From Megamonas funiformis (GTDB lineage: Bacteria > Bacillota > Negativicutes > Selenomonadales > Selenomonadaceae): a stretch of DNA of 64,000 nt. How positions within the stretch are numbered: position 1 is the stretch's first letter; each line of letters starts with the position of its first letter. Shown piece by piece: positions 1-64,000 of this stretch. The notes under the pieces were generated by a model. That model saw only the letters and a list, made by a program, of their open reading frames with translations, was not told the DNA's origin and searched no databases. The stretch is from the NCBI RefSeq assembly GCF_010669225.1, contig NZ_CP048627.1:1439292-1503291 (forward strand). The letters run 5' to 3'. The position numbers and the translations under genes were made by a program.

Positions 1-212
1 TCATAGTTATTAGTAGCAGATGATGTTGCTTCATCTCTTGTAGCTTCAGCTGTATTTGTGTAAATGGAAGGTCCATTTGCTACACGAGTAACATTAGGAG
101 CTACTTTTACTGTTTGTCTTCTAGTTTCTTGTTTTTCATCAACTTTAGCTTCTATTTCTTCAACTTCTTCTGGAATTAGAAACTTAGTGATTTTTGATAA
201 AAAATCCGCCAT
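1..212 (-). CDS. SepF-like cell division protein, N-terminal part only
   Basis: The first 70 codons of a minus-strand gene whose 3' end lies outside the window. The start ATG at 212 follows a GAGGTGAG ribosome site three bases away. The protein opens with a short amphipathic stretch (MADFLSKITKFLIP), then an acidic, poorly conserved linker. That layout fits SepF, whose N-terminal amphipathic helix binds the membrane and whose missing C-terminal domain would bind FtsZ. The diagnostic domain is not visible, so the name is tentative. Confidence 0.5.
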   Translation of the reverse strand, partial: MADFLSKITKFLIPEEVEEIEAKVDEKQETRRQTVKVAPNVTRVANGPSIYTNTAEATRDEATSSATNNY

Positions 213-391
213 AATCTCACCTCAAATATCCTTTTATAACCCATAAATATATTTTATATAAAATTAAAATAAACCCATACTAGAACAATTCTCTATAAAA
301 TAAAAAAATCCTGCAAAAAACTGTAATAAATATTATTTTCATAAAATTTATTTGATTGTTTAACTAATCAAATAAATTCATAAATATGCTA

Positions 392-419
392 AGAAGCGAC
401 ACATACAAATGTCGCTTCT
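392..419 (-). terminator. Hairpin downstream of typA
   Basis: Perfect 10-bp stem AGAAGCGACA/TGTCGCTTCT with an 8-nt loop, 25 bp after the typA stop. The T-run on the minus strand is short, so termination is likely but not certain. Nothing else is visible between 213 and 444. Confidence 0.6.
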
Positions 420-444
420 AACACATTATATACTATACTTAAAA

Positions 445-2259
445 TTATTTTGCGTTTTTACGTAAACGTCCACGCTGAGATTTATCAAGAATAGTTTTTC
501 TTAAACGAATGCTTTCTGGAGTAACTTCTACCATTTCATCTTTGTTGATGAATTCAAGAGCCTGTTCAAGACTTAAAAGACGAGGTGGAGTTAAGCGAAT
601 AGCTTCATCAGAAGAAGAAGAACGCATATTGGAAACATTTTTCTTCTTACATGGATTTACGTCCATATCAAGTTCACGAGTATTTTCCCCAATAATCATA
701 CCTTCATAAACCATTTGGTTTGGAGAAATGAACATTACACCACGGTCTTGAAGAGTATAAATACCGTATGGAGTTGTTTCACCTTGTTCAAATGCTACTA
801 AAGAACCACGGCTACGACCTGGAATATCACCTTTATATGGAGCATATCCACGGAATACATGGTTCATAATACCATTACCTTTTGTATTAGTTAAGAATTC
901 AGAACGGAAACCGATAAGTCCACGTGCAGGAATAGTGAATTCAAGACGTAAATAACCTTTTAATTCAGTCATATTGGAAAGTTCTGCTTTACGAGTACCA
1001 AGGGATTCCATAACTGTACCCATGAATTCTTGAGGTACTTCAATAGTTAAGTTTTCAATTGGTTCACAAAGTTGACCATTGATTTCTTTATAAATAACTT
1101 CTGGTTTACCAATCTGAAGTTCGTATCCTTCACGACGCATTGTTTCAATGAGAATAGAAAGATGTAATTCGCCACGACCAGAAACTTTAAATGTATCTGG
1201 GCTATCTGTTTCTTCAACACATAAGCTTACATTTGTTTCAGTTTCTTTATATAAACGGTCGCGTAAATGACGAGATGTTACAAACTGACCTTCACGACCA
1301 GCAAATGGGCTAGTATTAACACCAAAAGTCATGGACAATGTAGGTTCATCAATATTAATGCTAGGTAAAGCTTCTGGATTTTCAGCATCAGCAACAGTAT
1401 GACCAATACTTGCACTAGGAAGACCAGTAATTGCTACGATTTCACCAAGTTCAGCTTCGCTAACTTCCATACGTTTTAAACCTTGGTAAACATATACTTT
1501 ACCGATACGTTCTTTAGTTTCGCCATCACCACTGATAACTACTACATTTTGACCTTCTTTGATTTTACCACGCATGATACGACCAATAGCTACACGACCA
1601 ACATATTCGTCAGAATCAAGTGTAGTTACCATCATTTGAAGAGGACCTTCTACATCACCCTGTGGAGCTGGAATTTCTTTAATAAGTAAATCCATTAATG
1701 GTTCTAAGCTATCGCTTTCATCATCAAGGTCAAGTTTAGCAATACCATCACGAGCAATTGCGTATACAACAGGGAAATCAAGCTGATCATCATCAGCACC
1801 AAGTTCCATGAAAAGTTCCAAAACTTCGTCATAAACGTCATCAATACGCTGGTCAGGACGGTCAATTTTGTTGATAACAACGATAGGTTTTAAACCTTGT
1901 TCTAAAGCTTTACGTAAAACATATTTAGTCTGAGGCATAGGACCTTCAGAAGCGTCAACTAATAATAAAACGCCATCAACCATGTTGAGTACACGTTCAA
2001 CTTCGCCACCGAAATCAGCATGGCCTGGTGTATCAACGATGTTGATTTTTATATCTTTATACATTACAGCTGTATTTTTAGACAAAATGGTAATACCGCG
2101 TTCACGTTCAATAGCATTAGAGTCCATTACTCTTTCTGCTACCTGTTCGTTAGCACGGAAAATATGGCTTTGTTTAAGCATTGCGTCAACAAGAGTTGTT
2201 TTACCGTGGTCAACGTGAGCTATGATAGCGACATTTCTCAATTTGTTATTAGTATACAA
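445..2259 (-). CDS. typA: GTP-binding ribosome-associated protein TypA/BipA
   Basis: 604-residue translational GTPase of the TypA/BipA family, which acts on the ribosome in stress and low-temperature subunit assembly. Motifs in order: G1 AHVDHGKTT (residues 14-22), RERGITI, G3 DTPGHADF, G4 NKIDRP, then EF-Tu/EF-G-like domains and the C-terminal domain; length is typical. The start is taken as TTG at 2259 because GGGAGGA lies 8 nt upstream. An earlier in-frame TTG at 2274 overlaps that ribosome site. Monocistronic: own promoter (2331-2359) and a hairpin after the stop. Confidence 0.95.
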
Positions 2260-2330
2260 AAAAATTCCTCCCAATGTATTAATGAATATATTATGTTTAC
2301 ATCATATAAAAGATAAAATATCTCTTTACT

Positions 2331-2359
2331 AGTGTAGTATATCAATATCTTTATGTCAA
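2331..2359 (-). promoter_or_regulatory. Predicted promoter of typA
   Basis: On the minus strand TTGACA (2359-2354), 17-bp spacer, TACACT (2336-2331), about 70 bp before the typA start. The rest of 2260-2397 holds nothing else recognisable. Confidence 0.55.
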
Positions 2360-2397
2360 ATTAAAATACTAAAATAGCTAAAAATTTTTCTTTAGAC

Positions 2398-3279
2398 TCA
2401 AGGTCTTTCCAAAGAGATTTTTCCTAATTTTCCTGCTCTAAAATCCTTAAGCACAGCAATAGCAGTTTTTTCAGTATCTACAATACCGCCTTTTTGTAAA
2501 AATCCACGTTTTTTGCCTACCAAAGTAAATAATTCTTCACTAGTTTGTGGAATTTCATCTATTTTATAGCGTTCTTTTATATTTTTAGCATAATCATCTT
2601 TTAAACGCCATAATAAGATTTCAGCAGCACGTTCAATATCATAAACTTCATCACTGATAGCTCCAGTAAAAGCTAAATTCAATCCCACTTCAGGATCTTC
2701 AAATTTTGGCCATAAAATACCTGGAGTATCCAATAAATCAAGATTATTTTTTATTTTAATCCACTGTTTTGCACGTGTAACACCAGGTTTATCAGCAGTT
2801 TTCAATGAAGCACTGCCAGATAATCTATTTATTAAAGAAGATTTCCCTACATTTGGAATACCTACAATCATTACACGAGCATTACGAGGTTTTACACCTT
2901 TATTAGCGAATTTAGCAGTTTTTACCTTTGCCAATTCATCTGCTACAGTTACTAATTGACGAATACCTTTACCATCTAAAGAATTGATTTTCACCACAGA
3001 TTTACCCATAGATGTGAAATATTCTTCCCATTTATTATTGATATTATTATCTGCTAAATCAATTTTATTCAAAGCGATTAAATGCGGTTTTTTACCAATT
3101 AAATCTTTTAAAATTGGATTTGCACTGCTGTTAGGAATACGAGCATCACGAAGCTCAATGACCACATCAACTAATTTTAAATTTTCCACAATAATGCGTT
3201 TAGCTTTTGCCATATGCCCAGGGAACCAATTTAATTGAGCAAGTGTTCCTAAATCATCATATTGCATATTTTCTTCCAT
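2398..3279 (-). CDS. rbgA: Ribosome biogenesis GTPase RbgA (YlqF)
   Basis: 293-residue circularly permuted GTPase that acts late in 50S subunit assembly. The permuted order is visible: G4 NKID (71-74), then G1 GIPNVGKSS (140-148), then G3 DTPG (184-187), followed by the C-terminal RNA-binding helical domain. The N-terminal NWFPGHMAKA signature is characteristic of YlqF. Start ATG follows GGAGGAG by 8 nt. It sits between typA and a terminator, so it is probably transcribed alone. Confidence 0.95.
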   Translation of the reverse strand: MEENMQYDDLGTLAQLNWFPGHMAKAKRIIVENLKLVDVVIELRDARIPNSSANPILKDLIGKKPHLIALNKIDLADNNINNKWEEYFTSMGKSVVKINSLDGKGIRQLVTVADELAKVKTAKFANKGVKPRNARVMIVGIPNVGKSSLINRLSGSASLKTADKPGVTRAKQWIKIKNNLDLLDTPGILWPKFEDPEVGLNLAFTGAISDEVYDIERAAEILLWRLKDDYAKNIKERYKIDEIPQTSEELFTLVGKKRGFLQKGGIVDTEKTAIAVLKDFRAGKLGKISLERP

Positions 3280-3340
3280 TAAATAAACTCCTCCTTATAT
3301 TAATATTCAAATATCTATAACACAAAATTCAAATTCCAAC

Positions 3341-3381
3341 AAAAAAGGCACTATCTTGTGTCAACTACAAGACAGTGTCTT
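3341..3381 (-). terminator. Rho-independent terminator after the PDZ gene
   Basis: Minus-strand stem GACACTGTCTTGT/ACAAGATAGTGCC (one mismatch) with a 7-nt loop, followed by TTTTTTG. It closes the two-gene unit 5261-3427. Confidence 0.8.
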
Positions 3382-3426
3382 ATAAAAAGTATTATATACC
3401 AATATATATACAAAATCAAAATTTTT

Positions 3427-4113
3427 TTATTTTACACCTATAGCATTTATTTTATCTGGCTCTACTACAATAGTTTTTTCTATGCCATCTTGAACAATTA
3501 CAAAAGTTGCAGGTTCAGATGAAAATATATCGACTAATTGTCCCATATTAAAATCTTCAAAATTATCGACTACACTTTTACCATTGATGCTAATTAAACA
3601 ATCACCTGTTTTCATACCAGCTTTTGCTGCTGGAGAATTTTCTGCTACATTTATAATAACTCCATTATCTTTAATTTCACGACTAGAAGCTATTCCATAA
3701 ACGTAACTATCAAAAAATACACGTTTCACAGAATTTAATACTGCCTTTAATTCTTTGACATTATCATATTCTTCAACTTCATTAGTGCCATTAGCATAAA
3801 TTCTTTCATATTTACTAGAAAGTGTCATTTCTACATTATTGCCTTTTTGTACCAATTCACAAATAATATCTTTTTTATCACGATACATAAATTTATTATT
3901 TTTATCTACAGTATCCACAACATTAAACAATACAATTGTATTATCATCTTTTTCTACTAAATTAGTTTTTGCCGAAAATATACTTATAGCTTTGACTATA
4001 CCATGTTTCACTTGCTCGATATTTGTGTTTTCAAATTCTTGATTAATACTACTAGCAAAACAATTAGCGGTAATTACCATTAACAGCATGAATAAAACTA
4101 AAATCTTTTTCAT
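3427..4113 (-). CDS. Exported PDZ-domain protein
   Basis: 228 residues. A signal peptide (KK, then a hydrophobic stretch to about residue 18, with a likely cut near the FASS site) directs export. The middle region is unassigned. A PDZ domain covers about 145-215 (GVIINVAENSPAAKAG, then GDCLISINGKSV). No protease domain is present, so it is not DegP-like; a ligand-binding or chaperone role in the envelope is inference. Ribosome site GGAGAGG. It starts 29 bp after the aldo/keto reductase gene and shares its terminator, so the two are probably co-transcribed. Confidence 0.75.
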   Translation of the reverse strand: MKKILVLFMLLMVITANCFASSINQEFENTNIEQVKHGIVKAISIFSAKTNLVEKDDNTIVLFNVVDTVDKNNKFMYRDKKDIICELVQKGNNVEMTLSSKYERIYANGTNEVEEYDNVKELKAVLNSVKRVFFDSYVYGIASSREIKDNGVIINVAENSPAAKAGMKTGDCLISINGKSVVDNFEDFNMGQLVDIFSSEPATFVIVQDGIEKTIVVEPDKINAIGVK

Positions 4114-4142
4114 TAAAACCCTCTCCTTAAAACTTTCAAATT

Positions 4143-5261
4143 TTAATCTTCAAAAGTTTTAGCAACTGTTTTTAGATAATCAACAATTGTCAAATGTTGC
4201 GGACAATGACCTTCACAACTTCTACATTCAATACAATCAGAAGCTTTCGCATGAGTTTTTATCATATCTTGATATTTTTTCTTACTGCCAGACGCCATGC
4301 CAAAACGTTTTTCATTATTATATAACTCAAAAATCTCTGGTATTTGAATTTGCATTGGACAATTTTCTTTACAATAATTACAAGCTGTACAAGCAATAGC
4401 TGTTGTATCATTGATGATTTTTGCCACTTTAAAAGTTGTTTCAATTTCTTCTTTAGTAAGCGGTTTAAAATCTTCCATATAGCTCAAATTATCTTCCAAT
4501 TGTTCCCACGTTGACATGCCAGAAAGCACCATAAATACATCATCTAAGCTACTAGCAAAACGAATTGCCCATGAAGCCACTGACATTTTTTCATCTTGAG
4601 CTTTCAATAAATCTATACCAGCCTGCGGAATATTTACCAATTTACCGCCTTTTATAGGTTCCATAACAATCACAGGTTTATGATATTTTTGGCATACTTC
4701 ATAACATTTGCGAGATTGCACGCTATCGCTTTCCCAATCAAGATAATTTATCTGTAACTGTACAAATTCAATATCTTCACCAATTTCAAGTAAAATCTTT
4801 TCCAAAAATTCTGCTGTATCATGAAAAGAAAAACCTAATTTTTTAATCTTACCTTCCGCTTTCATTTGACGCAGAAAATCCATAGATTTAAATTCTTTGA
4901 CCTTTGCATAATTATCAACATCTAAACAATGCAATAAATAATAATCAAAATAATCCACACCACATTTTTCTAATTGCTCATCAAAAATACGTTTATTATC
5001 TTCTATGGATTTCAACTGCATTGTAGGTAATTTATCCGCCAATAAAAAGCTTTCTCGTGGATATCTTTTAACTAAAGCTTCCTTTACAAATAACTCACTT
5101 TGATAATTATGGTACATATAAGCAGTATCAAAATACTTAAAGCCCTTTGCCATAAAAGTATCAACCATTTTACAAAATTGCTCCATATCTACCTTGTTAT
5201 TTTCCATATCAAGCATAGGTAAACGCATACAGCCAAAACCAAGTTTCTTCAAATTTTCCAT
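4143..5261 (-). CDS. Aldo/keto reductase with C-terminal ferredoxin domain
   Basis: 372 residues. The N-terminal TIM-barrel aldo/keto reductase carries the catalytic set Asp45, Tyr50 (Tyr48 possible), Lys77, His111. The C-terminal part has two 4Fe-4S motifs, CTACNYCKENCP (from about 291) and CIECRSCEGHCP (from about 343). The fusion is common in anaerobes and suggests electron transfer to or from the NAD(P)-linked site; the substrate is unknown. Start follows AGGAGAG. The gene faces away from the prophage, and its upstream region is shared with the left attachment repeat. Confidence 0.88.
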   Translation of the reverse strand: MENLKKLGFGCMRLPMLDMENNKVDMEQFCKMVDTFMAKGFKYFDTAYMYHNYQSELFVKEALVKRYPRESFLLADKLPTMQLKSIEDNKRIFDEQLEKCGVDYFDYYLLHCLDVDNYAKVKEFKSMDFLRQMKAEGKIKKLGFSFHDTAEFLEKILLEIGEDIEFVQLQINYLDWESDSVQSRKCYEVCQKYHKPVIVMEPIKGGKLVNIPQAGIDLLKAQDEKMSVASWAIRFASSLDDVFMVLSGMSTWEQLEDNLSYMEDFKPLTKEEIETTFKVAKIINDTTAIACTACNYCKENCPMQIQIPEIFELYNNEKRFGMASGSKKKYQDMIKTHAKASDCIECRSCEGHCPQHLTIVDYLKTVAKTFED

Positions 5262-5405
5262 AATCCCACTCTCCTAAAATATATTTATTTAAATTATAAT
5301 ATTTTTTATAGATATTTTCTATGTTATAATCTTCCATCACTAAAATGATACTCCTATAAAAAATAATCTATAATAAATATCATATTTCTACAAAATTTAT
5401 AAAAT

Positions 5406-5553
5406 AATGGTACCTCTCATATATTTTCAAAATAACAAAAAGTCAAATCTCTAATAACAAAAGCTCTATAAAGCCTTATAAAATAAGTATAAAAAATAGT
5501 CAAAAAGTCAAAAATAATTGTTGACATTTTGACTAATTCGAGTATAATAATAA
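5406..5553 (+). repeat. attL: 148-bp prophage boundary repeat
   Basis: Matches 50946-51093 over 148 bp with differences only at 5491/51031 and 5520/51060. The flanks diverge sharply on both sides. The repeat contains TTGACA and TATAAT (16-bp spacer) reading rightwards, plus GTCAA-type boxes. At this end the promoter points into the prophage's gene-free left margin and meets the terminator at 5851. 5262-5405, the host flank between the reductase start and attL, shows no gene. Confidence 0.92.
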
Positions 5554-5678
5554 CAACTTTCTACATTATAAAATAATTATCAATTTATATCATATTAATA
5601 ATATGCCTTTGCTATTACTATTTTATTATATTTATTCTATCACTTATTATTTATATTTTTTTATTTTTGTTACTATTT

Positions 5679-5718
5679 ATGGTACTTCATAATAAAAATG
5701 GTACCAAAATGGTACCTC
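5679..5718 (+). repeat. GGTACC direct repeats, candidate integrase arm sites
   Basis: Copies of ATGGTAC(C/T) at 5679, 5697 and 5708. The same motif occurs at 5407 and, at the other phage end, at 50936 and 50947. ATGGTACCAAAATGGTACC is shared by 5697-5716 and the 50936 region. Directly repeated short motifs flanking the core at both phage ends are what arm-type integrase or excisionase sites look like; binding is inference. The rest of 5554-5850 is AT-rich with no gene seen. Confidence 0.45.
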
Positions 5719-5850
5719 AAAATCTATTATTACTGTTAATAAATAACTAAACTCCTTGTATATCAACTTCTTTATCAGTATAATAAAAACCATAAAAATT
5801 AATTTTATTAAATTTAACTTTAACAAATGTTGTATTTCCCTATAACAACA

Positions 5851-5895
5851 AAAAGCCCCTATTACTTAGAAAAGATCTAGGTAATAGGGGCTTTT
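5851..5895 (-). terminator. Bidirectional terminator closing the late operon
   Basis: Perfect 15-bp stem AAAAGCCCCTATTAC/GTAATAGGGGCTTTT with a 15-nt loop and A/T tails on both sides. It lies 40 bp after the last lysis-module gene and also blocks transcription entering from the attL promoter. Confidence 0.88.
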
Positions 5896-5934
5896 AGCAA
5901 TAAAAGAAAATGTTATTTAATTATAACTCTTTTA

Positions 5935-6141
5935 TTAAATTTTATCTATAATTTTATTTACTTCTGCGATACCTTTACCATCTAGCTTATCTATTATCCC
6001 AAGATAAGCCACATTTCTAGCTACTACAGATGTGCTAGTAGTTGTAATTATTTGTTTTTGTAATTTGTCCTTAAGCTTTCGCTTTTCATCATCTAATTTA
6101 GATTTAATAAAAATCTTTGCAAATTCTTTTAATATGTTCAT
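5935..6141 (-). CDS. Small phage protein of unknown function, lysis module
   Basis: 68 residues, lysine-rich helical N-terminal half (FIKSKLDDEKRKLKDKLQ) and a Thr/Ser-rich centre. No domain recognised. Ribosome site GAGGAAT seven bases before ATG; two bases after the previous gene. As the last gene of the late operon behind the amidase it may be a lysis accessory, but nothing in the sequence proves it. Confidence 0.6.
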   Translation of the reverse strand: MNILKEFAKIFIKSKLDDEKRKLKDKLQKQIITTTSTSVVARNVAYLGIIDKLDGKGIAEVNKIIDKI

Positions 6142-6143
6142 GC

Positions 6144-6419
6144 TTATTCCTCTGTTGGTGCTAATTTATTAACTACTTTTTCTACAATCCAAAGACTACC
6201 ATTTATGGCTACTGGTAAGAAAATAGTATCTCTAAATTTTACCCAGCCTTTTTCATCAACCGCACTATTTTTAAGCTCTGCAACAAAAGCTGTAGCTACT
6301 TCTTTAACTGCTGGCAATGCCGTATCTTTAATCCATTTTATAGCCATATCTTTTACTTCAGTCGTAATAAAATCCTTCATATTTTCTAAAACTTCATTTT
6401 TAATTTCATCAATAGTCAT
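6144..6419 (-). CDS. Small phage protein of unknown function, lysis module
   Basis: 91 residues. Largely helical, with a mildly hydrophobic segment near 66-80 (TIFLPVAINGSLWIVE) that could be one membrane-associated helix. Ribosome site AAGGAG. It sits between the amidase and the 68-aa gene, two bases from the latter, so translation is probably coupled. A second holin-like or spanin-like role is conceivable but unsupported by any motif. Confidence 0.6.
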   Translation of the reverse strand: MTIDEIKNEVLENMKDFITTEVKDMAIKWIKDTALPAVKEVATAFVAELKNSAVDEKGWVKFRDTIFLPVAINGSLWIVEKVVNKLAPTEE

Positions 6420-6435
6420 ATTAATAATCTCCTTA

Positions 6436-6981
6436 TTAAAATAATTTTTCTGCGTCAGTTATACCTCTAGCGATAGCATTAGCAAATTCTTCTATTCTAT
6501 ACATAAGTTTATAAGCATCTTCTTGATTTGAAATAAATGCTGTTTCTACTAATACCGCAGGCATACTAGTTTCTCTTAATACACACAAATCTGGACGTTC
6601 TTTAATGCCACGGTCCACCATATTAAGAGAATTAACAATTTGTGCCTGAATACATTTAGCTAATAGTTCCGCCTTACCACCTGTACTGTAGATAAGCGTT
6701 TCTGTTCCTTTTGCACTAGCATTAACTGCACTATTGCAATGAATAGATACAAAAATATCTGCACCACTATTATTTGCAGTGGCACAGACATTAGGTTTCC
6801 CCTCTGTTTCTCCATTGAGGTTATCAGATTGAAGAATTTGACACGGATAGCCGATTACTTCCATTGTCTTTTTTAATTTTTCGCCAATAGCTAAAGCAAT
6901 ATCTACTTCTCTAATATTATTCGCACAAGCTCCAGGGTCTAAATCCATATCATGCCCAGGATTGATAAAAATTTTTAACAT
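6436..6981 (-). CDS. N-acetylmuramoyl-L-alanine amidase (phage endolysin)
   Basis: 181 residues, essentially a bare Amidase_3 catalytic domain that cuts the MurNAc-L-Ala bond of peptidoglycan. Zinc ligands and catalytic residues are visible: His10 (INPGHD), Glu25 (REVDIA), His81 (VSIHCNS) and Glu146 (VLVETAF). There is no signal peptide and no separate cell-wall-binding domain, so export depends on the holin. Ribosome site AAGGAG precedes ATG by about 10 nt. This would be the lysin of the late operon. Confidence 0.92.
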   Translation of the reverse strand: MLKIFINPGHDMDLDPGACANNIREVDIALAIGEKLKKTMEVIGYPCQILQSDNLNGETEGKPNVCATANNSGADIFVSIHCNSAVNASAKGTETLIYSTGGKAELLAKCIQAQIVNSLNMVDRGIKERPDLCVLRETSMPAVLVETAFISNQEDAYKLMYRIEEFANAIARGITDAEKLF

Positions 6982-7002
6982 TATGCATACACTCCTTTTA
7001 TT

Positions 7003-7026
7003 AAACTGGTCGAATTCGACTAGTTT
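7003..7026. repeat. 24-bp palindrome between holin and amidase
   Basis: AAACTGGTCGAATTCGACTAGTTT is palindromic except for one pair. It lies 22 bp upstream of the amidase start in a region otherwise free of genes. It could be an operator, an RNA hairpin controlling amidase translation, or a processing site; the sequence does not say which. Confidence 0.5.
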
Positions 7027-7027
7027 G

Positions 7028-7194
7028 CTAAATTTAACTAAAAATAAACTAAATTTTAGCTTAAATCTACCAATAATCTACCGATTACCTTCCAATTAAA
7101 GCCTTTAATAGTGCGGTTTATAAACTCTAACTTTACAATTACCTTCCAATTACCTTCCAATTACTTTCTTATCATCTAACTGCATTGAATAGGT
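7028..7194 (-). repeat. Gene-free interval with ATTGGAAGGTA repeats
   Basis: On the minus strand, ATTGGAAGGTA occurs twice in tandem after the holin stop, again (as TTGGAAGGTAATC) near 7090, with a diverged neighbour (ATTGGTAGAT). A 38-codon TTG-initiated frame crosses the repeats but has no good ribosome site, so I do not call it a gene. The interval probably separates holin and amidase expression. Confidence 0.4.
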
Positions 7195-7644
7195 TCATTT
7201 TTTTGCCTTTATTTCTGTAAATTGAGCCAAAGTATCTTTTAATTTTTTAGGAACTGGCAAACCACAATTGCTAGCATTTTCTAAAATACTTAAGCCTTCA
7301 TTTCCAATAAAAAAGAGCAAGACAACATTTTTTATCAATGTGTCCTGCCCAATTAATACATCCATCTGATGTGCTAATATTACCAAGCAAAGAATAACCA
7401 TTTTCTTGATAATACCTTTGAAACCTTTCCTACTATCTAAGTAAACATTAGACATTATATATGCAGCACTTAGACCTGTAATATAATCAATAATCATAAA
7501 AATTAACAATATTTCTATCTGATTGTTCCATTGCCCTATAAAGTGCTGCAATAAAACTCCCACAAAGGCAACACCTCCTCCAACATACGTTTCTAATTTA
7601 GTAGGAATTAACGAACTAACAAAATTTATAATTTGCTCATACAT
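7195..7644 (-). CDS. Phage holin (Holin_4/Cph1-like family)
   Basis: 149 residues with three to four hydrophobic segments: about 21-36, 42-64 (ILLIFMIIDYITGLSAAY, the family's hallmark DYITG), 80-97 and 104-117. Holins of this family make membrane lesions that release the endolysin. The charged C-terminus (KLKDTLAQFTEIKAKK) is typical. Ribosome site GGAG six bases before ATG. Oddity: the gene is cut off from the rest of the late operon by the divergent recombinase gene, only 40 bp away. Confidence 0.88.
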   Translation of the reverse strand: MYEQIINFVSSLIPTKLETYVGGGVAFVGVLLQHFIGQWNNQIEILLIFMIIDYITGLSAAYIMSNVYLDSRKGFKGIIKKMVILCLVILAHQMDVLIGQDTLIKNVVLLFFIGNEGLSILENASNCGLPVPKKLKDTLAQFTEIKAKK

Positions 7645-7684
7645 AAGCTTCTCCTTTAAACTCCTAATAAAAGGAGTGATTTAT

Positions 7685-8734
7685 TTGAATAATAAAAGAT
7701 TAAAATTACCTAATGGTTTTGGTAGTATTACCAAAAAAAGTGGTCGACGTAGACGTCCCTATGAAATAAGAAAATTCATTGATGGACGTCAAAAAGTTAT
7801 AGGTTATGAAACAACCTATGAAAGTGCGTTAGCTTTTTTATGTGAATATAATAAAAATCCCTTACTTTTTTCTCCATCTGAAATTACTTTTGATGAACTA
7901 TTCTGCTTGGTAAAAGCTTATTTATATCCACGTATTAAAGAACGTACACAATCTAGCTATAATTGTGCATATAAACATCTAAATCGTTTATATGATAAAC
8001 AGTTTGCTAAAATTCGTATTGGTGATTTACAATCTGCAATACGTGATATACATGATAATGGTGCTGGATATAGTACACAAAAGAAAGCTAGACAAGTTCT
8101 ACATCACATGTATACCTACGCAGTGAAGTATGAGATAATTCCACCAGAAAAAGATATTAGTCGGTATATTGATATAGACAAAGATAAAAAAGTCTATAAA
8201 AAAACCATATTCAATACCCGACAGATTTATAAACTTTTCCGAGCCACCGATGAACACCGATATGCCAAAATGATACTAATGCACATGATGTTAGGTACTC
8301 GTCCTAGTGAATTTTTAGCAATAGAAAAAACTGATGTAAAGCTTAGACAACGTTACCTAATAATAAGAGAAAGTAAGACAGAAGCTGGCAGAAATAGAAT
8401 TATTCCATTGCATAAACAAACATTACCTTTTTGGATAGAATTTTTAGCAGAAAACAATAAATATATTGCTACAGATAATAACGGCATACATCTCAATTAT
8501 AGCCGTTTTCGTACTCGCTTCGATAAAACCCTTATAGAGTTAAAAATAAAGCGCCATACACCACATGAATGCAGACACACACTTGCGAGCTTATTAAATA
8601 ACGCAGACGCTAATCCAACCGCAATAAAAAGAATACTAGGACACGCCAGCAGTAATATAACAGAAAAACACTATACACATAAGGACCTGCACCAACTAAA
8701 AAAAGCAATGGATTTAATAGTGTTTAAATATTAA
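7685..8734 (+). CDS. Second tyrosine recombinase, candidate tail-fibre cassette invertase
   Basis: 349 residues from a TTG start 8 nt after GGAGTG. An N-terminal arm-binding region (GFGSITKKSGRRRRPYEIR) is followed by a SAM-like domain and a full catalytic set: Arg206 (LGTRPSE), Lys231, His294-x-x-Arg297 (PHECRHT), His320 (ILGHAS) and Tyr330 (EKHYTH). It is distinct from the attR-side integrase. It stands alone on the plus strand inside the minus-strand late operon, 0.8 kb from the array of alternative fibre tips. That position matches Rci-like shufflon recombinases, so I infer it inverts those cassettes; an integrase left by a nested element is the alternative. Confidence 0.85.
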   Translation: MNNKRLKLPNGFGSITKKSGRRRRPYEIRKFIDGRQKVIGYETTYESALAFLCEYNKNPLLFSPSEITFDELFCLVKAYLYPRIKERTQSSYNCAYKHLNRLYDKQFAKIRIGDLQSAIRDIHDNGAGYSTQKKARQVLHHMYTYAVKYEIIPPEKDISRYIDIDKDKKVYKKTIFNTRQIYKLFRATDEHRYAKMILMHMMLGTRPSEFLAIEKTDVKLRQRYLIIRESKTEAGRNRIIPLHKQTLPFWIEFLAENNKYIATDNNGIHLNYSRFRTRFDKTLIELKIKRHTPHECRHTLASLLNNADANPTAIKRILGHASSNITEKHYTHKDLHQLKKAMDLIVFKY

Positions 8735-8739
8735 AATTT

Positions 8740-8821
8740 GGCACTAATACGGCGTTAATATTAATCTATATAAATTGCTATGTTCCTTTATTTTCTAAGG
8801 TGGAACACGGCACAAATACGG
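8740..8821. repeat. Repeated GGCACWAATACGG motif after the recombinase gene
   Basis: GGCACTAATACGG (8740-8752) and GGCACAAATACGG (8809-8821) lie 69 bp apart just after the recombinase stop. Between them is an inverted TGTTCC/GGAACA pair (8781-8786, 8802-8807). This could be a recombinase binding region or the scar of an inserted module; no function can be assigned from sequence. Confidence 0.35.
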
Positions 8822-8842
8822 TAATATAATTTTTTGCATAAT

Positions 8843-8889
8843 AAAAGCACCCTCTAAGCCTTATTTTTACTAGCTTCTTGGGTGCTTTT
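8843..8889. terminator. Bidirectional terminator between recombinase and zinc-ribbon genes
   Basis: Stem AAAAGCACCC (8843-8852) and GGGTGCTTTT (8880-8889) with a 27-nt loop. The distal arm overlaps the last codons of the minus-strand zinc-ribbon gene. It can stop the late transcript and the convergent recombinase transcript, isolating the recombinase module. Confidence 0.75.
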
Positions 8890-9018
8890 TGCTTTTTCTG
8901 CTAACTCTTTCTTTTCTGTTTCTATAAGTTCTTTTCGTTTGTAATCTGGACACTTTGAATTAGTACAAAAGCCTTCTGTATCAAGTTTTCTTCCGCAAAA
9001 TGTACAAAATTTAAGCAT
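8854..9018 (-). CDS. 54-aa zinc-ribbon protein
   Basis: Short gene with a clear zinc-ribbon: CTFCGRKLDTEGFCTNSKC (residues 5-23), then a lysine/glutamate-rich helix. Its ATG overlaps the end of the upstream gene by 8 bp, and GGAGG lies about 9 nt before it, so translation is coupled to the fibre chaperone gene. Function unknown. Its place beside the fibre cassettes may mean a role in fibre assembly or its control, but that is inference only. Confidence 0.7.
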   Translation of the reverse strand: MLKFCTFCGRKLDTEGFCTNSKCPDYKRKELIETEKKELAEKAKSTQEASKNKA

Positions 9019-9421
9019 TTGTCAATTCCTCCAATTTTTTTGCATATTCATCTAATATATTTTGTCGTTCCTGCTGTAGTTCAGTAACATACTCAGTATC
9101 GCCGTTATTTTTTGCAATCTGAATTGCTTCATCAATCGCTTTAACGTTGGCTTCATACTCCGATTTAAGCACATTTGCTCTCTCCTCTAATGTAATTACC
9201 CTAGCAGGCGCAGAAATCGGCTTACCGGTCTCGCTGTCGCGAATATATCCAGTGCCGTTGTCGCCGTCACCCATATTGCCGGTGTAATAGTTCCAATCTT
9301 CATCGGATATTTCAATATAGCCTTCGGATTTCAACTTTTCTTCGCCGCCCCAGTCGTTAGCTAATGCCTGCGGAACGGCGGCAATCTTTTGGCCCTCTTC
9401 ATCAAATTTCATTAAATACAT
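9011..9421 (-). CDS. Probable tail-fibre assembly chaperone
   Basis: 136 residues from the ATG at 9421, chosen because AAAGG precedes it by about 9 nt; an ATG at 9451 lacks a ribosome site. Features: MYLMKFDEEGQ opening, a WNYYTGN segment, YIRDSETGKPI, then a long charged helix (residues about 75-136). This N-terminal fold plus coiled-coil tail is the layout of tail-fibre assembly proteins. Unusually it is separated from its fibre gene by the silent cassette array, which suggests one constant chaperone serves all the tips. Family assignment is by layout and position, not a strong motif. Confidence 0.65.
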   Translation of the reverse strand: MYLMKFDEEGQKIAAVPQALANDWGGEEKLKSEGYIEISDEDWNYYTGNMGDGDNGTGYIRDSETGKPISAPARVITLEERANVLKSEYEANVKAIDEAIQIAKNNGDTEYVTELQQERQNILDEYAKKLEELTNA

Positions 9422-9499
9422 AAAATCAGCCTTTCTTCTATAAATCTTCATTTTTTACATCAGATATATTTATAAACTCATTTTTTCAACTCCTTTAAA

Positions 9500-9724
9500 C
9501 AATGGGGAAGTGCCAATGGAACAGATGGTTCTAACCCTCCGTGGTATAACTTCCCTATTTCTTTTCCTGATATATGTTATCAAGTAGTTACAAACCGCAA
9601 AGATAATGGTTGGGGAGCGGTAGATGGAAACTCAGCTGGAGCTTGTGATTGGAATAAAACTCAAGTTAGAATATATTCCAATGATGGCACTGTTCCAGTA
9701 AATTATATTGCAATAGGTAAATAA
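9500..9724 (+). other. Silent tail-fibre tip cassette 1 (plus orientation)
   Basis: Open frame of 74 codons from the shared box (CAA TGG GGA) to TAA with no start codon or ribosome site of its own. It encodes QWGSANGTDGSNPPWYNF, then PISF, and ends YIAIGK, the same skeleton as the expressed fibre tip (QWG, LPISF, YIALGI). It points opposite to the fibre gene, so it can be joined in frame only after inversion between 9500 and 10559. It lies tail-to-tail with cassette 2, 14 bp apart. Confidence 0.85.
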
Positions 9725-9738
9725 AATAATATTTTATA

Positions 9739-9930
9739 TTAAATACCTAACGCTAACCATAAACCATCATTATTAGTACCACAAAGAATTTGGAAACTTT
9801 TTACACTTAAACTATATACTCTATCTGAACCTTGTCCACCTCCAATAGGAGTTACTATACAACAAAAAGCTTGCTTGGTAAAAGCTATAGGAAAAGTTAC
9901 AAACTGAGTATCATGTCCTTTTCCCCATTG
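9739..9930 (-). other. Silent tail-fibre tip cassette 2 (minus orientation)
   Basis: 63 codons plus stop starting at the shared box (9930). No start codon. Encodes QWGKGHDTQFVTF, PIAF, and ends GLWLALGI. Same orientation as the fibre gene, so it would first have to be flipped with a neighbour and then brought in by a second inversion. The central 40 residues have no obvious similarity to the other tips. Confidence 0.85.
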
Positions 9931-10122
9931 TTACTTGCCTATAGCAATGTAATGAGTAATACATGAGTGCCGTTTTTGAGCGTTAAAATAATTTAAATTG
10001 CTGACATTGTTTATGGTATTATCATTATTATCGAAACTATAACTTCCACATACAGCGATTTTGTAAAAAGAAGTAAATGTTACAGGAAAATAATTTTTTC
10101 CGTTGTTCCATTCTCCCCATTG
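9931..10122 (-). other. Silent tail-fibre tip cassette 3 (minus orientation)
   Basis: 63 codons plus stop starting at the shared box (10122); the TAA at 9933-9931 directly abuts the box of cassette 2. Encodes QWGEWNNGKNYF, PVTF, and ends HYIAIGK. No start codon or ribosome site. It is a single-orientation segment, like segment D of the R64 shufflon, and lies head-to-head with cassette 4 (13 bp between boxes). Confidence 0.85.
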
Positions 10123-10135
10123 TCAATTATGTGAA

Positions 10136-10361
10136 CAATGGAGGATTTAATCAGATTATTTACAGAAATATTACTAAAATAACCTTGCCAATAACTTTTG
10201 TTAATCCGTTTATAGCATTAGCAACTCCTTACAATGATGATAAAGATGTATCAGGAAATTATCTAGCAGGCTTTGCTATTAGAAATTTAACAAATACAGA
10301 TTTTAAGATAAATCAGGCTGATGTTGGATTATATGCTAGTTGGATAGCTATAGGATATTAA
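10136..10361 (+). other. Silent tail-fibre tip cassette 4, frameshifted at its box
   Basis: Encodes GFNQIIYRNITKITLP, ITF, and ends WIAIGY. Its box reads ACAATGGAGGA, one base longer than the ACAATGGGGA of the others. In the fibre frame it would give Gln-Trp-Arg-Ile-stop; removing that A restores QWGFNQ, which closely resembles the expressed QWGFDN. It lies tail-to-tail with the expressed tip, the two stop codons overlapping at 10358-10361. Probably an inactive cassette, or one switched by slippage. Confidence 0.8.
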
Positions 10362-11905
10362 ATACCCAATGCTATATAACATACAGAGACTCCATATAGA
10401 TATGAAAAACTATTTAAAGCTTTAGTATTTATATGGTAACCACAATTAGCACTTTCATCAGTATTAATACCAGAAGCTACTATGATTGAAAAATTATTAA
10501 AACTTATTGGCAATGTAATTGTTCGTCTATTAATATGACGATTATCAAATCCCCATTGTAGAATTAGACCATTACTAAATTTAACCCAACCATTTTGTGT
10601 TAAACTACCACCAACAATACCACCGAGTGTGCCGTCCGTTTTAAATTGATTAATGAGGTTTCGGACAAATGCGGTCGTAGCGATTTTAGTGCTGTTATCC
10701 GAAGTGCCTTGCGTCGGTGCGGTTGGGCTTCCTGTAAGTGCGGGGCTTGCTTTTGGTGCTAAGGTTGATAAATCAATACTGCACTGCGACAATGTGCCAC
10801 CATTCATGTAAATCGGTCTATTGGCATTGCCGACAGTGCTTCCACTTGCTACCGGTGAACCTGCATTTAAATAAATAGGTTTTACGCCACTACCCACGGT
10901 TCCCGTTCCCAATTTGCTTGCTGTAGTGGCGTTGGAGATTGTTCCGCCCGTATGTGCCAAAGTCCTCCACGCACTCCATTTATCAATACTACTGTCTCTG
11001 GCATTTCTATAATACATATTAGCAGGCGTAGCATCACCGCCGCTCCATTCCGTCACAATTTGTATTGCGCCAGCTCCTCTAATAGATAGACAATTACCAT
11101 AAGCACACGGGAAACCATTATTATAAACTTTACTCCATGTCATGCCAACAGGTAATGCGCTGGCAAGTGTATTTCCTGTTATGGCTTTTTCCGTAACTAT
11201 ATTTGCATTTGTAGCATTAGCAACGTTATTTACAGTTACACTGCTTGTACTTCCATTTCCTTTTGTAACTGTTAATGTTGCATTGCTTCCCGTAACCCCT
11301 TTTACATATGTTGTATCTATCTGTTGCCCACGGCTGTCCTGCGTGGCTTTGGTGGCACTTGCCGCGCTGGACGCAGAAGGAACTGCTTTCCATGTTCCAT
11401 CTCCCGCTAAAAAGTGGCTTGCATTGCCATCTCTTTTCGGTGCAAGTCCGTTTGCACTAGTAGATACAACAGCGGTACTTGCTTTGCCATTCCATGTATT
11501 TTTTTCAGTATCCGTTACAAATCTATGCGTCGCGTCCTGAGTAATCATGGTGGCAGGATGCGAACTAGGGTGTATATAATTGTTTGCTCCTGTTGCTATG
11601 CCGTCCAGCTTTTTCTTCAACTCCGGTGTCATGTAGCCCTTTAAACTGTCCGTAACTACTCGCCAGTCCTGTTCATTTACCACGTTTTGCAGGGTATCAT
11701 GCCACTGCTTAAGCAGTTTTTCATTGGATAGGAGCGCACTAAGGATTAAGTTCATGCCGGTGTACAACACTTTATCTTTTGCGATAATCTGTGGAATTTC
11801 TAAAAACCAGTCATGACCGTTTTCTAATGCTCCAGGGCGTTTATAACCGTCTATTTCTGTCGGGAACTCGAGCCCGAACTCTGTTTTTAATTCTTCAGCG
11901 TTCAA
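10358..11905 (-). CDS. Tail fibre protein with switchable C-terminal tip
   Basis: 515 residues from a TTG start after GAGGTGAT. The N-terminal part attaches to the baseplate. Mid-region fibre repeats include THRFVTDTEKNTWNGKA and SPALTGSPTAPT, then TKIATTAFVRNLI. The C-terminal domain resembles gp53-like fibre tips (NGWVKFSNGLILQWG, then ITLPISF, ending YIALGI). The crossover box falls at residues 450-452, so only the last 66 residues vary. The constant part ends exactly where four silent alternatives begin. Receptor binding at the cell surface is expected for the tip. Confidence 0.9.
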   Translation of the reverse strand: MNAEELKTEFGLEFPTEIDGYKRPGALENGHDWFLEIPQIIAKDKVLYTGMNLILSALLSNEKLLKQWHDTLQNVVNEQDWRVVTDSLKGYMTPELKKKLDGIATGANNYIHPSSHPATMITQDATHRFVTDTEKNTWNGKASTAVVSTSANGLAPKRDGNASHFLAGDGTWKAVPSASSAASATKATQDSRGQQIDTTYVKGVTGSNATLTVTKGNGSTSSVTVNNVANATNANIVTEKAITGNTLASALPVGMTWSKVYNNGFPCAYGNCLSIRGAGAIQIVTEWSGGDATPANMYYRNARDSSIDKWSAWRTLAHTGGTISNATTASKLGTGTVGSGVKPIYLNAGSPVASGSTVGNANRPIYMNGGTLSQCSIDLSTLAPKASPALTGSPTAPTQGTSDNSTKIATTAFVRNLINQFKTDGTLGGIVGGSLTQNGWVKFSNGLILQWGFDNRHINRRTITLPISFNNFSIIVASGINTDESANCGYHINTKALNSFSYLYGVSVCYIALGI

Positions 11906-11918
11906 ATTATCACCTCAT

Positions 11919-12392
11919 TTAAAATTCTACTGTCCAGCGGAATACTGCGCCGCTTTCCGCGTCTATACCTTTGCTTGTCAGAAGCCTCATCTTTGCGGCG
12001 GTATGGTCTTCTTCGTCAATCAAGGCAACCTCATTAATAGCTCCCGTATAAACTCCAGCTTCGATTTCAGCTTCAAATTGTACGCTTGTTTCTACAGGAT
12101 AGGTTACAGAAGTAATATCTTTGGTCAAAACAACGTTATTCAAGTTACCGTTATCAGAAGGTGGCGCCGGATTGCCCTGGTCATCCGTTTCACCGGCAAT
12201 GCCAAATGCCATTTTTGCTATTTTTGCAATAGCACCTGTCGTCCCGATTGCCTGTGCAAATGCCGCTCTGTAATCGGTTGTAGTTTTTTTATTGGATTGT
12301 AAAAAAGTATCCTGATTAAATTCTGCCAGCGGCACTGCTTCGCCGTTTACTGCCAGTGTCTGTTTCGGATTAATGTTCTGTGTATTACTCAT
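11919..12392 (-). CDS. Tail protein of unknown function, upstream of the fibre
   Basis: 157 residues. N-terminal low-complexity part, then a beta-rich region (TSVTYPVETSVQFEAEIEAGVYTGAINEVALID) ending FRWTVEF. I do not recognise a named family. Similar proteins sit between the YmfQ-like protein and the fibre in contractile phages and probably join fibre to baseplate. It overlaps the upstream gene by 4 bp and precedes the fibre start by 13 bp, so the three are tightly coupled. Confidence 0.65.
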   Translation of the reverse strand: MSNTQNINPKQTLAVNGEAVPLAEFNQDTFLQSNKKTTTDYRAAFAQAIGTTGAIAKIAKMAFGIAGETDDQGNPAPPSDNGNLNNVVLTKDITSVTYPVETSVQFEAEIEAGVYTGAINEVALIDEEDHTAAKMRLLTSKGIDAESGAVFRWTVEF

Positions 12393-13414
12393 AGTCTTTC
12401 AAACGTTCCTTTCTTCATAACTCCGTTTTTATCTGTGCTGTAACAGGTGCATAGGTTTTCCATATGCGTGTTTTGCATGGTGTAGCTGCCTTCCCATGCG
12501 TGGCTGCCGTCCCAACAAAAAGAGCCGTCCCATAGGTTTTTTGCGTTCCCTGTGGTTCGGCTCTGCATAGCATTAATTTTACCTGTATTTAATGCCCTGT
12601 GTTCAATGTTTTGTTTTAAGTCTATATCTACATAATAAATACTGCCTGCTTTATGGCTTGTTAAAAGTCTGTGCTTAGATGTTATTTTATACGTTATATC
12701 TGCGCTTTGTCCTGTCTTAAAGGTCTGTGCAGAATTAACTTTAGTTAAAATGTCTATAATATGGGGCTGCCTTTCTTTGTATTTTGCATCCGGTTTTATG
12801 CCACTCCAGTCGATACTGCCGTCCCAGCACCATACGCCGTCCCAGTACGTATTTTCCGCCGTGCCCAAATTCCAGAAATTATGGTTGGCATTAATGTACT
12901 GGATAATACTTGCTCTATGGCTTGTTAAAATCTGACTTATAATCCTGATTACTATAGCAAAACCCAAATGCGCTGGTTTATATGTATTTACGGCGTCTAA
13001 TAACTCCTTCCATTTTATTTCATCATCACCGCTGACACATAATTCAAACCAGTATTCAGGATTATACTGAATTATATAGCCGGATTTATTTTCACAAAAT
13101 ATATTTATTAAATTGTTCATGAACGTTTCAGATACGGTATTTGCACCTTGCAGTTTCAAGAGTATCTGTATACGTCTGTCTTCTATGCCGGCATTTTCTT
13201 TTACGGATATCCCAAGAACTCTTTCCCAGTCAGAAAGGCCCCATGTTGCCGTTTCAACAAAAAGCTGATTTTTTACATCCAATACAGCAAGTCTCAACTT
13301 TTCATGCTCATCATCGCTGATTAACTCTGTGTTTTTAAAGTCATCATCAATCGGCAGAAATTTCGGCAGATGCTTCAATGTTTTTACAGGTGTTCGTCTA
13401 AGTAGAAATAACAT
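12389..13414 (-). CDS. YmfQ/XkdU-like baseplate protein
   Basis: 341 residues from ATG 13414, preferred because GAGGTGG lies 6 nt upstream; the ATG at 13429 overlaps that site. The YmfQ/XkdU-type region (about 30-155) shows WGLSDWERVLGI, then EDRRIQILLKL and YKPAHLG. The C-terminal half carries two WDG-type repeats (TYWDGVWCWDGSIDWSG, NLWDGSFCWDGSHAWEG), unusual for XkdU and probably a fibre-docking or carbohydrate-like extension. Follows baseplate J with a 17-bp overlap. Confidence 0.82.
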   Translation of the reverse strand: MLFLLRRTPVKTLKHLPKFLPIDDDFKNTELISDDEHEKLRLAVLDVKNQLFVETATWGLSDWERVLGISVKENAGIEDRRIQILLKLQGANTVSETFMNNLINIFCENKSGYIIQYNPEYWFELCVSGDDEIKWKELLDAVNTYKPAHLGFAIVIRIISQILTSHRASIIQYINANHNFWNLGTAENTYWDGVWCWDGSIDWSGIKPDAKYKERQPHIIDILTKVNSAQTFKTGQSADITYKITSKHRLLTSHKAGSIYYVDIDLKQNIEHRALNTGKINAMQSRTTGNAKNLWDGSFCWDGSHAWEGSYTMQNTHMENLCTCYSTDKNGVMKKGTFERL

Positions 13415-14432
13415 TAAAATCCACCTCATTTTCTAAAATTGGCAACTGTTCTTCAGTGAGAGGTATGTTTTTTGCCTCACCGTTTAAAGTCAGACTGTCA
13501 TAGTCAATAACGCCACTGCACTCTAAAAGTGTTTTGCCGATATGAGCAACGGATACGTAACCACGATTAAAGCCTATTTCTTTAAAATACGTATCAACCT
13601 TTTCTTTGAATTCATCCTTATTTACGCTGCCGTAAATATTGGCTGCTATTTTTACATTCACGGCAGTTGCTGATACTACGGTTAAATCTGCGCCGATCGG
13701 TTTTTCTTCTTCAAGGTAGGCACGGACTTTATTTAGCAGTGTTTCATCAGCAACGTTCAGATTTGCGTCAATTATAACCACCTTGACTGTACCGTTGCCA
13801 TTCCAAAGAGGAATACATCTTGCACCACCTACGCCTTCAATCTCGCGTGCCCAAAGTTCATAATTATTTTTATTGCCGCTTGTCGCTGGATTTCTGACTT
13901 TAAACAAATACCTGTCGAGTAATTCAGCATCCGTTTCTTCGTCATAACCGCCCATTGTCGGTTCGGAATTTATCACACTGTTTATACCGGGAATAGACAT
14001 GGAAATAACATTTATAGTTTCAGCATCTACATTGCCGATAACTCCGGCAGTTACAGCTTCAATATTTATCTGTCCATTTTCTTTTATATCCGTATTTTCC
14101 GTAGCTACAAACTGGATACCGCTTTCTGTTGCAAAGGTAGCTCCTGCATAAACCGTGCCCGTGCCTTTTACGGTCAAAACACCTATAGCTTTGGTAGCTT
14201 CTTTACGGATAACGCCGTACTGTTTAGCCAACATGGTCAAATATTCACCGTATGAGGTATCTGCAAAGGCAACTTTATTTAATTCCTCAAGTTCAACTTC
14301 AGCTTTGGCAAACTCGATTGAGTTGCTGGCGAGTGCATCATACTGGAACGTTCCTTCAAACAGCCCAGTCTTTGCCCTTGAGCTATTTATCATTTCCTGC
14401 AATATATCTTTTTGGTCTCTTGCCTTATACAT
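13398..14432 (-). CDS. Baseplate J-like protein (XkdT/gpJ)
   Basis: 344 residues of the Baseplate_J family, which forms the wedge linking baseplate hub to periphery in contractile tails. The family segments are visible: LTVKGTGTVYAGATFATESG, then VTAGVIGNVDAETI and PTMGGYDEETDAELLDR, followed by NYELWAREIEGV. It sits between XkdS-like and XkdU-like genes as in PBSX, overlapping both. Confidence 0.92.
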   Translation of the reverse strand: MYKARDQKDILQEMINSSRAKTGLFEGTFQYDALASNSIEFAKAEVELEELNKVAFADTSYGEYLTMLAKQYGVIRKEATKAIGVLTVKGTGTVYAGATFATESGIQFVATENTDIKENGQINIEAVTAGVIGNVDAETINVISMSIPGINSVINSEPTMGGYDEETDAELLDRYLFKVRNPATSGNKNNYELWAREIEGVGGARCIPLWNGNGTVKVVIIDANLNVADETLLNKVRAYLEEEKPIGADLTVVSATAVNVKIAANIYGSVNKDEFKEKVDTYFKEIGFNRGYVSVAHIGKTLLECSGVIDYDSLTLNGEAKNIPLTEEQLPILENEVDFNVIST

Positions 14433-14847
14433 TAATCACCAGCTCCCCGTAAACCGTGGTTAAATCAATTTCACAGTTTAATTCTGTTTTTTCCCGATTT
14501 ATTGTTATGGAATTTATGGATTTTATATATGGGTTTACCATTAAACATTCAATTATAGCCCTTTTAAATTCGGAAATCCTCTCACAGACAGTCATGACCT
14601 TGCCAATAAATTTCTTTAGTTCAATACCATATTGCCAGCTATATGCTGTATATCTGAAACGTTCTGTTTTCAGTGCCTTATAAATCCAGACTTTTATAGC
14701 TTCATTTCCTTCGACTAACACGTGATTACCGGCATTATCATAGATGAACTTGTCCGTGTCGAAATCCCATGCGTATTCTTTATATAGCGGTAAATCTTCT
14801 TCTGTAGCAATTGTATTTGTGCTGGTAAATGGAAATTCATCACTCAA
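14425..14847 (-). CDS. XkdS-like baseplate protein (DUF2634)
   Basis: 140 residues. A DUF2634/gp25-type wedge protein: EYAWDFDTDKFIYDNAGNH, then EAIKVWIYKALKTERFRYTAYSW and a conserved YGIELKKFIGK. In contractile tails this lysozyme-like-fold protein initiates sheath assembly at the baseplate. Overlaps its neighbours by 8 bp on each side, in the XkdR-XkdS-XkdT order. Confidence 0.87.
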   Translation of the reverse strand: MSDEFPFTSTNTIATEEDLPLYKEYAWDFDTDKFIYDNAGNHVLVEGNEAIKVWIYKALKTERFRYTAYSWQYGIELKKFIGKVMTVCERISEFKRAIIECLMVNPYIKSINSITINREKTELNCEIDLTTVYGELVINV

Positions 14848-15262
14848 GTTTTACCACCTCTTCATTTATAATATAGAGCTGACCTTCTGCGCCTTCGCAC
14901 GGCAGGATACTGACCCAGTCGCCGACTTTCAGCGTATCGGTGTAGATAAAATTTTCAGTATAGTCATTATCTATACTGTGATTATGACTTTCATATGAAC
15001 TGTCGCCGCTACCGCCTGATTTATTCTGTGTTGCGGAAACTAAATGTCCTCGTGCCGTTCGTTCATAGCCTACAAGAAGCCGTTTTGAAATATACGCATT
15101 TTCCTTTGTAAGCTCAATATTATTTGCTTTAATAATAAAATTGGGCGGCGGCTCGACTACGATACCGATAAAAGCACTGCGCGGAACGTGAGACTGTGCA
15201 ACGCCGTGCATAATATTTACAATTTCCTCAACACTTGCTTCTGCACTGGGGATTTGTTCCAT
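14840..15262 (-). CDS. XkdR-like protein (DUF2577)
   Basis: 140 residues. DUF2577 members occur between the XkdQ hub protein and XkdS. Visible features: a short helical start, ARGHLVSATQNKSGGSGDSS (a glycine-rich loop), DTLKVGDWVSILPCEGAEGQ, resembling an OB-type barrel. The exact role in the spike or hub is not known. Ten bases after the XkdQ-like gene, overlapping XkdS. Confidence 0.82.
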   Translation of the reverse strand: MEQIPSAEASVEEIVNIMHGVAQSHVPRSAFIGIVVEPPPNFIIKANNIELTKENAYISKRLLVGYERTARGHLVSATQNKSGGSGDSSYESHNHSIDNDYTENFIYTDTLKVGDWVSILPCEGAEGQLYIINEEVVKLE

Positions 15263-15271
15263 TTATATCAC

Positions 15272-16237
15272 CTACTTTTTCGTTTTTTCTTGTGGGGCTT
15301 TTTCCTCGTTCATCATATTTTCAAATTCAAGTTCAATTTTCATCATGTGGTTGCCGTTTTGAAATGTGTGTACATCAGATTTAACCCAGAATTTACCGGC
15401 GTTTAAACTGTCTCTTATTTCTATAGAATAAGAGGATTTAACTCGATAGTCGCCGATGAGCGTAAGAGAGCCGCTTCTGTCCGGTCCTTTGAGCATTGCC
15501 TCGACTTCCTTGTTAGTATCCTTGTTTGGGTCGGTTTTGTAAACGTCCTGTATCATAGAGTATTTACCAATCCATTCATCATTACGCTTATATCCCGTCA
15601 TATTGCCCTGCTGGTCGGTAATCATTATCTGATTTATCATGTTTTCAATGCTTTCCTTATAGGTGCTCTCTGTCATATTGCTACGGCTGTCGGCAACATA
15701 ATTTTCGATTAACGTACCTTTTAAGATGATATCAAGCTGGTCGTTGTTCATAATCGGGTGATATTTTTCACCTGTTTTTTTACTTGCCTCCGTATAAGCC
15801 ATCATAATTATTTGATATCCTGTTTTACGGTCCGCAATAAAACTTACAGGAATACCTGTTTTTACTAAATTACCAACTTTTATACCCAGTTCCTTACATA
15901 TTACTGTTGTAATATCTTCAGCTGTTATATTCACAAATTTTTTAGTTATTTTAGATTTACTTAAAATAAATAAATTATCAAAAGTAGTAATTCGTACATT
16001 GGAATTTTGTCTATTTTTCTCTACATCAAAAACATTACCTCGAAAGACAATATTGTTTTCTTCGTCATATCCAAAAATAGTTTCTCCATTATTTATTGTT
16101 AACACTGGAATATTAGGGTCTCTGTCATCTTGTACATAATCAAATACTAATTTTCTTGCCACCTGAAGTCGTGAACCGCTCCATGTAACTTTTTTCACTA
16201 ATGTAGAAATATCCTTACCTTTATAAAATATTTTCAT
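15272..16237 (-). CDS. XkdQ-like baseplate hub protein
   Basis: 321 residues. Hub protein of the XkdQ/YqbQ type, equivalent to gpD/gp27. N-terminal domain (KIFYKGKDISTLVKKVTWSG) is followed by the family core (DNLFILSKSKITKKFVNITAEDI, then YHPIMNNDQLDIILKG) and a C-terminal domain with FWVKSDVHTFQNGNHMMKIEL. It forms the central ring through which the tape measure passes. Four-base overlap with the XkdP-like gene (ATGA). Confidence 0.87.
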   Translation of the reverse strand: MKIFYKGKDISTLVKKVTWSGSRLQVARKLVFDYVQDDRDPNIPVLTINNGETIFGYDEENNIVFRGNVFDVEKNRQNSNVRITTFDNLFILSKSKITKKFVNITAEDITTVICKELGIKVGNLVKTGIPVSFIADRKTGYQIIMMAYTEASKKTGEKYHPIMNNDQLDIILKGTLIENYVADSRSNMTESTYKESIENMINQIMITDQQGNMTGYKRNDEWIGKYSMIQDVYKTDPNKDTNKEVEAMLKGPDRSGSLTLIGDYRVKSSYSIEIRDSLNAGKFWVKSDVHTFQNGNHMMKIELEFENMMNEEKAPQEKTKK

Positions 16238-16950
16238 TTTAGATTCTTCCTCAAATTTAATTTTGTTACATTGTTTATAGCTAAATTTTTTAAGTCATTA
16301 GACTGCACAATATTTCGCCAATGACTGTAATCACCATAGACTTTTTTTGAAGCATCTAAAATATCATCAGCTTTATCTACCCAACTTTCTGGATTTTCAG
16401 GCTCATCAGTTCGTTTTTTCAAGCCTGTGGTTTCGTCTATTTGTTTTTCATTATTAGCACTTGGTGTATTAAGCTCTTTATATTCAATAAAAGATAATTT
16501 GTAATAAATATCCCTTGTGCCGTCCTGTTCACGGTAGGTGAATTCCCGAAGCCCCATCATCAAATTTACGGGGCTGTCGGTTATTATTACCCTTATCGGC
16601 TTTTTAGCTTCTTTCCACTTTGTGAGTAGTTCCACGCATTCAATCGGATTTTTAACATCTCCCACGATAAACGGATAATCATGTTTCGGATGCGGGAAAA
16701 AGCCGGAAAAACTAAGCCGTTTAAGTTTTGCATTGCCAAATAGCATAGCTTCACCGAAATCAAGGATATCTATTGTTTCATTATTTTGTGCTGTTTTTAT
16801 TTCGTAACTGCGGGGAGTAACAGGAATAGTGAATTTTTCATTGTCTGAACTTAATATTATTTGCCGTTTGGCAGCAGTTTCATTCCCTAATGCCAAAGAT
16901 AATAAATTTACTACGCTGTAGGCTTTATTCATAAAACTGTCAAGGCTCAT
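16234..16950 (-). CDS. XkdP-like tail protein
   Basis: 238 residues. Matches the XkdP/YqbP N-terminal domain (FTIPVTPRSYEIKTAQNNETID, then FGEAMLFGNAKLKRLSFSGFFP and PIECVELLTKWK). The LysM domain often found in XkdP is not visible; the C-terminus is instead short and charged. It probably caps the hub or binds the tape measure. Starts exactly where the tape measure gene ends. Confidence 0.83.
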   Translation of the reverse strand: MSLDSFMNKAYSVVNLLSLALGNETAAKRQIILSSDNEKFTIPVTPRSYEIKTAQNNETIDILDFGEAMLFGNAKLKRLSFSGFFPHPKHDYPFIVGDVKNPIECVELLTKWKEAKKPIRVIITDSPVNLMMGLREFTYREQDGTRDIYYKLSFIEYKELNTPSANNEKQIDETTGLKKRTDEPENPESWVDKADDILDASKKVYGDYSHWRNIVQSNDLKNLAINNVTKLNLRKNLK

Positions 16951-19900
16951 TAATATGCACCTCCAAAGTTTGCATTAACTTGCCGCATAAGAGACATCAG
17001 TCTATAAGCGATTTCATCGATATCCTGCTCATTACGAACAATAAAAGTATTGCCGGTAATTGTTACATTGCCGCCGCTAACATTAGATGTATTTTCGGCA
17101 AATTCATGCTGAATAATACGTTCCGTTGTCTGTGCCGGATATATGCGACTGCCGGTCGGAAGGTCAACAATTTCGCCGCCGCGTTCATTTATCTCGGTAA
17201 GACCGCCTGTCCAGTTCATTGTACCTGTAGCATTATGACCAATACCGCCATCAACAAAACTGAGTACGCTTTGAACAGGAGACGGTGCAGAATTTTTAAG
17301 TTCAATATATTTTTGTCTAATCGGTCCAAAAACATTTGCTTCAAACCAGTTGACTACACCTGCCCATGCACTTTGTATAGTGGCAATTGCACTATTTATG
17401 CCGGTGGCAATTCCTGCACCTGCACTTTGCGCCAAACTCTGTAGCGGATTATATATATTGCCGGTGAACCAGCTTACGGCTTCACTCCACTTGCTTTGAA
17501 TACTTTCCCATGCATTTGCGGCAGACTGCCAAATGCTGTTCCACATTTCTATATTTGCCTGTGTCTGTATTTGTGCATTTTGTACCTGCATCTGCCCTGC
17601 CGTATTAGTTGTATCGGTAATACCGTTCCAGATTTCCGTTGCAAAGTCTTTAAGCCCTGAAAACGCCTGTTTTTGCCCTTCAACCTGTATTTGATTACTT
17701 TCAAGTTGCATTTGTCCGGCAATGTTAACATTGTCAGTGATTTCACCCCAAATACCGGAAACAAAATCTCGAAAACCTGAATACATTTGTTGCTGGCTGC
17801 TCATTTGCGCCTGAGCGAATTGCAGTTGAGCCTGTCCGCTTTGTTCTGCAATATTATTAAATGAAGTACTTACTCCGTCATACTGCATTTGCGATATATT
17901 CATATTTGTTGCAGCTGACATGTTTTGAGCTTGTCCCCATGAACTGTCATTGATGCGTTTTATAATATTGTTATCCGCAGAAAAATCGAAAAGTCTTGAA
18001 ATACTGTCGGCAAATTGACTGACTAAAATACTGCCGCCAATACCACCGATAGCACCGCCGATAATTGCACCGGCTCCCGTACCGATACCAGGGAGAACGG
18101 AACCGATTGCAGCACCTGTTGCTCCGCCAAGTTTTGCACCTGCCCAGCCGCCTGCAAGACCTCCGCCGGCTCGTGCAACGGCAGCGCCTTTTTCTCCCTC
18201 GTCGGCACTGTATATATCATACGCGGCAAAAGGAACGGTAAGGGCAATATTGGCTTTATTTATACCACCGCCATAATTCCAGCCTGTTTTTATTGCATCT
18301 TTTGTATTACTCCAGATAGTAGGTTTTGCAGGCGGGGTTTTCGGTTTATCCGTAGGCGGCGCACTGGGCTCATTTGGTATTGTCGGCGGCGTTTCACCCG
18401 GTTGATTTTTGCCGTTTACGTAAACATTTTGGGCATTTAGAATAACATCTTTTACAGTCTGTCCAGGGAGATTTGTCGGCAGATTATTAGGTACTGAACC
18501 CGGCAAATCTTTAGGAATACCTTTGGCAATATCAATCAGATTTTTAACACTTTGTACGGATTTAGCAACGATATTATAAAATTTCTTTGCTCCGGCAATA
18601 AGTCCGATAAACAAACCTGCACCGGCGGCAACTGAACCCATGCCGTCCATCTGTATCATCTTTGAAAATGCGTCTCTGAATGGTTTTGTTACAAGGTCGA
18701 ATGTTCCCCAGAATGTAAAACCGTTTTCAAATAATTTGTTAGCATCTAAAACAAGTTCAGTGATTTCCTTAACAAGACTTCTTAGCCCGCCTGTTGCTGA
18801 GCCTTCCATAAGTGTATCTTGAAAATTCTCCCACGCGCCGCCGAGCTGTTCAATATCACCTTTCAAATTATCCAGCATTGTTTCAGATTGTTCTTTAGCT
18901 GTAACTTTCGTCATTTCATCATACATATCCTTAACGGACTTACTTGTAAATTCACCGAGAACCTGCGCTGCACGAATACCGTCAGAACCAAAAGCGTCTT
19001 TATAAAGTGAATTTAATTCCTGCTCTGTAAGTCCCTGCGTACTTTCGTGCAGAATATCTGCTATTTCACCTAAAGAACGAAGTTGACCTTTTTCATTATA
19101 AAACTGATTTTTGCCATCTTTTAATAAACCCAGCTTTTCAAATGCTGCTACTGCCGGTTTTGTTGCAGGTTCAATCTGCTGTAACATGGATTTTAAACTT
19201 GTACCGGCATCTGAGCCTTTAAGCCCACGGGAAGCCATAAGCGCAAGAGCTGTATTTACCTCATCAAAATCCATGCCGGCTTTTTTGGCTACGATACCGA
19301 CAGCGGAAAGGGAATACTTCATTTCATGAACGCTCGTTGCGGAAGCATTCGCCGCACCGGCTAAAATATTTGTGGCATGAGTTGCGTCCTTAACGCCGAA
19401 TGTATTCATTGCTGTACTCATTATCTCCGCCGCTTCCGGCAGTGCCAAATCACCGGCCGTGGCCAAGTTTAAAGCCGCCTCACTAGCATCGCCCAATACA
19501 TCTTTTAAAGAAATACCGGCTTTTATAAGCTCAGTCATTCCCTGTGCTACTTCCTTATTGCCAAATGCCGTAGCCTGCCCGAGTTCTTTTGCACGTGCTC
19601 TTACCTGTGCCATAACATCATCGCGGCTCATACCGTCTAAACCTTCTTTTGGCGTAAGTGATTTAATAGCAGATAACTGAGCATCAAAATCCATACTTGT
19701 TTTTATGGTATCGTACACACCATAACCGATACCGGCGGCACCTGCCATTTGTATACTTGTCGGCATAAGCATTCCGTTTGTGAACTCATTTAAAGTATTA
19801 CCCATAGAATTCATCGGGTTGGTATTAGCTTTTACATTCAGTATAGCCGTATATGTTTTGCCCATAATACCGGATAATTCCGATTTAACCTTTAAAATGG

Positions 19901-20252
19901 TGTCTGTAGCACTGTCTTTAGCGTGAATGCCTACAGAATAAGACTTGCCTGCGATACTGCTAAGTCCTGATTTTATGGAACTTAAGGGTGATGTTACCAT
20001 ATCCCGGACAGATACGGATACAGAGCTGTTTTTTATTCCTCCAAGTGCCGTTTTAGCTTTGTCGGCGTTTTGTGCTAATTCTTTTAAACCTTCACCGGCT
20101 CTTGCCGAAGATTTAACAATACCATCTGTAGTTTTAGAGGTAGCCTGTGCCTGACTTTGTAAATCTTTCAGTGCTTTTTTCGACTTAACTATAGTCGCTG
20201 TCATGTTGTCTTTTGCTTCCAGCCGTGCTGTAAGTCTTGCATCATCAGCCAT
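16950..20252 (-). CDS. Tail tape measure protein
   Basis: 1100 residues, the longest phage gene, consistent with a tail tube length ruler. N-terminal coiled-coil region (1-100), a TP901-type core at about 165-480 (DFDAQLSAIKSL, TAFGNKEVAQGMTELIKAG, GSDAGTSLKSML), a glycine-rich hydrophobic stretch near 660-760 (GGAIGGIGGSILV) and Gln/Ala-rich repeats (NQIQVEGQKQAFSGLKDF). No peptidase domain seen. Base composition is GC-richer than the replication genes, in line with a transferred tail module. Start ATG follows AGGAGG. Confidence 0.93.
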   Translation of the reverse strand: MADDARLTARLEAKDNMTATIVKSKKALKDLQSQAQATSKTTDGIVKSSARAGEGLKELAQNADKAKTALGGIKNSSVSVSVRDMVTSPLSSIKSGLSSIAGKSYSVGIHAKDSATDTILKVKSELSGIMGKTYTAILNVKANTNPMNSMGNTLNEFTNGMLMPTSIQMAGAAGIGYGVYDTIKTSMDFDAQLSAIKSLTPKEGLDGMSRDDVMAQVRARAKELGQATAFGNKEVAQGMTELIKAGISLKDVLGDASEAALNLATAGDLALPEAAEIMSTAMNTFGVKDATHATNILAGAANASATSVHEMKYSLSAVGIVAKKAGMDFDEVNTALALMASRGLKGSDAGTSLKSMLQQIEPATKPAVAAFEKLGLLKDGKNQFYNEKGQLRSLGEIADILHESTQGLTEQELNSLYKDAFGSDGIRAAQVLGEFTSKSVKDMYDEMTKVTAKEQSETMLDNLKGDIEQLGGAWENFQDTLMEGSATGGLRSLVKEITELVLDANKLFENGFTFWGTFDLVTKPFRDAFSKMIQMDGMGSVAAGAGLFIGLIAGAKKFYNIVAKSVQSVKNLIDIAKGIPKDLPGSVPNNLPTNLPGQTVKDVILNAQNVYVNGKNQPGETPPTIPNEPSAPPTDKPKTPPAKPTIWSNTKDAIKTGWNYGGGINKANIALTVPFAAYDIYSADEGEKGAAVARAGGGLAGGWAGAKLGGATGAAIGSVLPGIGTGAGAIIGGAIGGIGGSILVSQFADSISRLFDFSADNNIIKRINDSSWGQAQNMSAATNMNISQMQYDGVSTSFNNIAEQSGQAQLQFAQAQMSSQQQMYSGFRDFVSGIWGEITDNVNIAGQMQLESNQIQVEGQKQAFSGLKDFATEIWNGITDTTNTAGQMQVQNAQIQTQANIEMWNSIWQSAANAWESIQSKWSEAVSWFTGNIYNPLQSLAQSAGAGIATGINSAIATIQSAWAGVVNWFEANVFGPIRQKYIELKNSAPSPVQSVLSFVDGGIGHNATGTMNWTGGLTEINERGGEIVDLPTGSRIYPAQTTERIIQHEFAENTSNVSGGNVTITGNTFIVRNEQDIDEIAYRLMSLMRQVNANFGGAY

Positions 20253-20256
20253 TTAA

Positions 20257-20451
20257 CTACCTCCTAACTAGCTTGACACCGGCAAGCTGTGCTTCAAATT
20301 CTATTTTCTGAGCTTCAATTTCCTGCTGTTTGCGCATTGCCGTATAAGCAAAAAGTTTATCCAAATAACTCATGTTAAAAAAATATTCTAATGTATGACC
20401 TTTGAGAAGCAAAAAAGCGGCTGTTGCCGCTTCCCAGTTCTCATCTATCAG
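20257..20451 (-). CDS. Frameshift-encoded extension of the tail assembly chaperone
   Basis: Open frame in the -1 phase of the preceding gene, with no start of its own. Joined at the slippery site it adds 64 residues (KLIDENWEAATAAFLLLKGH, then a charged helix ending VKLVRR), giving a protein of about 182 residues. Contractile and siphophage tail chaperones classically come as a short form and a frameshifted long form (gpG and gpGT), the long form binding the tape measure encoded next. Its stop lies four bases before the tape measure ATG. Confidence 0.85.
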   Translation of the reverse strand: MIDENWEAATAAFLLLKGHTLEYFFNMSYLDKLFAYTAMRKQQEIEAQKIEFEAQLAGVKLVRR

Positions 20452-20804
20452 TTTTTTATTTCTTCATGCACCTTGGCTTCAAGACTTTCATATCCAGCAC
20501 ATTTCATAATAGCTGTTGCAATATTACCTATTTCACCGGCTTTAAACAACTTACCGATAATATCCGTCGGCTCTATACAGTTATACGCTTTTTGTAAATC
20601 TTTATCTTTTAAATTGGGCTCAACAACATTATCTAAAATCATAAGTTCATTTACGTTATCCAATTTTAAAATATCAGCGACGAAACTTGCGTCCGGCTGT
20701 TTTACGGTAATTGTGCCTATAGATGTTTCGATATCATACAAAATTTTTTTATTGCCTTCAATTTTTTCTTTCTGTTCAATAAGTTCTTTTACACTAATAG
20801 CCAT
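20448..20804 (-). CDS. XkdN-like tail assembly chaperone, short form
   Basis: 118 residues, acidic and helical, typical of XkdN/YqbN proteins placed between tail tube and tape measure. It should bind and protect the tape measure during tail assembly. Ends at TGA directly after a canonical -1 slippery heptamer (20457-20451), so a fraction of ribosomes would continue into the extension. Ribosome site AAGGAG before ATG 20804. Confidence 0.87.
   Translation of the reverse strand: MAISVKELIEQKEKIEGNKKILYDIETSIGTITVKQPDASFVADILKLDNVNELMILDNVVEPNLKDKDLQKAYNCIEPTDIIGKLFKAGEIGNIATAIMKCAGYESLEAKVHEEIKN
20451..20457 (-). promoter_or_regulatory. -1 ribosomal frameshift site A AAA AAC
   Basis: In-frame ATA AAA AAC TGA contains the canonical X XXY YYZ heptamer A AAA AAC immediately before the stop. 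A one-base backward slip enters the 64-codon extension. A GC-rich GCGGCAACAGCCGC hairpin lies about 20 bases downstream and could stimulate slippage. Confidence 0.85.
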
Positions 20805-20830
20805 TTATATAATCTCCTTATTAAAAATAA

Positions 20831-21289
20831 TTATGCACCGATAGTTTCAATGAAAGATGCATCTTCAGGTGTAAATCCTGCCGTAAATTCTTTTTCCACG
20901 ACTTTGCCTTTTTCAAAACTCATCAAGAGCAAGTCATTAAACCAGACATTATCAATAGAACAGCGTTCTTTCTGTCCATCCACAGCATCCGGGTCATCAA
21001 TCAAACCGATAAAGGTGCCGCGCGGGTCAAGCCCCTGTTTCCATGCTTCAAGATACTTATTAATATTTCTGTTCACAACGGATTTAATTGTAAAGGAAAG
21101 TTCACCGGTTAAAGATACGATTTTACTATCTTTACTGATAGAAATAAATACATCTTCACGGTCGGCGGTTACCTTTGCTTCAAACTTCTGAATTTCAAAC
21201 AAAAGCTCATTGTCCCACCATACTTTTCCCCAGCTGCCGTTCCAGCGGCGGCGTCCTCTGTATTTTACAGCTTCTGCTTCTCTTCCCAT
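20831..21289 (-). CDS. XkdM-like tail tube protein
   Basis: 152 residues. Tail tube subunit of the XkdM family: basic N-terminus (YRGRRRWNGSWGKVWWDNELL), then EVKVTADREDVFI-type beta strands, DPRGTFIGLIDDPDA, and a conserved FTAGFTPEDASF C-terminus. It polymerises inside the sheath. Directly after the sheath gene and before the chaperone, the standard contractile order. Confidence 0.9.
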   Translation of the reverse strand: MGREAEAVKYRGRRRWNGSWGKVWWDNELLFEIQKFEAKVTADREDVFISISKDSKIVSLTGELSFTIKSVVNRNINKYLEAWKQGLDPRGTFIGLIDDPDAVDGQKERCSIDNVWFNDLLLMSFEKGKVVEKEFTAGFTPEDASFIETIGA

Positions 21290-21302
21290 TTATAACTCTC
21301 CT

Positions 21303-22511
21303 TTACATAGTAAAATCAATCGTCAAATCTTCCATAGCGTTAACCGGCGTAATACGGCCTGTTAAATAAACATTGGTTCCCGTATTATATTCGCGAATTT
21401 GCTGTACTGTCATTTCAGCGACATCTTCACCTTTCAATATTGCATAATTTTTCTGCTGTTCCTCATCTATATCAACAGTATTTTGCGCCGTAGGACTATT
21501 ATCCAGTACATTTCCTTTTAAGCCGCTAAAATAAACCATTATAGCCGAAATAAACAGCATTTTATGATTATAATCATTTATCACTTTGCCGACATAATCC
21601 GATTTGAACGTATCACGAATATCATCCGTTATCATGTCGATGCATTCAACAATTTTTATGGAACGGAAATCCTGACCCACGTCAGTTGTAAATGTCGTAA
21701 GACTGTTGCAGGCACGGGCAATTTTAACGCCGTCGCCGTCACCTTCATCAACGAGTAACAGTTGTCCTTTATCAATTAAGCTGTCAATATCTTCATACGT
21801 TTCTACGCTTTCAACTTCAGGCAATTGATAATATGTTGCACTTCTATCCAGACTAAGTCCCGCCAAAATGCCGGCAATACGTGCCGTGTATTCCGTCGCC
21901 GTGTAAATAGTATATGGCTTAACCGTATCGTCATTTGCTACAGTACTATCTCCTACAATAGCTTCGCCGATAATTGCCGCAGGTGTTTCAGTGGCATCTT
22001 CCACGTAATCGGGATTAGGTACCTTGATATCTCCTGTACAAAAATTAATAATGCCCTTGTCATCAGCTGCCATGTTGGCAAGTACAGCTTTAAATGTTTT
22101 ATATTTATTACTACGCTGCGTTTTAATCCAGCTGTCCAAATCTTCCTGTTCACTGCCGGAAGCTGTCGGTGCGCAAATATAATTCCATTTAATATTGCTA
22201 ATCTGTTTAAGTACGTAAGACTGATTTACTGTCGGCTCTGCTACAGTATCATCCGGAATTGTATATACTAAAATACGTAGCGGCGTACCGAGCAGACATT
22301 TTTTAATTAAATCGACATTTTTATCCGTAAGTCCTTTATCCGGAATATCTGTGATATCGGAAATTTTATAAGATTTCATAACGTCCGTTGTTTCGTTTTT
22401 CAAAATCATGGCCACAATGCCGCGGGCAGAACGGGCAATTGCTGTTGTAGATTTTGTTTTAAAAGTTATAAGTACTTTCGGCATACCGAATATTTCTTTT
22501 TCGTTAGCCAT
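21303..22511 (-). CDS. XkdK-like tail sheath protein
   Basis: 402 residues from ATG 22511; an ATG three codons earlier overlaps the GGAG ribosome site. Sheath subunit of contractile tails: GMPKVLITFKTKSTTAIARS at the start, insertion domain in the middle, and the conserved C-terminal polymerisation region (TDDIRDTFKSDYVGKVIND, then VQQIREYNTGTNVYLTGR). Its presence establishes a myovirus-type tail. Confidence 0.93.
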   Translation of the reverse strand: MANEKEIFGMPKVLITFKTKSTTAIARSARGIVAMILKNETTDVMKSYKISDITDIPDKGLTDKNVDLIKKCLLGTPLRILVYTIPDDTVAEPTVNQSYVLKQISNIKWNYICAPTASGSEQEDLDSWIKTQRSNKYKTFKAVLANMAADDKGIINFCTGDIKVPNPDYVEDATETPAAIIGEAIVGDSTVANDDTVKPYTIYTATEYTARIAGILAGLSLDRSATYYQLPEVESVETYEDIDSLIDKGQLLLVDEGDGDGVKIARACNSLTTFTTDVGQDFRSIKIVECIDMITDDIRDTFKSDYVGKVINDYNHKMLFISAIMVYFSGLKGNVLDNSPTAQNTVDIDEEQQKNYAILKGEDVAEMTVQQIREYNTGTNVYLTGRITPVNAMEDLTIDFTM

Positions 22512-22523
22512 TAAAATCATCTC

Positions 22524-22964
22524 CTATTTTAAATTAAGTTCTAGCGTTTGCATTAAATCATACATAATAGCAGAACTTTCTTTATCGGTTAAACAATCCG
22601 CAAAATCAAGATAAAAAACATAATGCAGAACTTCATCAACAAATCGTGTTTGACTTTCAAGAACGGTAATGCACCTATCCTTTATGTGAAATACAGGTCT
22701 GATTAAGCTGTCTAAGGTATCAGCCGTATCGTATAAAATAGACCTCTTTATCCTGCCGTATTCATCTGAAAGCAAAACCAACATTATATCAATCTGTATA
22801 GATTTATCCGTTAAAAATTCATCAACTGTTTTGCGCCGTGGCATCATTTCGACATAAAAATAAGGTTCACTCGATTTTTCTACATTATCGAAATGAACCT
22901 TATAATCGAATTTGGATTTCAAAAGAGCTGTTAGCTCCTTTTTTATATCAAGTAGTCTAATCAT
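22524..22964 (-). CDS. Tail terminator-like protein
   Basis: 146 residues. Small alpha/beta protein with YFYVEMMPRRKTVDEF and the C-terminal LHYVFYLDFADCLTDKE, in the position of the tail terminator (DUF6838-type) in PBSX-like phages. It would cap the tail tube and join it to the head. Overlaps the preceding gp10-like gene by 4 bp. Family call rests on position and length. Confidence 0.75.
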   Translation of the reverse strand: MIRLLDIKKELTALLKSKFDYKVHFDNVEKSSEPYFYVEMMPRRKTVDEFLTDKSIQIDIMLVLLSDEYGRIKRSILYDTADTLDSLIRPVFHIKDRCITVLESQTRFVDEVLHYVFYLDFADCLTDKESSAIMYDLMQTLELNLK

Positions 22965-23359
22965 TTAAATATATCACCTATAATCAGTTTAGCGTCTTCC
23001 TCGAAATTATCCCTCAATTCTTCAACTCCCTGATGAAGCATATAAACGCCCTTAACAAATTTTATTTTGCCGTTTTCGTCTTTTACCCATTCGCCTTTGC
23101 GGTTTTTTACACGGTGTCCGTATTCCATATGTGCAGCATATTCCGTGTTATTATAGACTTTTATACTGCCCATATACGGGCGCGTGCGCTGCCAATTATT
23201 TTTCAAATTACCGGTATCAACAGGAGTTAAATCTTTTGTATATTTAATAAGATTTTCAGCAGATTTTTTTACAAATTCATTGCGTTTTTTCGGTATCTTT
23301 TTTACAGCATTATCAAGTTTAGCGATAAAATCGTCAATACCCTCAATTTCAACACTCAT
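22961..23359 (-). CDS. HK97 gp10-like head-tail protein
   Basis: 132 residues. HK97_gp10 family signature: LTPVDTGNLKNNWQRT followed by VYNNTEYAAHMEYGHR. Such proteins lie at the head-tail joint and help tail completion. Overlaps both neighbours by 4 bp. Confidence 0.87.
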   Translation of the reverse strand: MSVEIEGIDDFIAKLDNAVKKIPKKRNEFVKKSAENLIKYTKDLTPVDTGNLKNNWQRTRPYMGSIKVYNNTEYAAHMEYGHRVKNRKGEWVKDENGKIKFVKGVYMLHQGVEELRDNFEEDAKLIIGDIFK

Positions 23360-23724
23360 CTTGCTTCATCATTTCGCTTTACCGTTACTTCCTGATGTGA
23401 TTTGTACTTAAACGATTTTACAACGTTCAATAAAAATTCCTGCCCATTGCGGGATATTTTCAAAATATCGTTAGGCAGAACATCATATTGCGGTGGCAGA
23501 AATAATTTTAAATCCGTGATAATATCCACCTGTCTGTCCGTATTCTGCACGGTAAAAGGTTTACCGCTCTGATACAATTTGCAGGGAATATCGCTGTAAA
23601 TTTCCTGCACCGCATAATCATCTGCGCCTTCATCATCAATAGTATTAGTTTGACGGCAGACGGTAACATTGTCATGATACATATATTTACTAAGCAGATT
23701 GTTTAATTGTGATGGTATCGGCAT
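23356..23724 (-). CDS. Head closure/stopper-like protein (XkdH-like)
   Basis: 122 residues from ATG 23724 (GGGG lies 8 nt upstream; a TTG two codons earlier is possible). Beta-rich (VTVCRQTNTIDDEGADDYAV, then DIPCKLYQSGKPF and FLLNVVKSFKYKSHQEVTVKR), matching head-completion proteins between the gp10-like and connector genes. Overlaps the connector gene by 22 bp. Confidence 0.72.
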   Translation of the reverse strand: MPIPSQLNNLLSKYMYHDNVTVCRQTNTIDDEGADDYAVQEIYSDIPCKLYQSGKPFTVQNTDRQVDIITDLKLFLPPQYDVLPNDILKISRNGQEFLLNVVKSFKYKSHQEVTVKRNDEAR

Positions 23725-24092
23725 GAGCAAAACCCCGCAATCTTTCGATATAAATTCAATTTTGGCTTGATACTGTCAAAATCCAAGTCATTTAAAACAC
23801 CGGAAGAAATCGCCGCCGCCACATTAAATTCAAACTTAGTATCACCGGCTTCAATACTTTTAAGCTGTGCCGCTCCTTCCGCCGCCGTCTGTTCGTCGCT
23901 AATACGTTTATTTATTAAATCCACGCAGGTGAACGTTAAAGCGCGCGGAAAATCGTCCCTGTGGCAGTAATCAAGTATGTCGCTGACAAGTTTTTCAACA
24001 TAAATACTAAGTACAGCCTCGTCGATTTTAGTATCGCCGCGGATTGTTTTTATTTTGGCAGTAATATCCGCTACTGCTTCGGCAGGTGTCAT
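23703..24092 (-). CDS. Head-tail connector (YqbG/XkdG-neighbour type)
   Basis: 129 residues from ATG 24092 after AGAAGGGAT; the upstream in-frame codons cross a terminator hairpin and are unlikely to be used. Helical N-terminus (MTPAEAVADITAKIKTIRGD), then ALTFTCVDLINKRISDEQTA, ending FCSCRYHHN. Matches DUF3199-like adaptors that bind below the portal. It opens the connector-tail gene block after a terminator. Confidence 0.75.
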   Translation of the reverse strand: MTPAEAVADITAKIKTIRGDTKIDEAVLSIYVEKLVSDILDYCHRDDFPRALTFTCVDLINKRISDEQTAAEGAAQLKSIEAGDTKFEFNVAAAISSGVLNDLDFDSIKPKLNLYRKIAGFCSCRYHHN

Positions 24093-24126
24093 ATTATCCC
24101 TTCTTTCTAAATTTAGGCATAAGAAA

Positions 24127-24150
24127 AGCACTCACATTTCTGCAAGTGCT
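24127..24150 (-). terminator. Hairpin-T-run inside the late operon
   Basis: Minus-strand AGCACTTGCAGAAATGTGAGTGCT (outer stem AGCACT/AGTGCT) followed by TTTTCTT. It separates the capsid-MuF block with the 86-aa gene from the connector-tail block, so the two may be expressed at different levels. It is placed exactly behind the MuF/86-aa pair. Confidence 0.65.
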
Positions 24151-24162
24151 AAAAATTATCTT

Positions 24163-24423
24163 TTAAAATATCATTTTTTCCCATATTTCTTTCGGTATCT
24201 GTTCTAGCGGTTTATTATTTTCTATTGCTTCTTCAAGCATTCTAGTATCCCTATTTGTCTCATTAACATCAAGTTTTGTTGGTTGGTGTATTAAAGGTTC
24301 GCTTAAAAGTACACGGTCAAGAGAATTTTCACCAAATTTTTTTAAATATTTATCATATGCCTCATCAAATCGCGCCAATGCTTTTGCATATTCCTCACCA
24401 AAGGCTTTATATTTTGTCCACAT
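24163..24423 (-). CDS. 86-aa protein downstream of MuF, candidate immunity or partner protein
   Basis: Highly charged helical protein, N-terminal MWTKYKAFGEEYAKALARFDEAY, C-terminal LEQIPKEIWEKMIF. No domain recognised. It begins 12 bp after the MuF-zincin gene and is followed at once by a terminator. In MuF-toxin loci a small downstream gene is often the immunity protein; that role here is inference from position only. A structural accessory is the alternative. Confidence 0.6.
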   Translation of the reverse strand: MWTKYKAFGEEYAKALARFDEAYDKYLKKFGENSLDRVLLSEPLIHQPTKLDVNETNRDTRMLEEAIENNKPLEQIPKEIWEKMIF

Positions 24424-24434
24424 TATATCCCTCT

Positions 24435-26309
24435 TTATGCTTTCAATATTAATCCTATAATTAAATACAAAAATTCTATATCATCTTTTATTGTAGCATA
24501 AATAGGCTTATATTCGCCATTGATAAGTTCGACTTTTTTCAGTTGCTTCGTTGGTTCAAATACTAATTCTAACCCCACGCTTAATACTTCGGAAGCATCT
24601 GGATAGTCCTTACCGATATAAGGGCTTATAAAATCATCCGGCTTAGTTGTTTCATCCTTCTTATATCTTGAATTGAAAAGAATTTCTCTTAACAGTACAG
24701 ATTTTTCATCTTTAGTACGGTCTTTTAAAAACTCTTTAGATATTCTAAGAGCATTTTTATTGAAATATTCAACATAATGACCTATTTCATGGTAAGGTGT
24801 TGTTTTGCGCATTCCGTTCATATGAATTGATACATAACCTGTTTTGTAGTCTGGAAACTTTGTAGCATAATATTTACCATTAGCCATAACAGCTCCTTCA
24901 TTAAAAAATCCTCTATTGGTTATTAAAGTATACAGTTTTTTTCCGCTATCAGTTAAATAATTTACCCAGTCTTTTGGATAATAGGAAAATGCTTCACTAA
25001 GTTGTTGTTTAGTAATTTTGTTACTTCCTTTTGCCCATTGTTCCGATGAAAGTTTGCCGCCCATTTCACGGAAATTGCTGAATACTTCTTTTAAGGCTTT
25101 TTTATCGCCGATTTTATTTTTAATATCAAACTGTTCGCATACGTTTCGTCCGATATTGATAATATCATCTTTTGTACAACTTTTTATATCCGTATTTTTG
25201 ATTAATTCTTTAAGTGTCGGTTTATTAGCGTTAACTGTCAGCTTTTTGTGTGCTTTTTCCCACTGACTGAATGACATGGATTTTTCAATATAGACTTTGT
25301 AGTAATCATCATAATTCATAGCGGCAGGGATGATAATTCGCTTGCCGTCTTTATTTTTCGCCGTTCGTTTGCCGCGACCTGTATCATAATCGGTTAAATT
25401 ACCTGCAATCGTTGAACGGCAGTGAGGATGAAGTGGTGGCATATTGTTTCCAGCTTGTGCTTCATCTATAGGGTAAATCTTCCTATCATGGCTACGACAC
25501 AATGTAGACGTTTTTTTATCAAGAGTAGCTAGAAATATAAAATATTTCATTTCTGCTTCTTTGATACTATCTAAGCTGGCTTGATTTTGTACATAATTCA
25601 TTTCTGTACGTACTAATCTAGTAGCTTCATACCTACCTACATTCATACGCTCCTGCACCAAATTAGACATTTTTTGAATTGATACACCACGATGAAAGCC
25701 ATCTGTAATTTCATGTTTAATTAATTTAGCTAAGTTATTGGTATTTTTCCAAATACGCTCACTATAATTTTTGCCAGACCATGAACTATTTAATACTTTA
25801 CTAATTTTTTTATCGTCAACTTCTATTGCTGATGATTTAATATTAATACTTTTACCAACATCAAATAAGTTTTTATAATAATTATCTTTATAGGCATCTG
25901 TTAAAAATTCAGTAATACTTTTCTCAGTTTCAGTACCAAGCTTATAAAGATTTTTTAATGTATCGCCATATAATTTGTCTAATCTTGAAATACGCTTACG
26001 CATAACCAATGTATTCAGCTCTAATAGTAATTTATTATCTTTACTATCTGTAATAGCGTTCAAATAATCTTCCATAGACATTTGCCATTGCTTAAATTCA
26101 TTACTTGTAAGCATTTTACTAGCTTCAGCATATGTTAATTTATTATCTTTAGCAAATCTACCATACAAAACAGCAATATCATCTTCAATACGTAAAAGAG
26201 CCTGCTTATAATAATTAGCAAGCTCTTTTTCAATAGTACCTTTAGACTTTTTATTCCATTCTTGTTCACGCTCTTCGGCTCGTTTTATCCAATAGCTTTC
26301 ACTATCCAT
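24435..26309 (-). CDS. MuF-type minor head protein with C-terminal zincin-like domain
   Basis: 624 residues, about twice a plain SPP1 gp7/MuF protein. The MuF core is at about 195-300 (GRYEATRLVRTEMNYVQN, then CRSHDRKIYPIDEA and MPPLHPHCRST). The extension ends in a metallopeptidase-like domain with HEIGH (507-511) and a downstream Glu-rich SEVLSVGLELVF (about 574-585), fitting an HExxH...E zincin. MuF proteins are packaged in the head, so the extra domain could be delivered with DNA or act as a temperate-phage polymorphic toxin. Catalysis and target are unknown. Confidence 0.85.
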   Translation of the reverse strand: MDSESYWIKRAEEREQEWNKKSKGTIEKELANYYKQALLRIEDDIAVLYGRFAKDNKLTYAEASKMLTSNEFKQWQMSMEDYLNAITDSKDNKLLLELNTLVMRKRISRLDKLYGDTLKNLYKLGTETEKSITEFLTDAYKDNYYKNLFDVGKSINIKSSAIEVDDKKISKVLNSSWSGKNYSERIWKNTNNLAKLIKHEITDGFHRGVSIQKMSNLVQERMNVGRYEATRLVRTEMNYVQNQASLDSIKEAEMKYFIFLATLDKKTSTLCRSHDRKIYPIDEAQAGNNMPPLHPHCRSTIAGNLTDYDTGRGKRTAKNKDGKRIIIPAAMNYDDYYKVYIEKSMSFSQWEKAHKKLTVNANKPTLKELIKNTDIKSCTKDDIINIGRNVCEQFDIKNKIGDKKALKEVFSNFREMGGKLSSEQWAKGSNKITKQQLSEAFSYYPKDWVNYLTDSGKKLYTLITNRGFFNEGAVMANGKYYATKFPDYKTGYVSIHMNGMRKTTPYHEIGHYVEYFNKNALRISKEFLKDRTKDEKSVLLREILFNSRYKKDETTKPDDFISPYIGKDYPDASEVLSVGLELVFEPTKQLKKVELINGEYKPIYATIKDDIEFLYLIIGLILKA

Positions 26310-26318
26310 AATAAAATA

Positions 26319-27287
26319 CTATCCCACTTTATGCTTAAAGGCTACCATACGAATTTGTTTTTTATCATAAACTCGTTCCCAGTTTGTAGGATTTTCAAGT
26401 TCTTTAAATGTAGGAGTTTCTACATTAGCTCGTGCTGTATTAGTCCATTTAATACCTCTAGGGTGCATAATAAAGCACTGACGATTGATAAGATAATCAA
26501 TACCAGAACCCATTAATTTTTCTCGGTCAGTTTCGGTAGCAACAAAACCTTCTGGACTGCCATTACCTAATGCAATAGCTCCCTGTCCAAAAAGATAAGT
26601 TGTGTATACATCACCATCAAGAGGGCAACCATCATCTACAATTACTCTACGGTCTTGATATGTTTCAAATTCTACAGAATTACTATCTCTTTCTGTAGAA
26701 ATGAGGTTTTGCTGTTTTAAATAAGATTTTGTTTTAGAGTGCATAATTACACCTGTAAGTTGGTCTTGTGCATCTCCTAAAAGTTGAAGGGCGTCAATAA
26801 AAGCAGAAGCAGAAATATTGGCAAGTTTACCAGCCTTACTAGATACATCATATACATGTTCTGCTTTCATTTTTTCAGACGAAAAAACGCCCTTAAGAAT
26901 ACGAAGTAATACTTTTTGTCGTTGACGTTCCCAATATTTAGCAACAAGTGTTGCAATAGCTTCCATAGGGTCTTTTCCAGATAGTTGTGCGGATAAATCT
27001 GTAGCAGCCCAAGCTTTAGCAAGACGAATAGTAGTAGATACATCTTGATTAGATGTAATTTTAGCAGGTGTTAACTTATTTCCTTCAATTACAATTTCAG
27101 CATCTCCTGTCAAATCTTCAAAAAATGGCATATGGTGGATTGGTGCCGGCTCACTTGCCAAGCGGTCAAACTCTGCATTATTACTAACAATTCCGCTTTG
27201 GTAAAGTGCAGATAATTCCATAGAACGTTGAATTACATAAGGATTAAATAGTTCTGGTACGATAATATCAGATAATGTTGTTGCCAT
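26319..27287 (-). CDS. Major capsid protein
   Basis: 322 residues. Gp13-like major capsid: IVPELFNPYVIQRSMELSAL, then DVSTTIRLAKAWAATDLSAQLSG, KYWERQRQKVLLRILKGVF and VIMHSKTKSYLKQQNLI. It follows the scaffold gene directly, the usual scaffold-capsid order, and no protease domain is fused. Confidence 0.9.
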   Translation of the reverse strand: MATTLSDIIVPELFNPYVIQRSMELSALYQSGIVSNNAEFDRLASEPAPIHHMPFFEDLTGDAEIVIEGNKLTPAKITSNQDVSTTIRLAKAWAATDLSAQLSGKDPMEAIATLVAKYWERQRQKVLLRILKGVFSSEKMKAEHVYDVSSKAGKLANISASAFIDALQLLGDAQDQLTGVIMHSKTKSYLKQQNLISTERDSNSVEFETYQDRRVIVDDGCPLDGDVYTTYLFGQGAIALGNGSPEGFVATETDREKLMGSGIDYLINRQCFIMHPRGIKWTNTARANVETPTFKELENPTNWERVYDKKQIRMVAFKHKVG

Positions 27288-27925
27288 TAATTAATACCCC
27301 CAATACTAATACCTGCTTCCTGTGCTAAAGATTTTGCAAGTGCAGGATTTTCTTTAAATAATTTACCTTGCTCTGTCAAATTAAATGTTTCTTTCTTAAA
27401 TGGATTAACTGTATTCCCTCCAGCTCCACTAGCAGGGTCATAGCTCCCACCTTTTGATTTTATTTCTTTAAATAAGAAAGGCTTAGATTGTTTCAGAGGA
27501 TTAATCTGTTCATCTAAGCCTGTAATGGAGCCATCATCTCCAACAATTAATTTAGTTTTATCAATCAAACCAGCTACGATATCCACATCTTGCGCTGTGC
27601 CGCTTAATTTTAGCTTTACTGCGCTGTCAATACGGAGATTTTTCAAATCCGTTTCGTACTTTGTTTTTGCGGATTTGTTATCTTCCTGCAACTGTTTAAT
27701 CGTAGCTTCAAGTTTTTCCTTATCGCCAGCTGTCTTTTTCAACATTTCAAGCTGTTTGTCGCGCTCTTTAATCTGCGTTTCCAGATTGGATTTGGCTGTA
27801 GCGACTTCATCAAATTTTGCTTTTTCTACATAATTATCTTTTAAAAAGTTCTTTAAACCTTCAGTAGCTTTTTTCTTAGCTTCACCGTCAAGATTTAACG
27901 AAGCAATATATTCTTCAACATTCAT
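27287..27925 (-). CDS. GP20-like capsid scaffold protein
   Basis: 212 residues with a long coiled coil (about 35-105) and a conserved C-terminal part (LKLSGTAQDVDIVAGLIDK, then GLDEQINPLKQSKPFLFK). This is the phage minor structural protein GP20 family, which scaffolds procapsid assembly. Its stop overlaps the capsid start by one base. Confidence 0.9.
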   Translation of the reverse strand: MNVEEYIASLNLDGEAKKKATEGLKNFLKDNYVEKAKFDEVATAKSNLETQIKERDKQLEMLKKTAGDKEKLEATIKQLQEDNKSAKTKYETDLKNLRIDSAVKLKLSGTAQDVDIVAGLIDKTKLIVGDDGSITGLDEQINPLKQSKPFLFKEIKSKGGSYDPASGAGGNTVNPFKKETFNLTEQGKLFKENPALAKSLAQEAGISIGGIN

Positions 27926-27937
27926 TGTTTATCTCCT

Positions 27938-28420
27938 TTATTCTCCGGCTGTATATGTGCCCGTAATAGATGCCGTACTTTCATCATCTAAATGTGCTGT
28001 GCCGGTAATTGCTGTACCGTTAACATTAATCTCGATAGATGTAATTTTTGCACCTGTATCACCTTTAGCACCAGCTGCGCCATCCTTGCCGGCAGGGCCC
28101 TGCTCTCCTGTATCGCCTTTTTCGCCCTGCGGACCTTGAGCACCTGTATCACCTTTTTCACCCTTATCGCCTTTTGGTCCTTGTTCGCCAGTGTCGCCTT
28201 TATCTCCCTTTTCACCCTTGAGCGAATTTAAGAAGTCCGTTTCCGTTTTATCGGCATTGCCTTCCTGTTCTTTCCAAATATCAAAAGCGGATTTACCGTC
28301 AGCTCCAGCCGGACCCGGTGTCATAGCTCGATTATTGGCATCTTCAATGCCTGCTTCCATATTATTCATCAGAGTTTTTGTAATAAGTTCTCCGTCCTGC
28401 CAATCATGTTTTGTATACAT
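27938..28420 (-). CDS. Collagen-like phage surface protein
   Basis: 160 residues. The N-terminus ([20 protein letters not shown]) matches the anchor motif seen on phage fibres and host-contact proteins. It is followed by Gly-X-Y triplets (about 35-45 and 69-127; [20 protein letters not shown]) and a small beta domain ([17 protein letters not shown]). Lying between portal and scaffold genes, it more likely decorates the capsid than the tail. The triplet region is the likely site of length variation. Confidence 0.82.
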
Positions 28421-28424
28421 AGTT

Positions 28425-28637
28425 TTATTCTTCCTTTCCTGTTTTGGATTTATTAACTTTTGCCTCGCCGACTACAGCTTCGGTAATATCTTCCTCTGTA
28501 CTTTCGGTATATTCCGTATTGGTCTTGATACAATACTGGATAATGCGGATTATTTCATATTCATTCAAATCCGCTACTTTACTGAACGGGAAATCCTTGC
28601 CGAAAGCCGTGTAATACTCTTTCATCCATTTATACAT
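28425..28637 (-). CDS. 70-aa phage protein of unknown function
   Basis: Helical N-terminal half ([19 protein letters not shown]) and an acidic C-terminal tail. No family recognised. It overlaps the portal stop by one base and precedes the collagen-like gene by 4 bp, so it is translated with the head genes. Confidence 0.55.
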
Positions 28638-30043
28638 TATTCATCACCACCTTTGCCGTTATAACCGTCATCATTATAAATATCCTGTTGTTCCTTCTGC
28701 TCTTTGGCTATCTGTTTTTCTTCCTGTTCCGGGTCATCAACAAGAGGGTGATTTTTTATAATAGTTTTATCGGATATGATGCCTTTGGATTTACTGCAAA
28801 TATCTACAAGCTCACTTTCACTCCTTATAGCGTTTCTGGTCCATGTCTGGATGATATTTTTAACATCCTTATTGTGATAGCGACAGATAGCGCGAACAAG
28901 TTCACCAAAGCCTAGGCGAAATTCCGTTTCCATAAGCCCTGCTTTAAGCTCTAAAAGTGAATATAGAAACTTCATAGCTTCTCCGCTAGTACTATCAAAA
29001 CTCTGCTGCTGAGGATCTATACCCTGCCCCATAGAAAAAATAGCTTTTCTTGTTATTTCTAAAAGTTCTTTTCTTGCTTCTACTGGTATTTCTATTGTTA
29101 TTGTAGAAAGACCACTTTGGTCGCCAGTACCAGCACTATCAAGATTAATTGTTTTATATTTTTTTAGCTTACGCAGAAAATCAACAATACCTTTTACGCC
29201 TTCTTCACGCATTCCGCCATAATTGGTTAGTACAAAAAGAACTTGCTGAATATCTTCAAGGTCATTTACGAAACCACTATAAGTTTTATCGTAACTATCA
29301 ATTAGCTTTTTTATATTATCGAGGTCCAATGTTTGCAAATTATTATTAGCAAATGGAATAAAAGGAACTACACCCATGTTGTGAGTGTAAATATTAGAAT
29401 AACTATTATCATTTGCTGTGGGAATATCGTAAAAAAACATTGGATAATCCATTAAATCATTTCTTATAGAATACTCCTTACCATTACGGCGCCTAAATGC
29501 TTGACATTGTGTATCTGTCCAATATTCATATATTGTCCAGCTGATTCCATCATCATCAATATCTGTATAATATCTTAAAACTGCCAAAAGCTTTTTATTT
29601 AGTTTCTTGGACCATACTGGTATGACTTGTGTTGATGGAACAACAGCATAACAAAATCCTTTTTCATTATCGTCCCAATAATGTAACCATGCCATGCCAC
29701 TATTAGAAGCATTTACACATAAATCCTTGCACTTTTTAGCATAATCATCGCCTAGTGTATCTACAATTAAAGTGTTTAAGTCATTATCTTTCGTATCAAA
29801 GATTGGTGGATAAGTGAATAGATAACTAGCTTTTTGATTTACTAATAAATTATAAAAACTGAATGGTACCCGATTATCTGCACTTCGAAGTGGATTTTTT
29901 AACTCATCAGGACAATGTTCCTTATAAAACAAAATATCATTTTCAACTTTGTAATAACGTTCAGCCACATCAGCTTTCGTAACAAAATCGCAATGACCAG
30001 CTACATAATTAGAAATTAACTTTTTGGCTACGTCTAAATCCAT
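28637..30043 (-). CDS. Portal protein (SPP1 gp6-like)
   Basis: 468 residues. SPP1_portal family: VTKADVAERYYKVENDILFY, PLRSADNRVPFSFYNLLVNQKASYLF (read in two parts), ASNSGMAWLHYW and a C-terminal acidic/glutamine tail (DDPEQEEKQIAKEQKEQQ). It forms the dodecameric ring for DNA packaging. Ribosome site GAGGTG. It follows the large terminase by 12 bp. Confidence 0.92.
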   Translation of the reverse strand: MDLDVAKKLISNYVAGHCDFVTKADVAERYYKVENDILFYKEHCPDELKNPLRSADNRVPFSFYNLLVNQKASYLFTYPPIFDTKDNDLNTLIVDTLGDDYAKKCKDLCVNASNSGMAWLHYWDDNEKGFCYAVVPSTQVIPVWSKKLNKKLLAVLRYYTDIDDDGISWTIYEYWTDTQCQAFRRRNGKEYSIRNDLMDYPMFFYDIPTANDNSYSNIYTHNMGVVPFIPFANNNLQTLDLDNIKKLIDSYDKTYSGFVNDLEDIQQVLFVLTNYGGMREEGVKGIVDFLRKLKKYKTINLDSAGTGDQSGLSTITIEIPVEARKELLEITRKAIFSMGQGIDPQQQSFDSTSGEAMKFLYSLLELKAGLMETEFRLGFGELVRAICRYHNKDVKNIIQTWTRNAIRSESELVDICSKSKGIISDKTIIKNHPLVDDPEQEEKQIAKEQKEQQDIYNDDGYNGKGGDE

Positions 30044-30055
30044 TTTTTCACCTCC

Positions 30056-31306
30056 TCACCAAAAACTTTTTTTATTTCTAACCGGCATATCGTTTATAAA
30101 AGCATATCTACAGGCATCAATCGTATGATTGTTTTTATCAGGATAAGCAGATATAAATTCACCATCCTTATTTCGCTCATATTCATAATTCACAAATTCT
30201 TTATACGTATTCGGACATTTTTGCCGGTCAATATATATGTGATTTAAGCTCTGAAGCCATTTCATTCCATAATTAACGCTATCAGGTCCTTTTTTAGCAC
30301 CATAAACATTAAGACCTAAATTTCTAAGCGTTACAATGCTCTTTGGCTCCGCACTATCTGCCATAATTACGCTATACTCATATCTCATAAGCTTAGGCTT
30401 TATTTTCTTAGCTGCTAATTCATTAGTAAGTTTTATCTGATAAACTTCATCAAATAAATACAAATCATAATATTTACCATCATATGCACCTTGAACATAA
30501 GCAAATGCATCCACTGCAAAACCAAAATCAATGCCATGTCTTATAGTTTTAAAGCCATTAATCATTTCATCAGTTATAGTCTTTTCTTCTACATTTTCAA
30601 AGACATTTCCACCTGTACCAATTGCTTTACCAATGAATTCATGTAGATATTTTTTATAATTTTGTATTTTACAAGTTTCAGCTTCAATTAGAAATTGTGG
30701 ACCTAACCAATTTTGCGGGACATCTAAATAACAAGAAGTATGAACAATTTTATCTGGTCTTGGGTTAGTAGCTTCATAATTCACCCAAGCATTTTTACTT
30801 TTAGGTGGATTAAATGAATAAAATACCCAAAACTTATCACCACCACGAAGAATAGATTGATTTAATGTATCTATTTCATTCATACCTGTGAACTCGTCCA
30901 ATTCCTCATACCAGCAGTAAGCAAAATAGCCTTTGCGAAGTTTTACTGATTTAGATTTTTTAGGATCATCACAGCCGCGAAAAATAATACGTTGACCTGT
31001 AGGTTTATAAGTCAGTCCAAGTGGTGAAAGACTTATTTTCCAAAAGTTAGACACGTTTAATTTATCTATTGCCCATATAAGCTGTTCAAAGACACTTTCT
31101 TTTAAATAATGTCCAACTTTACGAAAAACGATTGCATTGTAATTTGAATTTTTCATCATGCCAATTATAATTTCAATGCTAATATATGATGATTTTGTAC
31201 TACCTCGACCACCTCGAAGCCAATAGTGAGTATATTCGTGATTTTTCACTTGATGATGAAGCTTATAAAAGATTGGTGCTATCAAGTCATTCAAATTTAT
31301 CTGCAC
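30056..31306 (-). CDS. Terminase large subunit (PBSX/XtmB family)
   Basis: 416 residues from a GTG start. ATPase motifs WLRGGRGSTKSSYISIE (Walker A) and FAYCWYEELDEF (Walker B) are followed by the nuclease part with RHGIDFGFAVDAFAYVQG and IMADSAEPKSIVTL, then NHTIDACRYA. This is the DNA packaging motor. It overlaps the small subunit gene by 20 bp. Confidence 0.94.
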   Translation of the reverse strand: MQINLNDLIAPIFYKLHHQVKNHEYTHYWLRGGRGSTKSSYISIEIIIGMMKNSNYNAIVFRKVGHYLKESVFEQLIWAIDKLNVSNFWKISLSPLGLTYKPTGQRIIFRGCDDPKKSKSVKLRKGYFAYCWYEELDEFTGMNEIDTLNQSILRGGDKFWVFYSFNPPKSKNAWVNYEATNPRPDKIVHTSCYLDVPQNWLGPQFLIEAETCKIQNYKKYLHEFIGKAIGTGGNVFENVEEKTITDEMINGFKTIRHGIDFGFAVDAFAYVQGAYDGKYYDLYLFDEVYQIKLTNELAAKKIKPKLMRYEYSVIMADSAEPKSIVTLRNLGLNVYGAKKGPDSVNYGMKWLQSLNHIYIDRQKCPNTYKEFVNYEYERNKDGEFISAYPDKNNHTIDACRYAFINDMPVRNKKSFW

Positions 31307-31967
31307 TCGTTTTCACCTCTACATCAGGAATATTATCTATAATTGTAGCTTTTATAGGCTCATCTTCTTTTACCTTAGATATTTCTGTTTTAAGTTTTTC
31401 AATACGTAACTTTTGTTCTTCTGTTGCAAAATCCGAACGACAAAGTTCTTCATATTGCTTAATAAGGTTCATCAGTGTCCCCATAGCCCTTGATTGTGCA
31501 ATTAAAAAAGAAGCCTGTTTTTCGTAGGCTTCTGTGTATTGATAAGCTATAGCTTCACCTTCTAAAGTTATTCTTTTTGTACAGTCATTAGCATCCTCTA
31601 CGTACATTAATTTTTGTGAACGTATGATTGCTGCATATTTAAGACAAATATTTTCCCATAAAATATCTATTGGCGACATATTTTCAATACTGCCGACCAA
31701 CTCCAGCGTTTCTTCTGGTAAATATTTTGAAAATAAACCATGTTTTACTGCATTAGTATTTTGCAATTTTCCAACACATATTTTTTTCAAATTTCGTTTT
31801 GTTTCAGTTTTATTTTTCGTATCATTTTTTTGTACCCATTTATCTCTATAAGCCCAACGTTTAACAGTACTTACAGCAATTTTATATTGCTTAGAAATCT
31901 CCTCAAAATTAGTTCCATTTTGATACGCTTTGCGTATCATTTTCTTTATTTTTTCATCATACGCCAT
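31287..31967 (-). CDS. Terminase small subunit (XtmA-like)
   Basis: 226 residues. N-terminal helix-turn-helix (YQNGTNFEEISKQYKIAVST, then VKRWAYRDKW) for pac/cos recognition, a central helical oligomerisation region, and a C-terminus acidic enough to contact the large subunit. First gene of the packaging module; a terminator for the upstream unit lies at 32052-32083. Confidence 0.88.
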   Translation of the reverse strand: MAYDEKIKKMIRKAYQNGTNFEEISKQYKIAVSTVKRWAYRDKWVQKNDTKNKTETKRNLKKICVGKLQNTNAVKHGLFSKYLPEETLELVGSIENMSPIDILWENICLKYAAIIRSQKLMYVEDANDCTKRITLEGEAIAYQYTEAYEKQASFLIAQSRAMGTLMNLIKQYEELCRSDFATEEQKLRIEKLKTEISKVKEDEPIKATIIDNIPDVEVKTSADKFE

Positions 31968-32051
31968 TCCTCCCTCACCACCTAATTTTTGTATGAAACA
32001 TTTTATTTTTTTAGAGAATTTTCGACACCAATATGTCTATTCCTGCAAAAA

Positions 32052-32083
32052 AAATAAGCCAATCCCTTAAATGGATGGCTTAT
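32052..32083 (-). terminator. Strong terminator between replication and packaging modules
   Basis: Minus-strand stem AATAAGCCATCC/GGATTGGCTTATT (one bulge) followed by eight T residues. It ends the replication-region transcript before the terminase genes. 31968-32142 holds no gene. Confidence 0.85.
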
Positions 32084-32142
32084 TTAAAAGTAGATACACT
32101 ACCAAGTAAATGTAGTATAACACATTTGTCAAAAAATAACAA

Positions 32143-32448
32143 TTATCGAGATTCAAAATTTATTGATAAACCCGCATTTATTTGTGCTAAAGTCTTTTTA
32201 TTATTAGCTTTTCGTCTACCTTTGCCGTTATTAACGCCACCTTTTATCTGTTCTCCTTCTTGTAAGCTCATTGCCTTATACATTAAATTTTGTTGTCGTT
32301 CTTTTTCCCAATGATTGGCAAAATTCATATCTTGTGGCCACAATTCAGCTCCACATTCAGGGCATTTAAAATAATCGCCTTTAGCCTGCATATGCACAGC
32401 TTTACCTTCATAAGTTAAACAAATATTACACAAAATATCCTTACACAT
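32143..32448 (-). CDS. Zinc-ribbon phage protein, unknown function
   Basis: 101 residues. Cys pairs CNIC (7-10) and CPEC (29-32) suggest a zinc ribbon, followed by HWEKERQQNLMYKAMSLQ and a basic tail (GKGRRKANNKK). Possibly nucleic-acid binding. Ribosome site GGAGG before ATG 32448. Last gene before the terminator at 32052. Confidence 0.65.
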   Translation of the reverse strand: MCKDILCNICLTYEGKAVHMQAKGDYFKCPECGAELWPQDMNFANHWEKERQQNLMYKAMSLQEGEQIKGGVNNGKGRRKANNKKTLAQINAGLSINFESR

Positions 32449-32472
32449 ACATTAATCCTCCAAATACTAATA

Positions 32473-32491
32473 GGGTAGCCAAAAGCTACCC
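32473..32491. terminator. Short hairpin between two small phage genes
   Basis: GGGTAGC/GCTACCC stem with a 5-nt loop just after the 39-aa gene. The T-run is on the plus side only, so minus-strand termination would be weak; it may instead stabilise or separate the transcript. Confidence 0.4.
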
Positions 32492-32497
32492 TTTAAA

Positions 32498-32617
32498 TTA
32501 TCCAATTAAAATTAAGCTTATTCCTACAAGCACAAAAATTATACAAGTTCCTAAAATATATTTTTTATCTTGTTCACGTTCCATTTGTTTTAGTTCATAT
32601 CTTGTTGGTATTCTCAT
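32498..32617 (-). CDS. 39-aa single-pass membrane protein
   Basis: MRIPTRYELKQMEREQ, then one hydrophobic segment (residues about 22-39, LGTCIIFVLVGISLILIG). Its ATG overlaps the upstream stop (ATGA) and AAAGGA precedes it, giving good evidence of translation. Function unknown. Confidence 0.6.
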   Translation of the reverse strand: MRIPTRYELKQMEREQDKKYILGTCIIFVLVGISLILIG

Positions 32618-32829
32618 AAATCAAAATCCTTTGCTTTATATGTTTTTTTATCTTTTACATCTCTAATAACTAAATTAAGCACCATATATCTTCTTCTACT
32701 AAGAAACTTTACAAATAAATTAACTACTCTTTGACAAAATCCTAATCTACCTTTATTTATTACTTTATTAGCTACTGGATCACTACAATGACCAGAATTT
32801 GTTAGGATATTTTGTTCGTATTTTTGCAT
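32614..32829 (-). CDS. 71-aa basic phage protein, unknown function
   Basis: Basic protein (FVKFLSRRRYMVLNLVIRDV). No domain recognised. AGAAGGGAT precedes ATG 32829. It overlaps the small cysteine-rich gene upstream by 28 bp and the membrane peptide gene downstream by 4 bp. Confidence 0.5.
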   Translation of the reverse strand: MQKYEQNILTNSGHCSDPVANKVINKGRLGFCQRVVNLFVKFLSRRRYMVLNLVIRDVKDKKTYKAKDFDL

Positions 32830-32969
32830 TTTATCCCTTCTTTATATTTTTTATATCCATTAGCCATACATTTTTTCAAATCGGGTTTTCCTAAAATACA
32901 TTGTTGTTTATGTCGCCTAAGACTGCATAAAAAGATGCCATCATCAAAATAACTATATTTACACGACAT
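32802..32969 (-). CDS. 55-aa cysteine-containing phage protein
   Basis: Short frame with spaced cysteines (CKYSYF, FLCSLRRHKQQC, LKKC) that could bind a metal. AAAGGGTG precedes ATG 32969, six bases after the helicase stop. Frame and ribosome site are good, but coding is not proven because the end overlaps the next gene. Confidence 0.5.
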   Translation of the reverse strand: MSCKYSYFDDGIFLCSLRRHKQQCILGKPDLKKCMANGYKKYKEGIKCKNTNKIS

Positions 32970-32974
32970 AATTA

Positions 32975-34336
32975 TCACCCTTTCATATATTTAGCTATTT
33001 TAGCTTTTACTGCTTCCATCATTGATTGCTGACCATTTGCTTTATCTGAAAGTGCTTGCATTACTCTCTCATCTTCAGTATCTTTAGCGATTAAATGATG
33101 TATAACTACTTTTTCTTTTTGCCCTGGTCTATGCAATCGTTTATTTGCTTGTTGATATAGTTCTAAATTCCATGTAATGCTATACCAAATAACAATATTT
33201 CCGCCATGCTGTAAATTTAAACCGTGACCTGCACTAGCTGGATGAAGTAAACCCATTTCTATTTTGCCATTATTCCAATCTCGCAAATCTTGTATATTCT
33301 GTAATACTCTAGCTTTAGGAAATCTTTTTAATATCTTATCTTTATCATGCTGATACCAATAAATGACCATAAGATTTTTGCCTATGTTATCAACTTGTAT
33401 TTCTTCTAAAGCATCAAGTTTATAATCATGGATATTTATAATATTTCTACCTTCATCATAAATAGCTCCGCTTGCAAATTGTAATAACTTACCTGTTAAA
33501 ACGCCTGCACTACTTGCTGTAATTATTTCATCAGACATACTTAATACTAATTCTCGTTCAAATTCATAGTACTTTGACATGATGTTTTTTGGTAATTTAA
33601 TAGATACCTGATTATAAATAACTGGTGGCAAATCAAGATAATCACCTGATTTTAGACTTACACAGATATCTGATATTTTGCTATATATTTCCTGTTCTGC
33701 ATGCGGTAAGGTTTCATAACTAAAAACCACATGACCATTTGTTTGTGCGGGCCTAAAATAATTTTTACGATATTGTGTTATAGTCTTACCTAACCTTTTA
33801 CCACCATCTAATAAATATATTTGACTCCATAAGTCCATGAGTCCATTTGGTGCTGGCGTTCCAGTTAGTTCTACTATACGTTTGATAAAAGGTCTTATTC
33901 TTTTCAATGCTCGAAATCGCTGACTACGATGATTTTTAAATGACGATGATTCATCTATCACCACCATATCAAAATCCCACTTTTTACCTAAACTATCTAC
34001 TAACCAGCCGATATTTTCACGGTTGATAGTATATATATCTGCCTGCATATTTAATGCTTTTTTTCGCTGTTTTAAATCACCACAAATTACAGATACTCGC
34101 AAATCTTTTAGATGTTCCCACTGGTTTATTTCATCTTGCCATGTTACTTGTGCTACTCTTTTTGGTGCTATCACTAATACTTTATTTACTACCCAATAAT
34201 CATACATAAGCTCAGATATTGCTGTTAAGGTGGATACTGTTTTTCCCATACCCATATCCAGCATTAAAGCAATAGCTTCATTATTTATTATTTTGTCTGT
34301 GGCATATTTTTGATAAACTCTTGGCTCGTATTTCAA
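32975..34336 (-). CDS. SNF2-family DEAD-like helicase (phage replication)
   Basis: 453 residues. Superfamily 2 motor with motif I DMGMGKT (27-33), motif II DESS (128-131), motif III ELTGTPAPNGL, then the second RecA domain with HPASAGHGLNLQHGG and the QANKRLHRPGQ arginine-finger motif. Phage SNF2 helicases accompany VapE primases and VRR nucleases, as here, and act in DNA replication or recombination. Abuts the VRR-NUC gene. Confidence 0.92.
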   Translation of the reverse strand: MKYEPRVYQKYATDKIINNEAIALMLDMGMGKTVSTLTAISELMYDYWVVNKVLVIAPKRVAQVTWQDEINQWEHLKDLRVSVICGDLKQRKKALNMQADIYTINRENIGWLVDSLGKKWDFDMVVIDESSSFKNHRSQRFRALKRIRPFIKRIVELTGTPAPNGLMDLWSQIYLLDGGKRLGKTITQYRKNYFRPAQTNGHVVFSYETLPHAEQEIYSKISDICVSLKSGDYLDLPPVIYNQVSIKLPKNIMSKYYEFERELVLSMSDEIITASSAGVLTGKLLQFASGAIYDEGRNIINIHDYKLDALEEIQVDNIGKNLMVIYWYQHDKDKILKRFPKARVLQNIQDLRDWNNGKIEMGLLHPASAGHGLNLQHGGNIVIWYSITWNLELYQQANKRLHRPGQKEKVVIHHLIAKDTEDERVMQALSDKANGQQSMMEAVKAKIAKYMKG

Positions 34337-34627
34337 TCATAAATCACCTTCTTTGCTATACTCATTTATAAATAACTCAACATGGTCTTTACTACTTATT
34401 ACCCATACGTCTACACCATGATTTATTAATTGCTTTATACGTTCCCATTGTATTTCTCTAGGGCTTTTATTTGGTGCTTTCAATTCCACGAAAACTACTT
34501 TCCCATACGGCATGATTACTATTCTATCCGGTACGCCCGCCGTCCCTGGGCTAGTAAATTTCCAAACAATACAACCCAATTTCTTCAACTTATCTGTAAA
34601 ATATTTTTCAATTTGTTTTTCTAACAT
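34337..34627 (-). CDS. VRR-NUC domain nuclease
   Basis: 96 residues, a stand-alone VRR-NUC fold. Catalytic signature GVPDRIVIMPYGKVVFVELK contains the Asp and the Glu-x-Lys of PD-(D/E)xK nucleases. Stand-alone phage versions cut branched DNA. Directly upstream of the helicase gene with no gap, indicating a shared job. Confidence 0.92.
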   Translation of the reverse strand: MLEKQIEKYFTDKLKKLGCIVWKFTSPGTAGVPDRIVIMPYGKVVFVELKAPNKSPREIQWERIKQLINHGVDVWVISSKDHVELFINEYSKEGDL

Positions 34628-34645
34628 AACTCACTCTTTTTCTAG

Positions 34646-34762
34646 GTATACCAAGTATACTTTGTTCTATATAAGCTATATAAATTAAGAAAATAATGTA
34701 CATATGTCTTTTATTTTCTTAATTTCGTGAATCTATTTATAAATTTGGTATACTTAGTATAC
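34646..34762. repeat. 117-bp nested symmetric element (candidate phage origin or operator)
   Basis: Two GTATAC-NNN-GTATAC palindromes (34646-34660 and 34748-34762) lie symmetrically about position 34704. The same axis is the centre of a perfect 13-bp inverted repeat ATTAAGAAAATAA/TTATTTTCTTAAT (34684-34696, 34711-34723). It fills most of the only sizeable gap in the replication module, between the primase-helicase and VRR-NUC genes. Confidence 0.7.
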
Positions 34763-34821
34763 AAAACCTCAGAAAACCCTATTTTATAGTATTTATTAAG
34801 CACACATACTAAATTTTCATT

Positions 34822-37254
34822 TCAAATGATATTTACAATTTTATTAATTCTTTTAAATCCTTTTTGTAAACCATAACGCTTTATTCTCATTGGACTTCGG
34901 GGTTGTTTCCAGCCTTCTGTTTTTCTTAATACATCATTTATTTCTGTGGCCATAGCTCTAGTTAATTTCTTCACATCACCATTTAATAGTTCTACCCAAA
35001 TTTCTAAAGCACATATTCTATCACGTTTGACAAGTGGTCCATTATATTCAAATCCATCACCACGAATGAAATCTTGCTTATCACTGATACTCAACTCTGC
35101 CCAATTTTCAGGTATTTCTTTTTCAATAAATTCACGTATCATGCCAGCTAATGGGCTTTCTTCAGTATGTTGTTCTTGTACTTTTTTGGCTTCTTGCTCC
35201 ATTTCTTCATCAAGATACAATTTTTCGCCACCCTCATATAGTTCTTTAGCTTCTGCCCACAACTGGTCAATAGTATCTTCGCTAATTTCAAAAGGATTTA
35301 ATCTTCGTTTATTCTTATCTACCATTATTGGCCACCAACGACGACCACCAGTTTGATCACGAATAAAATCATTATTATTTGTAGAAGCTATAAATATACA
35401 CTGTCTAGGAAAACGTTCTGTACGTCTACCATACGCAGGTCGAAAACTATCTTCACGCTTAGTAATAAAATGCTTTATTTGTTCAACTTCAGCTTTACGA
35501 ACTGCCGATAATTCCGCAAGTTCAATAACCCAAAATCCTTGAATCTGTTCCATACCTTCTTTACCAATAACTGTACTCATACTGTCAGAACTCCATTTTT
35601 TGCCAATACGACCAATAATATAAGATTTACCTATACCTTGACCGCCAACTAACGTTACTACATAATCAAATTTCGTTCCTGGATTAAACACCCTAGCCAC
35701 ACCTGCACAAAACATCTTTCTAGTCATTGCACGATTAAGCTTTGTATCTTCGGCTCCTAAATAATCTATGAATAAAGTCTCTACTCGATGCTTACCGTCC
35801 CATTTAATACTTTTTAAATATTTTTTTACTGGATTAAAACTATGTCTATGAATAGTTTCTAATATAGCATCAGCGATTATATCCTTACCTTTTATGCCAT
35901 ATACATCAGATATATAATTTCGCAGAGCACTATCATCAGCGTCAATCCAATCACTAACATTATTATCTTTACGCCATACTAATTTATCTAAAACAACCAT
36001 TCTATGAGCAAACTCATCTAAAGCAAATTTACCTTTTAAATTAGGATCATTTTCTAATATTAATTTCACATTATGAGGCGTATTTTCATATCCGCCCCAA
36101 CGATTTATATTCATCTCAGCAGTCCATTTAGTATCGATATCTGTTAGAACTTCGAATTCACTATATACATCAGCCGTTTTTTCTTTACCGATGGTTTCTT
36201 TTACTACTTCATCAGATACAGCCAAATCTTGCATAGCTTTATAACTTGGCAATCTTCCCGTTGGAGTACCTTCTGATACTTCATCATCTAACTGTCTAAA
36301 TTTATGCAGTCTTACCATATCAAAAGCATTTAATAATTTTCCACAAGCAGGGTCGGTACTATGATGACTGTAGATAAAACAATTATTATAAACAATAGCA
36401 CCAGCTGATGTACTTCCCTCAGCATAGGTATATCTATCATCAGTACCACATGGTACATATATATCAGATAAATATTTTTCTATAGCTTCTTGGATAGTAT
36501 ATGAGCGACAAAAAGCACCAATGATTCCTTTTTTACTAAGTGGATCTTCCTGTTTATCTACCGTTTTTTTGATATCTACTTGAACTCTACTACTCACGGG
36601 CCAAAAACTTTGGTCTTGCCAATTATCATATCGATTTAAATATTCATCAGCATCTACCCAAACCCCATCATTGTATTTAAAAATAAATTCACCATCTTGA
36701 CTAGTACTAGGAAAATACATCAATCTATGCGGTTGATATGTGGTATCATCAAATAAATCAATATCGATATCATTTGCTATCATACGACTTATTGCTTGAT
36801 ATTCATCTGGATTCACAGGACGATTTATCGGTATGACTAATCTATACCTAGGTTTATTTTTACTATGCTTATGCGTACTATAAATACAACAAGCTACATT
36901 ACCTATCGTAAAAAATAAATTATCCCAAAAATCATTAGTGGCAAAATCAGCGTCCAGTGTTATAACTGAACGCCATTGTACATTTTCAGCGACTCGCCTA
37001 CCTTCTTTTAATGCCCCACCTACAAAACCGCCAACATCTTTAATATCATCTTGCTTTGACTTAGCAAATGATTTATATTCAGCAACGGTCTCCCCTGTTC
37101 TTCTAGTTTTTGACAATTTAAAAAGAAGTGTGGACCATGATAACTGTTTATTTTTCCATTTCTTTGATTTTCTACTACTAGCTACAGCAATAGATACTTC
37201 TCCGTCATATTTTAACTTAGACAAATTGTCTATGTTCAAAGCGGTATTTTGCAT
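34822..37254 (-). CDS. VapE-like primase-helicase
   Basis: 810 residues. The N-terminal half resembles a primase-polymerase domain (SVITLDADFATNDFWDNLF, then THKHSKNKPRYRLVIPINRP and YQPHRLMYFPSTSQDGEFI). The C-terminal virulence-associated E helicase has Walker A VTLVGGQGIGKSYI, the IELAELSAVRKAEVEQIKHF segment and IFIASTNNNDFIRD. It would prime and unwind phage DNA. The symmetric element follows its stop. Confidence 0.9.
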   Translation of the reverse strand: MQNTALNIDNLSKLKYDGEVSIAVASSRKSKKWKNKQLSWSTLLFKLSKTRRTGETVAEYKSFAKSKQDDIKDVGGFVGGALKEGRRVAENVQWRSVITLDADFATNDFWDNLFFTIGNVACCIYSTHKHSKNKPRYRLVIPINRPVNPDEYQAISRMIANDIDIDLFDDTTYQPHRLMYFPSTSQDGEFIFKYNDGVWVDADEYLNRYDNWQDQSFWPVSSRVQVDIKKTVDKQEDPLSKKGIIGAFCRSYTIQEAIEKYLSDIYVPCGTDDRYTYAEGSTSAGAIVYNNCFIYSHHSTDPACGKLLNAFDMVRLHKFRQLDDEVSEGTPTGRLPSYKAMQDLAVSDEVVKETIGKEKTADVYSEFEVLTDIDTKWTAEMNINRWGGYENTPHNVKLILENDPNLKGKFALDEFAHRMVVLDKLVWRKDNNVSDWIDADDSALRNYISDVYGIKGKDIIADAILETIHRHSFNPVKKYLKSIKWDGKHRVETLFIDYLGAEDTKLNRAMTRKMFCAGVARVFNPGTKFDYVVTLVGGQGIGKSYIIGRIGKKWSSDSMSTVIGKEGMEQIQGFWVIELAELSAVRKAEVEQIKHFITKREDSFRPAYGRRTERFPRQCIFIASTNNNDFIRDQTGGRRWWPIMVDKNKRRLNPFEISEDTIDQLWAEAKELYEGGEKLYLDEEMEQEAKKVQEQHTEESPLAGMIREFIEKEIPENWAELSISDKQDFIRGDGFEYNGPLVKRDRICALEIWVELLNGDVKKLTRAMATEINDVLRKTEGWKQPRSPMRIKRYGLQKGFKRINKIVNII

Positions 37255-37269
37255 TATTAATTCACGTCC

Positions 37270-38931
37270 TTACACCGCCTCTCTTTGCGGTAAAATTTGT
37301 TTTTCAGGTTTAAATATATCGCTGCAATTATCATAATTAATATTAGCTTTATCAGCCCATTTAATAATCTCATCATTTATTTGCTTATTATTATGAGCTG
37401 GTTTATTAGCAAATAATTTTGCTTGTATTAGCTTATTATTTTGCACCTCGATACAAGCTTTTAACTTACCTTTATCATCAGACATTAAAACTATATTTGA
37501 TTTACCTGTATAAACAGCATCAACATAATTACCCACACAATTTCTAAAAATTTTGCCTATATTGCGAAGCACATCTGAATTCTCAGGTAAATAAAATTTA
37601 ATACTATCAAACTGCATAGCTAATCTTCTACAGATTGGGTCATTGATATTAAAAGCTCTAAATGGATGTTCCTGTTTATAAATAGCTGTTACTAAATAAT
37701 CATGTAAATTAGCAGGAGCCGGTTTTTCTTGCCAAAGTGTAGCTTTATCTTTCAATTTAAATATCATATAAATAGCGTCTTCACATGAAATTTTATCTTG
37801 AGAATTATGCCACCAACGCATTAATGCATTGATATATTCTATTCCCCAGTTATAAGAAATTAGTGCTAATTGATTTAATAATGTGCGAATATCTCGTCGC
37901 CATAAAAAATCAAATTCCAAACAATTATTAATATTATTGAAGGTATCTATATTACCTTGAGCTATAGTATAAATTTGTTTATGACGTAATAATAAAAATG
38001 GTTTATCTTTTACTAATCGTCTAATCGCAGGCTTATTTGGTAAATTTGCTATTTCTAATAATCCTGATATTGTATCTTTTGCCTTACTTATGATTTTCAA
38101 ACGCTCATCTGATAAATATGCATCATCTAAATCATAAAAATTTCTATCAGCACTACCATAATAAAATGGATATTTACGATATATATAGTTATAATCAGTA
38201 AGCGATAAATTATTTAAATCTGTAAAAACTAATCTATAAGCTATATTCAATATAGGTTTTATAAAATAACTGCCTTTGTTTTCATGACATACGTACATCG
38301 ATTTTATTTTAAATTTAAATTTAGATTCTAGCTTTTTGGATAATCTCTCACGAAGAATTTTCAATATCTTTTTGAAATCTACAGCATATATACTTGTAAA
38401 ATATCTGTGATTTAAAAATTTTAAATTAGTATCTCTGCTAAAACTTGTATCCAGGATATTACATAAGTTATAATTAATAATAAGTTTATGATTTATATAT
38501 CTTTTATAAATTGCAGTCCTTTGGGCTACATTAAAAGATATAGTCTCTTTATATAGTCTGTGGTGAAACATATAGTCACTGTCTTCATCGCAGACTATTT
38601 CTTTACCCGATAAAGTCAAACGTAAACTATCTTTATATTCATCAAGACTAATCCTCATGCTGAGCGGGGAATAATCCCCGTCAGCCATAAAACTAAAATC
38701 ATTTTTTTGCGTAGCTTCCGTAAAACGTGAACCACATTTAGGGCAATATATAATCTGATCATTTGGTCGCACACCATAATAATTTCCTACACCATCCCAT
38801 AAGGATTTAAAACTATGACCACAACTAGAACAATGATACATATTCGTAAACTTATTACCATTATTTAAGCTTTTTAAGCCACCTTCATAAAGATAAAATA
38901 ATTTCGGCATATATAAGTCATATATTCTCAA
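37270..38931 (-). CDS. PcfJ-like phage protein
   Basis: 553 residues from TTG 38931 after GAGGTGAT; an upstream ATG at 38961 overlaps the previous gene. N-terminal zinc ribbon (CSSCGHSFKSL and CPKCGSRF) and a C-terminal PcfJ region (YLPENSDVLRNIGKIFRNCVG, then KACIEVQNNKLIQAKLFANK). PcfJ-like proteins are common in Firmicute phages and conjugative plasmids; the biochemical role is unknown. Tyr/Lys-rich middle. Confidence 0.8.
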   Translation of the reverse strand: MRIYDLYMPKLFYLYEGGLKSLNNGNKFTNMYHCSSCGHSFKSLWDGVGNYYGVRPNDQIIYCPKCGSRFTEATQKNDFSFMADGDYSPLSMRISLDEYKDSLRLTLSGKEIVCDEDSDYMFHHRLYKETISFNVAQRTAIYKRYINHKLIINYNLCNILDTSFSRDTNLKFLNHRYFTSIYAVDFKKILKILRERLSKKLESKFKFKIKSMYVCHENKGSYFIKPILNIAYRLVFTDLNNLSLTDYNYIYRKYPFYYGSADRNFYDLDDAYLSDERLKIISKAKDTISGLLEIANLPNKPAIRRLVKDKPFLLLRHKQIYTIAQGNIDTFNNINNCLEFDFLWRRDIRTLLNQLALISYNWGIEYINALMRWWHNSQDKISCEDAIYMIFKLKDKATLWQEKPAPANLHDYLVTAIYKQEHPFRAFNINDPICRRLAMQFDSIKFYLPENSDVLRNIGKIFRNCVGNYVDAVYTGKSNIVLMSDDKGKLKACIEVQNNKLIQAKLFANKPAHNNKQINDEIIKWADKANINYDNCSDIFKPEKQILPQREAV

Positions 38932-38941
38932 ATTAATCACC

Positions 38942-39286
38942 TCAATCCCAGATATCATCATCGTCTTCTTCAGTTATTGGTTCAGGTTCGGTCTTTTTTA
39001 TAACTTCTTTTTTATCTTCAGATTTAATTTCTTTAGCAGCAGCTTTTATTTTATCGGCTTCTTTTTTAGCTTCAGCTTTTTGCTTTTCATCATACATATC
39101 ACACATTTTTATAGTTTCTTCACAAGCTTTATACATACGTTCCAAATAATCTAAGCTATTAGAAAAATTCTCATCGTTTTCTTTAATTTCTAATTCAGTA
39201 CGCAATTTTTTTATTTCATCAAGTTCCTCAATTTGTTTTTCCATAAATTTTTTTAATTGTAATGTATTTATTTTTTTATCAGCCAT
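38942..39286 (-). CDS. Coiled-coil phage protein, unknown function
   Basis: 114 residues, almost entirely charged helix (FMEKQIEELDEIKKLRTELE, KAEAKKEADKIKAAAKE) ending in an acidic tail (EEDDDDIWD) like those of single-strand DNA-binding proteins. Ribosome site AAAGGAG. Between polymerase and PcfJ-like genes. Confidence 0.65.
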   Translation of the reverse strand: MADKKINTLQLKKFMEKQIEELDEIKKLRTELEIKENDENFSNSLDYLERMYKACEETIKMCDMYDEKQKAEAKKEADKIKAAAKEIKSEDKKEVIKKTEPEPITEEDDDDIWD

Positions 39287-39328
39287 TTTATTACTCCTTT
39301 AATTAACATCAACATATAATGTACGGAA

Positions 39329-41305
39329 TCAATCTTTCTTATAATACTTGGTTATATAACCATCAGCATTTAAAATTAACTCCGGCGCCCAATCAATAGC
39401 AGTTCCCATTATTTTATTAGCAAGTTCTAAGGATTTATCTATACCAGCAGCAACACAATCAAGAATAACTTCATCATGTACATGCATAACAATCTTAAAA
39501 CCTGCCTGTTCTAATCTAATCATAGCGACTGCTAAACAATCTCTAGCAATTGCTTGTACTATATTTTCAGTAAGTTTTCCACCATAAGTTTCTAACCTTT
39601 CCCATGTACGAGATACCTGATTTGTACCTTCATATGTGATTTTGTTATTCTCAACACGAGGTCTAATATATGTTAATTCTCGCCCTGAAGGTAAACATAT
39701 ACGAAGCATACCCGCTTTATAATAAAAAGCCATATTATGATGAATTTTCACTTTTGTTTTTTCATTTATAGCCTGTTTAGCTGCTTTATCCACAATAGAC
39801 CATAAACGAACAATATTTGGACTAGCTTTTCTCCATTTAGTTACAATATCGATTAATTCTTCATCAGTAAGCCCCATTTTATCAGCACCCATAGCTTTTA
39901 AAGCTCCTATACTGCCCTGATAGCCTAAAGCAAGTTCAGCTATTTTCCCCTTTTGTCTAAGTTCACCATTAATACCATGTTTTACCACTGGTACGTGAAA
40001 CATCTGACTAGCCGATGCACAATAAATATCACCGCCATCAGCAAATACTTTCATACGCCAATTTTCTCCACTAAGCCAGGCAATAACTCTAGCCTCAATA
40101 GCTGAAAAATCAGCTACTACAAATTTATTCGATTTAGTCGGTATGAAAGCAGTTCTTATTAATTGAGATAATACATTTGGAACATTCTCATAGAAAATTT
40201 CAAATGTTTCGGCGTCATCATGTTTTAATAATTCTCTAGCATCGTCCAAATCACTCATAGAATTACGAGGTAAATTTTGAACCTGTACTAATCTACCTGC
40301 CCAACGTCCAGTACGATTAGCACCATAAAACTGAAGTAATCCTCGAATTCGTCCATCAGCACATTGAGCATTCTGCATAGCTACATATTTTTTTATTGAA
40401 GTCTTAGATAGCAACATTTTTAGCTTTAACATATCTTTGACTTCTTTATTTTTTACTATTTTTAAGAGTTCCAATACCGTAGTTTTTGTGATTTTAGAGG
40501 GAAAAAATCCTTCCTTTTCCAGTATCCAATGCTTTAGTTGTTCTGTAGAATTGGGGTTATCTAGATTAGATATATCTTTAGCTTCTGCTGAAATTCTATT
40601 TCTAAAATCAGTATCAACTTCTACAGCTTTATCAGCTAATTGTCTATCTAATCCAATACCTCTATCATTTATTTGTTGGTCTAATACCCATAAATTTTGT
40701 TCAAAATCTGTAGGTTTGAATTTAATCATTTTCTTACGTAAATAGCGTTCAACCTCTACATCACGTTTATTATATTCTTTGAATAAATTCCAATTTTGTA
40801 TATCATGCTTTGGTAAATTTCTTGTTCTGCCACCATTAGTATTAGTCGGCTTACAAGGCTTCGAAAATTCCATTATTAATTTTCGTCCAATATTCATTTT
40901 GGCTTTATCTTCAGCTAATCTAAAAATTCGACAATCCTCAGCAAGAGAACCATACAATCCTAAATTCAAAGATAACACCATAGTACATTGCCATTGTGCC
41001 GGGTCTAAAAAATAATTATCATCATAAAAACTATTAATTGTTTCGCCACCAAATAAATAATGACTTAATAACACTCTCTCAAATTGAGCATTATATGCTG
41101 TTTTTAAAACCGCAGGGTCGATTAAATCTCTTAAAACCTGTTCAGGAATATCTTCACCTTGAGCTAAATCTATAACATTAACCATTTCATCATCATATGC
41201 ATAGCCAAATAATAATATTTCTGCTTCTTCAGCATATTTGTAGACCCCAACTTTTTTTAAGTCAAGGTCACAATATGTTTCTAAATCAATAGATAATGTT
41301 CTCAT
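39329..41305 (-). CDS. Family A DNA polymerase (phage replicative)
   Basis: 658 residues. N-terminal 3'-5' exonuclease (MRTLSIDLETYCDLDLKKVG with the DxE motif at residues 6-8; Asp later in YNKRDVEVERYL) and C-terminal polymerase motifs A (KFVVADFSAIEARVIAWLSG), B (RQKGKIAELALGYQGSIGAL) and C (MHVHDEVILDC). This is the phage-type enzyme associated with DUF2800/DUF2815 genes. Ribosome site AGGAGG. Confidence 0.95.
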   Translation of the reverse strand: MRTLSIDLETYCDLDLKKVGVYKYAEEAEILLFGYAYDDEMVNVIDLAQGEDIPEQVLRDLIDPAVLKTAYNAQFERVLLSHYLFGGETINSFYDDNYFLDPAQWQCTMVLSLNLGLYGSLAEDCRIFRLAEDKAKMNIGRKLIMEFSKPCKPTNTNGGRTRNLPKHDIQNWNLFKEYNKRDVEVERYLRKKMIKFKPTDFEQNLWVLDQQINDRGIGLDRQLADKAVEVDTDFRNRISAEAKDISNLDNPNSTEQLKHWILEKEGFFPSKITKTTVLELLKIVKNKEVKDMLKLKMLLSKTSIKKYVAMQNAQCADGRIRGLLQFYGANRTGRWAGRLVQVQNLPRNSMSDLDDARELLKHDDAETFEIFYENVPNVLSQLIRTAFIPTKSNKFVVADFSAIEARVIAWLSGENWRMKVFADGGDIYCASASQMFHVPVVKHGINGELRQKGKIAELALGYQGSIGALKAMGADKMGLTDEELIDIVTKWRKASPNIVRLWSIVDKAAKQAINEKTKVKIHHNMAFYYKAGMLRICLPSGRELTYIRPRVENNKITYEGTNQVSRTWERLETYGGKLTENIVQAIARDCLAVAMIRLEQAGFKIVMHVHDEVILDCVAAGIDKSLELANKIMGTAIDWAPELILNADGYITKYYKKD

Positions 41306-41326
41306 AAAATACCTCCTAATAAGGCT

Positions 41327-41911
41327 TTATTCAAACATATCCTCATCTTCGTCATCAGTATTTGCAAATTCTGTTTCAAATTCGTCACCATCTAATACTT
41401 CAAAATCATCTTCTGGATTAGACGCACCGCCTAATGGCTCACCATCTTTTACTTTTTGGATATTACCTAATCCAGCAGCAATACCTGAACCTGCATCTGT
41501 TTTATAAGCATAAAATGTTACTGATACATTAGCATAACAACCACTATATACAGCAGAACGGTCAAGAATAGGTTTTATTTTTCTATCTACAATCTTAGGT
41601 GCAGTGTTGGAATTTGCGTTTATAAAGTAGCATCCTTCATATGCATCATCATCAAAACGGTCAGTATCTCCATCACGAAGAGGTACTTTTAAATTAGGTG
41701 GAATTTTTCCATTTTTATTTGCCAATTTAGCTTTACCAGCATTTTTAGCAGCTTCTATCGCTTTTTTTATTTCAGCTATTTGCTTTTTATCAGTTTTAGG
41801 AATAATAAGTGATGCGCCATATTTTAAATCCCCATTTGGATTTTCCTTTGGCTCCCAAATATTAGCATAAGAAAGTCTTACATTTTTTAAAGTTAACTTT
41901 GTATCATTCAT
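41327..41911 (-). CDS. DUF2815 protein, probable single-strand DNA-binding protein
   Basis: 194 residues. DUF2815 signature: TLKNVRLSYANIWEPKENPN, then KYGASLIIPKTDK and GCYANVSVTFYAYK. The C-terminal acidic tail (NTDDEDEDMFE) resembles SSB tails that recruit partners. It lies immediately before the polymerase gene, fitting a role in phage replication. Confidence 0.88.
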   Translation of the reverse strand: MNDTKLTLKNVRLSYANIWEPKENPNGDLKYGASLIIPKTDKKQIAEIKKAIEAAKNAGKAKLANKNGKIPPNLKVPLRDGDTDRFDDDAYEGCYFINANSNTAPKIVDRKIKPILDRSAVYSGCYANVSVTFYAYKTDAGSGIAAGLGNIQKVKDGEPLGGASNPEDDFEVLDGDEFETEFANTDDEDEDMFE

Positions 41912-41925
41912 ATTTATAATCTCCT

Positions 41926-43083
41926 TTAATCAAGTATTTCAAAATCATTTTCAGGGCTATTGTATTCAGGTCGTGGGTCATCAATGCCAACAAGTGTAGG
42001 CTTACCAGCTATTTTAGTGATTAAATCATCAAGTAAAACACTAAATGTTTTTTTACCCAATACTTTAGTCAATTCAGTTATAGACTTTAATTCAGGCTCT
42101 TTCATAAAATCAGATGAATCAATATTCGCTTTTTGTAATCTACTAATTACAGCATCAATATCACTATATTTTCGAGAACTTTTACCTTCTACTAATTTAT
42201 AGCCTGGCCATGTCCTACCTTGTAGTGCTTCAGATAACGCATAATCTTTTATTTGTTTGGCATAATGAATAAGAGGTTCTATCCTATTCAATGCATCAGC
42301 CATTTCTTCATCAGACATAAATTCAGGATCAATAAAATCATACTTTGCTACACTTAAGCAATATTCAGAGTATTTTTTACAACGCAATGAAGCCCTACAG
42401 AATAAACACCACTTACCAGCATTGAATTCTCCTATGCCATCATAGGCAAGTTCAGCAGTTGGTTTTACAATATTTTCTCCCCATTTAATTAAATCTTTTA
42501 CTGATTTTTCTTGACTAGATATCCCACCATTACGTGGCTGAAATATAGTCATTTGGATAGTATCAAAATCATACATAAAACCAAAATTACTGATTATACC
42601 TAAGGCATACATCTGCATTTGTGTATTATCGACAGCGCTGACAGCTACACCTTTACCATATTTTAAATCTACTATTTCTACATATTTATCAGTAATAATC
42701 ACTAAATCTCCTGTACCGAATCCCTCTTTTGCCCATTCGCTATAATCAATTTTTTCTTCTATTGCTATATAAGCTGTTTTATCTATACTCAATGCTGTAT
42801 TAATTTTCTCAATACACATCTCTACATATTCAAATACATAATCTAACATTGCTTTATTGTAGAGTTCTTGATTTTTAAATTGTTTTGGTAAAGCAATATT
42901 CGTATGACTATGTTTTAAATAATACTTCAAATAAAATTCTCCAATAGCATGAGCTAATGTTCCTTCACGAGCAGCTGCTGTTTCTTTATCGGGATATGTT
43001 TCCTCTAATCGGGCGCTAGGTGGACAAGATAGCCACCTTTTACTACCCGATGCACTCAATAAGGCATGTGCTGGCTCGGTCAT
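41926..43083 (-). CDS. DUF2800 protein (Cas4/PD-(D/E)xK-like nuclease)
   Basis: 385 residues. DUF2800 family: AHALLSASGSKRWLSCPPSA and EREGTLAHAIGE-type motif near residue 40, catalytic GTGDLVIITDKYVEIVDLKYG, and a C-terminal cysteine set (CLFCRASLRCKKYSEYC) likely holding an Fe-S cluster. Probably the phage recombination exonuclease, paired with the DUF2815 binder. Starts with an ATGA overlap. Confidence 0.9.
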   Translation of the reverse strand: MTEPAHALLSASGSKRWLSCPPSARLEETYPDKETAAAREGTLAHAIGEFYLKYYLKHSHTNIALPKQFKNQELYNKAMLDYVFEYVEMCIEKINTALSIDKTAYIAIEEKIDYSEWAKEGFGTGDLVIITDKYVEIVDLKYGKGVAVSAVDNTQMQMYALGIISNFGFMYDFDTIQMTIFQPRNGGISSQEKSVKDLIKWGENIVKPTAELAYDGIGEFNAGKWCLFCRASLRCKKYSEYCLSVAKYDFIDPEFMSDEEMADALNRIEPLIHYAKQIKDYALSEALQGRTWPGYKLVEGKSSRKYSDIDAVISRLQKANIDSSDFMKEPELKSITELTKVLGKKTFSVLLDDLITKIAGKPTLVGIDDPRPEYNSPENDFEILD

Positions 43084-43499
43084 TCTCCGAGAACTTCCTT
43101 TCTAAATTCATCTATTCTATCAATAGGAATATCACTTAATTTTTTTAATTCCCATTTGTGTAAAATATCTTTCATTCTCCCCATCAATGTATCATCTAAT
43201 TTTTTGGCTTCCATTAAATCTTTTTTTAAGTTATCTCTCAATTCTTCCTCACTTAATTGAGGTTTAGTGCTATCTTCTTTTACTTCTTCATCAGCTGGAG
43301 TCTCATTTTTTACTTCACTTTTCTTTGCCTTTTGTCTAGTAACTTTTTTTACTGGTTTTTCAACAATTTCTTCTTTTTCTTCAGCTATAGCATTAACTAC
43401 TATATTTTTTGTATTTGCTTCTAAAGCTTTCGCTAATGCTCCTATGGCTTGTGCTAATTGTTCAGTTCCTTCAATTGTTACTTTTACATTTAATTCCAT
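43080..43499 (-). CDS. Charged phage protein, unknown function
   Basis: 139 residues. N-terminal MELNVKVTIEGTEQLAQAIG with a short helix, a Lys/Glu-rich middle (VEKPVKKVTRQKAKKSEVK) and a helical C-terminal half. Coupled to the DUF2800 gene by overlap. No domain known to me; a recombination partner is possible. Confidence 0.65.
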   Translation of the reverse strand: MELNVKVTIEGTEQLAQAIGALAKALEANTKNIVVNAIAEEKEEIVEKPVKKVTRQKAKKSEVKNETPADEEVKEDSTKPQLSEEELRDNLKKDLMEAKKLDDTLMGRMKDILHKWELKKLSDIPIDRIDEFRKEVLGE

Positions 43500-43555
43500 G
43501 ATATTAACTCCTTTTATAAATTAACTTTTTATGGTAGACTTTAGTTAAGGTTTTT

Positions 43556-43717
43556 TTATTTGTGCTGATTAGCCATGTGCTGGTCAGCTTTTTTTAATAT
43601 GGAAAAGAATTTATTAATATTATCTAAAACTATTGGCAAATCTTTAGGTTTAAAAATGCTGGGCGTTAATTTAATAGCAATCCCCTTTTTCTCATTCGTT
43701 TCATAGATTGTCTGCAT
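43556..43717 (-). CDS. 53-aa phage protein, unknown function
   Basis: Start set at ATG 43717, four bases after the HTH gene stop, with AAAGGA about 9 nt upstream. A longer frame from 43747 would overlap the HTH gene. Sequence: MQTIYETNEKKGIAIKLTPS, then a helical tail ending QHMANQHK. No family recognised. Confidence 0.55.
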   Translation of the reverse strand: MQTIYETNEKKGIAIKLTPSIFKPKDLPIVLDNINKFFSILKKADQHMANQHK

Positions 43718-43721
43718 ATTC

Positions 43722-44042
43722 TCAAATCCTTTGCATATAGTTTTCATATTCTGAATAAGGTATACGAATAGTACGATTATCTATCTTAGCTTTTATTACT
43801 CCAGTACGTACTCTTTCGTAAATAGTGCCATAACTTACATTTACTTTTTCAGCAAATTCACTGATTGATAATGGCTTTCTCTCTATATCATTTAAGTTTT
43901 GTTGTACCTCTATGACTTCTAAATGTTCTTGCTGAACCTTTTTGGCGATATTAATTAGTTCATCAATCTCTTTATCTAGATTTTCTTTCAAAGTCTCTAA
44001 ATTTCGGATTTTTATTTCACACTCTAAATTCCAATCAGCCAT
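43722..44042 (-). CDS. Excisionase-like helix-turn-helix protein
   Basis: 106 residues from ATG 44042, which has the better spacing to GGAG (the ATG at 44048 is too close). N-terminal coiled coil (about 10-45), then an HTH_17/MerR-like domain: PLSISEFAEKVNVSYGTIYE, RVRTGVIKAK and RTIRIPYSEYENYM. Such proteins act as excisionases or as small DNA-binding regulators. It begins the early minus-strand block. Confidence 0.72.
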   Translation of the reverse strand: MADWNLECEIKIRNLETLKENLDKEIDELINIAKKVQQEHLEVIEVQQNLNDIERKPLSISEFAEKVNVSYGTIYERVRTGVIKAKIDNRTIRIPYSEYENYMQRI

Positions 44043-44221
44043 ATACATAATCTCCTTTCAATTATTTGGTTGCTACCCATACATAAGCTATAAATTTTGA
44101 TACAGCGGTTTCATCAATAACCCACCGCCAAGCGTTCGTTACAATAAAGGGAATAATTAGTAATAGCTAAGCATATGTTAAATATATTTGGTATAATCAT
44201 CTTTACGAGGAGGTGATTATA

Positions 44222-44602
44222 TTGAAACGTGATTTAGATATAATTAGAAATATTTTGTTATACATTGAAAACGCTGATAATAACCGAATTCGTATATATG
44301 ATATTTCTGTAAATTTAAATTTGCCTATTGATGTTATAAAGTATCATATCGATTTATTAGCAGATAAAAAATTTATTATCTTACGTGGTTGTGTAACTGT
44401 ACTATCTCCTGATTATAAGCCTTATGACGCTATACAAATTGTTAGAATGACTTTTGACGGATGCGACTATTTAGAAGCAATAAAAAACGATACTATATGG
44501 AACAATGTCAAAAAAGACTTAAAAAGAATTGGTGGTTCTGCTTCTTTAGACATTGTTAAAACATTAGCCGTTAATATTGGTCTAAAAATTTTACAAGAAT
44601 AA
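44222..44602 (+). CDS. DUF2513-family protein
   Basis: 126 residues from TTG 44222, 8 nt after AGGAGG. The opening KRDLDIIRNILLYIENAD, the winged-helix-like middle (DVIKYHIDLLADKKFIILRG) and MTFDGCDYLEAIKND are characteristic of DUF2513, frequent in Firmicute prophages. Function unknown, possibly a DNA-binding regulator. Alone on the plus strand between minus-strand early genes; TATAAT at 44192-44197 is a likely -10. 44049-44212 has no other feature seen. Confidence 0.8.
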   Translation: MKRDLDIIRNILLYIENADNNRIRIYDISVNLNLPIDVIKYHIDLLADKKFIILRGCVTVLSPDYKPYDAIQIVRMTFDGCDYLEAIKNDTIWNNVKKDLKRIGGSASLDIVKTLAVNIGLKILQE

Positions 44603-44604
44603 AC

Positions 44605-44811
44605 TCAACCTAAAGACTTATCAGAATTTTGATGTTGACATTTTAACTTTACCAATTCAAGTAATCCTGTAACTTCCCAAAATTCGATTCTATACTTTGC
44701 AAAAATCTCTATAATTTCATTAGCAATAGGTTCATATATAATTTGCCGTTCTTCAAGTTGCCGCTTGAGTTCGGCATTTTCTTTTTTTAATTCTTCATAA
44801 GATTTGTTCAC
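44605..44811 (-). CDS. 68-aa coiled-coil phage protein
   Basis: N-terminal leucine-zipper-like helix (YEELKKENAELKRQLEERQ), then IANEIIEIFAKYRIEFWEVTG. Convergent with the DUF2513 gene, whose stop is 2 bp away. Ribosome site GGAGGTGATAAC region before ATG 44811. Function unknown. Confidence 0.6.
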   Translation of the reverse strand: MNKSYEELKKENAELKRQLEERQIIYEPIANEIIEIFAKYRIEFWEVTGLLELVKLKCQHQNSDKSLG

Positions 44812-44823
44812 GTTATCACCTCC

Positions 44824-45180
44824 TTAGTATCCTAGAATTTTTCTACTCCACCATTTAACTTGTATTTCACGCATGAAATCTGGCATTTTACCAGTCTTCA
44901 TAGCTTCAGCTAATTCTTCGGCATCTTTTTTGATTTTTGTTATTCTGTTTTGTACTGCATTTTCTAAATCACTTGCAATCTCAAATGGGTCTTTATTCAA
45001 GTTTCTGCCAAAATGAACAGCTGCTAAAGCGTAATGTCTAGGAAAAAATTTATCCAAATCATGATGTAGTCGGTTTGATGCTTCACACATAGCATATAAA
45101 TCTACAGCTCGTTTATATGAAGCTTCTTGAATTAATTTATATTGTTCTAGCCATGAATTTTCTTCATTTGAATTTAACAT
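44824..45180 (-). CDS. 118-aa early phage protein, unknown function
   Basis: Helical protein with HHDLDKFFPRHYALAAVHFG and a charged tail ending VKWWSRKILGY. Preceded by an exact TTGTCACTT-A-AAGTGACAA palindrome (45202-45220) that matches the repressor operators, so it is probably under lysogenic control. No family recognised. Confidence 0.62.
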   Translation of the reverse strand: MLNSNEENSWLEQYKLIQEASYKRAVDLYAMCEASNRLHHDLDKFFPRHYALAAVHFGRNLNKDPFEIASDLENAVQNRITKIKKDAEELAEAMKTGKMPDFMREIQVKWWSRKILGY

Positions 45181-45201
45181 TTAATCACCTTTTATCGTTT
45201 T

Positions 45202-45220
45202 TTGTCACTTAAAGTGACAA
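45202..45220. promoter_or_regulatory. Operator O1 downstream of the Cro-like gene
   Basis: TTGTCACTTAAAGTGACAA, 9-bp arms about one central base, between the Cro-like gene stop and the 118-aa gene. It shares the TTGTCAC half-site with the operators at 45445 and 45526. Confidence 0.7.
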
Positions 45221-45222
45221 TA

Positions 45223-45429
45223 TTATTTAAAAAAAATAGACGTTATTGATTTTTTATAGTAATTAGATAATCGTATTTTTATTTCATCTCTAGGAATACG
45301 TTCGCCAATTTCATACATAGTTAAAGCAGATACACTTATACCACAAGCTTCTGCGACGTCTTTTCTCGTTTTATTTAAATTATTTCTCAATTGTAATAAA
45401 CGCTGGCCTATTACTTTAGCGTCAATCAT
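45223..45429 (-). CDS. Cro-like XRE regulator
   Basis: 68 residues, an almost bare XRE helix-turn-helix (LRNNLNKTRKDVAEACGIS, then VSALTMYEIGERIP). It is transcribed divergently from the first S24 repressor across a 136-bp operator region, the classical cI/cro arrangement. Expected to repress the repressor and favour lytic growth. Ribosome site GGAGGTGA. Confidence 0.82.
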   Translation of the reverse strand: MIDAKVIGQRLLQLRNNLNKTRKDVAEACGISVSALTMYEIGERIPRDEIKIRLSNYYKKSITSIFFK

Positions 45430-45444
45430 TTTGAGGTCACCTCC

Positions 45445-45463
45445 TTGTCACGTTTCGTGATAA
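45445..45463. promoter_or_regulatory. Operator O2 at the Cro-side promoter
   Basis: TTGTCACGTTTCGTGATAA, an imperfect 19-bp palindrome just downstream of the Cro-side -10, so repressor bound here would block the lytic promoter. Half-sites TTGTCACG and TTATCACG match O1 and O3. Confidence 0.65.
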
Positions 45464-45467
45464 CTAG

Positions 45468-45496
45468 AGTATAGTACATTCTTTTATTTTTGTCAA
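45468..45496 (-). promoter_or_regulatory. Lytic (Cro-side) promoter
   Basis: Minus strand TTGACA (45496-45491), 17-bp spacer, TATACT (45473-45468). A near-consensus promoter reading into the Cro-like gene; O2 overlaps its start region. Confidence 0.75.
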
Positions 45497-45525
45497 CACC
45501 TTTTGTGACATTTTTCTTGTTTTTC

Positions 45526-45548
45526 ATCACGTAACGTGATAGTATAAT
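45526..45548 (+). promoter_or_regulatory. Repressor promoter -10 with operator O3
   Basis: Perfect palindrome ATCACG-TAA-CGTGAT (45526-45540) directly before TATAAT (45543-45548), with TTTTCA (45521-45526) as a weak -35. Binding here would make the repressor control its own gene. A lone half-site TGTGACA lies at 45504-45510. Confidence 0.68.
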
Positions 45549-45565
45549 ATAAAAAAGGTGATTAA

Positions 45566-46192
45566 ATGGAATTTAAAGATATATTAAAAAGTTTACGAAC
45601 TGAAAAAGGCTTGTCTCAAACTGATTTGGCTAAAATAACAGGATTAACACGTAGTGCTATTGGAATGTATGAAGTGGGTAAACGTGAACCTAATTTTGAA
45701 ACACTAGAAATATTAGCAGATTTTTTTAATGTGGATATGAATACACTATTAGGAAAAAATTCTATAACAAATAAATTAGCTCCTAATGTACACGGACTAT
45801 ATTCTATAAATACGCGAAAGATACCACTACTAGGTAAAATAGCCTGCGGTAAACCTATAATGACTGAAGAATGTTTTGAAGGATATGTACAAGCTGGAAC
45901 AAATATACGAGTAGATTTTTGTTTAGTAGCTAAAGGTGATAGTATGATAAATGCACGTATTTATGATGGTGACATTGTTTTCATCAGACAACAACCAGAA
46001 GTAGAAAATGGAGAAATAGCAGCCATTTTAATTGATGGTGGTGTTACTTTAAAACGTGTATACTATTATGATACAAGTATTGAACTTAGAGCAGAAAATC
46101 CAAAGTATCGTCCAATGATATTTAAAAAAGATGAATACCACCAATTTAAAATATTAGGGAAGGCGATTGCTTTTCAAGCAGATATTGTTTAA
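45566..46192 (+). CDS. CI-like phage repressor with S24 peptidase domain
   Basis: 208 residues. XRE helix-turn-helix (about 8-60: GLSQTDLAKITGLTRSAIGM), then an S24/LexA-type self-cleaving domain: scissile Cys94-Gly95 (KIACGKP), Ser126 (KGDSM), Lys163 (TLKRV). DNA damage would trigger RecA-stimulated self-cleavage and induction. Faces the Cro-like gene across three operators, so this is the primary lysogeny repressor. Confidence 0.9.
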   Translation: MEFKDILKSLRTEKGLSQTDLAKITGLTRSAIGMYEVGKREPNFETLEILADFFNVDMNTLLGKNSITNKLAPNVHGLYSINTRKIPLLGKIACGKPIMTEECFEGYVQAGTNIRVDFCLVAKGDSMINARIYDGDIVFIRQQPEVENGEIAAILIDGGVTLKRVYYYDTSIELRAENPKYRPMIFKKDEYHQFKILGKAIAFQADIV

Positions 46193-46211
46193 ATTTTGAG
46201 GTGTTTAAGAT

Positions 46212-46823
46212 ATGCCGACTATAGGCGAAAATATAAAAAAAGCTCGCAAGCAAGCAAATTTGACACAAATGGAACTAGCAAAAATTACAAATCTATCTCG
46301 TTCGTATATTGGAGATATTGAAAAAGATAGATATAATCCTAGCCTTTCTACCTTAAAAGCTATTGCTAAAGCTACAAATCAACCACTAAATTTTTTTATA
46401 TCTAATCAGTCTAATACACCGGCTAAAGGTATCAAAATTCCTGTATTAGGTCGTGTTGTTGCAGGCATCCCTGTTGAAGCTATCACTGACATAATAGATT
46501 ACGAAGAAATCACCGAAGAACTTGCTCGCACCGGAGATTTTTTTGCGCTGCAAGTAAAAGGCGAGAGCATGGCTCCCCGCATTCGAGAAAATGATGTCGT
46601 AATAGTCCGGAAACAGTCAACAGTAGAAAACAAAGAAGTCGCTATTGTTTTAGTAAACGGCAATGAAGCTACTATCAAAGAAGTTCAATTTCAGGAAAAC
46701 GGTATTACTTTGATAGGCTGGAATCCAGCAGTATATACACCTCATTTTTATAGTGCCAAAGACATCGAAACGTTGCCTGTTCAGATTATAGGCAAAGTTA
46801 TTGAACTTCGTGGGAAATTCTAA
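46212..46823 (+). CDS. Second S24-type repressor in tandem
   Basis: 203 residues with its own XRE domain (LTQMELAKITNLSRSYIGDI) and S24 domain: scissile Ala84-Gly85 (RVVAGIP), Ser119 (KGESM), Lys156 (ATIKEV). All catalytic positions are present. Begins 19 bp after the first repressor behind GAGGTG. The recognition helix differs from the first, so it should bind other operators. Its 3' half is visibly GC-richer than its 5' half, suggesting a recombinant gene. Sequential tandem CI-type repressors are uncommon. Confidence 0.88.
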   Translation: MPTIGENIKKARKQANLTQMELAKITNLSRSYIGDIEKDRYNPSLSTLKAIAKATNQPLNFFISNQSNTPAKGIKIPVLGRVVAGIPVEAITDIIDYEEITEELARTGDFFALQVKGESMAPRIRENDVVIVRKQSTVENKEVAIVLVNGNEATIKEVQFQENGITLIGWNPAVYTPHFYSAKDIETLPVQIIGKVIELRGKF

Positions 46824-46834
46824 GGAGATACCAA

Positions 46835-47767
46835 ATGGATGCAAATCAGAAATTAACAAATACGCTGTATTTTAATACTTTATCTGATACGTTAACTAAT
46901 ATAAATGACCTTTTAAATTACGGCAAAAAACTCTTAAATGATGTTGTTTCATCTTCAAAAATAACAAAAGAAGCTGACAAAGTTTTAATATTATGGCTCC
47001 GAGATGTTGTAGAATTGATACATGGTTTATTATGTCTTTACCAAGGTCAATCTTTTAATAATTGTAAGGTTTTAGTTAGGTCTTTATTTGAACATTATTT
47101 GAATTTTAAATATGTTTTTAAAGACGATAAAAATATAGATATAAAATTACGCTCATATAGATACTTTCAATTAATGATAATTTTAAATGATTATAATAAT
47201 ATGTTAAGAAATCCTGTATATCCATCTAAGAATTTTAATTTAACCACCATGAAAAGAGATTATCCATTATATGAAGCAGATATGAAGCAAATTAAACAGG
47301 AAATCACTTCGGAACTATATTCAGATTTATATAACGATGTTACAAAGAACTTCAAATATCAACCTAACAAAGCATACAGACAATTATTTGATAAAAATCC
47401 TATTCAGTGGTATACATTAACCAATCCAAGTATTAAATCTATATCAAGATTGGCTAATTATCTTGATGAAAAAGATTTATATATTGTTTTTTATAAATCA
47501 TATTCAAAAATTATTCATGCAGGGAACGCCTTAAACGGTTTAATGTTGAATGCAAATAGTATAAAGTTAAAAAATTTTAATCAGCCGGAAGAAATGATGA
47601 CATCTCTTTGCTTTATGATAGCGTTAATAACTAAAATTTATAGTTTATATATGAAATATTTTTCACTAGTAGATAAAAATTATAGCGATAAATATTCTAC
47701 TATAAATGAAGATTTAAGTAATATTTTGACTCGTTGGAATATGATAGAACAAATTATGACTAGTTAA
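46835..47767 (+). CDS. DUF5677-like protein, lysogenic cargo
   Basis: 310 residues, helical. LRDVVELIHGLLCLYQGQSF, then VLVRSLFEHYLNFKYVFKDD and SKIIHAGNALNG fit DUF5677-type proteins, which occur in mobile elements and near defence genes. No catalytic mechanism is known. Very AT-rich; starts 12 bp after the second repressor with AAGGAG, so it is expressed in the lysogen. Confidence 0.65.
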   Translation: MDANQKLTNTLYFNTLSDTLTNINDLLNYGKKLLNDVVSSSKITKEADKVLILWLRDVVELIHGLLCLYQGQSFNNCKVLVRSLFEHYLNFKYVFKDDKNIDIKLRSYRYFQLMIILNDYNNMLRNPVYPSKNFNLTTMKRDYPLYEADMKQIKQEITSELYSDLYNDVTKNFKYQPNKAYRQLFDKNPIQWYTLTNPSIKSISRLANYLDEKDLYIVFYKSYSKIIHAGNALNGLMLNANSIKLKNFNQPEEMMTSLCFMIALITKIYSLYMKYFSLVDKNYSDKYSTINEDLSNILTRWNMIEQIMTS

Positions 47768-47776
47768 TAACACAAT

Positions 47777-47797
47777 AGCCACGATAGTATCGTGGCT
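47777..47797. terminator. Perfect hairpin after the DUF5677-like gene
   Basis: AGCCACGATA-G-TATCGTGGCT, 10-bp arms about one base, 10 bp after the stop. There is no clear T-run, so it may be a terminator of moderate strength or a regulatory palindrome for the following genes. Confidence 0.5.
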
Positions 47798-47810
47798 CAA
47801 AATCTACACC

Positions 47811-47975
47811 ATGAGCATAAACTCCGACAAAATCGAACATATAGCCAATACCTTCGCCGTAGAGTTATTATTGCCCGATACATATTTAAAAGAAAACGCT
47901 GATACCAGTATCTACGATTTAGCTAGAATAAAAGGTATTCCAGCGAAGTTTATAAACTTGAAACTGAAAAATTAA
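47811..47975 (+). pseudogene. ImmA/IrrE-type metalloprotease remnant
   Basis: 54 codons reading IEHIANTFAVELLLPDTYLK and YDLARIKGIPAKFINLKL, the C-terminal part of ImmA/IrrE proteases that cleave phage repressors. The HExxH active site is absent and there is no ribosome site before the ATG. GC content is higher than in the flanking genes. I read it as the end of a former protease gene left after cargo replacement. Confidence 0.6.
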
Positions 47976-47994
47976 CTATATTAGGAGTGATAGC

Positions 47995-48801
47995 GTGGAA
48001 AAATATACAGCTGGATTTTCAGGGACCTTAACTTTAAAGGAATATCCAAGCGAACAAAGTGCCAATGCTTTATTTACATGCATGCGAGATATTCGTTTTT
48101 TAAAAGATATATTAAAGCGAAAGAAAATATATCCTCGATATTATAAAGAAGACATTGAATACTTACATTTGCCTGGTCTTTCAGGAATAGCATATCCTAT
48201 GAAATGTTTTTGCGATATATTTTTAAATAAATTAGAAAAACATATGGATAAATATGGTGAATACGGCATTGCCTTAACAAAAGAATGGGGATTAACTAAT
48301 AAAATCCAGCCGATACAATATATAAATGAAAATTCTTTTTTGTATACGAGCATACAAAAATTATATGAAAATAGACATGACCCTAACAATAAACTTGATT
48401 ATCAAGATTTATTCCATAATATTTTAGGATTTATAAAACCTATATCCGGTAAAATGCCCAAAGATGATGGTGTTGTTACTAAAAATTTTCATGATGAAAA
48501 AGAATGGCGTTATATTCCAGAAATTAGTCCTAGAGCAAGAAATTACTTTCCTTTTATTGAAGAGTCATATATTATAGATAATAGTACATTCCTTAATCAA
48601 AAATCAAACGAATTTTTCATTAAAGACAAATACGGTTTAAAAATAACAGATAAGGATATTAAATATATAATAATTTCTAAAGAGGAAGAGCGCGAACCTT
48701 TTATTGATTTTATCTTAAAAGAATGTCGTTTTAGTCGAAAGGAAAAATATAATCTAATTTCTAAGTTGATTATATTTAATGAAATGAAAGGAGATTGGTA
48801 A
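47995..48801 (+). CDS. AbiGi-like abortive-infection protein
   Basis: 268 residues. The segment YPMKCFCDIFLNKLEKHMDK followed by YGEYGIALTKEWGLTNKIQP, and the later FHDEKEWRYIPEISP, match the AbiGi family (the antitoxin half of the AbiG abortive-infection system known from Lactococcus). GTG start after TTAGGAGTGAT. One base separates it from the next gene, a typical two-gene defence operon. Defence cargo on a prophage would exclude competing phages. Confidence 0.72.
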   Translation: MEKYTAGFSGTLTLKEYPSEQSANALFTCMRDIRFLKDILKRKKIYPRYYKEDIEYLHLPGLSGIAYPMKCFCDIFLNKLEKHMDKYGEYGIALTKEWGLTNKIQPIQYINENSFLYTSIQKLYENRHDPNNKLDYQDLFHNILGFIKPISGKMPKDDGVVTKNFHDEKEWRYIPEISPRARNYFPFIEESYIIDNSTFLNQKSNEFFIKDKYGLKITDKDIKYIIISKEEEREPFIDFILKECRFSRKEKYNLISKLIIFNEMKGDW

Positions 48802-48802
48802 T

Positions 48803-49672
48803 ATGTTGCCGACTGCGGTTAAAATAAAAGATTTACCTAATACTCTAAATGAAATACCTAATAATGTTTATTTATCTAAAGAAAACCACAAAAAAATACA
48901 TGGTCGCTTAAAAAAAACAGGAAACACTTTTGAAATTTCTATAGATGATGCTTTTAGTTTTAAGTTTAACTTAAAATCTAAAAATAATATAGATTATACA
49001 TTTTCTATTCATCCAGAAAAAATGGATAATATTTCCGATGTTATTCATGTTTTAAAACTAGCTAAAGGTTTGTCTTCGGGATCTATATTTATAAATGATA
49101 TAAAACTTGTAGATTTCAAAATAAATCCTATAAAGAAAAAAGATATAGAAACACTTTCTATGTTAATAAATTACTGGGAAAGAATGGAGCACATCGCAAA
49201 ACAACTAAAAAAATATAGCAATATTGTATTATCACCAAAAGATATAGTTGAAAATAGTGATAAAGATATATTTAACTTTGAGATACTAAATAGAAGCTTA
49301 GTTGATGAAAAGCCATACAAATTAAATAACCCATTAATAGACGGCTTTTCTTTAACAGTAAGTAATGCCATAGATGTTTCTAAAATAGAAGATAAGACTC
49401 CTTCTTTTACATTTTTAAGAAAAGAAACCTTATGTTTTGCAGGTAAAAAGTTTACAATATATATTACTACTGGCATTTTTAAAGTTATCATTTCAGAGAT
49501 AATCCCTATGCAAAAAAATAATGATGATACATCTACATATTATTTTAAAATAAGTTCCAAAAATAAAAAAATAGATGTATCTGAAAGAATTTTTTTAGAC
49601 GAACATCTTGCTCAAGATTACTTAAATAATGAACATACTATAGAAGAATTATCAAAAGCAACTATTTTATAG
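48803..49672 (+). CDS. Partner of the AbiGi-like protein, possible AbiGii-type toxin
   Basis: 289 residues, very AT-rich. Features: VKIKDLPNTLNEIPNNVYLS, a central part with FSIHPEKMDNISDVIHVLKL, and EHIAKQLKKYSNIVLSPKDI. I do not recognise a catalytic motif. Its position directly behind an AbiGi-like gene suggests the toxin (AbiGii) role, though it is shorter than the lactococcal protein as I recall it. Ribosome site GGAG 9 nt before ATG. A terminator follows. Confidence 0.55.
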   Translation: MLPTAVKIKDLPNTLNEIPNNVYLSKENHKKIHGRLKKTGNTFEISIDDAFSFKFNLKSKNNIDYTFSIHPEKMDNISDVIHVLKLAKGLSSGSIFINDIKLVDFKINPIKKKDIETLSMLINYWERMEHIAKQLKKYSNIVLSPKDIVENSDKDIFNFEILNRSLVDEKPYKLNNPLIDGFSLTVSNAIDVSKIEDKTPSFTFLRKETLCFAGKKFTIYITTGIFKVIISEIIPMQKNNDDTSTYYFKISSKNKKIDVSERIFLDEHLAQDYLNNEHTIEELSKATIL

Positions 49673-49682
49673 AAAAAATAAA

Positions 49683-49705
49683 GACACTAACTAAAAGTTA
49701 GTGTC
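49683..49705 (+). terminator. Hairpin after the AbiGi-like pair
   Basis: GACACTAACT-AAA-AGTTAGTGTC, perfect 10-bp stem, 10 bp after the stop, followed by TCATACAT. It separates the defence pair from the integrase. Confidence 0.65.
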
Positions 49706-49746
49706 TCATACATAGTAATAGCTAGGCATAGTGAAAGGGGAAAACT

Positions 49747-50931
49747 ATGGCTAGAATACATGAACGCCTTACAAAGACAAAAGGCAAAACATATTGGTTC
49801 ATTATAGATGTTGGTAGAGATGATACAGGAAAACGTATCCGTATCAAACGCTGTGGCTTTACTAAAAAAAGCGATGCTAAAAAAGCAATGGCAGAAATAG
49901 AGTCCCAATATTATGCGGGAAAGGTATTTGCTAAACCTAAAGATATAACATTTGCCTATTATGTTCAAGAAATTTGGTTTAAAGAATATCAACATTATAC
50001 TAAGATATCTACACAAAAGGGCATACAATATCTATTAAAAGCATTAATATCATTCTGGGGGCAAGATGTTAAATTAAAACATATTACCTCTCTAAATATT
50101 CAAGCATATATACAAAATATGCTTGATATGGGTAAAAAACGTAAAACTATTACAAAAAACTTATCCTATATAAAAATGATATTTAAACATGCTTTAAAAA
50201 ATAATATTATCACTAATAATCCTTGTGAAAATATTGATTTACCTAAAATGACTTTAGTCGAAAAAACTAAACTGCTACAACAAAAACCTAAACCATTATA
50301 TCTAGAAAAAGAAGATTTACTCACTTTCTTAAATGAAGCTAAAAATGATGCATATGCATATCCATATTATTATATGGTATTTTTTCTAATCTATACTGGT
50401 GCTAGATTAGGCGAGGTATGTGCTATGGAATGGGATAATTTTAATACAAAAAATAAGACTATAAAAATTACCCAAAACATCTATGGTTGCAGTCAAAAAA
50501 ATTATTATGTACAAACTCCAAAAACTAAAAATAGTATTAGAGAAATTTCTATTTCACAATCTTTTATAGATGTGATGAAAGAATGGCGATTAATACAAAA
50601 TAAACAAAAAATAAAAAATGCAAATAATTGGGATAGAACATATAATTTTATATTTACTTCTCGATATTATCCTGGAAAACCAATTTTAACCTGTAATCTA
50701 TATGGCTTCATAAAAAAGATAGCCAAAAAAATCGGGTTAAGTTGGATCCATCCACATACATTCCGCCATACCCACACATCATTATTAGCAGCGGCAGGTG
50801 AATCATTAGAAGTAATACAAGATCGGTTAGGGCATACCAATGACTCTACAACACGTCAAATTTATTTGCATATTACTAAAAGCAGAAAAGTAGATGCTGC
50901 TTCAAAATTTGATGCATATTTAAATTCATAA
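49747..50931 (+). CDS. int: Phage integrase (tyrosine recombinase)
   Basis: 394 residues. N-terminal arm-binding AP2-like domain (WFIIDVGRDDTGKRIRIKRC), SAM-like core-binding domain (about 65-165), catalytic domain with Arg220 (YTGARLGE), Lys259, His337-x-x-Arg340 (HTFRHTH), His363 (RLGHTN) and Tyr373 (RQIYLH). It lies 14 bp from attR, as expected for the enzyme that joins attP to the hsp20-upstream attB. GGGG ribosome site before ATG. Confidence 0.95.
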   Translation: MARIHERLTKTKGKTYWFIIDVGRDDTGKRIRIKRCGFTKKSDAKKAMAEIESQYYAGKVFAKPKDITFAYYVQEIWFKEYQHYTKISTQKGIQYLLKALISFWGQDVKLKHITSLNIQAYIQNMLDMGKKRKTITKNLSYIKMIFKHALKNNIITNNPCENIDLPKMTLVEKTKLLQQKPKPLYLEKEDLLTFLNEAKNDAYAYPYYYMVFFLIYTGARLGEVCAMEWDNFNTKNKTIKITQNIYGCSQKNYYVQTPKTKNSIREISISQSFIDVMKEWRLIQNKQKIKNANNWDRTYNFIFTSRYYPGKPILTCNLYGFIKKIAKKIGLSWIHPHTFRHTHTSLLAAAGESLEVIQDRLGHTNDSTTRQIYLHITKSRKVDAASKFDAYLNS

Positions 50932-50945
50932 AGAGATGGTACCAA

Positions 50946-51093
50946 AATGGTACCTCTCATATATTTTCAAAATAACAAAAAGTCAAATCTCTAATAACAA
51001 AAGCTCTATAAAGCCTTATAAAATAAGTAAAAAAAATAGTCAAAAAGTCAAAAATAATTATTGACATTTTGACTAATTCGAGTATAATAATAA
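50946..51093 (+). repeat. attR: 148-bp prophage boundary repeat
   Basis: Second copy of the boundary repeat (see 5406-5553), immediately after the integrase gene. It contains the promoter and GTCAA boxes of the downstream hsp20 operon, so the host operon remains driven after integration. ATGGTACC motifs overlap its left edge. Confidence 0.92.
51040..51088 (+). promoter_or_regulatory. hsp20 promoter with GTCAA-box inverted repeat
   Basis: TTGACA (51061-51066), 16-bp spacer, TATAAT (51083-51088). GTCAAAAAGTCAA (51040-51052) and TTGACATTTTGAC (51061-51073) form a 13-bp inverted repeat with one mismatch that swallows the -35. GTCAAA half-sites recall CtsR heptads but with 8-bp rather than 10-bp phasing, so the regulator is uncertain. 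Another pair TTTTGACTTTTTGAC lies at 51236-51250. Confidence 0.65.
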
Positions 51094-51094
51094 T

Positions 51095-51285
51095 TGTAAG
51101 GACGTTAAGAGATACAAAAGATAAGAAGTATCCCTTAAGATACTTACAAAATCTAAATTTTAATCTTATAATTTTACTAATAACAATAAATAAAAGTTAA
51201 ATACGGACTTGATAGTCCGTTTAATTCAAAACAAATTTTGACTTTTTGACTTTATTTATTGCTCTATACATGGAGGTTGTTATTT
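51095..51285 (+). promoter_or_regulatory. Structured ~190-nt leader of hsp20
   Basis: No gene. Two hairpins are visible: AGTATC-CCTTAA-GATACT (near 51127-51145) and ACGGACT-TGAT-AGTCCGT (51203-51220). The repeated TTTTGACTTTTTGAC boxes and the ribosome site GGAGG follow. A long structured leader before a small heat-shock gene could be a thermosensor or a repressor-controlled region; neither is shown. Confidence 0.45.
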
Positions 51286-51765
51286 ATGTTCGGTTTAGTT
51301 CCATTTGCAAAAAATATTGCTAAAAGTGATGATGATTTCAATAAATTATTCGATGTTTTCAATGAACCTTTCTTTCATGAACCATTTGCAAAAATGAATT
51401 CTTATGTAAAATCCTTTAAAGTCGATGTAAAAGATACTGATAATGCTTACGAACTCACTGCTGAATTACCAGGTATCGCCAAAGAAAATATTTCTCTTGA
51501 CTACAATAAAGGTTATTTAACAATTAAAACAACTACTACAAAATCCACAGAAGAAAAACCTGCTGAAAATGCTGATGATAAAAACGAAAAACCTCAAGAA
51601 AAATATATTCGCCGTGAACGTTATGTAGGTGAAATGCAACGTTCTTTTTACATTGATGATATTGATGAAAAAAATATCAAAGCGTCTTACCAAGATGGTA
51701 TCTTGACTGTAGTTTTACCAAAAATTACTAAAGAAGAAGCTACAACTCAAATCAATATTGACTAA
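51286..51765 (+). CDS. Small heat shock protein (Hsp20 family), first copy
   Basis: 159 residues from ATG 51286 after GGAGG; earlier in-frame codons precede the ribosome site. ATP-independent holdase of the alpha-crystallin type: N-terminal arm, then core domain (FKVDVKDTDNAYELTAELPG, then LDYNKGYLTIK) and GILTVVLPK near the end, followed by a short C-terminal extension. An Asp/Glu/Lys-rich insert (EEKPAENADDKNEKPQEK) distinguishes it from the second copy. Confidence 0.95.
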   Translation: MFGLVPFAKNIAKSDDDFNKLFDVFNEPFFHEPFAKMNSYVKSFKVDVKDTDNAYELTAELPGIAKENISLDYNKGYLTIKTTTTKSTEEKPAENADDKNEKPQEKYIRRERYVGEMQRSFYIDDIDEKNIKASYQDGILTVVLPKITKEEATTQINID

Positions 51766-51813
51766 TTTCTTTTTAATAAAATTTGACTTTTAAACTTTTA
51801 GGAGGCATTTATT

Positions 51814-52263
51814 ATGTTTGGTTTAATTCCTACATTTACAAATAATCTCGCAACTAATGATAATTCTTTCAAATCTATTTTTGATGTTTTCAATGAACCA
51901 TTTTTCCAAAACGCATTTGCTCCAGTAAATTCCATGTTCAACGCATTCAAAGTTGATGTAAAAGATACAGATAATGCTTATGAACTCACTGCTGAATTAC
52001 CAGGAGTAAAAAAAGAAAATATTGCTCTTGATTATCAAAATGGTTATTTAACTATCAAAGCTACAATGCAAAATGAACAAAATCAGAATGAAGAAAGTAA
52101 CTATATTCATCAAGAACGCTATTATGGCACAATGCAACGTTCATTCTATGTAGGTCAGATAGATAAAGCTAACGCTAAAGCTGAATATACTGACGGTGTT
52201 TTAAAAATGACATTGCCAAAACTTCAACCACAATCAACAACTACTCAAATTGATATAGATTAA
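51814..52263 (+). CDS. Small heat shock protein (Hsp20 family), second copy
   Basis: 149 residues, clearly a tandem duplicate of the previous gene: MFGLIP start, AFKVDVKDTDNAYELTAELP, MQRSFYVGQIDKANAKAEY, GVLKMTLPKL. It begins 48 bp later with AGGAGG and has one GTCAA-type box (TTTGACTTTT) before it. The two subunits may form mixed oligomers. A strong terminator follows. Confidence 0.95.
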   Translation: MFGLIPTFTNNLATNDNSFKSIFDVFNEPFFQNAFAPVNSMFNAFKVDVKDTDNAYELTAELPGVKKENIALDYQNGYLTIKATMQNEQNQNEESNYIHQERYYGTMQRSFYVGQIDKANAKAEYTDGVLKMTLPKLQPQSTTTQIDID

Positions 52264-52321
52264 TATAAATTTATCCTTCCTCCTGCAACTCCTTTAAAAT
52301 TAAATACTTTATAAATTAAAG

Positions 52322-52374
52322 ATAGCCTTTATACTTGAGAACTTATCTATTCTTAGTATAAAGGCTATTTTTAT
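52322..52374. terminator. Bidirectional terminator between hsp20 and YobI-like genes
   Basis: Perfect 14-bp stem ATAGCCTTTATACT/AGTATAAAGGCTAT with a 19-nt loop and TTTTTATT after it. It stops the hsp20 operon and the convergent YobI-like transcript. Confidence 0.85.
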
Positions 52375-52403
52375 TATTTACTTATGATATTTAATAATTC
52401 ATA

Positions 52404-55400
52404 TCATTTTTTGGCTCTTATTCTAAATAAAAGTTGATTTTCTTCCTTATTTTTAGCATATCTATCTTCATTTGAAATATATCCTATTTTATATAAATAA
52501 TCACCTAATCGTTTATTTTCATCATTTATAGGTAAATATATATTATGTCTTTTTTCTCTATTCGATAATTCTTTATACTCACCATCCATTTTTGCGAAAA
52601 GATTTTTTAATTCTTCAGCATTAAATAAATCTAAATGCCTTACTAATAACGCTAATTTTAGTTCATTACTTATTTTATCAAATATAATTTTAAATAAGTC
52701 TTTTGTCAAAGTAATATTCATATTAAAAATTGCTATTATTAGATTTTTATTTATATAATCTTTACCATAATAATTTACTATTTTTTGACAGAATACTTTA
52801 TCTGTTTTCGCCATCAAATTATTAAATATATCTTCATCAATTTGAAATACTTCCATATTATCGATAAAACTATCCTTACTTGATAATATGTACAATGTTG
52901 CCATTTCTACAGATATATCTTTTATTTTATCAAAACATTGTTTATTTAAAAGTATATATTTATTTTGTATCAAAATTTTAAGTTTTTCTTGGTTCATTGA
53001 AGCAAAGTCAAATTCTAAATCACTAAAAATAAGTCTTAAATACGATATATATTTTTCAAAAATATTATTATCTATATCACTAAATGATAAATCTTTTATA
53101 AACTTTTCTTCAACGAAACTTCTATCACTATTTAAGATTGCATCACATTCTGTAGATAGAAAATCTATTAATACCTCATCTAATCCATTTTTTGAAAATT
53201 GTTTCCAATATTGAATAACATTATCAAAACTAGCATTGATTTTTCTATGTTTTAGTAATAATAACCAATATTTATTTTCACAAACGGATATATTTTCTAA
53301 CTTAAAATTTTCATGTACTATAATTTTTTCTACTAAATCCATATCATCGCTACATTTATTTATCAAATCTAAGATATATTTTTCATCATCACAGTTATTA
53401 TCATTACTCAATATAACTTCTTTTACATATTCTTCAATATTATCGGAAACATCATCTATTAAACAATCATATCTAGAAGTCATTATCATTGTATAGCATT
53501 TTTTACTTAAATCACGTTCTGCTATTTCACTATTTTTGTATACAAGAATAATATCTATCATATATTTATTGATATCGTAATACTTATTATCAAATACAAA
53601 ATCCAAAAGTTCTTTATCAACTCCCGCTATATTTAACTTATAAAAGTGTATTTCTAATTTCTCGATTATCTTTTCTAAATAACTAATATTTACATCTTTA
53701 AGTTGTATCAATATGTCTTCATTTTCTTCAAAAAATTGTTCAAATGCTTCATCTTTATTCAAATTAAGTAATTCTTCTACTTTTAGACTTTCACATAAAC
53801 ATTTAAAATATTCTATTTGTCTATTATATGTTAATGCTGCTTTTTCAGTTAAAAAACTCCACATGTTTTCCCATTTTAAAGCCAATAAGTTTATAAATTT
53901 CTTTCTGTTATTAGTCGTCCTTACAAAAGCATCTATAAAAGACCAACTTTCTTTTTCTTCATCTGATAATTGTTGTATAAAATTATCTAATTTATTTTTA
54001 TCAATCTCTTTACTACTATTTAATAATAAATACTCTAATAAATAAAAATTATAAACTTCTTTTTGTTTAAAATCTCTTATATTTAATCTATCAACTACAC
54101 CTCTTAACCTAGTCAATTTATAATCAAATGACTGAACCTCTCTATTTCTTATGTTAAGAATAAAGTTCATATCATCTTTTGTTATACTATCTCCTTTAAA
54201 ATAGTTAATATATATACTATAATCTTCATCAATATAGCCATATCTTAACATAAAAACTAAGACCTTATTACTTCTAACATTATCAGATAGAACTTCTTTA
54301 ACATCATTTCTATCAATTAATTCTTTTAAAGATAATATTGATATATCTTGTAACTGTTCATTTAACTCTTCTAAATCATGATGTATACCATCCATTTTTT
54401 TATCTTCTAATAATTTTAAAGCTTTCCATCGTCTACAATAATCTATATATTTTTTCTTCATTTTATTAGAATCTATTCCTTCTTTATTAATAGAATACCC
54501 AGAAGGATAACAAATATAATAACTACTACCTTCTTTATAGATATTTTCAAAATTAAAATTATCATCTAGTATTTGTTTTATAGAAAATTCTTTTGAATTA
54601 TGATATGGTTCACGTCTCCCTATTGCAGAAATTGTTATTTCCCAATTAGCTAAATAACCACAAAAAGCATATTTTAATTCTTTAGTACTCTTTAAACAAT
54701 CTTCTTTTACTAATATAATTTGTTCTTCTAATTGATTTATACTTTCTCTAATTTTTTCAACATCTTTTTCTATAAATGATTGTTTATTTTTAAAAGCTTG
54801 CTTAACAATACTTTCATCTTGTTCATTTTGAAGTTCAGCAAAATCTTTTGGATATAAGTTTTTAAATATTATCAGTGATAACATCTTTTCATCTACAAGT
54901 TTTATGCTATCTGAATCTTTTAATGTTCTTTTATAAATCTTAAATTCATTAAAAATATTATATAAAACTCGCATATCTGATACGAATGGTGCTATATCTT
55001 TTATATATTCTTCTGATATATTATATTCAGCATTATTTTCAAATTCTTTCAAAAAAACATCTTCTGAATTACTTTCATTAATTATTGGAACGATAGGTAT
55101 AATATAATCAAAAAATTTAGTGCGTTCTTCTTTATTATGGAATAATTCATCTTTTACTGCATAAACAAATTTTACGGGTTTCTCTAAGCCTTCGTAATTA
55201 TTTATGATAAAATTCAAATCCCTTAACTCTATGAATATATCATTGTTTTCTAGTCTATCTAAATCCTCAAAAAATACAACTTCATATCCTGTTGCTTCAA
55301 AAAAATATAAAAATTCATCTATATTCTTATTAAAAATAGATTTTTCATCAATCGCTTCATTTCCAAGAGTAGCATTAGAAAATAATTTTATTTCTTTCAA

Positions 55401-55946
55401 TTTTAATTTAATCATACCCTGTTTTATTATAATAGTAAGTATTATCATTTCTAATAATACTAAGCATGGTATTATTACATATGACCAAAATTCAGGGATA
55501 CCTAAATCAATAAAAAAATTAATACAATTAATCACTTTTTCCTTTAAAACATCTGGAAAAAATAATACACTTCCAATTAAACAAAATATATTAACGCAAA
55601 AAGTCCATATAAAAATGTACATATAGCTCATTTTTTCTATCTTATTATATCTACTTTGTGGCAACATATTCTTTTTTACTTTATAAAAAAATTGTTTTAA
55701 TATTACATTTTCTATTTTTTCTAAAGGTATCTCTTCATTCTTTTTATCCTCTTGAGAATTTCCTTCGTTACTATTAAAAGTCGCCATGGATATAAATGTA
55801 TATTTTAAACTAGGATGCTTTTTTACATATATTTTTATAACGCTACTTTTTCCAGCTCCATAAGGTGCAGTAATGGCTATATTTCTAATTTCTTCATCAT
55901 TGATAGCTTGATCTAAAGCATTAATATATTCTTCACCATTTTCCAT
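52404..55946 (-). CDS. YobI-like membrane P-loop NTPase
   Basis: 1180 residues. YobI/KAP-like P-loop protein: Walker A APYGAGKSSVIK (27-38), Walker B-like VVFFEDLDRLEN (about 215-226), and two hydrophobic segments between them (about 107-128 and 155-178) that place the protein in the membrane with cytoplasmic NTPase parts. The long helical C-terminus has no recognised domain. The family motif KLTPIDN lies just before the ATG at 55946 in an open frame reaching 56087, so the true N-terminus is probably upstream. Such NTPases are often defence-linked; role unproven. Confidence 0.82.
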   Translation of the reverse strand: MENGEEYINALDQAINDEEIRNIAITAPYGAGKSSVIKIYVKKHPSLKYTFISMATFNSNEGNSQEDKKNEEIPLEKIENVILKQFFYKVKKNMLPQSRYNKIEKMSYMYIFIWTFCVNIFCLIGSVLFFPDVLKEKVINCINFFIDLGIPEFWSYVIIPCLVLLEMIILTIIIKQGMIKLKLKEIKLFSNATLGNEAIDEKSIFNKNIDEFLYFFEATGYEVVFFEDLDRLENNDIFIELRDLNFIINNYEGLEKPVKFVYAVKDELFHNKEERTKFFDYIIPIVPIINESNSEDVFLKEFENNAEYNISEEYIKDIAPFVSDMRVLYNIFNEFKIYKRTLKDSDSIKLVDEKMLSLIIFKNLYPKDFAELQNEQDESIVKQAFKNKQSFIEKDVEKIRESINQLEEQIILVKEDCLKSTKELKYAFCGYLANWEITISAIGRREPYHNSKEFSIKQILDDNFNFENIYKEGSSYYICYPSGYSINKEGIDSNKMKKKYIDYCRRWKALKLLEDKKMDGIHHDLEELNEQLQDISILSLKELIDRNDVKEVLSDNVRSNKVLVFMLRYGYIDEDYSIYINYFKGDSITKDDMNFILNIRNREVQSFDYKLTRLRGVVDRLNIRDFKQKEVYNFYLLEYLLLNSSKEIDKNKLDNFIQQLSDEEKESWSFIDAFVRTTNNRKKFINLLALKWENMWSFLTEKAALTYNRQIEYFKCLCESLKVEELLNLNKDEAFEQFFEENEDILIQLKDVNISYLEKIIEKLEIHFYKLNIAGVDKELLDFVFDNKYYDINKYMIDIILVYKNSEIAERDLSKKCYTMIMTSRYDCLIDDVSDNIEEYVKEVILSNDNNCDDEKYILDLINKCSDDMDLVEKIIVHENFKLENISVCENKYWLLLLKHRKINASFDNVIQYWKQFSKNGLDEVLIDFLSTECDAILNSDRSFVEEKFIKDLSFSDIDNNIFEKYISYLRLIFSDLEFDFASMNQEKLKILIQNKYILLNKQCFDKIKDISVEMATLYILSSKDSFIDNMEVFQIDEDIFNNLMAKTDKVFCQKIVNYYGKDYINKNLIIAIFNMNITLTKDLFKIIFDKISNELKLALLVRHLDLFNAEELKNLFAKMDGEYKELSNREKRHNIYLPINDENKRLGDYLYKIGYISNEDRYAKNKEENQLLFRIRAKK

Positions 55947-56143
55947 GTTATCTATTGGTGTTAATTTTTTATAATCATTACGCTCTGCACAAATACATCT
56001 TTTTAAATAATCAATATAATATTCTATTCGACTTTCAAACCAAACTAATTTTTTTATTACAAATTTTATAAATTTCTCTCTCGTAATAAAACCTTCTTTC
56101 TAAACAAACTTAGTAAATTTTAATAATTTTAATATAAGATATT

Positions 56144-56172
56144 TTGATTATAAAAATACTCTATGATATAAT
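56144..56172 (+). promoter_or_regulatory. Promoter of the antisense antitoxin RNA
   Basis: TTGATT (56144-56149), 17-bp spacer, TATAAT (56167-56172). It reads into a short RNA that ends at the terminator 56241-56274. Confidence 0.75.
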
Positions 56173-56178
56173 AAAAAA

Positions 56179-56274
56179 GAGAGATAGCCTGATTGTGGTA
56201 GGTCAGCACCTCTCTCTTAGAAAATTCAATTCGTTAAGAAGGCTGTTCCCGCCGTTTCGGAACGGTCTTTTTTT
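56179..56274 (+). ncRNA. Antisense RNA antitoxin of a type I system
   Basis: About 96 nt predicted from the promoter at 56144 to a terminator (56241-56274; GGCTGTTCC/GGAACGGTC with G-U pairs, then seven T). Its 5' part (GATAGCCTGATTGTGG, then CACCTCTCTC) closely matches the 5' part of the convergent toxin mRNA on the other strand (GATAGCTTGATGTCGG, CACCTCTC). Shared 5' repeats and a shared bidirectional terminator are the layout of Fst/par-type systems. Confidence 0.7.
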
Positions 56275-56284
56275 CGTTTATAAA

Positions 56285-56365
56285 CTAATTATTTATAATC
56301 TGAAAAAGCGTAGCAATCAAATTTATAATACTTATCACTAACGATAATTTTTCATAAGTCGTCAT
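56285..56365 (-). CDS. 26-aa holin-like type I toxin
   Basis: MTTYEKLSLVISIINLIATL followed by FQIINN, a single hydrophobic helix with the short polar start typical of the putative holin-like toxin family (TxpA/BsrG-related, Hol_Tox). GGGAGGTG lies 5 nt before the ATG and is locked in a hairpin with the upstream ACACCTC (56370-56376 pairs 56385-56391), as in other type I toxins. -10 TATAAT is at 56424-56419. Overproduction would depolarise the membrane; the antisense RNA at 56179 should keep it silent. Confidence 0.8.
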   Translation of the reverse strand: MTTYEKLSLVISIINLIATLFQIINN

Positions 56366-56539
56366 GCTAACACCTCCCTAACGAGAGGTGTCCGACATCA
56401 AGCTATCCCATGACTTCAATTATATCATATCTTTAATTTAAATAATATTATCTATAAATCAATAATTATTTTAAACTTTATATTCTATAACTTTTAAAAT
56501 AAAACTTAACAACATAGTAAACCAAAAATACCTTTAGAG

Positions 56540-56568
56540 TTGACTATATCTTTTTATTTTCTTATAAT
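56540..56568 (+). promoter_or_regulatory. Predicted promoter of bioY
   Basis: TTGACT (56540-56545), 17-bp spacer, TATAAT (56563-56568), 58 bp before the bioY start. I see no convincing BirA-type palindrome around it. Confidence 0.65.
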
Positions 56569-56625
56569 CATATCAAAACATACTTTATAAAATTCAATTT
56601 TATAAATATATAAGGAGATAATTTT

Positions 56626-57156
56626 ATGTCATCATCATCATTAACAACAAAAACCCTATCAAAAATGGCTGTTTGCGTAGCTATCATCTGCATATCAGCT
56701 TACATATCTTTCCCTATCACTGCTGTTCCTTTTACTTGCCTTACTTTAGCTATGTTATTATCAGCATTTTTATCCACACCAAAAGAAACATTAATCATCA
56801 TGATTGTCTATACGCTAATCGGTGCTATCGGTCTTCCTGTATTTTCTGGTGGTGCAGGTGGTTTCAACTGTTTATTTTCCCCAACTGGTGGTTATCTTTG
56901 GGGCTTTATCGTCAGCTATCCTATCGCTAGTTATCTGAAAGGAAATAAAAACTCCTTCAAAAACTTCTTTTTAGCAGGACTTGCTGTCATTCCTATCACT
57001 TATATTTTTGGTGTAGCTATGCTTTGCTTCATTATGAAACTTTCCATTTTAGAAGGCATCACCATTGGTGCTTTACCTTTCATTCCTGGTGATATCATCA
57101 AAACTTTAATTGCCAGCTACGTTGCTGTTCGTTTGCGCAAAAATTTATTTTATTAA
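56626..57156 (+). CDS. bioY: Biotin transporter substrate-binding subunit BioY
   Basis: 176 residues, six hydrophobic segments. BioY family: PFTCLTLAMLLSAFLSTPKE, then GLPVFSGGAGGFNCLFSPTG and GYLWGFIVSYPIA. It is the S-component that captures biotin and works with an ECF energising module (not encoded here) or alone. Ribosome site AAGGAG. Followed by a serine hydrolase 13 bp later. Confidence 0.93.
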   Translation: MSSSSLTTKTLSKMAVCVAIICISAYISFPITAVPFTCLTLAMLLSAFLSTPKETLIIMIVYTLIGAIGLPVFSGGAGGFNCLFSPTGGYLWGFIVSYPIASYLKGNKNSFKNFFLAGLAVIPITYIFGVAMLCFIMKLSILEGITIGALPFIPGDIIKTLIASYVAVRLRKNLFY

Positions 57157-57169
57157 TCGAGGAATATAT

Positions 57170-58603
57170 ATGATAAACAATAATTTTTTACAAGAAGGTA
57201 TTTCACCTTCTTATTTTTTTCAATATGTTGATACCTTAACTAATCTAAACTTACATTCACTTGTAATCTATAAAGATAATAAATTACTCTCCAAAGTTCA
57301 TATTGCCCCCTATAATGAACATGAAAAACAAATTTTATTTTCTGTGAGCAAATCCTTTACAGCAGTTGCCATGATGTTTGCTCTCCAAGATAAATTATTT
57401 ACATTAGATACCACAATTTATTCACTTTTAAAACACAAATTAAATTTTGAACCTACAGAAGATATTAAAAGCATCACCATACATCATTTATTATCCATGA
57501 CTTATGGCTTCATCGACAAAGAAATTCAAGATTTTTATCTAAAAGATGATTGGATTAATGAAGCATTTTCTTTAAAATTACAGACAAAGCCTGGCACTTC
57601 CTTCTTTTATAATAATCGTTGCCCATTTTTATGTAGTGCCATCATTCAAGAATTAACTGGCAATAATCTTTTGACTTATCTACAAGAAAAACTCTTTTCT
57701 CATTTAAATATAACCAATATAAGTTGGGAAAAAAATACTCAAAACTACGATAAAGGCTCGTGGGGTTTAAGCTTGACCACAGAAGATTTAGCTAAATTCG
57801 GTCAATTTATACTCAATAAAGGCTCATGGAATAATAAACAATTACTAGCCCCAGAATATATTGAAAAATTACTCACAGTATATATAAATACCGATGATAA
57901 AGCTTTTCCAGATAGCAAATTAGGATACGGCTATTATTTTTGGAAATGCCAACCTGAAAAAGCCTTTCGCTGTGCTGGTCTTTTCGGGCAATATTGCATT
58001 ATCTTGCCCAAAGAAAATATGGTCATAGCTATAACTAGCAATGCTGAAAACGAACAAAAACAAGCTATTTTATCTGCTACATGGAAATTCTTAACCCAAA
58101 TAAAAAAAGATAATAAATCCTCTACTCAAGATTTATCATCTTTAAATAACTATCTTTCTAAACTCCATTTACCATATTTACCTAATGACAATTCCATTAC
58201 TCCCGAAATCTTTCAGCAAGAATTTAAGTTCTCTCACAATCCTCTAAATTTAAATTCTATTTCTTTCTCCCAAATTGCCCCTGATTGCATCAGAATTAAT
58301 ATTACCTTAAACACTAGAAAATATAATTTGTTAGCTAAACTAAACGCTTGGCAAAAGAATAATACTAATTTCGAAAATGATAACTTTGATTCTTGTACAA
58401 CTATTTTCTATGAAAGCCCTTACGCCAACTATGGCTGGCAAAATAATAAACTAAATTTAAAATTAGTTTATAACCAAGGCATTTTCATTGATATCCTAGA
58501 ATTTAACTACTACAACCACCAACTATACCTACATTACAACCCCACTCCATCTTTCATCATCAGAACAAAACCCCATTACCTCATATCCAACCCCATAAAA
58601 TAA
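57170..58603 (+). CDS. Beta-lactamase-family serine hydrolase
   Basis: 477 residues from ATG 57170 after CGAGGAA; a longer frame overlapping bioY has no ribosome site. Class C beta-lactamase/esterase fold: catalytic Ser58-x-x-Lys61 (FSVSKSF), Tyr147-Asn-Asn (FFYNNRC), and a third-box region at YFWKCQPEKAFRCAGLFGQY. No signal peptide, so it is cytoplasmic, perhaps an esterase or peptidase. The ~150-residue C-terminal domain is unassigned. Probably co-transcribed with bioY; a link to biotin is not evident. Confidence 0.85.
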   Translation: MINNNFLQEGISPSYFFQYVDTLTNLNLHSLVIYKDNKLLSKVHIAPYNEHEKQILFSVSKSFTAVAMMFALQDKLFTLDTTIYSLLKHKLNFEPTEDIKSITIHHLLSMTYGFIDKEIQDFYLKDDWINEAFSLKLQTKPGTSFFYNNRCPFLCSAIIQELTGNNLLTYLQEKLFSHLNITNISWEKNTQNYDKGSWGLSLTTEDLAKFGQFILNKGSWNNKQLLAPEYIEKLLTVYINTDDKAFPDSKLGYGYYFWKCQPEKAFRCAGLFGQYCIILPKENMVIAITSNAENEQKQAILSATWKFLTQIKKDNKSSTQDLSSLNNYLSKLHLPYLPNDNSITPEIFQQEFKFSHNPLNLNSISFSQIAPDCIRINITLNTRKYNLLAKLNAWQKNNTNFENDNFDSCTTIFYESPYANYGWQNNKLNLKLVYNQGIFIDILEFNYYNHQLYLHYNPTPSFIIRTKPHYLISNPIK

Positions 58604-58606
58604 CAA

Positions 58607-58637
58607 AAAGGCTAGAGTATAGATTGCTCTAGCCTTT
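58607..58637 (+). terminator. Terminator after the serine hydrolase
   Basis: AAAGGCTAGAG/CTCTAGCCTTT, perfect 11-bp stem with a 9-nt loop, directly after the stop codon. Confidence 0.85.
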
Positions 58638-58659
58638 AATTTACACACTACAAAAATAC

Positions 58660-59150
58660 AATACCTAACCATTTCCACATTAGCGGGCTTTTACGGTAAC
58701 TGAAAGCTATTGGCAAAAATAAAATCACGACTACATTTTTAATTCATCATAATACCAAACTACTTCCACATTATAAATTTAGTGGTAACCATAGATTATT
58801 GAAAATAACTTTGTTAAATACCAACAATACCTAACCATTCTCGCATTAGCAGACTTTTACAGTAACTGAAAACTATTGGCAAAAATAAAATCACGACTAC
58901 ATTTTTAATTCATCATAATACCAAACTACTTCCGCATTATAAATTTTAGTGGTAACCATAGATTATTAAAAATAAATTTTTAAATATCAATAATACCTAA
59001 CCATTCCCGCATTAGCAGACTTTTACGGTAGCTGAAAGCTATTGGCAAAAATAAAATTATGACTACGTTTTTTATTCATTATAATACCAAACTATTTCCG
59101 CATTATAAATTTTAGTGGTAACCGTAGGTTATTGAAAATAATTATTGCTG
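58660..59150. repeat. Three ~166-bp tandem repeats
   Basis: Units begin at 58660, 58826 and 58992 (AATACCTAACCATT each). Conserved blocks include GCTATTGGCAAAAATAAAAT, CATAATACCAAACTA and TTTAGTGGTAACC. They differ by scattered substitutions and one-base indels that break any reading frame, so they are not coding. The exact 166-bp period with divergence suggests old unequal duplication of an intergenic element. Confidence 0.8.
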
Positions 59151-59290
59151 AATACGGTTTTAGTCTGAATGTTTGAGCGTAGCGAGTTTCTAAGCGTTGT
59201 ATGAAGCAATAATTATTTTCAAAACTAAAAATTTATCTGCGGTGGTTTTCTTTGGTTCGTTTCTTTGCCATCAAAGAAATGAACATATCT
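59151..59290. repeat. Possible dispersed intergenic element
   Basis: Gene-free 140 bp with GAGCGTAGCGAGTTTCTAAG and the inverted pair TTTCTTTG/CAAAGAAA (59260-59278). The minus-strand reading GGCAAAGAAACGAACC resembles repeats I associate with many bacterial genomes. Copy number elsewhere cannot be judged here. Confidence 0.35.
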
Positions 59291-59298
59291 TATTTATA

Positions 59299-60756
59299 TC
59301 ATTTGCTTTTCATTGCATTTTTAACGCATAATTCTTTTTTAATATCCCATAATTTTTGAGATAAATCTACATAATAACGATGTGGATTTTCAAAGCGTTT
59401 TACTTCATCCCATAAAGTTTCCACTTCTTTTTGACAATATGCTTTTATTTCTTCTATAGATGGGCTTTCATATACACATTCACCATTTTTAAAGATAGGA
59501 ACTTGTAATTCTCTAGCAGTGAAATTAGTGAGAGTTTTTTGTTTCCATGTAGCATTTGGATCAAAAATAGTATGTTCTTTTGTTGTATCAATTGTTTCAT
59601 CATATAAGCAAAGTTCATCAGCGATAGCTTTACCAGTTTCTTTATCATACAAACGATATACTTTTTTGAAATGTGGGTTTGTTATTTTAGAGATATTTTC
59701 GCTGAGTTTAATTTTTGGTGTAATTTCACCATTTTCATTTTCAATAGCTACTAATTTATATACACCGCCAAATACAGGTGCAGATTTTGAAGTAATCATT
59801 CTTTCACCTACACCAAATACATCTACTTTAGCACCTTGCATTAATAAATCACGGATTAAATGTTCGTCTAAAGCATTAGATGCTACGATTTTACAATTTG
59901 TAAGACCTGCTTCATCAAGCATTTTTCTAGCTTGTTTAGATAAATAAGAAATATCCCCAGAGTCCAAACGAATTGCAAAATTAGTAATACCTTGTGGCAC
60001 AAGCATTTCTTTGAATACGCGAATAGCATTTGGTACACCACTTTTTAAAGTATTATAAGTGTCTACTAATAATACTGCATTATGAGGATAAATTTCACAA
60101 TAAGCTCTAAATGCTTCATATTCAGAATCAAACATCTGTACCCAAGCATGAGCCATAGTACCACTAGCTGGCACTTGATAAAGTTCATCAGTAAGTGTGC
60201 AAGCTGTTCCAGCACAACCGCCGATATATGCAGCTCTAGCACCTTTTACCGCACCATCTGCACCTTGAGCACGACGAGAACCAAATTCTAATACAGGTCT
60301 ACCTTGAGCAGCTCTTACTATGCGATTTGCTTTTGTAGCAATAAGAGATTGATGATTTAAAGTCAATAAAATAAAAGTTTCTAAAATCTGTGCTTCAATA
60401 GCAGGAGCTTTGATAGTCATAATTGGTTCACGAGGGAAAATACAAGTTCCTTCAGGAACAGCATAAATATCCCCTGTAAATTTAAAGTCAGCTAGATATT
60501 CTAAGAAATCTTCACTGAACATATTTTTAGAACGAAAATATTCAATATCTCCTTTATCAAAATGTAAATCTTTTATATATTCTATTACTTGTTGTAAGCC
60601 AGCTGCTATAGCAAAACCACCATCATCAGGAATATTACGGAAAAATACATCAAAATACACATTTTTTTTATGTAAATTATTTTTTAGATAGCCATTTCCC
60701 ATTGTAAATTCATAAAAATCACATAACATGGCTAAATTTTCATTTTTTGAATTCAT
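59299..60756 (-). CDS. pncB: Nicotinate phosphoribosyltransferase
   Basis: 485 residues. Converts nicotinate and PRPP to nicotinate mononucleotide in NAD salvage. Family motifs: CDFYEFTMGNGYL at the start, EFGSRRAQGADGAVKGARAA, GTMAHAWVQMF (with the functional His), LDSGDISYLSKQARKML and KVDVFGVGERM. Length matches the longer bacterial type. AAAGGAAG before ATG 60756. Monocistronic, cytoplasmic. Confidence 0.94.
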   Translation of the reverse strand: MNSKNENLAMLCDFYEFTMGNGYLKNNLHKKNVYFDVFFRNIPDDGGFAIAAGLQQVIEYIKDLHFDKGDIEYFRSKNMFSEDFLEYLADFKFTGDIYAVPEGTCIFPREPIMTIKAPAIEAQILETFILLTLNHQSLIATKANRIVRAAQGRPVLEFGSRRAQGADGAVKGARAAYIGGCAGTACTLTDELYQVPASGTMAHAWVQMFDSEYEAFRAYCEIYPHNAVLLVDTYNTLKSGVPNAIRVFKEMLVPQGITNFAIRLDSGDISYLSKQARKMLDEAGLTNCKIVASNALDEHLIRDLLMQGAKVDVFGVGERMITSKSAPVFGGVYKLVAIENENGEITPKIKLSENISKITNPHFKKVYRLYDKETGKAIADELCLYDETIDTTKEHTIFDPNATWKQKTLTNFTARELQVPIFKNGECVYESPSIEEIKAYCQKEVETLWDEVKRFENPHRYYVDLSQKLWDIKKELCVKNAMKSK

Positions 60757-61011
60757 AAAGAACTTCCTTTCAAATTTATAACAAAAATATTATAAATCCC
60801 TCTCTATTATTAATATACTTCATTTCTTTTTACAAAAATAAAAGTTATATTCCTTAATATTATATAGCAAGCTGTATTTATTTTCTACTCTTTAAATAAA
60901 AATAATCTGATTTTTACAAATACATCAATATAAATAAAAAAGAATTCCGTAATATTATAGAATTCTCTCTTATTTTCTCATATTTATTAAATATTATTTA
61001 ATATTTTTAGC

Positions 61012-61066
61012 TTATCTAGCAAAAACACATTTGCCATTAATATAAGTTTTATTAACTTTTACCAAA
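61012..61066 (-). pseudogene. C-terminal remnant of a disrupted gene, perhaps amidohydrolase
   Basis: On the minus strand LVKVNKTYINGKCVFAR then TAA runs straight out of the IS left end. The xVxxTYxNGKxVF ending is common at the C-terminus of amidohydrolases. Only 17 residues remain, so identity is a guess. 60757-61011, between it and pncB, has a weak AGAATTC inverted repeat near 60945-60970 and no gene. Confidence 0.35.
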
Positions 61067-61117
61067 TGCGAGCGTAAAGCCCCTAAATTTATTTATGGGG
61101 ATATAAGCTCGCTAAAA

Positions 61118-61144
61118 AACAATGATTCGATATCATTGTTTTTT
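61118..61144 (+). terminator. Hairpin-T-run before tnpA
   Basis: AACAATGAT/ATCATTGTT with a 5-nt loop then TTTTT, 37 bp before tnpA. It protects the element from read-through transcription, a known feature of IS200-type elements. Confidence 0.7.
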
Positions 61145-61180
61145 ATTGTATTATATTTTTAATAGTTATATAATACTTTT

Positions 61181-61576
61181 ATGAAATATAAATCAAATAA
61201 TAATATAGTATATTCTTGTAAATATCATGTAGTATTTTGTCCTAAATATCGTAGAAAAGTGTTGAACAATGGTGTTGATGAACGATTAAAGGAGTTGATT
61301 AATAATATTTGTCAGGAGCTTCACGTCGATTTAATCGAGATGGAAGTAATGCCAGACCATGTTCATTTGATTTTAGAAGTTGATCCACAATTTGGTATAC
61401 ATAAAGTTGTTAAACGAATAAAAGGAATATCTTCAAGAATACTTCGAGAAGAATTTTCATGGTTAAAATCAAGGCTACCAACATTGTGGACAAATTCATA
61501 TTTTGTATCTACAGTTGGTGGAGCATCAATGTCAATTATTAAACAGTATATAGAAAGTCAAAAGCGTTCAGAATAA
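61181..61576 (+). CDS. tnpA: IS200/IS605 transposase TnpA
   Basis: 131 residues. Y1 HUH single-strand transposase: CKYHVVFCPKYRRKVLN at the start, metal-binding His-x-His in MPDHVHLIL, nucleophile Tyr in SIIKQYIESQ. It excises and inserts the element as single-stranded circles using the terminal hairpins. Length and all catalytic residues are standard. Confidence 0.94.
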   Translation: MKYKSNNNIVYSCKYHVVFCPKYRRKVLNNGVDERLKELINNICQELHVDLIEMEVMPDHVHLILEVDPQFGIHKVVKRIKGISSRILREEFSWLKSRLPTLWTNSYFVSTVGGASMSIIKQYIESQKRSE

Positions 61577-61580
61577 ATAA

Positions 61581-62711
61581 ATGATAAAAAGGCAGATGAT
61601 TGTAGTGAAAACATATTGTTTTAAACTGTATAAGGCAAAAAGAAATAGAAAACTTCATAAAGTTATTAATATAGCTGGAATTATCTACAATCACTGTATT
61701 GCTTTGCATAAAAGATATTATCGTTTATTTAAAAAATCTCTTAATATCTATAAGCTTCAAAAACATTTAACTAAACTTAAGAAAATAGGTAAATTTAGCT
61801 ATTTTAAAGAAGTAGGTTCGCAAGCTATTCAAGACATAACTCAAAGAATAGACCGTGCTTATAAATTGTTTTTTAGAAATTTAAAACATAAAATTCGTAC
61901 AGCACCACCATCTTTTAAAAAGATACGAAAATATAAATCATTCACGCTCAAACAAGCTGGTTGGAAGCTTTTAAAGAGTAATATTATAGAAATTAATAAA
62001 CAAAAATACAAATATTTTAAAAGTAGAGATATTGAAGGAATAGTTAAAACAATAACAATTAAACGTGATACTTTAGGTGATATATATCTTTATTTTGTTT
62101 GTGAAACTAACGAGAATAAAGTTTTAGCAAGAACAGGAAAAAGCGTCGGCTATGACTTTGGACTAAAACAGTTTTTAACAGCTTCAGATAATGAAGATAT
62201 AAAAGCACCTTTATTTTTTAAGCAAAATGCTAATGATATAAAAAAAGCTAATAGAATTTTATCTAGAAAAAAGAAAGTTTCAAATCATCGTAGATTAGCA
62301 AAAATAGCTCTTGCTAGATTGTATAAGAAAATATCTAATCAACGTAAAGATTTTCATTTTAAATTAGCAAATAAAATTTGTAGTGAATATGCTTTAATCT
62401 GCATAGAAGATTTGAATATAAAAGGAATGCAAAAACGTTGGGGTAGAAAAATATCTGACTATGGATTTAGTGAATTTATAAAAATTCTTGAATATAAAGC
62501 GAGAGAAATTGGCTCAATAGTGCAAAAGATAGATAGATACTATCCAAGTTCGCAAATTTGCCATGTTTGTGGTACAAAAAATCCTGAAACTAAAAATTTG
62601 GCAGTTCGTGAGTGGATTTGCGCAAAGTGCAAAACCAGCCACGATAGAGATAGAAATGCTGCTATAAATATATGGAAGGTTGGGGCATCAACCTTCTTTG
62701 GAGAGATATAG
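61581..62711 (+). CDS. tnpB: RNA-guided nuclease TnpB
   Basis: Up to 376 residues; the start could also be ATG 61596 or GTG 61605, whose product begins MKTYCFKLYKAKRN like other TnpB proteins. RuvC residues are present: Asp in VGYDFGLKQF, Glu in ICIEDLNIKGM, Asp in HDRDRNAAINI, plus the zinc-finger pairs CHVC and CAKC. TnpB cleaves DNA next to the target motif under guidance of the omegaRNA from its own 3' end. Four bases after tnpA. Confidence 0.92.
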   Translation: MIKRQMIVVKTYCFKLYKAKRNRKLHKVINIAGIIYNHCIALHKRYYRLFKKSLNIYKLQKHLTKLKKIGKFSYFKEVGSQAIQDITQRIDRAYKLFFRNLKHKIRTAPPSFKKIRKYKSFTLKQAGWKLLKSNIIEINKQKYKYFKSRDIEGIVKTITIKRDTLGDIYLYFVCETNENKVLARTGKSVGYDFGLKQFLTASDNEDIKAPLFFKQNANDIKKANRILSRKKKVSNHRRLAKIALARLYKKISNQRKDFHFKLANKICSEYALICIEDLNIKGMQKRWGRKISDYGFSEFIKILEYKAREIGSIVQKIDRYYPSSQICHVCGTKNPETKNLAVREWICAKCKTSHDRDRNAAINIWKVGASTFFGEI

Positions 62712-62789
62712 TAAGACCTGCTATTTTAGTAGGCAAGTATCGTTTGTATCCAAGAATCCCCTGCCTTTAGGCATGGGGAGTATGTCAAC
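62580..62789 (+). ncRNA. OmegaRNA of TnpB (3' end of the IS)
   Basis: The region overlapping the tnpB 3' end and the element's right end contains hairpins CCTGCTA-TTT-TAGTAGG (62717-62733) and CCCCTGCC-TTTA-GGCATGGGG (62758-62778), ending at the RE boundary near 62789. The guide would be the first bases of host flank after it (brnQ-like sequence). The 5' limit is a guess. Confidence 0.6.
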
Positions 62790-62975
62790 TACAGAAGCTA
62801 AAGCCATCATAGGAAATAAAATTCCTGTAAGTGCTAAACCAATAATTGCCCAGCCAACTTGTTCACCTGATACTAAACCTATAATTGGTGGAAAAATCAA
62901 ATTACCTGAACCAAAAAAGATGGCAAACATCGCAAAACCCATAACTAAAATATCTTTTTTCATATTTTTCTTCAT
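62789..62975 (-). pseudogene. brnQ-like gene truncated by the IS
   Basis: About 62 residues of a branched-chain amino acid carrier: KDILVMGFAMFAIFFGSGNL, then IFPPIIGLVSGEQVGWAIIG, ending ALASV at the IS boundary. Full BrnQ proteins exceed 400 residues. The frame then continues into IS sequence (PMPKGRGF), which is not native. Start follows GAGGAG. The rest of the gene is not found left of the IS. Confidence 0.78.
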
Positions 62976-63333
62976 CTATCGACCACTCCTCTTTTAAATT
63001 TTATTAATTAATTGCATTTATCTTACATCTTTATCGTATAATTATACCAAAGTTATTTATATTGTCAATGATACACTTAATATAATAAATACTCTATATT
63101 TTTTCTTTTTGTAATATATATTTGTATTTAAAATTTCATTTTTCATAACAAAATCAAGATTTTAAAACAAAAACCAAAATCATTTTTTTCAATCATCAAA
63201 AATCTAAAATAAAAATTTATGTTAAAGTTCATCATACTAATACATCTTATCTGCAAAATTATACTTGCCGTCTTCAAAATCACTAAGTATTGAAGTCCAT
63301 TTTAGAAAATGATATAATTATTTTATTGTGGAT

Positions 63334-63365
63334 ATAGCCACCAGTATTAATTAGCTGGTGGCTAT
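63334..63365 (+). terminator. Strong hairpin in the miaB leader
   Basis: ATAGCCACCAG/CTGGTGGCTAT, perfect 11-bp stem with a 10-nt loop, followed by TCTTATCTTAG, 56 bp before the miaB start. It may attenuate transcription or mark a short leader RNA. The rest of 62990-63420 is AT-rich with a GATATAATTATT -10-like stretch at 63311 and no gene. Confidence 0.5.
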
Positions 63366-63420
63366 TCTTATCTTAGTTATTTAATTACAATTCAATTTAT
63401 TTTTAGAAAGGATGTATCTT

Positions 63421-64000
63421 TTGTTAAATCATAAACAATTATTATATAAAATTTTACCTTATGGCTGTCAGATGAATTTTTCTGATGGTGAACGCTTCGC
63501 AGGTCAGTTAGAACGCATGGGCTATAAACCTGCCGAAAAATTAGAAAACGCTGATATTATCATCATCAATACTTGCTGTGTTCGTGAAAGTGCCGAAAAG
63601 AAAATTTACGGCAAAATTGGCGAAATCAAACATTTAAAACAACAAAAACCAGATTTAATCTTAGGTATCACTGGTTGTATGGCACAAAAAGATGGTGATG
63701 CCATCTTCAAAAAAGCTTCTCATGTAGATTTTGTCCTTGGCACAAATAAAATGTATGATTTACCTGCTGTATTAGAAGAAATTTTTGCTTCTCGTGGTCA
63801 TATTGTCAAATTAGCTGGCGATTATGATATGCCACCAAATGTAGAACCAGCAGAAAACAACTCTTTATTTGCTTTCGTGCCTATTATGTATGGTTGCAAT
63901 AATTTCTGTACTTATTGTATCGTTCCTTACGTTCGCGGTCGTGAACGCAGTCGTGCACCGCAAGAAATCGTTGCAGAAATAACAAAACTCGCTCAAAATG
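63421..64000 (+). CDS. miaB: tRNA methylthiotransferase MiaB, 5' part
   Basis: First 193 codons; the gene runs off the window. TTG start after GAAAGGATG. N-terminal UPF0004 domain with three cluster cysteines (PYGCQMN at 16, INTCCVRE, GITGCMA) and the radical-SAM motif CNNFCTYC followed by YVRGRERSR. MiaB adds the methylthio group to i6A37 in tRNA using two 4Fe-4S clusters. MSF-type spacing is normal. Confidence 0.93.
   Translation, partial: MLNHKQLLYKILPYGCQMNFSDGERFAGQLERMGYKPAEKLENADIIIINTCCVRESAEKKIYGKIGEIKHLKQQKPDLILGITGCMAQKDGDAIFKKASHVDFVLGTNKMYDLPAVLEEIFASRGHIVKLAGDYDMPPNVEPAENNSLFAFVPIMYGCNNFCTYCIVPYVRGRERSRAPQEIVAEITKLAQN

Follow-up and report, generated by a model that had tools for sequence, protein, structure and literature searches.

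Results

A tail fibre gene with alternative tips

The window, by which we mean the whole 64-kb stretch of DNA analysed, represents one arrangement of the array described here. It contains a separate phage integrase gene (49747-50931, + strand) encoding a tyrosine recombinase with an Arm-DNA-bind_4 domain. Directly after this gene is a probable attR (50946-51093), and the same sequence recurs as a direct repeat at 5406-5553 (probable attL), the two copies matching exactly, and in register, over blocks of 84, 29 and 33 bp. Because the integrase lies beside this repeat, we place a prophage with its own integrase at approximately 5.4-51.1 kb. We also noticed two neighbouring repressor genes (45566-46823) that combine an HTH with an S24 peptidase and, at the lysogeny end, DUF5677 and AbiGi-like genes (46835-49672) that could have a role in phage defence.

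The expressed tail fibre gene (10358-11905, - strand) consists of a constant part (10560-11905) and a C-terminal tip, cassette A (10358-10558; 66 aa). Two silent tip cassettes, C (9931-10122; 63 aa, without a Pfam match) and D (9739-9930; 63 aa), are on the same strand as the fibre gene, and cassettes B (10136-10361) and E (9500-9724; silent, 74 aa) are on the opposite strand. Cassettes D and E match the Pfam domain Gp53-like_C from profile position 9 onward, and in the expressed fibre the match to this domain runs across the joint between constant part and tip. Together, these matches indicate that the joint cuts the domain about 8 residues from its start. A search of the PDB with the tip fold gave no significant match.

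Each of these five alternative tips is headed by a short repeat, which we call the box. Across the 64-kb window, ACAATGGGGA is present in four exact copies, each inside 9499-10559: box E (9499-9508, + strand) at the outer end of the array, box D (9922-9931, - strand), whose first A doubles as the final base of the cassette C stop codon, box C (10114-10123, - strand), and box A (10550-10559, - strand) within the expressed fibre gene. Dinucleotide shuffles of the window gave an expected 0.08 copies, and none of 100 shuffles had at least 4, ruling out chance or low complexity as the source of the boxes. All four exact boxes open an in-frame cassette of 63-74 aa that starts with Gln-Trp-Gly. The fifth, box B (10135-10145, + strand), is degenerate. 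Its sequence, ACAATGGAGGA, retains ACAATGG and has one extra base that breaks the frame. Joining at box B would give Gln-Trp-Arg-Ile-stop, and cassette B itself is open in another frame. The extra base could reflect decay or an assembly error; as it stands, the cassette B tip would be truncated.

A first-pass annotation of this DNA had described about 10 bp common to all five junctions and always in the same codon phase. This is correct for the four exact boxes and not for the frameshifted box B. The annotation had also described Gln-Trp-Gly as a turn before each tip, and here the AlphaFold model disagrees: it places these residues (21-23) in a predicted strand (19-25).

On the outer side of the array is a gene for a tyrosine recombinase (7685-8734, + strand; 349 aa), with a TTG start codon after AGGAG. 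A small gene between the recombinase and the array (9011-9451, - strand) has no family match and is found at the same position in a related array (L038, below); it is possibly a tail fibre assembly gene. Thus, the locus has the organisation of a shufflon: a fibre gene with a constant N-terminal part and several alternative C-terminal cassettes, a short asymmetric repeat at the cassette starts and inside the constant gene, and an adjoining tyrosine recombinase that is distinct from the integrase.

Related arrays in other phages

An element in IMG/VR (L038) encodes a recombinase that is 89% identical to that of the window and has eight boxes, all ACAGTGGGGA, with different tips. A second array in the same genome as the window (L040) has five ACAGTGGGGA boxes, and a draft assembly of the same strain (L076) has this second array in the same arrangement. 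We then searched with a pattern made only of DNA, two boxes head to head, using no protein information. This search yielded 15 array loci, of which three were rediscoveries (L038, L040 and L042) and 12 were new. Every array found by the search that had enough flanking sequence was adjoined by a recombinase matching the same profile (E 4e-69 or better). A recombinase of the same subfamily was next door at L071, L073, L078, L080, L082, L083, L122 and L149; at L075, L084, L085, L089 and L155 the flank is too short to show one. One of the arrays is in a metagenome-assembled genome of Anaerovibrio, which belongs to the same family as the window genome (Selenomonadaceae). The spacers between head-to-head boxes range from 0 to 14 bases, and we rejected the notion of a fixed spacing.

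We pooled 112 sites from 19 loci, and 103 of these are canonical boxes. All but three of the canonical boxes (100/103) open an in-phase open reading frame of 58-97 aa. The window is the only pooled locus with CAA-type boxes, and all five of its boxes are of this type, which is what one would expect were an array to keep its boxes identical to each other. The weakest member of the pooled set is L046. Two of its boxes (L046:10092-10615) have a longer left flank in common (~23 bp) and its recombinase is split into two frames, so this array is possibly locked. In tandem cassettes (L038, L040, L078, L084 and L155; 15 distinct flanks), the stop codon that ends one cassette runs directly into the first A of the box that follows. 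Most of 90 matches to the box pattern in GTDB genomes were without an array or recombinase and probably arose by chance. The same probably applies to L109 and L148, unrelated genomes with three or four clustered ACARTGGGG words and no matching recombinase.

Left flank and cassette change over within the box

We compared sites that have the same cassette and different left flanks, and sites that have the same left flank and different cassettes. For the former (15 pairs), identity was 1.0 from base 1 of the box and 0.13 one base upstream. For the latter (17 pairs), identity was about 1.0 through base 10 and 0.35 after that; in both comparisons some of the sequences are related, and the pairs cannot be counted as independent. 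Across the 103 boxes, the switch from left flank to cassette lies within the ten bases. Joints change over exactly where the box begins or ends, and junctions at varying positions were not seen, in agreement with the fixed in-frame box that the first-pass annotation had proposed.

Variant boxes narrow the region further. ACAGTGGATA, ACAGTGGGTA and ACAGTGGGAA are boxes with changes after base 7, and ACAGTGGATA is found on one cassette with two different left flanks (L075 and L080). Since ACAGTGGATA was unchanged while the left flank changed, exchange appears to have occurred to the left of base 8. These limits would confine the exchange to seven bases, ACARTGG, the same length as the 7-bp core used by Rci at the sfx sites of R64 (PMC11852207).

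We found little conservation outside of the box. Among 52 distinct left flanks and 85 distinct right flanks, the first and last A of the box are near-invariant. On the left there is a weak preference for T at position -3 (73% of left flanks), which was also found in 21 of 35 flanks (p = 0.005) when tandem-stop and expressed-joint flanks were excluded. On the right, C is missing at position +1, with a bias toward A/T. The signal at other flank positions is weak and on the right side follows codon periodicity. The right arm is also unconserved when arrays of 6 to 13 boxes are taken one at a time. The alignment of flanks that the first-pass annotation had suggested thus covered 103 boxes at 19 loci and bears out a short box with essentially unconserved flanks: only the weak T at -3 and the A/T bias at +1 were found outside of the ten bases. 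We also looked near the arrays for shared 9-mers. None besides those derived from the box was clearly above resampled controls, and on this basis we rejected an enhancer or arm-type site common to the loci.

The ten bases are constrained as DNA. The Gln codon is CAG in all five L040 boxes, and the genes there use CAA and CAG at 178:32. The Gly codon is GGA in 101 of 103 boxes, compared to 22% of Gly codons in the window genes. Codons that are fixed against local usage indicate that the DNA itself is constrained, and not Gln-Trp-Gly alone. In addition, the A before CAR is invariant in non-coding left flanks.

A similar word in a second reading frame

The genome has a third fibre array, in another prophage (L039:6696-9613; approximately 1176695-1179612 of contig C1). 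The recombinase there is 78% identical to that of L040, and the fibre is of another type, Gp10_C. The three joints at L039 share CTGTGGGAGAA, which is read Val-Gly-Glu rather than Gln-Trp-Gly. The joint word ACTGTGGG is one base apart from the box word ACAGTGGG, so nearly the same word is used in two frames of two folds, as judged from three sites at this one locus. A scan of IMG/VR gave no second example. One match to a GELP-type box there had no recombinase or array, and we took it to be chance.

The recombinase beside the array

The product of 7685-8734 matches Pfam Phage_integrase (2e-22). Its predicted structure is lambda integrase-like over its length (best Foldseek match full-length lambda Int, E 2e-9), with Z scores of 16-18 for the core-binding and catalytic parts. 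Three modelled strands and a helix (beta-beta-beta-alpha) precede the core-binding domain; the VIA alignments begin at residue 38. Going by its fold, this N-terminal domain may have an arm-binding role, and the recombinase is probably a three-domain enzyme. Pfam Arm-DNA-bind_4 matched weakly in 3 of 20 family members and did not match the window protein. The chain stops shortly after the YTHK motif and the catalytic tyrosine.

Recombinases linked to arrays, that of the window among them, fall in two well-supported clades, with phage integrases nearby in the tree, so we rejected a single clade for all arrays. Enzymes that are only about 35% identical adjoin arrays with nearly the same box. Integrases of Fusobacterium, Butyrivibrio and Ruminococcus phages belong to the same family and are 23-35% identical over most of their length; the neighbourhoods that we inspected are integrase-like loci and had no box array. 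The other family members in the Selenomonadaceae genomes examined were likewise without a box array. Since the family also includes ordinary phage integrases, family membership alone does not make an enzyme an invertase. There was no Resolvase-family match within the window. The three resolvase-family genes of the genome are all outside of it, and with none near the array we rejected a serine invertase as the driver.

Discussion

The sequences show the boxes with their cassettes, a defined switch point, linkage to a recombinase and, in assemblies, alternative joints. We propose that the array is a tail-fibre shufflon in which the recombinase encoded at 7685-8734 inverts the DNA between oppositely oriented boxes and thereby joins one alternative tip in frame to the constant part of the fibre gene. 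We put the probability of this reading at about 0.88. Seven bases is a usual overlap length for tyrosine recombinases, and strand exchange would take place inside the first seven bases of the box (ACAATGG in the window, ACAGTGG elsewhere). Of the arms, only the trailing GGA would be conserved. Since the box encodes Gln-Trp-Gly close to where the tip domain begins, a swap at any intact box would keep the frame. The enzyme that cuts the box is probably the lambda integrase-like protein encoded beside the array. Integration is served by a separate integrase and att repeats, which we count in favour of a shufflon worked by the adjacent recombinase. Inversion would be favoured over deletion, and the tip would set the choice of receptor.

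Assemblies and comparisons between relatives provide the observations that bear on inversion at the repeats. A draft contig of the same strain (L059) is 100% identical to the window over 5.4 kb and ends exactly at 10550, on the final base of box A, beyond which the tips differ. An assembler breaks a contig where several alternative continuations follow, and the end of this contig indicates, as an assembly signal, that several tips may follow box A. In one relative (L043), two cassettes are each joined to a single outer flank, and one of the two has a further joint, to the fibre gene. These double joints, also an assembly signal, are indirect evidence of alternative arrangements. One cassette is repeated at L078, which could be a true duplication.

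It is unlikely that the window array is a decayed shufflon, locked in its present arrangement. The extra base in box B is what decay would look like. The other four boxes are intact, however, and the recombinase frame is open. The one intact box on the + strand (E) can still pair with the three boxes on the - strand, and the same-strain contig stops at a box. We consider it less likely still that inversion is real and the work of another enzyme, either the prophage integrase (49747-50931) or a host recombinase acting in trans. The host does carry resolvase-family genes elsewhere, and a trans-acting invertase was proposed for a second bifidophage locus (PMC6109161). Against this, the integrase adjoins attR and has a different domain match, and the subfamily of the adjacent recombinase recurs beside relatives' arrays that were found by DNA alone. 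Lastly, Gln-Trp-Gly is at the conserved N-terminal edge of Gp53-like_C in these fibres, and the boxes could be a mere protein motif with tips swapped by homologous recombination over evolutionary time, which is highly improbable given the invariant A in non-coding flanks, the codons fixed against local usage, joints that change over inside ten bases with no homology on either side, and the recurrence at L039 of almost the same word in a different frame and fold.

The proposed tail-fibre shufflon is closest in kind to the Rin shufflons, known from prophages of Bifidobacterium, with 11-bp repeats (TTCCCTAACCC; PMC6109161), and of Eggerthella lenta, with 8-bp repeats (PMC8778435). With repeats this short, a ten-base box is less unusual than the first-pass annotation had implied. 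As in the window, Rin is a phage tyrosine invertase, distinct from the integrase, beside alternative C-terminal receptor-binding cassettes, and there is a short asymmetric repeat at each junction, with one inside the constant gene. The systems differ in their hosts (here Selenomonadaceae and other Bacillota), in the box (here ACARTGGGGA) and in the fibre domain (here Gp53-like_C). The Bifidobacterium Rin was described as XerD-like in organisation, without an N-terminal arm-binding domain (PMC6109161). In contrast, the window enzyme has a modelled N-terminal beta-beta-beta-alpha domain. Judging from sequence and models, the hosts, the box, the fibre domain, the use of the box in two frames and a probably three-domain invertase would be new relative to Rin.

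Two other systems are instructive. The sfx sites of R64 have a variable 12-bp left arm, a 7-bp core and a 12-bp right arm (PMC11852207). The window array would share multiple inversion with the Rci/sfx system, and resembles it in asymmetric sites, a 7-bp overlap, a variable left arm and alternative C-termini. It differs in the right arm, which is conserved over 12 bp in sfx, confirming the longer arms that had been noted for Rci sites (PMC11852207), and over approximately 3 bp here (GGA, then the weak A/T bias). Rci also has an extra C-terminal domain that the window enzyme is without. Gin, Cin and Min are serine recombinases that swap phage tail-fibre C-termini by inversion. The exchange of tips is similar; the enzymes are of a class with no member near the window array.

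It is possible, and we offer this tentatively as a notion with the odds against it, that a lineage of invertases derived from lambda-type integrases reads a word of only ~7-10 bp without conserved arms, and that one genome uses nearly the same word, AC[A/T]GTGGG, in two reading frames and two fibre folds that are unrelated. Specificity or an inversion bias might then come from the retained N-terminal domain or from a partner protein.

The minimal site of such an enzyme should be measurable, since the ten bases are almost all that about 100 natural sites have in common. The arrays open to test how a lambda Int-like enzyme acts when its sites have no arms, and why tandem cassettes with directly repeated boxes escape deletion. 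Tail-fibre shufflons can be found with the box as a plain DNA probe, and the arrays described here would extend tail-fibre shufflons driven by tyrosine recombinases to phages of Selenomonadaceae and other Bacillota.

Follow-up and report, generated by a model that had tools for sequence, protein, structure and literature searches.

Prophages and chromosomal islands that lie in promoter regions are already known, examples being phage HK022 at torS, the island EfCIV583 and islands at the uvrA promoter. HK022 integrates at the torS/torT intergenic site of E. coli (PMC6814406). The streptococcal chromosomal islands SpyCI sit at the 5' end of mutL, one of them carrying a promoter that rescues the downstream genes (PMC3430984, PMC4129442), further islands occupy the uvrA promoter (PMC4129442), and EfCIV583 (pp7) of Enterococcus faecalis lies in the promoter region of a permease gene (PMC3675006). 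The Megamonas funiformis prophage analysed here resembles HK022 in being a temperate phage in a host gene control region, near the gene start and at a non-tRNA site; HK022, however, separates torS from its regulator site and provides a promoter of phage origin, the effects having been measured, whereas hsp20 here appears to retain the host promoter and operator in full (PMC6814406). As with the SpyCI and uvrA islands, a phage-type integrase targets a promoter or 5' end, but transcription is blocked by SpyCI, whose excision follows growth phase, whereas the sequence of the present locus gives no sign of blocked transcription (PMC3430984, PMC4129442). EfCIV583 likewise shares integration in a promoter region; it is, however, a phage-dependent island for which the available portion of the source describes no promoter copy, and a promoter copy is present here (PMC3675006). 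In the literature on prophage attB sites, promoters and hsp20, and on Megamonas prophages, no description of this hsp20 attachment site was found by title among the matches listed; the match on the first of these subjects is a genome paper (PMC2909200).

The window, that is, the whole 64,000-nucleotide stretch that we analysed from a chromosome of 2,522,577 bp, contains a 148-bp direct repeat, the two copies of which (attL and attR) are offset by 45,540 bp and are identical at 146 of 148 aligned positions (Table 1). The first-pass annotation had described a repeat of this length with a complete promoter and GTCAA boxes at both ends and two differences between the copies, and our alignment confirmed this description. 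Of the two variant positions that it gave, 51060 is correct and 51031 is off by one: the mismatches are T at 5490 in attL against A at 51030 in attR, and G at 5520 against A at 51060, the latter being the base immediately before the -35 element. Beyond attL and attR, a whole-genome search returned a single relative of the repeat, a partial one (81% identity over ~58 bp) upstream of clpB, and a chance origin of the repeat was therefore rejected.

The element between the repeats has the features of a site-specific temperate prophage, namely att repeats at both ends, an adjoining tyrosine integrase and genes for head, tail, packaging and lysis, and it is a tailed temperate prophage. PHROGs matches were obtained for all 10 of the 10 proteins searched, including terminase, portal, minor head protein, tail sheath, tape measure and endolysin, and the prophage also encodes two S24-type repressors and an AbiGi/AbiGii-like pair. 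The stop codon of the integrase gene lies 14 nt before attR. An identical 21-mer, ATGGTACCAAAATGGTACCTC, occurs on the P and P' sides of the attachment site, and its two copies, the ATGGTACC arms, are the candidate arm sites of the integrase. A tRNA attachment site was rejected, because ARAGORN found no tRNA gene within the window.

Table 1. Features of the attachment region, the prophage and the neighboring host genes (coordinates are those of the window)
Feature	Coordinates	Strand	Basis or detail
Aldo/keto reductase (AKR) gene, host left flank of the site	4143..5261	-	Same flank in L034 and L105
attL repeat copy	5406..5553	+	Repeat detection and alignment; short core at left, then phage promoter/operator copy; T at 5490, G at 5520
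Inverted GTCAA operator in attL	5499..5533	+	Motif search
Promoter copy in attL, facing phage left end	5521..5548	+	Promoter scan
P' arm	5554..5773	+	Identical to L105 over 220 bp
Prophage body	5554..50945		PHROGs matches
Candidate integrase arm site, P' side	5698..5718	+	Sequence match; in L105 too
Strong hairpin	5851..5895		Fold -30.6 kcal/mol
Tyrosine integrase gene, 394 aa	49747..50931	+	Arm-DNA-bind_4, SAM-like and catalytic domains; Phage_integrase E 9e-30
Candidate integrase arm site, P side	50936..50956	+	Sequence match
attR repeat copy	50946..51093	+	Core at left, then (best reading) host hsp20 promoter/operator; A at 51030, A at 51060
Best-supported crossover interval	50946..50988 (5406-5448 in attL)	+	Two-rate likelihood scan, identity steps
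Inverted GTCAA operator, overlapping -35 of hsp20 promoter	51039..51073	+	Motif search
hsp20 promoter	51061..51088	+	-35 TTGACA 51061-51066, 16-bp spacer, -10 TATAAT 51083-51088
First hsp20 gene	51286..51765	+	Starts 193 nt after attR
Second hsp20 gene	51814..52263	+	

The repeat and the adjoining hsp20 gene support the earlier placement of the attachment site in the hsp20 upstream region. The sigma-70-type promoter (TTGACA-16-TATAAT) scores 12/12 and is the best match in each of the two regions scanned. Both copies of the operator follow the pattern GTCAA-N3-GTCAA-N9-TTGAC-N3-TTGAC. A search of 41 genomes for this inverted motif returned 13 places in 10 genomes, of which 10 are before clpB, 2 before hsp20 and 1 is the attL copy, whereas the control search with the backwards pattern found it in 0 of the 41. 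Because 12 of the 13 places precede clpB or hsp20, the motif, judged by the genes next to it, is the heat-shock operator of the host, and its reading as a phage-specific signal was rejected on the same count. The odd feature of this case is a heat-shock operator that is carried in a phage attachment region. CtsR, which is encoded in the genome (E 2e-30), is the likely ligand of the GTCAA operator. The CtsR consensus is a heptad direct repeat with a 10-bp period; the operator here has a spacing of 8 bp and an inverted pair, and so departs from the published form.

We compared the window with related sites. The locus L105 (IMG/VR record 2835000839_000001) is a second attL with the same left flank as the window; it has a variant core (GGCACC) and a 22-bp deletion within its phage copy of the promoter region, with the promoter itself intact, and the identity of its P' arm to that of the window includes the 21-mer. 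L035 is a second attR, with an intact integrase gene 99% identical in DNA to that of the window. A stretch of 4,487 bp at the right end of the L105 record shares 99% identity with L035, and these two thus represent the same kind of phage. L034 is a further attR with a broken integrase, in which a remnant of the start is fused to the integrase end, followed by the promoter and hsp20; it has the AKR left flank and an AbiD-like gene ahead of the integrase remnant. Both L034 and L035 are recorded under other organisms and are 95-98% identical to this genome in hsp20, and we took them to be misplaced contigs of this species; the MAGs of unrelated bacteria that contain them seem contaminated. The only other genome of the genus in the set searched, G001, is a different species, presumably M. 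hypermegale-like. It has the hsp20 promoter and operator with no adjoining phage, which indicates that the hsp20 promoter is host DNA, and its homology to the repeat (~92%) covers only 51020-51093.

These sites came from several searches. Relatives searched with hsp20 DNA gave matches in 14 of 60 genomes, only G001 strongly, and a class-wide promoter search matched 13 of 380 genomes, with the full repeat in none except the genome under study. A search of GTDB contigs with Hsp20 yielded seven loci, three of them close (L034, L035 and L036), but the L036 sequence begins inside hsp20 and is therefore uninformative on the attachment site. Among the sites recovered, no phage-free attB of the same species was found, as the integrase is broken in L034 and intact in L035 and G001 is another species. 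Similarly, IMG/VR yielded no circular attP in searches with integrase, Hsp20, operator, arm and core patterns and with the endolysin; the endolysin matched 34 loci, of which three (L071-L073) were examined together with L105 from the separate pattern search, and L071 stops before the att site.

The position of the crossover was mapped from the levels of identity at these sites, a comparison informed by two or three strains only. At attR, the window and L035 have 10 differences in 1185 bp of integrase and 0 in 36 bp of the non-coding arm (50932-50967), followed by 12 events in 126 bp at 50968-51093. The latter rate is like that of the host leader (11/192, p=0.27) and unlike that of phage non-coding DNA (0/256, p=1.2e-6). 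Compared with L034, the window has 6 differences in 13 bp of integrase remnant up to 50944 and none over the next 43 bp, starting at 50945 (p=5e-5). Overall, the phage level of identity ends, and host-level divergence starts, at the left edge of attR. Further, L035 and L034 share alleles at 50988, 50989, 50992 and 51014 against the window; because L035 groups with L034 at these bases, yet with the window by its integrase, bases 50988-51014 are not inherited along with the phage. When both pairs were scanned with a two-rate likelihood, the peak fell at repeat positions 38-42, with positions 6-36 within 1.75 log units, whereas the operator and the right edge of the repeat were 10.2 log units worse than the peak (the attR and attL event counts omit the end gaps at 51290 and 5774, as the alignment ends there, and the scan includes both). 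The crossover thus most likely falls within 50946-50988, which is 73-115 bp upstream of the -35 element and left of both mismatches.

We consider it probable that the integrase core is short and lies upstream of the hsp20 promoter, that the rest of the repeat is captured host DNA, and that promoters are not exchanged. The tyrosine integrase would recombine at a short core within this interval, most likely in AATGGTACCTCTCATATATTTT, and the remainder of the 148-bp repeat would be host promoter DNA that the phage lineage acquired on the P' side of its attachment site, one likely route being a single excision that was imprecise to the right of attR. On integration, the host promoter and operator would remain joined to hsp20 at attR, and the phage copy of the promoter would land at attL, where it would face the left end of the phage. 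Excision would then rebuild the same host promoter, and hsp20 would be neither disrupted nor rescued by the prophage. Accordingly, A,A would be the host allele and T,G that of the phage, and T,G is found in 2 of the 2 attLs examined (window and L105).

The same two attLs bear out the proposal of the first-pass annotation that the phage brings its own copy of the host promoter. Its further proposals, that the phage restores the hsp20 promoter and that hsp20 could be toggled between two promoters as the phage integrates and excises, found no support, since a crossover to the left of the whole promoter and of both mismatches would not swap promoters. From the crossover position we infer that the changed or blocked target promoter that characterizes a regulatory switch (active lysogeny) is missing here, that the prophage lacks an effect on hsp20 and that it is probably not an hsp20 switch. 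The case illustrates how a long att repeat can mislead: captured host promoter, and not crossover core, appears to make up the greater part of it, so that a promoter inside an att repeat is by itself no evidence of a regulatory switch.

Some observations speak against a core at the left edge. The inverted GTCAA repeat is a more obvious core-like palindrome than any sequence there, and an unlikely alternative places the crossover inside this operator (51037-51073), so that the host would keep the -35 and -10 elements, the DNA upstream would become phage, and the host would owe its left half of the repeat to a scar from a previous integration. Tyrosine recombinases use inverted repeats of this type, and the operator is a near-perfect one. 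The phage-free G001 has T and A at the two variable positions, the host state expected if the crossover fell between them, and its homology to the repeat begins just left of the operator; L034, in addition, shows that an older integrase was once at the site. The T,A of G001 would fit a crossover in the operator, flanked by the two mismatches, but the comparisons with L035, L034 and L105 spoke against it: this position lies in the part of the scan that is 10.2 log units worse, and it requires a 10% difference in phage DNA at 50968-51030 between phages whose integrases are 99% alike.

Also counting against the left-edge core is the variability of the attL phage copy, which shows 3 differences in 105 bp right of 5448 between the window and L105 and thus varies somewhat more than the phage arms (0/256, p=0.024); the 22-bp deletion of L105 also falls in this copy. 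Moreover, both copies in the window share alleles that are absent from L034 and L035, which suggests a recent exchange between them. Homologous recombination between the copies would explain both observations, and it could go further: whether through gene conversion in the lysogen or through integration and excision of RecA type at any point of the repeat, it might keep the copies alike, with no fixed alleles and with occasional promoter exchange. The attL of L105 and the attR of L035 share GT at 51078-51079 and G at 51060, consistent with such exchange. We nevertheless find this general form unlikely too, because T,G is retained in both attLs and the window attR carries A,A, and because an intact integrase with matching candidate arm sites is present. 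Finally, a crossover to the right of the promoter, the model behind the earlier promoter switch in which a phage-borne promoter would drive hsp20 in the lysogen and excision would switch it back, is very unlikely: the repeat does span the whole promoter and end just past the -10 element, and the attLs of the window and L105 show differences as far as 5539 and none over the following >220 bp, but the right edge fares as badly as the operator in the scan, and attR upstream of the promoter diverges at the host level in both L035 and L034.

With the short core upstream of the promoter as the preferred reading, the promoter copy in attL would direct transcription into the left end of the phage, where the hairpin ~300 bp downstream should end transcription either way; no + strand reading frame of >29 aa was found between this promoter and the hairpin. 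We give little credence to the idea that a functional heat-shock operator and promoter are maintained by the phage on purpose, whether so that replicating phage DNA would titrate the host repressor and raise ClpB and Hsp20 or so that heat-induced transcription across the P' arm would tune excision. If it were true, the phage decision would be tied to heat stress, and a promoter copy kept by selection would be a direct link from the host heat-shock repressor to phage DNA. At the other end of the prophage, the repressor, Abi and integrase genes are all oriented toward hsp20, and the scan of the region listed no + strand terminator-like site between the integrase gene and hsp20; read-through from the prophage into hsp20 is therefore possible.

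Further observations concern the hsp20 leader and the genes around the locus. The leader RNA (window 51094-51285) folds far better than shuffled sequences (z -4.8), and similar hairpins are predicted in L034 and G001; Rfam gave no match for this leader, nor for L034 and L035. A simple RNA thermometer was unsupported, as the predicted pairing of the ribosome site shifts little from 30 to 48 C. The leader also contains an extra GTCAA pair with 8-bp spacing (window 51239-51251), which G001 has too. Downstream of hsp20, a Tmn/YobI-like NTPase gene in the window (52404-55946) stands in the place of a DUF262-like defence gene in L034 (L034:8556-10616), which gives the hsp20 locus the appearance of a defence hot spot on its two flanks. 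Cargo differs from element to element in the slot between the repressor region and the integrase (window 47995-49672; L034:5902-6882; L035:1821-5776), with AbiGi/AbiGii-like genes in the window, the AbiD-like gene in L034 and unrelated genes in L035. Farther to the right, at 58636-59133, the window contains a 166-nt unit repeated three times in tandem, the units being 77-100% alike.
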